From the IMG/VR virus record IMGVR_UViG_3300031669_000218, positions 1 through 25,452 of that record: 25,452 bases of DNA. The stretch is one strand, 5' to 3'. Below the pieces are notes generated by a model. The model made no database searches and was not told the origin of the DNA. It was given only the letters and a program-made list of their open reading frames with translations. Position 1 is the first letter of the stretch. Every line of letters starts with the position of its first letter. Positions 1 through 25,452 of the stretch are shown piece after piece. Both the position numbers and the translations under genes were made by a program. Origin of the DNA: a virus.

Positions 1-2
1 AA

Positions 3-317
3 ATGGGACAAAATCCACAATGGGCAGATAACGCTGGCTCCGAAGTCGCTGGCCTGAGCTCCGTACTCAACATTACTGCCGCGACCCTGGTTAAATCGTC
101 TGCGGGCCGTCTGGCCACCATCAGCGTGCTCGTGGTCGGCACTACGGTCGGCAGCGCGAATGATTCCGCGACCGTGGCTGGCGCTGCTGCTGCAAACCAG
201 ATCGCCGTGATCCCAGAAGCCGTGACCACATCGCCATTGGTCATGAACTTCCCTTGCAAGAACGGCATTGTTGTCACCCCCGGCACCGGCCAGACGCTTG
301 CCGTTTCGTTCAGCTAA
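3..317 (+). CDS. Small phage virion protein (head/neck or sheath-adjacent), start uncertain
   Basis: A 104-residue protein rich in small residues, with alternating beta-type stretches (AGRLATISVLVVGTTVGS, GIVVTPGTGQTLAVSFS) and no charged catalytic motif. Small proteins of this character with a C-terminal 'GIVVTPG-GQ-VSFS' pattern are common among tailed-phage virion genes, but I cannot assign it to a named protein. The ATG at position 3 has only two bases before it, so its ribosome-binding site is out of view and the true start could lie upstream. The gene ends ten bases before the sheath gene, whose Shine-Dalgarno sequence overlaps this stop (TAAGGAG), so the two are probably co-expressed. 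Head decoration or a neck role is inferred only from position. Confidence 0.7.
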   Translation: MGQNPQWADNAGSEVAGLSSVLNITAATLVKSSAGRLATISVLVVGTTVGSANDSATVAGAAAANQIAVIPEAVTTSPLVMNFPCKNGIVVTPGTGQTLAVSFS

Positions 318-327
318 GGAGTAACCG

Positions 328-1767
328 ATGGCCACTTCCCAACAGGTACGCATTTTACAGCTTGCCGTCACCCTGGCACTGTCCCCTGTTCCATCGCAGT
401 ATCAGCAGTCGGCGGCGCTCGTATCTGTGGGAGGGACCACGCTTACTGCAGGCAGCTATCAGTTCTGTGCCAACCTGACCGCGCTTACCTCCATCCTGAG
501 CACGACTGGCAATTATGCCGAACTCACGAATATGGCGACCACGTTCACGGATCAGGGCGTCACGGCTGGCTTCTACGTGCTGGAGCTTGGTGTAATCACC
601 ACGCCGCAAGAGGGTATTTCGGCACTGGATACTTATGTCACAGCCAACCCGACCGTGTTTTACACCTACACCGTCCCCGCCGATTGGGACAGTATCCCAG
701 CGGCTGCGGCGACCAATGTCGCCATCACGGCGGCGACCAGTACGCTCCCGATTGGCACTTACTATACCCAGATCGCTTATCTCAACGGATCGGGCACCAT
801 CGGGCAACTCTCCCCGGTAGTGACCAGCGATGTCACCACTGCTGACATAGATACGCTGGTGGTCAGCAGCCCGCCTGCATTGACGGGTGCTACGGACTTC
901 CTGGTTTACATGGGCACCACGGCCAGCAATCTGTATCTGCAAAATGGACCGACTGGAACCGCGCTGGGCACGAACTACACCCAGAGCGCACCCATCGCTA
1001 CCACGACCGGCACGAGCACCACGCTGGCCGACCTGGGCAATGCCTACAGCGCACCGGGAACCATGCGGTATCTGCTGGTCAATTCGAGCGTTATCAACAT
1101 CGCGTCCTACGGCACGATGGCATCCAATAGCATCTGGAGCGGGTACAAGGCCATCGTTGCCGCCGTTCCGTCGCCCTCTGCGCAGTCTGGCGAGTTTACC
1201 GTTGCTGCATGGGCCTACAACATCGCAGTCAACAATCCGGGCGCTAACAGCAAGCTGGCACCGATGCAGTACCGTTATCTCTATGGCGTCACCCCTTGGC
1301 CTGCAACTGGGTCGAGCGCCGACATCCAGACGATCCGCAACTATGGCGGAAACTATGTCGGCACCGGTGCGGAAGGCGGCATCAGCGCCAACTGCATACG
1401 TGGTGGCACTACTTCTTCGCTCTCCCAGATCAGCGAGTGGTACGGCTTGGATTGGGAGATGATTAACATCCAGCAGGCAGTGACCGCCGCCGTCATCAAT
1501 GGCAGCAACACCAATCCCCCGCTTGAATACGACCAGCCAGGCATCAACACCCTGGACGGCGTGGCGCAGCAGATCGCGGATAACGGCGTAACCTTTGGTT
1601 GTGCCAACTCGGCCATCATCAGCGCCATTCCGTTCTATACCTACAACCAGCAGCAGCCGGGCGATTACGCGATTGGCCAGTATAACGGACTGTCCGGCCA
1701 GATTGTCGGCCAGAGCGGATTCTTGAGCCTCGTGTTTAACGTGGCCCTCAGTTTCACTGCGGCATAA
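328..1767 (+). CDS. Tail sheath protein, DUF3383-like, with an inserted Ig/FN3-like domain
   Basis: 479 residues. This is the likely contractile sheath subunit that polymerises around the tail tube and contracts at infection. The C-terminal half has typical sheath features: a long variable beta region, then WEMINIQQAVTAAVINGS and PPLEYDQPGINTLDG at about residues 375-415, where sheath subunits interlock, and a beta-rich end (FLSLVFNVALSF). Residues about 130-235 look like an inserted beta-sandwich domain: PIGTYYTQIAYLNGSGT, then TDFLVYMGTT, with Thr/Ser-rich linkers on either side. It interrupts the sheath fold between PADWD (about 121) and PGTMRYLLVNSS (about 243). The start has a strong Shine-Dalgarno sequence (AAGGAGTAACC then ATG). 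The tube and chaperone follow directly, in the standard myovirus order. Family assignment is from recognition of sequence pattern and context, not a search. Confidence 0.85.
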   Translation: MATSQQVRILQLAVTLALSPVPSQYQQSAALVSVGGTTLTAGSYQFCANLTALTSILSTTGNYAELTNMATTFTDQGVTAGFYVLELGVITTPQEGISALDTYVTANPTVFYTYTVPADWDSIPAAAATNVAITAATSTLPIGTYYTQIAYLNGSGTIGQLSPVVTSDVTTADIDTLVVSSPPALTGATDFLVYMGTTASNLYLQNGPTGTALGTNYTQSAPIATTTGTSTTLADLGNAYSAPGTMRYLLVNSSVINIASYGTMASNSIWSGYKAIVAAVPSPSAQSGEFTVAAWAYNIAVNNPGANSKLAPMQYRYLYGVTPWPATGSSADIQTIRNYGGNYVGTGAEGGISANCIRGGTTSSLSQISEWYGLDWEMINIQQAVTAAVINGSNTNPPLEYDQPGINTLDGVAQQIADNGVTFGCANSAIISAIPFYTYNQQQPGDYAIGQYNGLSGQIVGQSGFLSLVFNVALSFTAA

Positions 1768-1780
1768 AGGAGCATAAATC

Positions 1781-2227
1781 ATGGCTGTTAATCCCCGAGT
1801 GTCGCAGGGTAATCTGAACCGAGTCCGTGCCAGCGTCATCGTCCCGGCCTTCCCCACGCTCAATATCAACAGTTCGCACATGGGTAAGCAGTTTCTAAGC
1901 CTAGAGTGGGAAGAAGCGTTCGGCGACCAGATCGAGACAGGCACAGGACTTGTGAACTCTCCTGCACCATACGTCAAGGCCACTTGCGCCATCAACATCC
2001 TGCGGTCTCAGTTGATCGCCTCACAGTGGCAGGCCCAGGCAGACGCGACCAGCATCATCGGGCGCATCGTGGTCCATCCTGACAGCACGGTTTACCCCGC
2101 GCAGACGGTGCATAATTGCCAAATCCTCCACGCCAGCCCCGGCAGGATGGACGGACTGAATCCCACCATTGACGTGATCATCACTGGCGTGCGTTATGTT
2201 AATAACGACCTGTGGAACATGGTGTAA
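1781..2227 (+). CDS. Tail tube protein
   Basis: 148 residues with no signal peptide or membrane segment. The gene sits directly between the sheath and the tail-assembly chaperone, which is the fixed position of the major tail tube protein in contractile phages. The protein begins MAVNPRVSQGNLNRVRAS and contains beta-strand stretches (ATCAINILRSQLI, NPTIDVIITGVRYVNNDLW) compatible with the two-sheet tube fold. The length is normal for myovirus tube proteins. It has an excellent ribosome-binding site (AAAGGAGCATAAATC then ATG) that overlaps the sheath stop, fitting high expression of an abundant structural protein. The assignment rests mainly on gene order. Confidence 0.75.
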   Translation: MAVNPRVSQGNLNRVRASVIVPAFPTLNINSSHMGKQFLSLEWEEAFGDQIETGTGLVNSPAPYVKATCAINILRSQLIASQWQAQADATSIIGRIVVHPDSTVYPAQTVHNCQILHASPGRMDGLNPTIDVIITGVRYVNNDLWNMV

Positions 2228-2231
2228 TGTC

Positions 2232-2801
2232 ATGAAGATAGACGATAATCTGTCGCTCGTCTTTGATGTTGGAGCCTGCAAAGGCTTCAGCACACCCATC
2301 AGCCGTGCCGTGTTTGAGGCGAATTTCAAGATCATCAGCGCCACGAAAGCAGCCCTGTTCTATGGCAACAGCAGCGCCGTGGTGAATGTCAGCCCGGTGA
2401 TCGCCACGCTCACGCTCAAGGATGAAGGCAAGAAGATCGCCGATGCTTCCGGGGAAGATGGGGACGGCAGTGCTGATGCCATCATCGCCGAGATTAAGCG
2501 GCTAACGCTCATCATGGTATCCGGTGCTTCCGGCTGGGATATGCTCCCGGTAGATGCCGCTATCCAGTCCGGCGCGATGGATGCGGAAGAATGGCAGGAG
2601 GCACTCTCGGAGCTTATTTTTTTTACTGCCAGCTATGCCCTGGCGCGGAAAGCGGACCGTCCACGCGCAGCGAAGGGCGTGTGTGCGATTACGGGTTTAG
2701 ACACGATATCCTTGTCAGCAGAGGAGTTTATGGCTTCCTTGGAGACATCGAAGAAGCCAGAAACTACCGGATCGAAGGCGGGATCATCGGTGCCTGTTTA
2801 G
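2232..2801 (+). CDS. Tail assembly chaperone, zero-frame product (lambda gpG analogue)
   Basis: 189 residues from the ATG at 2232 (MKIDDNLSLVFDVG). An earlier in-frame ATG at 2196 would overlap the tube gene and adds an unlikely leader (MLITTCGTWCNV). The protein is helical and acidic in the middle (ASGEDGDGSADA) and lies between the tube and tape-measure genes. In tailed phages that position holds the two-product chaperone that coats the tape measure during tail assembly and is absent from the mature virion. Near residues 129-131 the zero-frame codons ATT TTT TTT form a perfect T_TTT_TTT slippery site, and the -1 frame beyond it is open to 2956. The ribosome-binding site is weak, suggesting coupling to the tube gene. 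Sequence identity to a named chaperone was not recognised. Confidence 0.75.
   Translation: MKIDDNLSLVFDVGACKGFSTPISRAVFEANFKIISATKAALFYGNSSAVVNVSPVIATLTLKDEGKKIADASGEDGDGSADAIIAEIKRLTLIMVSGASGWDMLPVDAAIQSGAMDAEEWQEALSELIFFTASYALARKADRPRAAKGVCAITGLDTISLSAEEFMASLETSKKPETTGSKAGSSVPV
2617..2624 (+). other. Programmed -1 ribosomal frameshift site
   Basis: A run of eight T residues whose last seven read T TTT TTT in the zero frame (TTT codons at 2619-2621 and 2622-2624), the X_XXY_YYZ slippery form. It precedes an open -1 frame that runs into the tape measure. A GC-rich inverted repeat, GCGCG at 2643-2647 and CGCGC at 2664-2668, could form a downstream stem, though the 18-base spacing is longer than usual. 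Confidence 0.7.
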
Positions 2802-2956
2802 CCGAACTGTCCAGGGACGCCGAGATCGTCTCATCCGCCGCGATGTGGGCGAACGGTGAAGACGATAGTGATGAGCCGGATCGGTTTTATCGGTCGGCGC
2901 GGGAGTATCGGGAACGGTACATTTTGGAAGGCTTGAAGGGGAACGTCCGTGGGTAA
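2624..2956 (+). CDS. Tail assembly chaperone -1 frameshift extension (lambda T analogue)
   Basis: This frame is open from within the chaperone gene and ends at 2956, eight bases inside the tape-measure gene. It has no convincing start of its own: the first ATG, at 2591, lies inside the chaperone gene with no family-like N-terminus. A -1 slip at the eight-T run (2617-2624) would join the first 131 residues of the chaperone to 110 residues read here, giving a 241-residue fusion. The extension is helical and acidic (ANGEDDSDEPDRFYRSA, then REYRERYILEGLKGN), as expected for the tape-measure-binding part of a GT-type protein. Lambda G/GT is the best-known precedent. Efficiency and existence of the fusion are inferred. 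Confidence 0.7.
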   Translation, partial: YCQLCPGAESGPSTRSEGRVCDYGFRHDILVSRGVYGFLGDIEEARNYRIEGGIIGACLAELSRDAEIVSSAAMWANGEDDSDEPDRFYRSAREYRERYILEGLKGNVRG

Positions 2957-4661
2957 TAAGAGTATCATAGACGTTGAAATTAATGACGAAAACTTCAAAG
3001 CCTTTCTTGATGCCTTCCATGAGTTCCGCGCTGAAATCGGCGATGTTCCGAAGGATTGGGGCAAGGTTGCCGATGCGATGGATGGATCGCGCAAGAAAAT
3101 CCGTGATCTGACCAAAGAGCAAAAAGCAGCACTTGGCGCCACAGAGAAGCAGATGCACAAAACGGCGTCTGCTGTTGATAGCGCGGCCAAGTCGCAAGGA
3201 AAATTCACGTGGGAAGCCAAGTCCGGCACGAAGGCTGTCAAGGCTCTGGGCATGGCTGCTGCTGCCGCGAAGATGGACGCAAAAGGCCTCGCGATGTCCT
3301 TTGCGGGCATTGCGGGGACCATCCTTGCCGCCGGGGTTGCGCTCGCAAAACTGCAAAACGAGATGGCAAATGCTGCGCTGAAACGCCAAATGTCCGCGCG
3401 AGAGCTTGGCATGAGCCCCGCCAAGATGAAATCGTTTGAGAACGTCACGCAGCGTTATTTGCCGAACTCAAAATCATTCCTGACCGAGATCGAGAACGCC
3501 AAGCAGAACCCGCAAGAAGCCATTCCCCTGCTACGGCTCGGCATATCTGAGCGCAAAATACAGCAGGATTCCGTAAGCAAGTTGGCATTCCTTACGACCG
3601 AGAAGATGCACGCCTTTTACAATGCCCAGCCCAAGGCCACGGTTGGTCTGATAGATCAGACGGCAGGGCTAGGCAACCTCGGCAGCACATCGCAATGGCG
3701 GTTGATCGGGAATACCCCGATGGGTGACTTGGCGGCATCCGCTGAGGCATACCATAAGCGTGCGAATCAGTTCCACATTGGCACCAAAGATTACAATGCC
3801 GCCGCGAAGTTGGCCGTCAACGAAAACGCGCTGGGGATACTGGCCAAGACAAAAGGCATACAGGCGGCAGCATGGGCAGCGCCCGCCGCTGAGAAGGCCA
3901 ATTCAGCGGCAATTTATGGGCTCGGGCATGCGGCGGTTGGCGCGGCTGATGCTGTGAATGGGTTCACGATCGCCATGCAGCATGTAGCAGTTGTGTTGCT
4001 TGGAAAGCAGGCTGGCAACAACGGCCAGCTTGCCGTGCTCAAGGGACAGATGGAGCGCGCTCAGGGCACATCCAGATACCCGGCTGCCCACGCCGCTTAT
4101 GAGCGGTTCAAGGCTTCCCAGGGCGCGTCCGCAAAGGCATTGCGCCCCTATACTTCCGACATTGAAGCCGCTGCGAAGGCTTCTGGTGTTCCCGCTTCTG
4201 TTATCGCGGGCGAAATTTACGCGGAGTCTGGCGGAAAAGCCAACGCCGTGAGTGCTGGCCGATTCCGTGGCAAAGACGGCAAGTGGCATCACGCGCATGG
4301 CATTGGGCAATTCCGCCGCAGCACATGGAAAGAATTTGCAGACGGGCTCCCATACTCGGACGCCAACAACCCCAAAGATGCCATCATGGTAATGGGGCGT
4401 TTTATCGCCACGAACATGAAGCATCACAAGACCAATGCGGGCCTTGAGAGTGCGTATTCTGGTGATCCACGCGGGAGCGCGGCACTGACACGCTATCAAT
4501 ATGCCAATCAAGTCGGCGCGTCTGGCTGGGGTGCTTTGGTGTCTGTGTTGCAAGAGATTGCCAAGAACACCGCCAAGCCCACGCAGGTGCATGTGCATAA
4601 TGCAGGAACCGCGCCCGGCTCCAGGGTGGCCCTATCCGCGCACGCGGCGGGTCACGGCTGA
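2949..4661 (+). CDS. Tape measure protein with C-terminal lytic transglycosylase domain
   Basis: 570 residues, starting at GTG 2949 with a good Shine-Dalgarno sequence (GAAGGGG, seven bases upstream) and overlapping the chaperone extension by eight bases. The N-terminal half is alanine- and lysine-rich helix, with hydrophobic segments near 110-130 (LAMSFAGIAGTILAAGVALA) and 320-350 (AAVGAADAVNGF, then VAVVLLG), as in proteins that set tail length and reach the inner membrane at DNA ejection. Residues about 395-540 form a soluble lytic transglycosylase-like domain: ASGVPASVIAGEIYAESGG, in which E426 is the expected catalytic glutamate, then HAHGIGQFRRSTWKEF and a C-terminal GLESAYSGD helix. 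The domain would open the peptidoglycan locally during infection. It is short for a tape measure, implying a fairly short tail. Confidence 0.85.
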   Translation: MGNKSIIDVEINDENFKAFLDAFHEFRAEIGDVPKDWGKVADAMDGSRKKIRDLTKEQKAALGATEKQMHKTASAVDSAAKSQGKFTWEAKSGTKAVKALGMAAAAAKMDAKGLAMSFAGIAGTILAAGVALAKLQNEMANAALKRQMSARELGMSPAKMKSFENVTQRYLPNSKSFLTEIENAKQNPQEAIPLLRLGISERKIQQDSVSKLAFLTTEKMHAFYNAQPKATVGLIDQTAGLGNLGSTSQWRLIGNTPMGDLAASAEAYHKRANQFHIGTKDYNAAAKLAVNENALGILAKTKGIQAAAWAAPAAEKANSAAIYGLGHAAVGAADAVNGFTIAMQHVAVVLLGKQAGNNGQLAVLKGQMERAQGTSRYPAAHAAYERFKASQGASAKALRPYTSDIEAAAKASGVPASVIAGEIYAESGGKANAVSAGRFRGKDGKWHHAHGIGQFRRSTWKEFADGLPYSDANNPKDAIMVMGRFIATNMKHHKTNAGLESAYSGDPRGSAALTRYQYANQVGASGWGALVSVLQEIAKNTAKPTQVHVHNAGTAPGSRVALSAHAAGHG

Positions 4662-5374
4662 TGGCATTCCAAAGCACATTTTTCCGGGATAGCTATGATC
4701 TGGCGTTCCAGGTATCACCCATCATCCTGACTGGCGGCATTGCGAGCGGCATCCCTGGCGGCATGTTGCCGATCATTATGCTGGTCGGCGGTCTGGCGGG
4801 GTTCGCGCAGGGGATCCTGAGTAATGGCGGTCTGTCCATGCAGGACTTTCCGGCGCGGTTCATCCCCACGCCTGGCACCACGGCGATTCTGCAATCCATC
4901 GGCCAGTACCCTTTTGCTAATCGCAACATTGCAGCCAACGCCACAATTGAGATGCCCAAAAACATTGGGTTCCAGATGATCGCCCCGGTGCAGGATTCGG
5001 GCGGCTATCTCACCAAGCTGGCCCTATTCACGAGCCTGCAATCGGCGCTGAATAACCACAACAACAATGGTGGCACCTATACCCTGGCGACGCCCAGCAT
5101 GATTTTCCCAGATTGCGTGATGCTGGGCATGACGGACACAACGCAGACCAACAGCAAGCAGCAGCAGATCATGTGGCAGATGGATTTTCAGCAACCATTG
5201 ATATCACTGCAATCCGCGCAGGCTGCACTCAACGGGTTGATGGGCCTGCTGGATTCTGGGGCACAGGTGGCGGCAGGCTCATGGAGCGGCATCGGGTCGG
5301 TCATCGGCAGCTCGATTGGGAGCGCCACCACGATCCTGAATAACGGCATATCCGGGGCGCTGGGGGCGTTATGA
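4661..5374 (+). CDS. Dit-like baseplate/tail protein
   Basis: 237 residues. The start ATG shares a base with the tape-measure stop (TGATG). The N-terminal part has a hydrophobic Gly/Met-rich stretch (about residues 18-50, IILTGGIASGIPGGMLPIIM onward). The core has the pattern of Dit-like baseplate proteins: a helix LALFTSLQSALNNHNNN, then GGTYTLATPSMIFPDCVMLG and a strand with KQQQIMWQMDFQQPLIS. The C-terminus is a Gly/Ser-rich hydrophobic helix. Coming straight after the tape measure and before the plug and hub genes, it most likely forms the ring joining the tube end to the hub. The hydrophobic N-terminal stretch is unusual for a soluble ring protein. Family identification is tentative. Confidence 0.6.
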   Translation: MAFQSTFFRDSYDLAFQVSPIILTGGIASGIPGGMLPIIMLVGGLAGFAQGILSNGGLSMQDFPARFIPTPGTTAILQSIGQYPFANRNIAANATIEMPKNIGFQMIAPVQDSGGYLTKLALFTSLQSALNNHNNNGGTYTLATPSMIFPDCVMLGMTDTTQTNSKQQQIMWQMDFQQPLISLQSAQAALNGLMGLLDSGAQVAAGSWSGIGSVIGSSIGSATTILNNGISGALGAL

Positions 5375-5649
5375 CTACCTATGTAGCCTTTAACCCAACC
5401 GCGACCGGCAACCCACCGTGGCAACGCAAATTCACACTGGACGGGGCGACATACAAGGCCGTGGCGCGGTGGAACATTGCCGGTCAGCGGTGGTATATCA
5501 ATCTGATCAACAGCAGCGGCGCTACCGTGTGGTATGGGCCGTTGATAGGTTCGCCACTGGATTACGACATACTACTGGCTCCAGGTCTGTTTCTGGTCAG
5601 CACACTTCTGTTTCGTGCGGATACGGGGCAGTTTGAGGTGACGCCTTGA
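5371..5649 (+). CDS. Baseplate plug protein (Pam3 gp18-like)
   Basis: 92 residues, start ATG overlapping the previous stop (ATGA). The sequence has the compact beta-sandwich pattern of the small baseplate plug family named after cyanophage Pam3 gp18: WQRKFTLDGATYKAVARWN, RWYINLINSSGATVWYGPL, then a GSPLDYDILL segment and a final strand. The conserved features I rely on are the F-LDG-Y opening, the W-(I/L)-(N/D)-G middle and the G-DLL-type turn. It lies between the Dit-like and hub genes, as in minimal myophage baseplates. In that family the protein sits inside the tube/hub lumen. Recognition is from memory of the family pattern, and the context agrees. Confidence 0.65.
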   Translation: MTTYVAFNPTATGNPPWQRKFTLDGATYKAVARWNIAGQRWYINLINSSGATVWYGPLIGSPLDYDILLAPGLFLVSTLLFRADTGQFEVTP

Positions 5650-6704
5650 GCGGGCGCTATTACGAGATCGTTGTGACGCCGCCATCGCCAACAGTCCCCG
5701 GCGCAACCGCAAAAACAGTCAACCAACCGTTGACGGTAAACATCGCAAAAACGATAGGTGGCAGAGCGTGGCAAAGCCATCCGGGCGGTGTCGTAGACCC
5801 GGCAGCGCAAAACGTGAGCTTTGATGTGATGGTGTTGCCCGCTGCTGTTGCTCATGGCGCGTCATTCGTTACCATCGAAGGTATAGACCTGCACGATCTA
5901 AGCGAGGTCAACAACTTTAGGCCGACCAAGGATGGCCCGTGGGAGTTTACGCTGTACGCAGGGATGAAAGGCGGATTACCGATGTCGGCAAGACAACCCG
6001 CGCCAGGCCTACTGTTCGGCGGGATCGTTCTGGACGCTTTCGGGAATTGGCAGGGCACCGAGATGAACCTGTCGTTTTTGGTCATCCCCGGTCAATATAG
6101 CCTTGAATCCCCCGGAAACTTGGTGCTGGACTGGCAGAAGGGGCAGGATTTATCCGCCGCGCTGGCGACCATGCTGCAACAGGCGTACCCGCATCACATA
6201 CTGCTCATGGAAATACAGTCTGGCATCGTGAATGGTCATCATGCGTTGCATTATGCCTCGACACTAAAACAGATGGCAGATTTTGTGCTTGCGAACACGC
6301 GGGGAACATTGAGCGCCACCTACCCCGGCGTATCCATCGTGGTGCAAAACAATACTGTTCTGGTTTTTGATGGTACCCAATCCGGCACAAAGCCACCCAT
6401 CCAGATCAGCTATGACAGCCTGGTCGGTCAACCCACATGGATCGGCGCGGTAACTGTTGCCATCACCACGATCATGCGCTCCGACATCAGTGACAGCGAT
6501 GTGATAGAGCTGCCCGCAGGCATGTCTGAGATGCCCGGTGCTGTGTTCACGCAAGCCACGATTGGGAATGCCTTCCTGAATCAAAAGGTCATGTTCAGCG
6601 GGAAGTTCACCGTTATAGGCGTGCGGCATTGCGGCGACTTCAGGGCTGATGATGGAGCGCAGTGGGTGACCGTGATCCATGCAACCGCAGTGGCTTCGGC
6701 ATGA
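5646..6704 (+). CDS. Baseplate hub protein (gp27/gpD-like position)
   Basis: 352 residues. The start is TTG at 5646 in a TTGA overlap with the plug gene stop, the only start giving full coverage (TTG AGC GGG CGC TAT). The protein is beta-rich throughout, with no membrane segment. It has an N-terminal strand region, a middle section with an alpha-helical patch (DLSAALATMLQQAYP, then HALHYASTLKQMADFVLAN), and a C-terminal OB-like beta domain (NQKVMFSGKFTVIGVRHCGD). That layout is like T4 gp27 / P2 gpD hubs, which form the trimer joining the tube to the spike. It directly precedes the spike gene, with an ATGA overlap. Assignment is by architecture and position. Confidence 0.65.
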   Translation: MSGRYYEIVVTPPSPTVPGATAKTVNQPLTVNIAKTIGGRAWQSHPGGVVDPAAQNVSFDVMVLPAAVAHGASFVTIEGIDLHDLSEVNNFRPTKDGPWEFTLYAGMKGGLPMSARQPAPGLLFGGIVLDAFGNWQGTEMNLSFLVIPGQYSLESPGNLVLDWQKGQDLSAALATMLQQAYPHHILLMEIQSGIVNGHHALHYASTLKQMADFVLANTRGTLSATYPGVSIVVQNNTVLVFDGTQSGTKPPIQISYDSLVGQPTWIGAVTVAITTIMRSDISDSDVIELPAGMSEMPGAVFTQATIGNAFLNQKVMFSGKFTVIGVRHCGDFRADDGAQWVTVIHATAVASA

Positions 6705-7360
6705 TAGGCGACGAACTTCAGCAGTTCTGGATGCAGTTGAGTCTCAACAAGATGGCGGTCAACCGGGCGCTTGAGGCTATCCAGAACGCCGGGAAGTCTC
6801 TGCCATGCGAAGTCACCGCAATTGATGGCGCCATCGTTACCGTAAAATTCAATCTCGATACCGCGCCGTGGACGCTGCCGCCCATCAGCATCCCGAAGCT
6901 GGAAAGTCCGTGGATGCGCTCACCCACACAGATCGGCGATATGGGCCTTGCGGTTCCTGCCGGGACGTATCTGGGAGGCATATCGGGTCTTGGTGGCGGC
7001 GTTGCGAATATGCGCAATCCCGGCAACTTATCGGCGCTCTACTTTGTACCGATCAGCAGCGCGGGCAGCCCTCCGCCCAACATCAACGCGGCGACCGTGC
7101 AGGGGCCGGAAGGGGCCATTATCCAGACCACGGCGGGATCGACCCCTAGCAGCGTGGTGACTAATCAGTCCGGAACCACGGTGACTTTCGGGAGCACTAC
7201 GATTGTGGTGGGGGCATCCAGCATTACGATGACGGCAGGTGGCGAGACGGTGACGCTGGATAGCACCGGCCTCAACATCGGCGGCATCCTGTTCAATACG
7301 CATACTCATCCATATCTGCCTGGCACTGGCACACAGACTGAAACAGGGAGCCCGCAATGA
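6701..7360 (+). CDS. Baseplate central spike, Gp138/gpV-like, with HxH iron-binding tip
   Basis: 219 residues, starting at the ATG at 6701 that overlaps the hub stop (ATGA). A longer reading from 6662 would lie inside the hub gene. Residues about 25-110 form an OB-like N-terminal domain (LPCEVTAIDGAIVTVKFNL, then WTLPPISIP), as in the Gp138 N-terminal family. Residues about 120-195 are short repeated beta strands rich in Thr/Ser/Val/Gly, typical of an intertwined trimeric spike. The C-terminal FNTHTHPY places H201 and H203 in the HxH pattern that holds an iron ion at the spike apex in phi92 gp138 and P2 gpV. The spike pierces the outer membrane, which supports a Gram-negative host. Confidence 0.85.
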   Translation: MIGDELQQFWMQLSLNKMAVNRALEAIQNAGKSLPCEVTAIDGAIVTVKFNLDTAPWTLPPISIPKLESPWMRSPTQIGDMGLAVPAGTYLGGISGLGGGVANMRNPGNLSALYFVPISSAGSPPPNINAATVQGPEGAIIQTTAGSTPSSVVTNQSGTTVTFGSTTIVVGASSITMTAGGETVTLDSTGLNIGGILFNTHTHPYLPGTGTQTETGSPQ

Positions 7361-7716
7361 GGGTATGGGGGCGTACTACAGACCCGCAGACGGGCGTCAA
7401 AACGTGGGTGGAAGTCACCGCCGACGCAAACGGCCTCAACGATGCTGTCAACATCACATGGATGGCGCAGGTCATACGGCTCAACCTGGGCGAGTCGCCC
7501 TTCTGGGGTAACTGGGGCATCCCGCAGTATCAGACCATCATGAGCCAAGTGCTGCCGACTTTTTACGTGATGCAGATACAAAAGCAGTTCGCGCCGCTGT
7601 TCGCATCCCTGTCCATCGTGCAGCAGACCGGGGCCGTGAACCCAACTTATAACGTGAACGCGGTGACGCAGTACGGCGCCATCATACCGACGATTGCCGT
7701 GGAGATACCGACTTGA
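7357..7716 (+). CDS. Baseplate wedge protein, gp25/gpW-like
   Basis: 119 residues, ATG overlapping the spike stop (ATGA). The segment NDAVNITWMAQVIRLNLGE followed by SPFWGNWGIPQYQTIMSQ matches the gp25-like wedge pattern, in which a helix and an 'L-GE-P--G' turn are followed by the conserved dimerising helix. The remainder is beta. Gp25-like proteins form the inner wedge and start sheath polymerisation. The gene lies immediately before the J-like wedge gene, as in P2 and T4 relatives, and the length is normal. The ending (IIPTIAVEIPT) leads into a TTGA overlap with the next gene. Confidence 0.75.
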   Translation: MRVWGRTTDPQTGVKTWVEVTADANGLNDAVNITWMAQVIRLNLGESPFWGNWGIPQYQTIMSQVLPTFYVMQIQKQFAPLFASLSIVQQTGAVNPTYNVNAVTQYGAIIPTIAVEIPT

Positions 7717-8921
7717 CCTCACCCATCGCTATCCCCTTAACCATCGGACTATCCACCGGGCCGCAGCCGACGCCTCCTGCAACATTGCGCACCACGCTCG
7801 TGGACGCCGTTGCAGCAACGAATCCAGGATACACGGCCAACCTCCCCGGCACGCTGGTTGAGGACATTTGCAGCACGGACATGGGCGCAGTTATTACGCT
7901 CGATCAGGCGCGTGTGGACTCGGTGAACAATACGACGCCCTACGCCAGTGCGCCGTACATCCTTGCGCAACAGGGTGCTATGTACGGGCTGCGGCAAGGC
8001 ACCCCGACCAATGCCAGCGTTTATGTGGTGTTCACCGGCCCGGCTGGATATGTGATCGCTCCGGGCTTCGTGGTGTCTGACGGCACGAATCAGTACATCA
8101 TCCAGGACGGCGGCATCATTGGCACGACTGGCGTATCGGCACCACTTTATGCAGTGGCCGTGGCCAGCGGGTCATGGGCCATTCTCGCCGGATCCGTTAC
8201 GACCATCATCACTTCGGTCCCAACCGGTTACACGCTCACCGTGACCAATCCGCTGGCAGGCGTCCCCGGCGGCGCTGCGGAGTCCGTGCAGAGCTACCGG
8301 GCGCGGAACATGCAGGCGGCTCGGGCTTTCGCACAGGGGTCCATAGACCTGATAAAAACCGCCCTGCAAGCCATCCCCGGCGTTGTGCCGCGCCTGGTGT
8401 CCGTGCGGCAGACTGGCGGATCGTGGGAGATTATCTGTGGTGGCGGGGACCCTTATGCGGTGGCTTATGCCATCTATCGGAGCACACTGCACTTTCCCAT
8501 GCTCATGGGGAGTATGAACAATTCCCAGAATGTTACGGTCAGCATTATCAACGCGCCGAACATTTACCAGATCCTTTTCGTGAATCCGATGATGGCCACG
8601 ACGACCGTATCCGCGCTGTGGAATACGGACATCGCGAATTTCACGGCGGTATCGCAAGTGAACCAGCTTGGATCGCTGGCCATTCAGGGGTATATCAACG
8701 GCATATCGGTCGGCGAACCCCTGAATCTGATGCAGCTACAGGACACATTTCAAGAAGCCGTTTCGTCCGTCCTGAGCGCAAGGCACCTGTCTGCCCTTGA
8801 ATTCACGGTAAACGTGGGGGGCAGCGTGGTGACACCGGGTGCCGGAACTCAGCTCATCGCCAGCATGCCGGAAGAATACTTTTACGTGGCTGCAACAGGT
8901 GTCACCGTGGCGCAGGGTTAG
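7713..8921 (+). CDS. Baseplate wedge protein J (gp47-like)
   Basis: 402 residues from TTG 7713, in a TTGA overlap with the gp25-like gene. The central signature is clear: GGAAESVQSYRARNMQAARA, then FAQGSIDLIKTALQAIPGV and the following VRQTGGSWEIICGGGDPYAV, the conserved core of baseplate J / T4 gp6 / Mu gp47 proteins. The N-terminal part contains TPPATLRTTLVDAVAATNPG and a D-rich strand typical of the family. It forms the outer iris of the baseplate that opens on contraction. Residue count is in the usual range. No lesions are seen. This is one of the most secure assignments in the tail module. Confidence 0.9.
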   Translation: MTSPIAIPLTIGLSTGPQPTPPATLRTTLVDAVAATNPGYTANLPGTLVEDICSTDMGAVITLDQARVDSVNNTTPYASAPYILAQQGAMYGLRQGTPTNASVYVVFTGPAGYVIAPGFVVSDGTNQYIIQDGGIIGTTGVSAPLYAVAVASGSWAILAGSVTTIITSVPTGYTLTVTNPLAGVPGGAAESVQSYRARNMQAARAFAQGSIDLIKTALQAIPGVVPRLVSVRQTGGSWEIICGGGDPYAVAYAIYRSTLHFPMLMGSMNNSQNVTVSIINAPNIYQILFVNPMMATTTVSALWNTDIANFTAVSQVNQLGSLAIQGYINGISVGEPLNLMQLQDTFQEAVSSVLSARHLSALEFTVNVGGSVVTPGAGTQLIASMPEEYFYVAATGVTVAQG

Positions 8922-8924
8922 CGC

Positions 8925-9695
8925 ATGGAATCCTTCGATACTGCGCCGCTTGCCGGGATCATCCCCAGCTATCTGTACGACGAGTTTAATGACGACGCCG
9001 ACCTGCAAGCCTTCATCGATTCGTATAATGCCATTGCTCAGGGTTATCTGGACTGGTTCAATGAAACCCCACTGGGCGTCTACACCAGCGATGCGATAAG
9101 CGGTCCACTGCTGGATTGGACGGCGCAAGGTCTGTGGGGCATTCAGCGACCCGTCATATCGACGAGCAGCACCACAACGAAAGGCGCAGTCAATACGTTT
9201 GCCGTCAACACGATGGCGGTGAACGGGTTCAAAAAAACAGAATCCGGCACGGCTTACGTGGCAACCGATGATCTGTATAAGCGGGTTCTGACATGGTATC
9301 TGTTCCTCGGCGACGGCAAGCAGATGTCGATGCACTGGATCAAGCATCGGATCGCGCGGTTCCTGTATGGCCAGAATGGCTCCAATGTCTCAGTCGATTA
9401 TCTGAACTACATCAGCATTCAGCCAGTGATGATGCGCACTGTGGCGGGCGTGAACAGCCGGGCGGTAAACACCTTCGCGGTAAACACCTTCGCGCAAGAA
9501 CAGGCCAAGTCGGTGAGTCTCATCATCCAGGTGCCACAGACCACTGTGACCGCTGCATTCATCGCGCTATTGCAGCAGGGCATCTTGCCGATGCCCACGC
9601 AGATCACGTTCACGATCACCGAAAACAACGCGCTCGGGCCGCTTCTGGACACTTCCGGCGCACCTTTCGTTCTTAATTCTTCCACGCTGGGGTAA
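8925..9695 (+). CDS. Baseplate/tail-fibre connector, DUF2612-like (gpI position), with AVNTF repeats
   Basis: 256 residues, ATG three bases after the J gene stop. The N-terminal half (SYLYDEFNDDADLQAFIDSY, then WFNETPLG) matches the start of DUF2612-type proteins, which lie between the J-like wedge and the fibres and probably join the two. A typical DLYKRVLTWYLFLGDGK segment, then WIKHRIARFLYG, follows. The protein carries five copies of a five-residue unit A-V-N-(T/G)-(F/M): three at residues 88-102 and two at 180-189. The second pair is encoded by a perfect 15-base tandem duplication (9462-9491). The repeats may be flexible or beta-turn linkers. Family call is by order and recognisable segments. 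Confidence 0.7.
   Translation: MESFDTAPLAGIIPSYLYDEFNDDADLQAFIDSYNAIAQGYLDWFNETPLGVYTSDAISGPLLDWTAQGLWGIQRPVISTSSTTTKGAVNTFAVNTMAVNGFKKTESGTAYVATDDLYKRVLTWYLFLGDGKQMSMHWIKHRIARFLYGQNGSNVSVDYLNYISIQPVMMRTVAGVNSRAVNTFAVNTFAQEQAKSVSLIIQVPQTTVTAAFIALLQQGILPMPTQITFTITENNALGPLLDTSGAPFVLNSSTLG
9462..9491 (+). repeat. Perfect 15-bp tandem duplication inside the DUF2612-like gene
   Basis: The unit GCGGTAAACACCTTC occurs twice head to tail and encodes AVNTF AVNTF in frame. A related triplet of the same peptide at 9186-9230 is more diverged at DNA level, so the 9462 copy is a recent duplication. Confidence 0.9.
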
Positions 9696-9698
9696 AAC

Positions 9699-10421
9699 AT
9701 GACCGCCTTTATTTTTGCAAATAACGTCAACACCACACTGGGCGCGGCGGCATCATCCTCGGCCACGACACTGACCCTGGCATCATCCGCCAATCTGCCC
9801 ACGCTGGGCACAGGGCAGCAGATGCCGTTGACGCTCAACGACGCGGCGACGGGGCTTGTGTACGAGATCGTCTATGTGACCGCCATCAGTGGGGCCACGC
9901 TGACTGTGATTCGCGCTCGGGAAGGCACAACCGCGCAGAACTGGAGCGTCGGTGATTACGCGGCCTGCATGCACACAGCACTGACCACGGCATCCATAAA
10001 CGGCAATGCGCTGCAGACGTTTGAGGTGGCGGATGCTGTTGATGCGAATGGTGCCGTGAACCTCAGTCAAGTGGCCAGCGTTGCCCCGATGTATTCGCAG
10101 CACGATCTTACCCCAGCCAGCGGTGACACATACACGCAAAGTGTGGCCTTTACCGCCCCGTCGAATGGCTTTATCGTCGGTATCGCAACGCAAAACAATG
10201 ACTCAGATCCGCAACCTGTGGGGATAGAACAAACGTTGAGCATCAACGGGACGAATTATGGGACTGACAACACCACCGTATCAAAATCCAATTATGGGGT
10301 TGCGTCTGTGTCCGCAGGTACGGCTTGCACCGTGACCAATACGATTGTTGCGGGCACTTCAACGGGCACGTTCCAGGCTATATCCCAAACGATCGTCGCT
10401 ATCTTCATCCCGAACCCATAA
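9699..10421 (+). CDS. Tail fibre/adaptor protein A
   Basis: 240 residues. Residues 1-95 form a known fibre adaptor-type beta domain: NNVNTTLGAAASSSATTLTL, PLTLNDAATGLVYEIVYVTA, then TLTVIRAREGTTAQNWSVGD, the sequence pattern of the collar/adaptor region that fixes fibres to the baseplate. Residues about 125-240 form a second beta-rich module opening with LSQVASVAP and ending IFIPNP. The same kind of module, opening LGQVLNVAP and ending FFIPNP, closes fibre C (11931-12725), so it is probably a shared fibre tip. It is followed by a fibre-assembly chaperone gene. The ribosome-binding site is weak (GGGGTAAAAC). Receptor binding is inferred. Confidence 0.75.
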   Translation: MTAFIFANNVNTTLGAAASSSATTLTLASSANLPTLGTGQQMPLTLNDAATGLVYEIVYVTAISGATLTVIRAREGTTAQNWSVGDYAACMHTALTTASINGNALQTFEVADAVDANGAVNLSQVASVAPMYSQHDLTPASGDTYTQSVAFTAPSNGFIVGIATQNNDSDPQPVGIEQTLSINGTNYGTDNTTVSKSNYGVASVSAGTACTVTNTIVAGTSTGTFQAISQTIVAIFIPNP

Positions 10422-10430
10422 GGCGCAGAT

Positions 10431-10973
10431 ATGACAACCGAATCCTATTACCTCACCCCAAGCGCAACGGGCACCGCCTTCACAGGCAGCGGATACACGC
10501 CAGACGGGACCATTCCAGCCGGGGCGGTTCCCTGCACACAAGCGCAGGCGCAAGCATATCAGTCCTATGTGCCGGACGGTTCGGGGGGGGTGACCGATGC
10601 CCCGGCGGCGCAGCTGCTGGGGCAGGCCCAATCCGCCCAGATCGCCATCCTCATAGCGTCCCGAGACGCCGCTATGCTCGCCCCGGTCAGCTTCACGACA
10701 GCGGGCGGCATCACGGCGATGTTCTCCACTTCCACCGAGGCCATCAGCTACCTGCAAGGCGTGATCGGCGCAGGTAGTGCTGCGTGGACCGCAAACCTAT
10801 GGCTGAGCAATGCCGGGACGCCTATCACGCCATTTACATTTGCCGACGTGCAGGGTCTCGCTGCGGCGATTGAAGCGATCGAGACGCCGGAGTATCAGGA
10901 AATGTTGAAGCTCATTGGTGAAGTGATGGCAGCGACCACCGTTAGCGCCGTGCAAGGAGTGATCTGGGCATGA
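10431..10973 (+). CDS. Tail fibre assembly chaperone-like protein 1 (DUF4376-like)
   Basis: 180 residues. The N-terminal part is a small beta region (SYYLTPSATGTAFTGSGYTP). The C-terminal part has the DUF4376-like pattern: AQIAILIASRDAAMLAPVSF, a G-ITAMFSTS strand, a helix ISYLQGVI, then W-NLWLSNAGTPITPFTFAD and a final helix. Such proteins assist folding of, or cap, the neighbouring fibres. A paralogue is encoded at 13625-14143, and the two genes bracket fibres B, C and the tailspike. Codons for DGSGGV contain a run of eight G (10583-10590), a site prone to slippage. The next gene starts in an ATGA overlap with this one's stop. Confidence 0.6.
   Translation: MTTESYYLTPSATGTAFTGSGYTPDGTIPAGAVPCTQAQAQAYQSYVPDGSGGVTDAPAAQLLGQAQSAQIAILIASRDAAMLAPVSFTTAGGITAMFSTSTEAISYLQGVIGAGSAAWTANLWLSNAGTPITPFTFADVQGLAAAIEAIETPEYQEMLKLIGEVMAATTVSAVQGVIWA
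10583..10590 (+). repeat. G8 homopolymer in fibre chaperone gene
   Basis: Eight consecutive G residues, in frame here as part of Gly-Gly-Val codons. Gain or loss of one base would truncate the chaperone and uncouple the downstream fibre gene. Confidence 0.9.
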
Positions 10974-11929
10974 CTATTCCTGTATTTACCACTGGCACGG
11001 TATTAACCGCCGCTGAGTTGAATACGGCGCTAACCGATGCGGCTGCATTGCCGATGACACAGCCTAATACGTGGGCGGATGCGCAGACTTTTGACGGCAC
11101 GATCAATCAAACCCCAGGCGCAGGCGCATCCAACCAAGGGCCGTTCCTCCAAGCCTCAGACATCGTCTCGGATTACATCGTCTCGGGCATAAACCCTGTC
11201 GTTCCCTCCCCTGCCTCCCTGACCATGACGATCCCATCTGGCACAGCTTTCGTGCTGGGGCAGAGGACACTATTGCAAGCGGCGGTTACTGACACTTATC
11301 CGGCTTCGTCTGATACCTATTTCAGCATGACTAATACTGGACAGGTAGCTTATACCTCAGTAGCCAACGGTGCCGCTGCTCCTGCTGCTCCGGCGAATGC
11401 TATTAATCTGTTGAAGGTGGTGACGAGTGCTACGGCTATTACGGCGGTAGCTAATATTACCCCCACTCAGCCGGGTGTACCAGATGCAGTATTCCCCGGA
11501 TCAATGGTAAACTTGGGACAAACCGACAGCCTCTACCAATCCTCCCTACTCTCCATCTCCTCCACCACAACCGCCGGAGCCATCACCGCAACAGCAGCGC
11601 AGCTCGCAGGGCAATACCTTGCAAACGGCGCAACCCAAACGGCAGCGTTCACGGTGACTACCGACACGGCGGTAAACATCCTTGCGGCAATGCCTAACGC
11701 CGTGGTGGGTACGGCTTTCAAGTGGCGCTTCATCAACAATGACCAATCGGCCACAGGGTATGCCGGAACTCTGGCGGGTGGGACGGGCGTCACGATTGGG
11801 ACGATATTACCTAATCCGGCAGTTGGTCAAGGCAACTGGGAAGATTATGTGTTCACCTTCACGGCCATTGGAACTACTCCCACGCTTACCGTTGAAGCGG
11901 TTGGTGGCAGCTCTACAGGACTCTTATAA
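10970..11929 (+). CDS. Tail fibre protein B
   Basis: 319 residues, ATG in an ATGA overlap with the chaperone gene. It opens with a common fibre attachment motif (FTTGTVLTAAELNTALTDA). It then carries a repeated fibre module at residues about 45-185: INQTPGAGASNQGPF, FVLGQRTLLQAAV, VTSATAITAVANITPTQPGV and an N-LGQ end. The remainder is a beta-rich, Thr/Ala/Gly-rich domain without recognisable enzyme motifs. The repeated module is shared with fibre C, which starts one base after this gene's stop. Together they look like the pieces of a receptor-binding fibre, or one duplicated from the other. Receptor specificity cannot be read from sequence. Confidence 0.7.
   Translation: MTIPVFTTGTVLTAAELNTALTDAAALPMTQPNTWADAQTFDGTINQTPGAGASNQGPFLQASDIVSDYIVSGINPVVPSPASLTMTIPSGTAFVLGQRTLLQAAVTDTYPASSDTYFSMTNTGQVAYTSVANGAAAPAAPANAINLLKVVTSATAITAVANITPTQPGVPDAVFPGSMVNLGQTDSLYQSSLLSISSTTTAGAITATAAQLAGQYLANGATQTAAFTVTTDTAVNILAAMPNAVVGTAFKWRFINNDQSATGYAGTLAGGTGVTIGTILPNPAVGQGNWEDYVFTFTAIGTTPTLTVEAVGGSSTGLL
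11425..11444 (+). repeat. Direct repeat, copy 1 (20 bp)
   Basis: GAGTGCTACGGCTATTACGG in fibre B. The exact same 20 bases recur at 12278-12297 in fibre C, in the same codon phase. Confidence 0.9.
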
Positions 11930-11930
11930 T

Positions 11931-12725
11931 ATGGCTAAAAATCAAATATCAGCAGACGTTGAGTTTCAGGGGCTTATATCTCAGACGCCCGGTGCAGGCG
12001 CGAACAACTCGTCTCCCTTCGCGCAGTTCGGCGACCTGTTCTCAGACGCCATTGTCACCACTCCAACGCCTACCTTCCCTACTTCCACGACCCTGAGCAG
12101 CACAGCACCCGCACTGGATGCTTATGTGCTCGGTCAGCGCGTGGCCTATGCAGGAGGGAGTTATACGGTCGGCGCGTCTGCTACTTCGTATCTGGACCTT
12201 AGCAATACGGGCGTGTTGACGGTTTCCACTTCGGCGACGGTTACGGCTAATTCGCTGCGGCTGGCGACGGTGACTTCGAGTGCTACGGCTATTACGGGGG
12301 TTGTGGTAACGGCGGCTACTCAGCCGGGTATTCCGGCGGCCACTGAATCGACCGCGCCAGTGAATCTGGGCCAAGTGCTAAATGTCGCGCCTCAGACAAT
12401 AACACTGAATGGTGGGACAGCCGCCAGCACAACCTATGGTACAACTCTGACTTTTGCAGTTCCCTGTGACGGTTATTTAGTTATGGACTCAACTTTTTCA
12501 AACAACACGACAGGGACTCCATTGTCGGATGCTACCCTCGAATTGCTATTCGATGGTACTGTGGATCTCTCCGACTCCGTAACTGCAAACTTCTGGGCCA
12601 TGCACGGATTTAACCCCGTATCAGCAGGCTCTCATACAGCGACGGCGCAGTATACGGTTGGAAGCGCCGCTTTAGCAGATGCGATCTTAATTCGTGGCAT
12701 TTGCTTTTTCATACCTAACCCATAG
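11931..12725 (+). CDS. Tail fibre protein C (paralogous to fibre B; tip shared with fibre A)
   Basis: 264 residues from the ATG at 11931, one base after the fibre B stop. A longer frame from 11682 runs inside fibre B and is not real. Residues about 14-150 repeat the fibre B module (ISQTPGAGANNSSPF, YVLGQRVAYAG, VTSSATAITGVVVTAATQPG, then VNLGQ). Residues about 150-264 repeat the closing module of fibre A and end ICFFIPNP. The protein lacks the LTAAELN attachment motif of fibre B, so it may assemble with fibre B rather than dock itself, or be a spare tip. The ribosome-binding site is poor (CTCTTATAAT), suggesting coupling to fibre B. Confidence 0.7.
   Translation: MAKNQISADVEFQGLISQTPGAGANNSSPFAQFGDLFSDAIVTTPTPTFPTSTTLSSTAPALDAYVLGQRVAYAGGSYTVGASATSYLDLSNTGVLTVSTSATVTANSLRLATVTSSATAITGVVVTAATQPGIPAATESTAPVNLGQVLNVAPQTITLNGGTAASTTYGTTLTFAVPCDGYLVMDSTFSNNTTGTPLSDATLELLFDGTVDLSDSVTANFWAMHGFNPVSAGSHTATAQYTVGSAALADAILIRGICFFIPNP
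12278..12297 (+). repeat. Direct repeat, copy 2 (20 bp)
   Basis: Identical to 11425-11444. The two copies are 853 bases apart and both start at the third base of a codon in their genes, so recombination between them would give an in-frame B/C chimera. Confidence 0.9.
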
Positions 12726-12733
12726 AGGTCAAA

Positions 12734-13615
12734 ATGACAACTGCTGCTCAAATCTTTAATGTCTTAGATTACGGTCTTATCGGAGATGGTGTAGCCGATG
12801 ATACCGTGGCAATTCAGAACACGATAAACGCTGCTGAAGCGAATCAGAACGGCATCAATCCTGGCGGATGTGTCTATTGTCCGCCATCCCTCAAGCCCTT
12901 GGTGACTGGCAATCTGCTAATCAGCAAACCGATTTCTGCTGAATTCCTGTCCTTCATCACCTATTCACCGACGACAGGGACGTGCTTGACGATAGGTGCC
13001 GCTGGCTGGCAGCAATACCATGATCTGCACTTCGTCGGGTTTGTTCAGTCCAGCGGTAATACCGCGATGCCTTCTAGCGTCAACTCATCTGGAGCAACGG
13101 CGGTGCAGGTAAATAATTTTGTGTTCTCTCGTCTGCGAATAGACTTGATTCAGGGGTTTACGAATCAGGGCATCTACTTTGACGGTCTTGGTGACGTATT
13201 CTCGCCGCAGGTTATCCAGCATAACCGCATAGAACTCGGCCAGATTGTGAACAACGGAATCGGCGTTAATTGTCAGAGTACGAGTCCAGCCACTTCTAGC
13301 GTTGAGGCCAACAATTTTCATATTACAAACTCGTACCAGAACTTTTTTGACATGGTATGTGACCCGCAGGGTGGGAGCAGCGCCACGACCTCCAATTACT
13401 TCCTGTTCGACGCGATGGACAACGCCAACCAAGCAGATGGTGGTCAAGGGATAGAAATGAACGGCTCATACAATCGAATCGACATTATATATTCTGGGTG
13501 CAATGTCTGGTTTGGATCAGTATCTAGCTATAACACGCTCAACTTGTACAATACTGCCGCAACCAACTCGACCTATACGGCGGGTGGGACTGGAAATGTG
13601 TACAACCAGATTTAA
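12734..13615 (+). CDS. Tailspike with pectate-lyase-like beta-helix (putative depolymerase)
   Basis: 293 residues with a good ribosome-binding site (TAGAGGTCAAA then ATG). The N-terminus FNVLDYGLIGDGVADDTVAI, then QNTINAA, is the hallmark opening of the Pectate_lyase_3 beta-helix superfamily found in phage tailspikes. The remaining sequence shows the repeating short-strand pattern of a right-handed beta-helix, with many Asn/Ser turns (NNFVFSRLRIDLI, NRIELGQIVNNGIGVNCQS, NNFHITNSYQN). It ends in short N-rich rungs (SYNTLNLYNT) with no obvious capping domain. Such spikes often bind or cut capsule or O-antigen, but no catalytic residues can be assigned. The gene looks more A/T-rich than the tail genes, suggesting recent exchange. 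It lies between fibre C and the second chaperone. Confidence 0.75.
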   Translation: MTTAAQIFNVLDYGLIGDGVADDTVAIQNTINAAEANQNGINPGGCVYCPPSLKPLVTGNLLISKPISAEFLSFITYSPTTGTCLTIGAAGWQQYHDLHFVGFVQSSGNTAMPSSVNSSGATAVQVNNFVFSRLRIDLIQGFTNQGIYFDGLGDVFSPQVIQHNRIELGQIVNNGIGVNCQSTSPATSSVEANNFHITNSYQNFFDMVCDPQGGSSATTSNYFLFDAMDNANQADGGQGIEMNGSYNRIDIIYSGCNVWFGSVSSYNTLNLYNTAATNSTYTAGGTGNVYNQI

Positions 13616-13624
13616 GGACACTTT

Positions 13625-14143
13625 ATGATTTATGGAATGAGTTTTGATCCAAACGGGCTCTGTATAGGTGGGCATAGCTACCTAAATGACAATGCGACAC
13701 TCGCAACGGGACAAGTAGCCTGTACGCAAGCACAGGCGCAATCACCGAGCCAGTGGTGCCTCGTCAATGGGGTCATCACGGAATATCTGCCGAGCCTCCA
13801 AGCCGCACAAAACGCCCTGAACTACGCCTCCTGCTTACAAGCCATCCAAGGCCCCGTCAGCTACACCAGCAAGGGTGGTGTCACAACGCAGTATCAAGCT
13901 GATCCGGGCTCAGTGGCCAGCCTCCAGAGCACCATCTTGGGCTTCCAACTGGCTCAGGCGACACCGACGGGCTTCTATTGGGTGGCGCTGGACAATTCCC
14001 ACACGCCCTTTGAGTACGCGGATTTGCTGGGACTCGCGCAGGCAATGGCGTTGCCGGGTGCTGCCGCGTTTGCCAAGCGGCAAAGCCTCAAAGCCCAGGT
14101 TGCTGCGGCGGATTTGAGCACGGTGGGTACGATTGTATGGTAG
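13625..14143 (+). CDS. Tail fibre/spike assembly chaperone-like protein 2 (DUF4376-like)
   Basis: 172 residues with a strong ribosome-binding site (TTAAGGACACTTT then ATG). The N-terminus is a short beta region (GMSFDPNGLCIGGHSY). The C-terminal part matches protein 1 in pattern: a helix ending SCLQAIQGPVSYTSKGGVTT, then QYQADPGSVASLQSTI, and the characteristic FYWVALDNSHTPFEYADLLG, the W-x(3)-D-N-(S/D) feature typical of this family. Both paralogues also carry the CTQAQAQ segment near residue 35. It probably serves the adjacent tailspike. A strong terminator lies about 40 bases after the stop, making this the last gene of the tail transcription unit. Confidence 0.65.
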   Translation: MIYGMSFDPNGLCIGGHSYLNDNATLATGQVACTQAQAQSPSQWCLVNGVITEYLPSLQAAQNALNYASCLQAIQGPVSYTSKGGVTTQYQADPGSVASLQSTILGFQLAQATPTGFYWVALDNSHTPFEYADLLGLAQAMALPGAAAFAKRQSLKAQVAAADLSTVGTIVW

Positions 14144-14181
14144 TTCGGCAGGGCTGCTGTAAACCCTAACAACCCACACGC

Positions 14182-14204
14182 AAGCCGCCTTCGGGCGGTT
14201 TTTT
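14182..14204 (+). terminator. Rho-independent terminator after the fibre module
   Basis: Stem AAGCCGCC / GGCGGTTT with a TTCG tetraloop (14190-14193), followed by a run of six T (14199-14204). It separates the tail/fibre genes from the lysis cassette. Confidence 0.9.
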
Positions 14205-14235
14205 ATTGCCCATCACTTACTGACAGGACTTAATA

Positions 14236-14580
14236 ATGGCCCTCCCTCTCGAATCCCGCGTATCAAAACTAGAATCGCAACACGACGAATTGGACAACCG
14301 AGTGCAACGCATGGAGGACGGCATAGAATCCCTGCGCGCTGAAATTGCCAATAGCCGCATTGAGAACAAGGGCGATTTCAAGGCCATCCAGGACGGACTT
14401 ACCGGGTTGCAGCGCAGCGCATGGGAAAGCATCCCGCTGTGGGCGGCGGAAGACTCCAAAGAGCAAGCGGAACAGTTGCGAAGCGCCAATCATTCTTTGG
14501 GCATCATGATCGGCGTCATTGTCTCTCTGCTCGCCATTGTTGCAATCCTTATCGTCGCAATAGCGGTGCATGGGCTGTGA
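14236..14580 (+). CDS. Coiled-coil protein with C-terminal membrane segment (XhlA-like architecture)
   Basis: 114 residues. Residues 3-60 are a strongly charged heptad-type coiled coil (LESRVSKLESQHDELDNRVQ and RMEDGIESLRAEIANSR). Residues about 88-112 form one hydrophobic segment (LGIMIGVIVSLLAIVAILIV) close to the C-terminus. This N-coil/C-anchor layout is that of XhlA-type holin-associated proteins and the opposite of an Rz-type spanin, whose membrane anchor is at the N-terminus. It opens the lysis-type cassette just after the terminator, with a moderate ribosome-binding site (CAGGACTTAATA). The gene's stop overlaps the next start (GTGA). A role with holins is inferred from layout and location only. 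Confidence 0.65.
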   Translation: MALPLESRVSKLESQHDELDNRVQRMEDGIESLRAEIANSRIENKGDFKAIQDGLTGLQRSAWESIPLWAAEDSKEQAEQLRSANHSLGIMIGVIVSLLAIVAILIVAIAVHGL

Positions 14581-15002
14581 GCACCCCCCCGGATAAGCCG
14601 CCATTAGGCGCCAGGCTTGCGCAGAAATTCGAGAGCAGCATCGATGTCCCCGCATTCATCGCGTTCAACGTGTTTTGCGCTGGGTGGATGCTATTCCAGG
14701 AATGGTTCCCGGCCTACGCCTTCGATCGCTATCCCTACGAAATGCTGAATATGGTCGTCGGCTTTTTCATGGCTGATGTTGCCATCATCATTTCTATCAG
14801 CCAGAACGCGGCCAAGCGGTCGGCGGACAGGATGAATCTGCGGATGCTTGAGCTCATGGAAACCAACCTGTCCATGCTCAAGACGCTGCGGGATATGCAG
14901 GAGCGCGAGGAAGCACGGGATGCGGTGCTGCACGCGATGGTGCAGGGCGGCAGCAAGCGTGGGGATATTTTGGATGAGCTGATTGTGGAGGCTAAATCGT
15001 GA
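14577..15002 (+). CDS. DUF1003-like two-TM membrane protein, holin or lysis-accessory candidate
   Basis: 141 residues from GTG 14577, in a GTGA overlap with the previous gene. Reading from an earlier ATG at 14421 would run inside that gene. Two membrane segments are visible: IAFNVFCAGWMLFQEWF (about 27-43) and MLNMVVGFFMADVAIIISIS (about 55-74). The text FDRYPYEMLN, then ISQNAAKRSADRMNLRMLE, resembles DUF1003 proteins, in which an FD-YP-LLN element leads to a membrane segment and a SQNR--DR cytoplasmic helix. The charged C-terminal half is cytoplasmic coiled coil. A run of seven C lies just after the start (14584-14590). It is translationally coupled to the PLD-like gene. Confidence 0.6.
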   Translation: MSTPPDKPPLGARLAQKFESSIDVPAFIAFNVFCAGWMLFQEWFPAYAFDRYPYEMLNMVVGFFMADVAIIISISQNAAKRSADRMNLRMLELMETNLSMLKTLRDMQEREEARDAVLHAMVQGGSKRGDILDELIVEAKS

Positions 15003-15595
15003 GTCTACAGAATTTTACATTGGCAGACTTGGCCCCTTATGCGCTGGAGAAGCAATACGCGCCGAATGCCAGCAAGGACTTCCACCTGTTTTACGTGGGA
15101 CGCGATGATGTGCATGAAGCACTGAAGCATATTCTCAGCCGCGTAACAGTAAGCCTGTACCTTAATATGTTCGGTTATGATGATGATGAGCTCAACGATC
15201 TAGTAATGGGCATCATCAATAACCCTAATATCGCCTGCCTCATCACGCTGGATAAATCGCAATCGGGTGGAGTGCATGAAAAGCGCTTGCTGGCATCCGA
15301 TGCGGCAAATGCTCCGCTGGCATTCAGCACGCATATCGTAACGGGGCAGAGTTCCACACACCAGATCAGCCATACCAAGGGCTTTGTCGCGGATGGACTG
15401 GTCGGCGCCGAGGGTAGTACGAACTGGTCCACATCCGGCGAAGGCACGTTTGTGGTTAAGGGCAAGCCGGGGGGTGTTGGATTTAAGGCCCAGAACAATA
15501 CGCAATCATTCTTCACTTGCCCGGATGCCGTGAGCCGGTTTCAGGCTGAGCTGATCGCTGAGCATGTGGCAGCGCAGAGGGGGCAAAAACCATGA
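14999..15595 (+). CDS. Phospholipase D-like protein with a single HKD motif
   Basis: 198 residues from GTG 14999 in a GTGA overlap with the DUF1003-like gene. The C-terminal half contains HTKGFVADGLVGAEGSTNWS: H125, K127 and D132 in HxK(x)4D spacing, followed by G139-S140 and N142, the standard HKD motif of the phospholipase D superfamily. The N-terminal half has the usual helix plus a strand leading to a DDDELNDLVMGII segment and LITLD. Only one HKD is present, so it would need to dimerise, as small Nuc-type members do. Superfamily members cut phospholipids or nucleic acids, and the substrate cannot be told from sequence. There is no signal peptide, so it is cytoplasmic unless exported by other means. 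A patatin-like gene follows in an ATGA overlap. Confidence 0.8.
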   Translation: MSLQNFTLADLAPYALEKQYAPNASKDFHLFYVGRDDVHEALKHILSRVTVSLYLNMFGYDDDELNDLVMGIINNPNIACLITLDKSQSGGVHEKRLLASDAANAPLAFSTHIVTGQSSTHQISHTKGFVADGLVGAEGSTNWSTSGEGTFVVKGKPGGVGFKAQNNTQSFFTCPDAVSRFQAELIAEHVAAQRGQKP

Positions 15596-16401
15596 AACCA
15601 CTAATCGCAGCCGCATCATCCGGCGCTGGCTACCTTATCCCCATCGAAGCCGGAGCATGGGCAGCCATACTGGAACTGTTCGACGTTCGGCAAGTGGCCG
15701 GCGCATCGGCGGGCTCTATCTGCTCCGCCCTGGTGGCGCTTGGGCACACTGGCGACTCCATCCACAAGCTCGTCATGAGCGCCGACTTTGCCGCGTTTCT
15801 GCATTGGCGTGTGTGGGGCTGCTGGGACGGCCTGGCGAGCAATGACGCGCTCTATGCGTGGCTGGATGAGGTCACAATGGGCCAGTCGATGGTAGATACC
15901 ACAATGCATCTCACCTGCATGACCTCTGACGTGGTTTCACAGCGCGGCTGGGCATTCACCAGCAATTCAACACCAGACGTGCCCATCGCGCTTGCTGTGC
16001 TGGCGTCCGCAGCCATCCCGTTTATCTATCCCTCGGTGAAGTGGGAGGACAAGTTTCTGGTCGATGGCGGAGTGCTGAATAACATCCCGGTCAGCAGGCT
16101 GCATCAGAAGTACAAACGGCTGGGCATCATGGTCGAGGAGTCGGTAAAGACCGGGCCAATCACGAGCAAACTGGATGAGGCTGCCCGGCTGATCGGCATG
16201 ATGCTATCAGCCAACGAGGGAACGCGCCAGGCATGGGCACAGAGCAATGGAATACCGATTGTTGGACTGCCAGCCGGGGCGCTGTCATATCTGGATGCCG
16301 GGATGCCGGTTGATGAGCGCGAGACCCTGTTTCAGACGGGGTACACCACAATGATGGCATGGATGGCCACAGAGGAGGGCGCCGCATGGCTCTCTTCGTG
16401 A
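15592..16401 (+). CDS. Patatin-like phospholipase
   Basis: 269 residues, ATG overlapping the PLD-like stop. Three patatin elements are visible: a glycine-bearing oxyanion segment near the N-terminus (SSGAGYLIPIEAG), the nucleophile elbow GASAG with S39, and DGG with D158 in FLVDGGVLNNIPV, completing the Ser-Asp dyad. A typical ASAAIPFIYPSVKW segment precedes the Asp motif. Patatin-like enzymes hydrolyse acyl ester bonds of membrane lipids. The length is complete for a minimal patatin domain, and no signal peptide or extra domain is seen. Its place between membrane-protein genes and the endolysin suggests a role in membrane breakdown, but phage patatins of other roles are possible. The adjoining small gene starts in a GTGA overlap. 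Confidence 0.9.
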   Translation: MKPLIAAASSGAGYLIPIEAGAWAAILELFDVRQVAGASAGSICSALVALGHTGDSIHKLVMSADFAAFLHWRVWGCWDGLASNDALYAWLDEVTMGQSMVDTTMHLTCMTSDVVSQRGWAFTSNSTPDVPIALAVLASAAIPFIYPSVKWEDKFLVDGGVLNNIPVSRLHQKYKRLGIMVEESVKTGPITSKLDEAARLIGMMLSANEGTRQAWAQSNGIPIVGLPAGALSYLDAGMPVDERETLFQTGYTTMMAWMATEEGAAWLSS

Positions 16402-16559
16402 TCTGGGCGGCACTGCACTACCAGATCGTCACAATTCCCGTTTTCAGGCCCTCTCTGGAACTGATCCGCGACAATCACATTGTCGAGGTCGTTAATCCGC
16501 CGCGCCGGGGAGAGTTGCAGCCTAACGGTGCTGAGATACAAGGAGTTATTCGATGGTAG
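16398..16559 (+). CDS. Small hypothetical protein
   Basis: 53 residues from GTG 16398, which overlaps the patatin stop in the GTGA form used across this genome. An ATG at 16386 would add five residues (MALF-). The sequence begins with a short hydrophobic segment (VIWAALHYQIVTIPVF) and then a polar part with PPRRGELQPNG. No family recognised. The 57-residue version would look like a short membrane-tethered peptide. Its 3' end contains the Shine-Dalgarno sequence of the following 10-codon ORF. Confidence 0.5.
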   Translation: MIWAALHYQIVTIPVFRPSLELIRDNHIVEVVNPPRRGELQPNGAEIQGVIRW

Positions 16560-16585
16560 AAACTTATACGGAGGTCAACGAATAA
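16553..16585 (+). other. Ten-codon ORF (MVETYTEVNE) with an ideal ribosome-binding site
   Basis: AAGGAG at 16540-16545 lies seven bases before ATG 16553, a textbook initiation site, yet the frame closes after ten codons at TAA 16583-16585. It could be a leader peptide or the remnant start of a lost gene. The stop overlaps an ATA codon that is itself preceded by GGAGG. Confidence 0.4.
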
Positions 16586-16632
16586 AGCTCACAGACCTCG
16601 ACCCAAGATGGTTCACAGATAAGGATTACGAA

Positions 16633-16851
16633 ATGAACGAACTCGAAAAGCTGGACATGGATGCAAAAGGCGAACTTGCAAAGGTGGAGGATGAGGTTTT
16701 GAACCCATCCAATCATCTACATACGCCCATTGTTGAATCGACTGTAATCGCTGCTCATGCCGTAGAGGGTGTCGCTGCGATTGGGGCTACTGTAAAGGCT
16801 GACGTGGAGGGTTTGGTGGGCAAGATTGGATTGCCCGGGCATGGCGTGTGA
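16633..16851 (+). CDS. Small hypothetical protein, possible non-canonical upstream start
   Basis: 72 residues from ATG 16633 (MNELEKLDMDAKGELAKVED), which has AAGGA seven bases upstream. The protein has an acidic N-terminal helix, then a small-residue helix (STVIAAHAVEGVAAIGATVK) that is amphipathic or weakly membrane-associating. The frame is open further upstream. At 16582 an ATA codon sits seven bases after GGAGG and would add IKLTDLDPRWFTDKDYE, a start-like sequence reminiscent of phage proteins beginning M-KLTDLDP-W. Whether translation begins there cannot be decided here. The function is unknown. It ends one base before the holin-candidate start. Confidence 0.55.
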   Translation: MNELEKLDMDAKGELAKVEDEVLNPSNHLHTPIVESTVIAAHAVEGVAAIGATVKADVEGLVGKIGLPGHGV

Positions 16852-16852
16852 T

Positions 16853-17089
16853 ATGAACGCAAATCTAAAACTCGCCGCAAGTCTAGCCAGCGGCCTCATG
16901 TTCTACGTCATTCTGACCCTCGGCGTATGGCAGAAATGGTGGCTTCCCGATGTGTTGCTTACCGCTATCTATGGCGGCATGACGGCCACAGGGCTGATGG
17001 GCGGCGTCCATTACGGAGCGCGATATCTGACTTACACGAAACCACCTGCAAACCCTACACCCCCAACAACTCAGGAGCATCTTCAATGA
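16853..17089 (+). CDS. Two-TM holin candidate
   Basis: 78 residues from ATG 16853, two bases after the previous stop. Two hydrophobic segments are visible, about residues 7-25 (LAASLASGLMFYVILTLGV) and 32-55 (DVLLTAIYGGMTATGLMGG). A short charged turn (WQKWW) lies between them, and the tail is proline-rich and polar (YTKPPANPTPPTTQEH). Size, two-segment topology and position upstream of a signal-less GH24 lysozyme fit a class II holin that releases the endolysin by permeabilising the inner membrane. No family motif was recognised. An ATGA overlap couples it to the lipoprotein gene. Confidence 0.6.
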   Translation: MNANLKLAASLASGLMFYVILTLGVWQKWWLPDVLLTAIYGGMTATGLMGGVHYGARYLTYTKPPANPTPPTTQEHLQ

Positions 17090-17388
17090 AATTCAAGCTC
17101 GTAACAGCAGCACTCATGGCGCTGTCGCTGTCGGCCTGTGCCACAACCAGCATGACCACTCCGCAAGCCTCGCTGGTGGCATGCCAGAAACTCTTGCCCG
17201 TGACGAACATGATGACCGCCATCAAACCCCGTCTGAGCCTCGCACAGCAGACCCAGACCGGAACAGCGTTGAAGCTGGCGGTATCGTACTGCAACACCCC
17301 GACACCGCCCGCGAACGCCAATGCGGTTGTTGGCTCGATTCTCGGTACCCTGACCACCCTTGCAACCACGATAGGAGCCAAGCCATGA
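17086..17388 (+). CDS. Small lipoprotein, possible outer-membrane lysis component
   Basis: 100 residues from ATG 17086 (ATGA overlap). It begins MKFKLVTAALMALSLSACAT: a basic n-region, hydrophobic core and lipobox L-S-A-C with C18 as the lipidation site. The residue after Cys is Ala, which does not block sorting to the outer membrane. The mature part holds two more Cys residues and a weakly hydrophobic C-terminal stretch (AVVGSILGTLTTLATTIGA). Lipoproteins in lysis cassettes are often o-spanins. However, this one is not markedly proline-rich, and no i-spanin partner with N-terminal anchor is found, so that role is only a possibility. Confidence 0.65.
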   Translation: MKFKLVTAALMALSLSACATTSMTTPQASLVACQKLLPVTNMMTAIKPRLSLAQQTQTGTALKLAVSYCNTPTPPANANAVVGSILGTLTTLATTIGAKP

Positions 17389-17648
17389 CTGACACAGCAG
17401 TAGACCAGGCACAACTGACACAGGTGATCGACACGGCCACCACCGGCGCGGCTGTCGCTGCTGGCGTAACCGGCAACCCGGCTATCATGCCGCTGGCTGC
17501 AGTCGCGGCGGCATTGGCACAGGGCATCTTCCAGCTTACGCAAGGAACGCCTACTACACCGCTGACCACGGCACAGATTGACGCTGAGTGGACAGCAAAT
17601 GCCAAGGCGCTGGGGATTGCTCTGAAAGCGTATATGGCGGCGCCGTGA
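17385..17648 (+). CDS. Small hydrophobic hypothetical protein
   Basis: 87 residues from ATG 17385, overlapping the lipoprotein stop (ATGA). The central part is Ala/Gly-rich and hydrophobic (GAAVAAGVTGNPAIMPLAAV, then AAALAQGIFQLTQG). It may be a membrane segment or amphipathic hairpin, flanked by polar ends (LTTAQIDAEWTANAKALGI). No family recognised. Wedged between lipoprotein and endolysin and coupled to both, it could be a second holin-type or pinholin/antiholin protein. The hydrophobic stretch is broken by N-P, which argues against a simple single transmembrane helix. Confidence 0.55.
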   Translation: MTDTAVDQAQLTQVIDTATTGAAVAAGVTGNPAIMPLAAVAAALAQGIFQLTQGTPTTPLTTAQIDAEWTANAKALGIALKAYMAAP

Positions 17649-18127
17649 GCACACCCCCAGCCCAACTAATCCGCCAGCTCAAACTCCAGGAGGGCGAGCC
17701 CGGCGGCTTGCCTGCACTCAAAGCGTACTGGGATCCCATTGGTCAGGTATTTACGGCGGGCTACGGCCAAACGGGCCAAGGCATCGGCCCCAACACGATC
17801 TGTACCCCCGCGCAGGCTGATACGTGGCTTCTGACGTCCGTTGAGCGGTTCACGCTACAACTGGATAGCCGCTTGCCCTGGGCGGTCCAGATGGGCGTCG
17901 TGCGGCATTCTGTGTTCGTCAATATGGAATACAATATGGGCTTACGATTCCAGGCGTTCACGGAAACGATCAATGACGCCCACCTGGCAATAATGGCGGG
18001 GGCGGCACAGGCATCCGACTACGACGCATGCGCGTCGGCCATGCTGGATAGCCTCTGGGCGCGACAGGTGGGGCAGAGGGCGACTGATCTGGCGCAGCAA
18101 ATGCGCACTGGTGAATGGGTTCTTTGA
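17645..18127 (+). CDS. GH24 (T4-type) lysozyme, endolysin
   Basis: 160 residues from GTG 17645 in a GTGA overlap. An ATG at 17588 would run through the preceding gene. The catalytic region reads LKLQEGEPGGLPALKAYWD then PIGQVFTAGYGQTG. It has the Glu, the Asp after Tyr, and the Thr of T-x-GYG as in T4 lysozyme, with a short extra loop (PGGLPALK) between Glu and Tyr-Asp. A later NMEYNMG segment, then FTETINDA, is a common GH24 feature, and the C-terminus WARQVGQRATDLAQQMRTGE fits the family. No signal peptide or SAR anchor is present, so release should depend on a holin. It cleaves the peptidoglycan MurNAc-GlcNAc bond. Confidence 0.85.
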   Translation: MSTPPAQLIRQLKLQEGEPGGLPALKAYWDPIGQVFTAGYGQTGQGIGPNTICTPAQADTWLLTSVERFTLQLDSRLPWAVQMGVVRHSVFVNMEYNMGLRFQAFTETINDAHLAIMAGAAQASDYDACASAMLDSLWARQVGQRATDLAQQMRTGEWVL

Positions 18128-18324
18128 TGGCCGATGATATTGACCGCGCCTCCGAACTCGAAGAACGCCACCGACAAGTCGCCCGTGCGGTACGGAAACC
18201 GAACGGCCCACGCGCTACGGGCGCTTGCCTGTATTGCGATGAGCCGGTTGAAGTTGGTAGGCGTTGGTGTCCCGGAGTGGCGTGCCGGGATGGGTGGGAA
18301 GCTAAAACAGATGCGTCAAGGTAA
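18127..18324 (+). CDS. Small C4 zinc-finger protein
   Basis: 65 residues. The ATG shares a base with the lysozyme stop (TGATG), so it is the last gene of the lysis operon. The N-terminus is helical and charged (DDIDRASELEERHRQVARAV). The C-terminal part GACLYCDEPVEVGRRWCPGV, then ACRDGWE, has four cysteines in CxxC...CxxxxC spacing, as in small phage zinc-binding proteins related to TraR/DksA-type fingers. The function in phages is not established. Its 3' end overlaps by 23 bases the 3' end of the convergent gene on the other strand, and no terminator is visible between the two transcription units. Confidence 0.7.
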   Translation: MADDIDRASELEERHRQVARAVRKPNGPRATGACLYCDEPVEVGRRWCPGVACRDGWEAKTDASR

Positions 18325-18598
18325 AATCCGGTACGCGCTGCATCCGTTTCCGTCCGTTTAGCATCCGATTCAACCGATTTCCCTCCCGCTCCGGCACAAT
18401 CTCCAGAGCGGCGTTAAATTTCAGGGGCATATTCGTTGCCGACTCGTGCCGACTGATGCAGGCGTACCCCCTGTGGTCGAGGTCGTCCTGGTAACTCGCG
18501 CAGACGTTGCGGCTGTAGTTGGGCCCCCACTCGGGACCGTCGCGGCCTTGGAAGCGGCTGGGCTTGTAGTGTGCGGTTAGAAATTCGTAGAGGGTCAT
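18302..18598 (-). CDS. Hypothetical protein, last gene of the leftward operon
   Basis: 98 residues from the ATG at 18598 (MTLYEFLTAHYKPSRFQGRD), in an ATGA overlap with the methyltransferase stop. A longer reading to 18730 runs inside the methyltransferase. The sequence is charged and contains aromatic-rich patches (DGPEWGPNYSRNVCASYQDD and LDHRGYACISRHESATN). No domain or family was recognised, and there is no membrane segment. Being coupled to the methyltransferase, it might belong to the same modification or anti-restriction block, but nothing in the sequence shows this. Its 3' end overlaps the convergent zinc-finger gene. Confidence 0.6.
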   Translation of the reverse strand: MTLYEFLTAHYKPSRFQGRDGPEWGPNYSRNVCASYQDDLDHRGYACISRHESATNMPLKFNAALEIVPEREGNRLNRMLNGRKRMQRVPDFTLTHLF

Positions 18599-19653
18599 AA
18601 CGGACCTCCCAACATCATCCATGCGGTCGCGGCTTGTAGCGGCACTTGCCCGTTGCCCAGCATCTTCAATCTTGCCCCTCTGTTTGGAATTCCTTCGGCG
18701 ACTCGGCCAACATCCGGCTCTTCGCTCCACCAGTCCACATGAGGGGCCAACCCATCAGCCAGCAGACCCAAATCGGGTTTAATTGGCCCTTCTCGCCCTC
18801 CCGCATCAGGGCGCCGGGAAGGTGGTCTCGGTTCATCTGTGATGGCGGAAGGGTGGCGTTCTTGGAATCCTGGAGCGTTGGTGTCGGCCACATCTTCACC
18901 GCCGCGCACAGAGATGGCGTATTCCGTCGGCGCTCTGCTGAGCAGTCTGGGGCCATTCTCGCCTGGGGCGTCGGCCACATCCGTGCATACGTCGCCAATC
19001 CGTCCCCGCTCGTCTTGCTCAAACCCTTGCGGTTGTAGTTGCCGTTCACGGTTGAGGTGGGGACTCTTTGTTGCTTTCCCTCTATAAGTTCCTGCAACCC
19101 CCTTCCGTATCCCGCAGTCGTGCTCCCCGGCTCTTGTGCTCTTGGCGTTTGCCAAGTTGGCGAGCATCCACCATCGGTCGCGTTTATGCGGTGCGCCGAC
19201 TCACGATGCCTCCAGACAACACCATCGCGCATCAAACCCGCGCGTGGCCAAGTCTCCGAGTACGGTTCCAAGGTGTTCGTTAGCAAGGATTGCTGCGACG
19301 TTCTCCAGGAAGAGGAATCGTGGTCGAACGATGTCAGCAGTTCTGAGCACTTCGCGGTAAAGGCCGCTTCTTGTGCCTTCTCCGAGTCCGGCTTGACTCC
19401 CAGCGATGCTAATATCCTGGCAAGGGAAGCCCGCTGCGAGGATATCCACTCGTCCCGCGTAGTCGGATGGATCGAACATCCGCACATCTCCCTCGTACAC
19501 GTGCAGACCGGGGAACCATCCGTCTGTGGCTCTGTTTCTAAGGACTTGGCAAGCATTTTTATCCCACTCCACGGCAACGATTGGTGTATGGCCCAGAATC
19601 AGGTCGGCGAGCAATCCGCCCCCTCCGCCGGCGAACAGGTGCATGGTGTTCAC
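18595..19653 (-). pseudogene. dcm: Orphan C5-cytosine DNA methyltransferase interrupted by an in-frame TGA
   Basis: The frame starts at GTG 19653 (GTGA overlap with the upstream gene) and has 352 codons to the TGA at 18597-18595. It carries C5-methyltransferase motifs: LFAGGGG (motif I, residues 6-12), EWD (29-31), GFPCQDIS with catalytic C78 (motif IV), FLENV (motif VI). After codon 150 comes VGAPHKRDRWW (motif VIII region), a variable region with LANA/VADA/VADT spacers, and GNGQVPLQAATAWMM (motif X) near 333-347. Codon 151, at 19203-19201, is TGA exactly where related enzymes have Asp in AS-D-VGAPH. The flanking frame is unbroken, so this is a nonsense change, a read-through site or a base error. 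No cognate restriction gene is visible, so it is probably a phage self-protection enzyme. Confidence 0.8.
18666..19577 (-). other. 303-codon ORF overlapping the methyltransferase in another frame
   Basis: This is a second long open frame across the methyltransferase, offset from it by one base, with a TTG at 19577 or ATG at 19556 as possible starts. Its sequence looks protein-like: DEWISSQRASLARILASLG, SSWRTSQQSLLTNTLEPYSE with TWPRAGLMRDGVVW, repeated WPTPQA / WPTPTLQD / WQTPRA units, VNGNYNRKGLSKTSGDGLA, and GQLNPIWVCWLMGWPLMW near the end. I recall deposited hypothetical or methyltransferase-associated phage proteins with the same features. It could be an overprinted gene or a family created by mis-annotating this frame. 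It stays open where the methyltransferase frame has its TGA. Confidence 0.35.
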
Positions 19654-19952
19654 TGATCCTCCCAAACAATCGGCCCTTGGAATGTAAACCCCAGAAATAC
19701 CGTTCCCGAACTGATCTGATCGGCATGAACCCGCAGCGCAATGACTTCACCGCCTGCAGTCTTGGCGAGGTATAGGCCGGGCTCGGTTATTTCGGATGGG
19801 GTTAGGGTCCGGCGTGATTGCACCGCCTCTACGCATTGGATGGCATAATCCAAGGTCTCTGTGAGCTGATAAGGAAGTAGGCCAGCATCGAAGAGTTCGC
19901 ATGACCACTCCCTGTAGTGTTCCAGGCTTTCCAGCTTCTCGGCGTTGGTCAT
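19650..19952 (-). CDS. Hypothetical early protein with EPGxY module
   Basis: 100 residues from ATG 19952, with a strong ribosome-binding site (GAAGGAGAGAAGCC). The N-terminal half is helical (AEKLESLEHYREWSCELFDA, then LTETLDYAIQCVEAVQS). The C-terminal 50 residues form a small beta module: TPSEITEPGLYLAKTAGGEV, then FLGFTFQGPIVW. The protein at 20326-20802 ends with the same module (TEPGVY, LGFEYFGPI). Its stop overlaps the methyltransferase GTG start, and its start overlaps the Lar-like stop, so the three genes are coupled. The function is unknown; the module is compact and could bind a ligand or partner. Confidence 0.7.
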   Translation of the reverse strand: MTNAEKLESLEHYREWSCELFDAGLLPYQLTETLDYAIQCVEAVQSRRTLTPSEITEPGLYLAKTAGGEVIALRVHADQISSGTVFLGFTFQGPIVWEDQ

Positions 19953-20128
19953 GGCTTCTCTCCTTCGTTATCGCGGAGATTCCATGCGGCGAGTGCTTCT
20001 TCTCTGGTTTCTTTAGCCGGACCTTCTGCCCCGCAATTACCACATTCCCCCCACCATCCCCCACGGTTAATTTCTACAAAATCAGACCCGCAAAACGGGC
20101 ACGGTTTAACCTCTTCTTCTTCGGTCAT
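19949..20128 (-). CDS. Lar-like restriction alleviation / zinc-ribbon protein
   Basis: 59 residues from ATG 20128. It begins MTEEEEVKPCPFCGSDF and continues with GGWWGECGNCGAEG, so it has two CxxC pairs (C10/C13 and C29/C32) forming a zinc ribbon. The C-terminal TREEALAAWNLRDN has the A-AWN-R ending typical of Lar-family restriction alleviation proteins (KPCPFCG...C-CGA-GP...EA--AWN-R). Lar-type proteins of Rac and related prophages reduce type I restriction; many members are uncharacterised. Its stop overlaps the next gene's start (ATGA). Together with the adjacent methyltransferase it suggests an anti-restriction block. Confidence 0.8.
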   Translation of the reverse strand: MTEEEEVKPCPFCGSDFVEINRGGWWGECGNCGAEGPAKETREEALAAWNLRDNEGEKP

Positions 20129-20149
20129 GATTCATCCCCAAAAATATCC

Positions 20150-20329
20150 TCAATTTTCATAACCGGAATACCATACGCATCCCCAAGCTGATTTGCGCGT
20201 ATCATCAGCGGCGTATTGGGCATGTCTTAGGCTCAGCAATTCTTCCGCCATTTCTTGCATTACACTTTCGTGAGTGTCTGTAGCGCATGCCCAAGCGGTC
20301 ATCGTTTTCAATTCTTCATCGCTAATCAC
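20150..20329 (-). CDS. Small hypothetical protein
   Basis: 59 residues from GTG 20329 in a GTGA overlap with the gene before it. The sequence (ISDEELKTMTAWACATDTHE, then SVMQEMAEELLSLRHAQYA) is acidic and mostly helical, and ends KSAWGCVWYSGYEN. The opening SDEEL, A-A-T and LL-LR--Y pattern resembles small phage early proteins, but no named family was recognised. No membrane segment is seen. It is followed 21 bases later by the Lar-like gene. Confidence 0.6.
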   Translation of the reverse strand: MISDEELKTMTAWACATDTHESVMQEMAEELLSLRHAQYAADDTRKSAWGCVWYSGYEN

Positions 20330-20802
20330 GATTGCACCTTCGGAAAATGGATGGGGCCAAAGTATTCAAAGCCAAGGCTTACACCGATCGATATATCTAC
20401 CGCGTCGATATATCTGGCTTTCAGGACGCACTTAGTGTCTATATCGTGCAGCATGTACACGCCCGGCTCCGTCACCTCCTCCGCCGTGAGGATCGTTGGC
20501 GTGGTAAGCAGCGCCGTCAGTCGGTCAACCTCTCGGCGCGCACACTCATAATGCGACGGCCCCCACTTCCAGCAATCGTCTCCGTGGGTACCGATGCGCT
20601 CGCGGCGGTTTTGCTCCCATTGCAGGGCTGCCGTAAGCCGGGCGTTTTCGGCCTTGAGGGTTTCAAGTTCGGTGCGTAACAGCCCCACACTATCGGCGCG
20701 GGTCTTATCGTCATAAGCTCGCCAGCTTGCTTCTTCACGGTCTAAGGCATGCTGGCTGGGGCGCGAGCACGAAACCCCGAATCCATCATCGTCTCTGCTC
20801 AT
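20326..20802 (-). CDS. Hypothetical early protein: coiled coil plus EPGxY module
   Basis: 158 residues from ATG 20802 (ATGA overlap with the upstream gene). Residues about 40-66 form a short coiled coil (LLRTELETLKAENARLTAAL). A middle section has CWKWGPSHYECARREVDRLT. The last 55 residues carry LTAEEVTEPGVYMLHDIDTK, then ISIGVSLGFEYFGPIHF, closely matching the C-terminal module of the 19650-19952 protein. The shared module joined to two different N-terminal parts suggests a mobile functional unit. No family is known to me. The direct repeat CGATATATCT (20389-20398 and 20406-20415) lies inside this coding region. Confidence 0.7.
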   Translation of the reverse strand: MSRDDDGFGVSCSRPSQHALDREEASWRAYDDKTRADSVGLLRTELETLKAENARLTAALQWEQNRRERIGTHGDDCWKWGPSHYECARREVDRLTALLTTPTILTAEEVTEPGVYMLHDIDTKCVLKARYIDAVDISIGVSLGFEYFGPIHFPKVQS

Positions 20803-21011
20803 TTTACCCCCAATATTCTCTTAGTATGGGCTGCGGTTTCACGCAAGCCGCCATAGTCCACGCAGTTATTGCATGGCGGTGAAATGTGGCATGAACAATT
20901 TGGGTCAGGGATGGAAACGTCGTTATACCAATCCCACAATAGCTCCCGCAGTAGGGCGTTTTCGGCGCGGAGGGCATCTACTTCGTCAACGCTCATCAGG
21001 ACGGCCTTCAT
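20799..21011 (-). CDS. Small hypothetical protein with Cys cluster
   Basis: 70 residues from ATG 21011, immediately after the upstream gene's TAG. It begins MKAVLMSVDEVDALRAENAL, a short coiled-coil type helix (VDEVDALRAENALLRELLWD). A cysteine-rich segment follows (PNCSCHISPPCNNCVDYGG, with CxC and CxxC) that may bind a metal. No family recognised. It overlaps the next gene in the ATGA form and belongs to the leftward early operon. Confidence 0.6.
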   Translation of the reverse strand: MKAVLMSVDEVDALRAENALLRELLWDWYNDVSIPDPNCSCHISPPCNNCVDYGGLRETAAHTKRILGVK

Positions 21012-21299
21012 CTAATATTCCTCCATTAGGCGGTCAACTAGAGCATCCCATTCGGCACCCTCAGCTTCCCCCAGCATTTCCCATGTGCACCATTCAGGCC
21101 ACGATTCGTCTGAGGCCCTTTCGCGGAGGAATTCGTACCGTTCGTTTTCTCGGCGCAAAGCAGCTACTTTGGCCTTTAATTCCTCGTGCAAATCACCCCG
21201 CACATATTCCACGTCCGACTTGTCTTCGCGGTTCGGTGCCCAACGTGGAGTGATTTCGCCGTTCAGGACTTCGATGTATATCTTTTCTGGGGTGGTCAA
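21012..21299 (-). CDS. Hypothetical early protein
   Basis: 95 residues from TTG 21299 (TTGA overlap with the upstream gene). The opening TTPEKIYIEVLNGEITPRWA is a beta strand pair, then YVRGDLHEELKAKVAALRRE starts a helix that runs through NERYEFLRERASDE. The YVR-DL-EEL-A-V-AL-RE-E pattern is common in small phage early proteins that end in a coiled coil. The C-terminus is acidic (GEAEGAEWDALVDRLMEEY). The function is unknown. Confidence 0.65.
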   Translation of the reverse strand: MTTPEKIYIEVLNGEITPRWAPNREDKSDVEYVRGDLHEELKAKVAALRRENERYEFLRERASDESWPEWCTWEMLGEAEGAEWDALVDRLMEEY

Positions 21300-21790
21300 A
21301 GTCCTTCTCCTTCTGTGAGCGTGATCGTGCCGCGTGCAAGGATTTTTCCGACGAAGGAGATTTCTTCAAATTCCATATTGTCGTATAGGATATATGGCGG
21401 CGTTCCCATGCCGTCATCGACCATAACCATATCGCGGGAGGCTGTGCGCTTTGGGGTGGGGATGTTTTCGAGTTCGGCAAGCTTACGGATGCCGACCGTA
21501 CCGTGCCCAAAGTCAACAAAACACCAATCTTCCCTTCCGGCTGGACCACAAAGGATTGCTACTTCTGCGCCAGTTAGGGCGACCCGCATCGGCTTGCTCG
21601 TGTCCAGAATTGGCGGGGCTTTTGCTTCCTGTGCTAGCTCGATCAGAGTGGCGTGCGCCATTGCATCTCTCGTAATCGCATTATGGTTTGTGCTCCCATC
21701 CCCATCCATGTGTATGGATACCCACTCGCCTTTTGTGGACACAACCGTTCCCTCCAACCGCACCCTGTCACCAACCTTAAACTCGCTCAT
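21296..21790 (-). CDS. Hypothetical protein with N-terminal SH3/KOW-like barrel
   Basis: 164 residues from ATG 21790. Residues 1-32 (FKVGDRVRLEGTVVSTKGEW, then VSIHMDG) resemble the small SH3/KOW-like barrels that open with KVGDRV, seen in many nucleic-acid or protein-binding proteins. The middle part holds ARQ-free helices (DAMAHATLIELAQEAKAPPI). The rest is beta-rich (REDWCFVDFGHGTVGIRKLA). No enzyme motif is visible. The gene is coupled on both sides (ATGA at its start, TTGA at its stop). Confidence 0.6.
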   Translation of the reverse strand: MSEFKVGDRVRLEGTVVSTKGEWVSIHMDGDGSTNHNAITRDAMAHATLIELAQEAKAPPILDTSKPMRVALTGAEVAILCGPAGREDWCFVDFGHGTVGIRKLAELENIPTPKRTASRDMVMVDDGMGTPPYILYDNMEFEEISFVGKILARGTITLTEGEGL

Positions 21791-22059
21791 ATTCCACCCC
21801 CTGTATTCTTAACCCGTCGGCACCGATAAACCCGCTCCATTTCCCCGTAGACCGTGAATTCCTGTATCGTCTCTTTCCCGTGTTCGCGGACGGATACGCA
21901 GATCTCTGTGCCTCCAACAATCGAAAACTCCGCCGTATAAGCGTCGTGCCAATCAGCCCATGCGGACGCGGCAAGTTCGGCGTCAAACGCTTTGATAGTT
22001 TTTGCATCCTCTGGTTTTTGCCCAAGCTCTGGGCACCACGCGTCGAATTGAGTTCCCAT
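21787..22059 (-). CDS. Hypothetical protein, first gene of a leftward sub-operon
   Basis: 90 residues from ATG 22059, with one of the best ribosome-binding sites in the window (TTAAGGAGATTAACA). The sequence (FDAELAASAWADWHDAYTAE, then FSIVGGTEICVSVREHGKET) contains one helix and a beta sheet that ends RVYRCRRVKN. No family recognised. The clean start after a 116-base gap and a hairpin suggests transcription or translation restarts here. The stop overlaps the next start (ATGA). Confidence 0.65.
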   Translation of the reverse strand: MGTQFDAWCPELGQKPEDAKTIKAFDAELAASAWADWHDAYTAEFSIVGGTEICVSVREHGKETIQEFTVYGEMERVYRCRRVKNTGGGI

Positions 22060-22080
22060 TGTTAATCTCCTTAAAAAAGT

Positions 22081-22108
22081 GAATTAAAAGCCCCTATCAC
22101 GCCGGGGC
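22081..22108 (-). terminator. Possible weak rho-independent terminator/attenuator
   Basis: On the minus strand, GCCCC (22108-22104) and GGGGC (22094-22090) flank a 9-base loop and are followed by TTTTAATT. The stem is short, so partial termination between the recombination genes and the small-gene block is the most that can be claimed. The rest of the 22060-22175 gap shows no clear promoter. Confidence 0.4.
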
Positions 22109-22175
22109 CCAACGACCGTCTCACCCCACGAACAGCGCACAGCCAAAGGAGAAGCGGGGCGATGGCTGCTTCCGA

Positions 22176-22478
22176 TTACGCTCGGTTTGCTTGCGTCATG
22201 GACACCAAAAACCGCGTCATATCCTTTTCTGGCTTCCACCGTGTAACCGGTACAGGCCTTGGTCCAATCGCATAAACCGAGTGGATAGCGCCTCCTCCGC
22301 GCGCCACGGCGTGGATGTAATCCTTCTTTATCAGTCGGTGAATCACTGCGCGGGATTGCTGAGCGGATAGGCCGAACATATCCTGCAAGTCAGGAGGGGA
22401 AAATTTGCCCACCGAGGCCATGAATGGCAGCGCGTCTGTCGCTGAGAAACGGATGGCGTTGGGTGCGTTGAAGGTCAT
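22176..22478 (-). CDS. Winged-helix DNA-binding protein
   Basis: 100 residues from ATG 22478 (ATGA overlap). Residues about 14-72 form a winged helix-turn-helix: DALPFMASVGKFSPPDLQDM (first helices), FGLSAQQSRAVIHRLIKKDY (turn and recognition helix), then a wing IHAVARGGGAIHSVYAIG. The C-terminal tail (PVTRWKPEKDMTRFLVSM) may mediate dimerisation. The fold suggests a DNA-binding regulator or an accessory to the recombination genes it follows. Target sites cannot be told from sequence. Being last in the recT group and just before an intergenic hairpin, it could regulate that boundary. Confidence 0.65.
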   Translation of the reverse strand: MTFNAPNAIRFSATDALPFMASVGKFSPPDLQDMFGLSAQQSRAVIHRLIKKDYIHAVARGGGAIHSVYAIGPRPVPVTRWKPEKDMTRFLVSMTQANRA

Positions 22479-22897
22479 GGCTGGGCCTCCAGTTCTGCCA
22501 GCTCGCGCCGCACCTGCTCAATACGTTTTTCCCTGAGGGCTGCGGCATTTGCATTCTGTTCGGCAACGTAAGCAGTCCGCTCTTCTGGCGGCATCATGCT
22601 CAACTCAAACCGTTCACTTTTAAGGAGTGTTCGACCGATGCAGAAATCAACGGTGCCATCAAATACCTCGGTGTCGATCACGAGATACGCGCCATCGGTA
22701 AACCGCACAACGATAGATTCCCCATACTCCTTAATCTCCTGCACGGTACGTCCACGCGAGCCGACCTCATCGCAATATTCTGCAGCCCACCGCGATCCTG
22801 TCATCCGCTTGGCCACCTCCGCCGCAATCGGGTCTGTCGAGTGTGCGAGGCAGGAAAGTAGCTCGTCCACGGTTAAGTTTTCCGGTCGGGGGTTCAT
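22475..22897 (-). CDS. Hypothetical protein following recT
   Basis: 140 residues from ATG 22897 (ATGA overlap with recT). It begins NPRPENLTVDELLSCLAHST and has a central beta region (GESIVVRFTDGAYLVIDTEV) with a short helix. The C-terminal third is a long charged coiled coil (NANAALREKRIEQVRRELAE). No family recognised. Translational coupling to recT suggests a partner in recombination or replication, but there is no direct evidence. Confidence 0.65.
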   Translation of the reverse strand: MNPRPENLTVDELLSCLAHSTDPIAAEVAKRMTGSRWAAEYCDEVGSRGRTVQEIKEYGESIVVRFTDGAYLVIDTEVFDGTVDFCIGRTLLKSERFELSMMPPEERTAYVAEQNANAAALREKRIEQVRRELAELEAQP

Positions 22898-23955
22898 GCC
22901 TCACCCCACTTAGCCCGGTATGCAGCCATGAGCTTGCTGGCATCCTCGGCATTAAGCGCGTCCACGTCCGGGTCGGCCATGATGTCGGCGGCCGCGCCCG
23001 CGTCTGCTGCAGCGTTGACACGCTTGATGAGTGTGGCCACAGACGCCGACGGCGGATCACCGGCTTTCAACGGCTCGGGCTTTGTTTTGGTGATCTCGCC
23101 GGTGTCTTGGTCTACGGTCTCGCCTTCCTCTTCATGCACAACGCACTCACCTTCGATGATGTCGATGTGCGCTTGTTTCCCGCGCTCGCTCAGGTCGTCC
23201 ACGGCCACAGCGGTGTTGAACTCAACAGACAGCGGCAGCATCTTGGCCAAGCGGCGCACTGCGGTCTTTTTGCCCATCTCTACCTCGTGATCGATCCACG
23301 GATGGGAAGGTGCCTTTTTGTATTTCTCCGCGCTGGCAATGGCTTGCTTGTAGCCTTGGCTGGCACTCCGGATATCCAGGACTTCACTGTTCGGCATGAA
23401 GTCGAAAGCGTGGCCACCGTCCTTCATGTGGGCCACGGCGTAGTAACCCAGCACAGGGCCACGATCACCCGCGAGATAAGGCACATGGCGGAGCTTTTCT
23501 TCCAGGCCATATTCCAGCTCAAAAGTATCCTTCTCCCGGACCTCGTGCGCGGCGATGCTGACGATGTGCCCGGAGCGGCGGGCCAAGTCGATCAGACCCT
23601 TGTACCCAACGATGACCTGCACATTCTTAATCCACTGCCCGGCTCTGTTTTTCGCACCGAAGGGGATTAAGTAGGCGTGCCCCAGCACGGTATTGGGTTC
23701 CAGCCCCATCTGGGCGCACTGACCGATTGCGGAGATAAGGGATGGTATCTCGCACTCCAATAATGCTGGCGTTGTGGTGGCTGCGATCTGGGCGACTTTT
23801 AAGAGGCGGTCGGCGTTTAAGTGCCGAGGCAGCATGGCGGCGATGGAATCTTTCCTGGCCTCCAGTAAATAGGCCACCTTCTCGGCCGGCTTCATGGCTG
23901 CAAGGTCTTTCTTCGGCTGCTGGGTTACTGCTGATTTCAGGGTTGCGACACTCAT
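22894..23955 (-). CDS. recT: RecT-family single-strand annealing protein
   Basis: 353 residues from ATG 23955, with AAGGAG six bases upstream. The core is a clear RecT: MLPRHLNADRLLKVAQIAAT, LISAIGQCAQMGLEPNTVLG, HAYLIPFG, VQVIVGYKGLIDLARRSGHI, GPVLGYYAVAHMKDGGHAFD and HPWIDHEVEMGKKTAVRRLA. The protein anneals complementary single strands after end resection by its exonuclease partner, the next gene upstream. It is longer than typical RecT: residues about 265-353 add an acidic linker (EEEGETVDQDTGEI) and a helical domain (SVATLIKRVNAAADAGAAAD). Spacing of ten bases from the exonuclease stop indicates one operon. Confidence 0.95.
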   Translation of the reverse strand: MSVATLKSAVTQQPKKDLAAMKPAEKVAYLLEARKDSIAAMLPRHLNADRLLKVAQIAATTTPALLECEIPSLISAIGQCAQMGLEPNTVLGHAYLIPFGAKNRAGQWIKNVQVIVGYKGLIDLARRSGHIVSIAAHEVREKDTFELEYGLEEKLRHVPYLAGDRGPVLGYYAVAHMKDGGHAFDFMPNSEVLDIRSASQGYKQAIASAEKYKKAPSHPWIDHEVEMGKKTAVRRLAKMLPLSVEFNTAVAVDDLSERGKQAHIDIIEGECVVHEEEGETVDQDTGEITKTKPEPLKAGDPPSASVATLIKRVNAAADAGAAADIMADPDVDALNAEDASKLMAAYRAKWGEA

Positions 23956-23965
23956 TATGATCTCC

Positions 23966-24868
23966 TTATTTGATCCGCAATACGCGTGTTGATGTGGTTA
24001 CTTTGAACCGCTCGACAATCTCAGGGTGTGCGGCCGCAATGGCTTTCTGGTCCAGCCGTGAGGCGTTCTGGCTCTTCCAGGTAGCAAGGATGCGCCCCGC
24101 GCTGGCGATAGCTTCCGCGTCCCGGAAGGCGGGAAGGATGGCGTCCTTCAGCTCCGCCTCTCGCGTTTCCAACCCTTTAATCTGGGCCTTCACCATCTTG
24201 AGCTCCTGCACAAGATCGGCTACGGATTCGCTTACTTCGGCGGTCGCCAAGTGCGATGTGGGCCACACGCTGAGTGCGTCATCAGCGGTCTCAATCGGCG
24301 GCGGCGTCTGGTTCTGGACAAGTTCCCAGAAGTCAAGCTCTTTTTGCCGAATAAGCGCGATCAGTTCATCGTCCCGCTGGATTTTGAAAATGCGGAAGTC
24401 GTCCAGGCCAATCATCGCGGCGACATGGCAAACATCGCGGCCAGTCACCATCAGCCCGTGCATGAACTGTGCGGCATAATAGATTGGGATATCGTCGCTG
24501 CCAGGCTCGCCCCACAGGTGCCGGGCGAAGGGCTGGGCGGTCTTGGCGTCGATGTTTTCGTTGCCAGTCTCCCCGTCGATCTCTGCGGCAAGGAATGGGT
24601 ACTCTGAGTCTTGGAAGCGACGGTTGCAGTGTTCAACTTTCAGCCCGGATTCATCTTCAAACATCTGAAGGATGACCGGCTCAAGGCGCTTGCCGCGGGC
24701 GAATATTTTCTGCTTCGCTTGGTCTTCGACTTCGGTAACAAGCCCCGTCTTTTTTGCCCATAGCTGGTACTTCGTTTGCCACGGAGAAACGCCGAGAATC
24801 GCTGCTGCATCACTTCCGCCGAGATAGGTGCGGCGGTCTGGCTGCTGGAGTTGAAGTACGCCGCTCAC
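23966..24868 (-). CDS. YqaJ-type 5'-3' exonuclease (RecE/lambda Exo-like partner of RecT)
   Basis: 300 residues from GTG 24868, chosen because it forms a GTGA overlap and has GGGAG eight bases upstream. An ATG at 24883 would give 305 residues and overlap the previous gene by 19 bases. Numbering from that ATG, YqaJ motifs are GGSDAAAILG (22-31), RGKRLEP with E68, AEIDGE with D103, IDAKT with D112 and K114, and QFMHGLMVTG (139-148). These give a PD-(D/E)xK nuclease site, here with D-x-K where family members more often have E-x-K. The C-terminal third is coiled coil (LVQELKMVKAQIKGLETREA). The enzyme resects dsDNA ends to feed RecT. Confidence 0.9.
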   Translation of the reverse strand: MSGVLQLQQPDRRTYLGGSDAAAILGVSPWQTKYQLWAKKTGLVTEVEDQAKQKIFARGKRLEPVILQMFEDESGLKVEHCNRRFQDSEYPFLAAEIDGETGNENIDAKTAQPFARHLWGEPGSDDIPIYYAAQFMHGLMVTGRDVCHVAAMIGLDDFRIFKIQRDDELIALIRQKELDFWELVQNQTPPPIETADDALSVWPTSHLATAEVSESVADLVQELKMVKAQIKGLETREAELKDAILPAFRDAEAIASAGRILATWKSQNASRLDQKAIAAAHPEIVERFKVTTSTRVLRIK

Positions 24869-25128
24869 GAGTTGCGCTCCCATTCCATTTTCTTGACGCG
24901 CTTATCTATGGCGGTAAAGGCGCTATCAAGCATCTCCACTATCACATAGCTTTTTAGGGCGGCTTTGGCACGGATGGCGTCTTCTAAGACCTCATCGCAC
25001 AGACGTTCTGCCTGGGTGACCCGATCTTCCAGCCATTCAATCCTTGAGAGCGTGGCACCCAGGGCCTCAACGAGGTCGCCCTGCGCAACATGGGCGTTGA
25101 TAAGCGCTTGTACGGGTACGTGGGTCAT
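24865..25128 (-). CDS. Hypothetical helical protein upstream of the exonuclease
   Basis: 87 residues from ATG 25128 (ATGA overlap with the upstream gene). It is almost wholly helical, with a central coiled coil (LSRIEWLEDRVTQAERLCDE, then VLEDAIRAKAALKSYV). No family or membrane segment was recognised. It couples to the exonuclease through a GTGA overlap, so it may be an accessory of the recombination pair. Confidence 0.65.
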   Translation of the reverse strand: MTHVPVQALINAHVAQGDLVEALGATLSRIEWLEDRVTQAERLCDEVLEDAIRAKAALKSYVIVEMLDSAFTAIDKRVKKMEWERNS

Positions 25129-25346
25129 GCCGCCACCTGCTCTTTTTCCGCCCGCAAAGCTGCCACATCAAGCTCTGCGTCGGCTTCCTGCAATGCGGCG
25201 ATAAACGCCTTCCTCTCCGACGAGCTGTACAACCCCATCGAAACGGTGCCGAAGCTGACCAGAAGATAGTCGGTTCTGGGAGAATATTTAACGTCTATCG
25301 CCGCGATCACGGTGACCGGGTATCCCTGTAATAATAATTTGCTCAT
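25125..25346 (-). CDS. Small hypothetical protein
   Basis: 73 residues from ATG 25346, with AAGGAG seven bases upstream inside the previous stop (TAAGGAG). A beta hairpin (LLLQGYPVTVIAAIDVKYSP, then DYLLVSFGTVSMGLY) is followed by a helix (SERKAFIAALQEADAELDVA) and a charged coil. No family recognised. The stop overlaps the next start (ATGA). Confidence 0.65.
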   Translation of the reverse strand: MSKLLLQGYPVTVIAAIDVKYSPRTDYLLVSFGTVSMGLYSSSERKAFIAALQEADAELDVAALRAEKEQVAA

Positions 25347-25357
25347 GATATATCTCC

Positions 25358-25452
25358 TTATGCTGATGGTGATTCGTAGTGTTTAGGGCAAAACTGCTCG
25401 ACCACCTGAACGGATATTGTGGGAACCTCCAGAAGCGAGCGCGGCAAATTAG
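25358..25452 (-). CDS. Partial gene: C-terminus of an early protein running off the window
   Basis: The minus strand is open from the window edge to TAA 25360-25358, giving about 31 residues ending (L)PRSLLEVPTISVQVVEQF, then CPKHYESPSA. The alternative frames either stop early or run through the next start. The stop carries the ribosome-binding site of the following gene, as elsewhere in the operon. The N-terminal part lies beyond 25452, so the function cannot be judged. Confidence 0.55.
   Translation of the reverse strand, partial: NLPRSLLEVPTISVQVVEQFCPKHYESPSA

Follow-up and report, generated by a model that had tools for sequence, protein, structure and literature searches.

The window, by which we mean the whole 25,452-nucleotide stretch of viral DNA analysed here (IMG/VR virus record IMGVR_UViG_3300031669_000218, positions 1 to 25,452), carries a lysis block on its plus strand. 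The block opens with a 114-aa protein (14236..14580) that has a coiled coil and, after it, a C-terminal transmembrane (TM) segment; its label, XhlA-like, reflects architecture alone (PF10779, E = 0.24), and relatives show this architecture again, ahead of the nuclease or endolysin gene. Next come a 141-aa DUF1003 protein with a GTG start and two TM-like segments (14577..15002; PF06210, E = 7.5e-9), a 198-aa single-HKD protein of the PLD superfamily, also with a GTG start and most likely a nuclease (14999..15595), and a 269-aa patatin-like phospholipase (15592..16401). These genes overlap by 4 bases at 14577–14580 (GTGA), 14999–15002 (GTGA) and 15592–15595 (ATGA). A preliminary description of this DNA had reported three genes joined in this way. 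Its coordinates and overlaps proved exact, but because there are three overlaps, running from the XhlA-like gene to the patatin gene, the chain comprises four genes.

The chain is followed by two small genes, a 57-aa protein with a hydrophobic N terminus (16386..16559; L104 and L106 have a comparable 62-aa gene after their patatin genes) and a soluble protein of ~72 aa with an uncertain start and no function assigned (16633..16851). The 78-aa holin candidate (16853..17089) was named from sequence resemblance and size only: it has few residues and a TM-like segment, and its sequence is similar to that of a small TM protein encoded after the L255 patatin; profile searches gave it no family match. 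Beyond it lie a 100-aa lipoprotein with the lipobox LSAC (17086..17388), a distant member of lipoprotein family A (lipoprotein A profile, E = 1.6e-5 in a search of seven window proteins), an 87-aa protein with one TM-like segment (17385..17648) and a 160-aa GH24 endolysin with a GTG start (17645..18127; PF00959, E = 7.9e-9; phrog_7 endolysin, E = 3.7e-10). With the XhlA-like gene before the enzymes and the holin candidate, lipoprotein and GH24 endolysin after them, the original placement of the enzymes inside a lysis cassette holds.

The patatin and the PLD-like protein

The patatin, the lipase part of the cassette, matched PF01734 with 82.1 bits (E = 8.1e-23) against a curated cut-off of 27.7. 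Its Ser39/Asp158 dyad, described earlier as intact, is in place and invariant in a five-sequence alignment. Among 75 viral patatin relatives, GxSxG is present in 71, the remaining 4 retain the serine as xTSxG, and 74 have a DGG/A-type match. Because an endolysin gene lies within 4.5 kb of 52 of the 75 unique viral patatins, we place the family in lysis cassettes. Annotated phages searched with the patatin gave distant matches only. Simple hydropathy and motif searches also bore out the earlier statement that neither the patatin nor the PLD-like protein has a signal peptide, and found no lipobox in either.

Some patatins serve as CBASS-type defence effectors, and models of defence phospholipases match the window patatin weakly (E = 1e-9 at best in PADLOC, 26.7 bits for CBASS_lipase of NCBIfam), which would suit a unit for anti-phage defence or superinfection exclusion. 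We regard this as very improbable: the NCBIfam scores fall far under the curated cut-offs (26.7 versus 200 and 20.6 versus 400), the block's proteins include no coupled nucleotide cyclase or sensor, and the chain of overlaps makes the genes part of the lysis block. With these weak effector matches and no cyclase or defence partner in the cassette, the anti-competitor or anti-defence unit suggested in the preliminary description gained no positive support.

For the PLD-like protein, the family match to PLDc_2 was by itself below threshold (E = 0.06), and NucT was the only solved relative found by sequence (E = 0.13). A profile-based structural model (pLDDT 78.5) supports an HKD fold: 137 PDB chains matched it with Z of at least 5, and the top rows were HKD proteins. 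NucT was the best match (Z 14.5), and Zucchini (13.4) and Nuc (13.3) also scored highly; the two-domain PLD 7e0m (13.8) was tied with the nucleases, and fold matches therefore do not tell nucleases from phospholipases D. NucT and Nuc, nucleases of the single-HKD type, share with the phage protein this fold and one HKD motif with GSxN, but they are only ~12% identical to it. A further motif, LDxSQxxGxHE, is nearly invariant within the phage family and peculiar to it, and no signal peptide was detected there. The catalytic residues His125, Lys127, Ser140 and Asn142 are kept throughout 31 relatives, and HxK with GSxN is present in all 87 unique relatives. The protein had been introduced as a single-HKD enzyme with H125, K127 and D132; the model agrees with that fold and the histidine and lysine are invariant, but Asp132, the 'D' of HKD, is lost in one distant subgroup.

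The PLD family was found at 42 IMG/VR loci and 59 bacterial-genome loci, and an unrelated contig (L045) has the same direct 4-base overlap between PLD and patatin genes, so the observation is not a chance one. No annotated phage matched the PLD-like protein at E 0.01. Some relatives are solitary genes on chromosomes or lie next to terminase genes, and lysis is thus not the sole context of the family; when the neighbours of the solitary chromosomal genes were checked for a clue to the substrate, we found no conserved operon. Separately, a Mycobacterium PLD (L093) has a nearby Lipase_3 match that is probably unrelated to lysis.

The direct coupling of the PLD and patatin genes in the window and in L045 could mean that both enzymes cut lipids jointly at lysis, the patatin taking acyl chains and the PLD-like protein headgroups. 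The superfamily does include true phospholipases, and the match to 7e0m is in line with this explanation. We nevertheless consider it unlikely, given that HNH-type proteins replace the PLD in relatives, that the PLD pairs with Lipase_3 and DUF1353 too, and that the top fold match is a nuclease. The replacement is seen in L255 and in the nearest relative, L044/L104, whose patatin is 90% identical to that of the window. Because HNH-type nucleases take its place in this way, the PLD-like protein is most likely a nuclease rather than a lipase, which had been mentioned before as an alternative and is now the better reading. For the pair, the reading that best suits the sequences is a lysis-phase phospholipase in the patatin, with a nuclease favoured over a second lipase for the PLD-like protein.

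Apart from the window, L044/L104 was the only place with a clear DUF1003 homologue, and viral sequences scanned with the protein gave no match; on this distribution, we regard the gene as optional, a passenger in the cassette. We rejected the DUF1003–PLD–patatin trio as a conserved unit. The earlier proposal had looked to conserved adjacency of these three families, and it is the functional composition and adjacency of the cassette, not the trio itself, that proved to be conserved.

Cassette composition across relatives

We surveyed ~190 unique lipase genes with their surrounding clusters, mostly close to lysis genes. The common order is endolysin, nuclease, holin, lipoprotein(s) and lipase, in which the nuclease slot holds a PLD, an HNH enzyme or an HNH-like protein, or is empty, and the lipase slot holds a patatin, Lipase_3 or DUF1353. 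The exact order endolysin–nuclease–holin–lipoprotein A–lipase was present in 47 unique cassettes with six nuclease/lipase pairings, many of the holin and endolysin labels being based on purpose-built profiles or small size and not on curated families. As for the patatins, an endolysin gene was frequently close to Lipase_3 (within 4.5 kb of 60 of 83 unique proteins). No recognised nuclease was nearby in 51 of 75 patatin cassettes, which indicates that the nuclease is optional. The HNH search of annotated phages yielded one metagenomic record; two isolated phages, Burkholderia phage BgManors32 and Shewanella phage QDWS, carry the cassette.

Probing with the nucleases is less biased than probing with the lipases. 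All 42 informative nuclease-probed cassettes, that is, those with lipoprotein A and sufficient sequence beyond it, had a lipase family next to lipoprotein A (patatin in 9, Lipase_3 in 12 and DUF1353 in 21), DUF1353 having joined the lipase-slot families only after that slot had been seen. DUF1353 is independently lipolytic, because TtaP, a DUF1353 protein of the typhoid islet, is an experimentally shown phospholipase A2 (PMC11525133), the DUF1353 motif HDxxY has an invariant His-Asp and Tyr, and in a second-look alignment the top match of the DUF1353 model was a bacterial phospholipase A2 (8k1w, Z 7.0; next row, 3.4). Foldseek alone found nothing for this model at E < 0.001. The paper on TtaP mentions prophage relatives of DUF1353 (PMC11525133), but TtaP is a bacterial islet protein outside phage lysis cassettes, and the window carries a patatin.

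Lipase type is readily exchanged. It switches 6 times on the PLD tree (13 rows), no fewer than the mean of 6.4 for shuffled labels, and 15 times on the HNH tree (50 rows). Close PLDs are found with different lipases, namely Lipase_3 (L005), patatin (L007) and DUF1353 (L049). That unrelated proteins sharing a broad activity fill each slot points to selection for activity and not to inheritance of particular genes. The patatin part of the 'lipid-degrading lysis aid' proposed earlier is upheld by this pattern, with three lipolytic families, unrelated to one another, alternating in the slot at the cassette end.

Exchangeable genes commonly sit at the end of a cassette, the enzymes here are often swapped, and bacterial competition systems include patatins and HNH nucleases, all of which would also be expected of weapons released against competitors or of hot-spot morons unrelated to lysis. 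However, arbitrary morons would not place a lipolytic family in the slot of 42 of 42 informative cassettes, and we saw no immunity gene or delivery domain, making this explanation quite improbable.

Proposed role in lysis and known systems

Textbook lysis by phages of Gram-negative bacteria has three steps, carried out by holin, endolysin and spanin. We think it probable, although well short of certain, that the block is a phage lysis operon enlarged by a patatin phospholipase and a PLD-like nuclease. The patatin would be produced in the cytosol, presumably late in infection, and would reach or pass the inner membrane once the holin opens. It may then deacylate host membrane phospholipids as the GH24 endolysin cuts peptidoglycan, helping to disrupt the envelope or its debris. 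The PLD-like protein would degrade host nucleic acid during cell opening, which could free virions from DNA and membrane debris. A cytosolic phospholipase might damage the cell before lysis unless it is held inactive, and the gene order of the window differs from the common cassette order, which we count against the lysis-enzyme reading.

The lipase might instead stand in mainly for spanins, with phospholipid hydrolysis breaking the outer membrane, whose disruption is a separate required step according to published papers on spanins and the disruptin. The Rz profile PF03245 matched none of 51 phage records, although it also missed the annotated Rz-like spanin of E. coli phage Bas80. Apart from Bas80, a single record had a PF10721 (DUF2514) match above the cut-off; that match lies at 1.3–1.7 kb of its contig and the lipase near 23 kb. 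Spanin diversity is too great for two profiles to rule spanins out, however, and Bas80 carries both an annotated Rz-like spanin and DUF1353 (Bas80_0020). In E. coli genomes searched with the Bas80 lysis genes, the top matches span the endolysin only. Lipoproteins B/C and a coiled-coil protein with an N-terminal TM segment could furthermore form an unrecognised spanin pair in some cassettes, and we hold spanin replacement by the lipase to be possible but doubtful. More speculative is a broader model for a large, mainly betaproteobacterial group of phages. In it, hydrolysis of membrane phospholipids would be a standard part of lysis, carried out by exchangeable enzymes and opening the outer membrane where Rz/Rz1-type spanins otherwise do; an equally exchangeable nuclease would remove nucleic acid alongside it, and the window would be one among several solutions assembled from unrelated enzymes.

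Returning to the enlarged lysis operon, the survey provides a large set of cassettes, isolated phages included, in which a lipase, and in many a nuclease too, is added to the lysis genes. These compositions suggest that lipid cutting, often with nucleic acid cutting, is a regular and little-recognised part of lysis in these phages. They offer testable functions for genes labelled hypothetical, 'esterase', 'HNH endonuclease' or, for DUF1353, 'tail assembly chaperone', and raise the question of whether lipid hydrolysis helps, or replaces, outer-membrane disruption at lysis.

The preliminary statement that standard lysis models include no lipid-cutting step was too strong, since lipolytic lysis genes have been described or proposed in two systems. 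A patatin-based lytic cassette was proposed for phage WO of Wolbachia (PMC9203015; WOVitA1, HQ906662). There the patatin lies beside a small holin-like protein, much as the window patatin and holin candidate are two small genes apart, and some WO variants have a PLD-family endonuclease adjoining the patatin. By contrast, WO has an ankyrin protein and no peptidoglycan endolysin, whereas the window has a GH24 endolysin and a holin candidate, and a profile search found no ankyrin match among the block's proteins. The WO PLD belongs to another subfamily (PLDc_2, E = 1.7e-29) with a lipobox-like N terminus, and the WO patatin is 28% identical to that of the window over 179 aligned columns. Mycobacteriophage LysB is likewise a lipolytic enzyme of a lysis cassette, reported to be needed for efficient lysis (PMC5707550, PMC8309991), but its target is the mycobacterial envelope, where it works as a mycolyl-arabinogalactan esterase, whereas the window protein is a patatin. 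BgManors32 (NC_070955) and QDWS (OK094664) have endolysin, HNH-like, holin-like, lipoprotein A and Lipase_3 genes in the common order, the endolysin gene adjoining the HNH gene in BgManors32. Their records annotate the genes one by one and do not describe the set, and they differ from the window in combining HNH with Lipase_3 instead of PLD with patatin.

The gene block in the window

Four genes of the window, a complete virus record of 25,452 bases, are chained by 4-base overlaps. They encode an XhlA-like coiled-coil/TM protein (14236-14580), a DUF1003 protein (14577-15002; PF06210, E=7.5e-9), a PLD-like protein (14999-15595; PLDc_2 match below threshold, E=0.06) and a patatin (15592-16401; PF01734, E=8.1e-23). 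The preliminary description had recognized these overlaps, but as a coupled block of the last three genes only; the XhlA-like gene heads the chain. Genes for a small hydrophobic protein and a small soluble protein follow, then a holin candidate (16853-17089), a lipoprotein with the lipobox LSAC (17086-17388), a small TM protein and a GH24 endolysin (17645-18127; PF00959, E=7.9e-9). In agreement with the earlier claim that both enzymes lack signal peptides, simple hydropathy and motif searches detected neither a signal peptide nor a lipobox in the PLD-like protein or the patatin.

Elsewhere, the structural region of the window includes a gene (2949-4661) for a 570-aa protein that has an SLT transglycosylase domain, and the minus strand encodes a RecT/YqaJ recombination pair (22894-24883). 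A C5 cytosine methylase (18595-19665, minus strand) seems to be broken in two: one ORF carries its N-terminal half (19201-19665; PF00145, E=2.6e-25), and another resembles the C-terminal part (18595-19167). The counterpart of this methylase in the near relative L044 is a longer single ORF (280 aa, 8647-9489).

Two exchangeable enzyme slots in the cassette

We mapped 333 loci with profiles made from clusters built in this analysis; we assigned the labels for holins and for several endolysins (FlgJ-type, GH108-type, LYS21) ourselves by recognizing clusters, rather than from curated profiles. The common order was an XhlA-like or N-TM coiled-coil protein when present, endolysin, nuclease slot, holin, lipoprotein B/C, lipoprotein A and lipase slot. 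The nuclease slot held a PLD, an HNH enzyme (PF01844 above cut-off), an HNH-like family with an invariant ExHH...N...H (PF13391 below cut-off) or nothing, and the lipase slot held a patatin, a Lipase_3 (PF01764 above cut-off; GHSxG in 81/83) or a DUF1353 protein (PF07087 above cut-off). Unique patatins (n=75) occurred with HNH in 8 cases, HNH-like in 11 and PLD in 5, and unique Lipase_3 proteins (n=83) with HNH in 13, HNH-like in 28, PLD in 6 and both HNH types in 1. The 30 unique DUF1353 proteins accompanied HNH (27) or PLD (3), a nuclease frequency that is biased because this set came almost wholly from nuclease probes. The exact order endolysin–nuclease–holin–lipoprotein A–lipase was found in 47 unique cassettes representing six pairings. 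Named cassette hosts were Pararobbsia, Paraburkholderia, Castellaniella, Aquitalea and Paludibacterium.

A less biased test used cassettes found via a nuclease rather than a lipase probe. Among 44 such unique loci with lipoprotein A, two stop at a contig edge; in 42/42 of the remainder a lipase family followed lipoprotein A (patatin 9, Lipase_3 12, DUF1353 21), or in 21/42 without DUF1353, which joined the lipase list only after being noticed in the slot. The activity of TtaP, a DUF1353 protein with PLA2 activity shown by experiment (PMC11525133), and the match of a phage DUF1353 model to the bacterial PLA2 8k1w (Z 7.0; next row 3.4) independently support a lipolytic nature for this family. 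Lipoprotein A (for example, L126 5537-6004) is conserved, has paired cysteines, precedes the lipase whatever the fold of that lipase and found no match in Pfam; it could be a partner, an anchor or an unrecognized spanin.

Enzymes in the two slots have been exchanged repeatedly. On a tree of PLDs from 13 cassettes, lipase type required 6 changes, no fewer than with shuffled labels (mean 6.4), and short-branch PLDs carried Lipase_3 (L005), patatin (L007) and DUF1353 (L049). An HNH tree of 50 rows required 15 lipase-type changes. The tree search was run in its quick mode; it left several forks open, and the branches of L014 and L093 are long.

The window shares an alternative order with the related loci L044/L104, L106 (which begins at the patatin) and L255: XhlA-like, DUF1003 when present, nuclease, patatin, small gene(s), holin, lipoprotein, endolysin. 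In L044/L104, whose tail proteins are 70–93% identical and patatin 90% identical to those of the window, an HNH protein and an extra one-TM protein occupy the place of the PLD. The L044 one-TM protein (4154-4651; 165 aa), located between DUF1003 and HNH, is without a Pfam match. The HNH gene overlaps the patatin gene in L255, and the PLD–patatin junction of L045 has the same 4-base overlap as the window. Recurrence of one set of components in two different orders is an argument that they are linked by function and not only by shared synteny.

Isolated phages carry similar cassettes. Burkholderia phage BgManors32 (NC_070955) encodes consecutively XhlA-like, GH19, HNH-like, holin-like, lipoprotein A and Lipase_3 proteins; Shewanella phage QDWS (OK094664) has the same enzymes, with other genes separating endolysin from HNH-like. 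In E. coli phage Bas80, DUF1353 (L336 3971-4312) directly follows an endolysin, a holin and an annotated Rz-like spanin (DUF2514), so that spanin and lipase-slot family are both present. The annotation of DUF1353 as 'tail assembly chaperone' in Bas80 and many INPHARED records is probably wrong, given that PLA2 activity has been proven for one member of the family and that the Bas80 gene follows lysis genes. Rz (PF03245) matched 0/51 records, which is no proof that the lipase replaces spanins because PF03245 also misses the Bas80 spanin; DUF2514 was above cut-off in only one record besides Bas80.

The PLD-like protein and the patatin

The PLD-like family is well conserved (42 loci in IMG/VR and 59 in bacterial genomes), with no relative at E 0.01 in the annotated phage collection. 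In an alignment of 31 members, His125, Lys127, Ser140 and Asn142 were invariant, residues ~84–94 (LDxSQxxGxHE) were nearly so and Asp132 was missing in one distant subgroup. A structure model derived from this alignment (pLDDT 78.5) best matched NucT (Z 14.5, rmsd 2.7, 141 residues); Nuc, Zucchini, FAM83 and PLD3 scored only slightly lower. A two-domain phospholipase D also matched (Z 13.8), and the fold alone therefore does not settle the substrate. From its replacement by HNH proteins, together with the best fold match, we infer that the PLD-like protein is probably a nuclease.

Besides lysis cassettes, family members were found next to the terminase/portal genes of other phages, and some stand alone in the chromosomes of Acidobacteriota, Paraburkholderia and Mycobacterium. 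Solitary genes with long N-terminal extensions were seen in soil bacteria (L064, L066, L071, L072, L076, L080), and no conserved neighbours were found for these six. In L019, L021, L023, L030 and L035–L039, the large terminase and portal genes come just after the PLD, and a packaging-related role is conceivable there. A lysis-like setting recurs in L084 and L098 (about 6986-8785), where the genes for an XhlA-like coiled-coil/TM protein and for a CHAP-domain enzyme come after PLD.

A profile scan of viral contigs yielded 78 patatin loci. Ser39 and Asp158 were invariant in an alignment of five sequences, and in 4/75 relatives the residue ahead of the catalytic serine motif was not glycine, although the serine itself was kept. 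The closest solved structure by profile was PlpD (E=6.4e-26).

Proposed role and known systems

The mechanism that we consider most likely would run from late expression to lipid and nucleic-acid breakdown. The patatin and the PLD-like protein would be expressed late and accumulate in the cytosol until holin opening let them reach membranes and periplasm, where the patatin would deacylate phospholipids and the PLD-like protein would degrade nucleic acid. The phage might gain by disrupting the envelope, by clearing debris or in both ways. The sequence comparisons establish the gene layout, family membership, intact motifs, conserved composition and repeated exchange; timing, route, substrates and benefit are inferred.

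Our search of mainly freely accessible literature found no paper that treats patatin, phage and lysis cassette together. Mycobacteriophage LysB is an established lipolytic protein of lysis (PMC5707550). The closest system is that of phage WO: a patatin-based lytic cassette has been proposed there, with a PLD-family endonuclease in some variants (PMC9203015). In the WO variant WOVitA1 (HQ906662), the adjacent patatin and PLD genes lie on opposite strands, and the PLD belongs to another subfamily than that of the window. New here are the lipase and nuclease alongside a full endolysin cassette, the two slots each with unrelated interchangeable enzymes, and the DUF1353 link.
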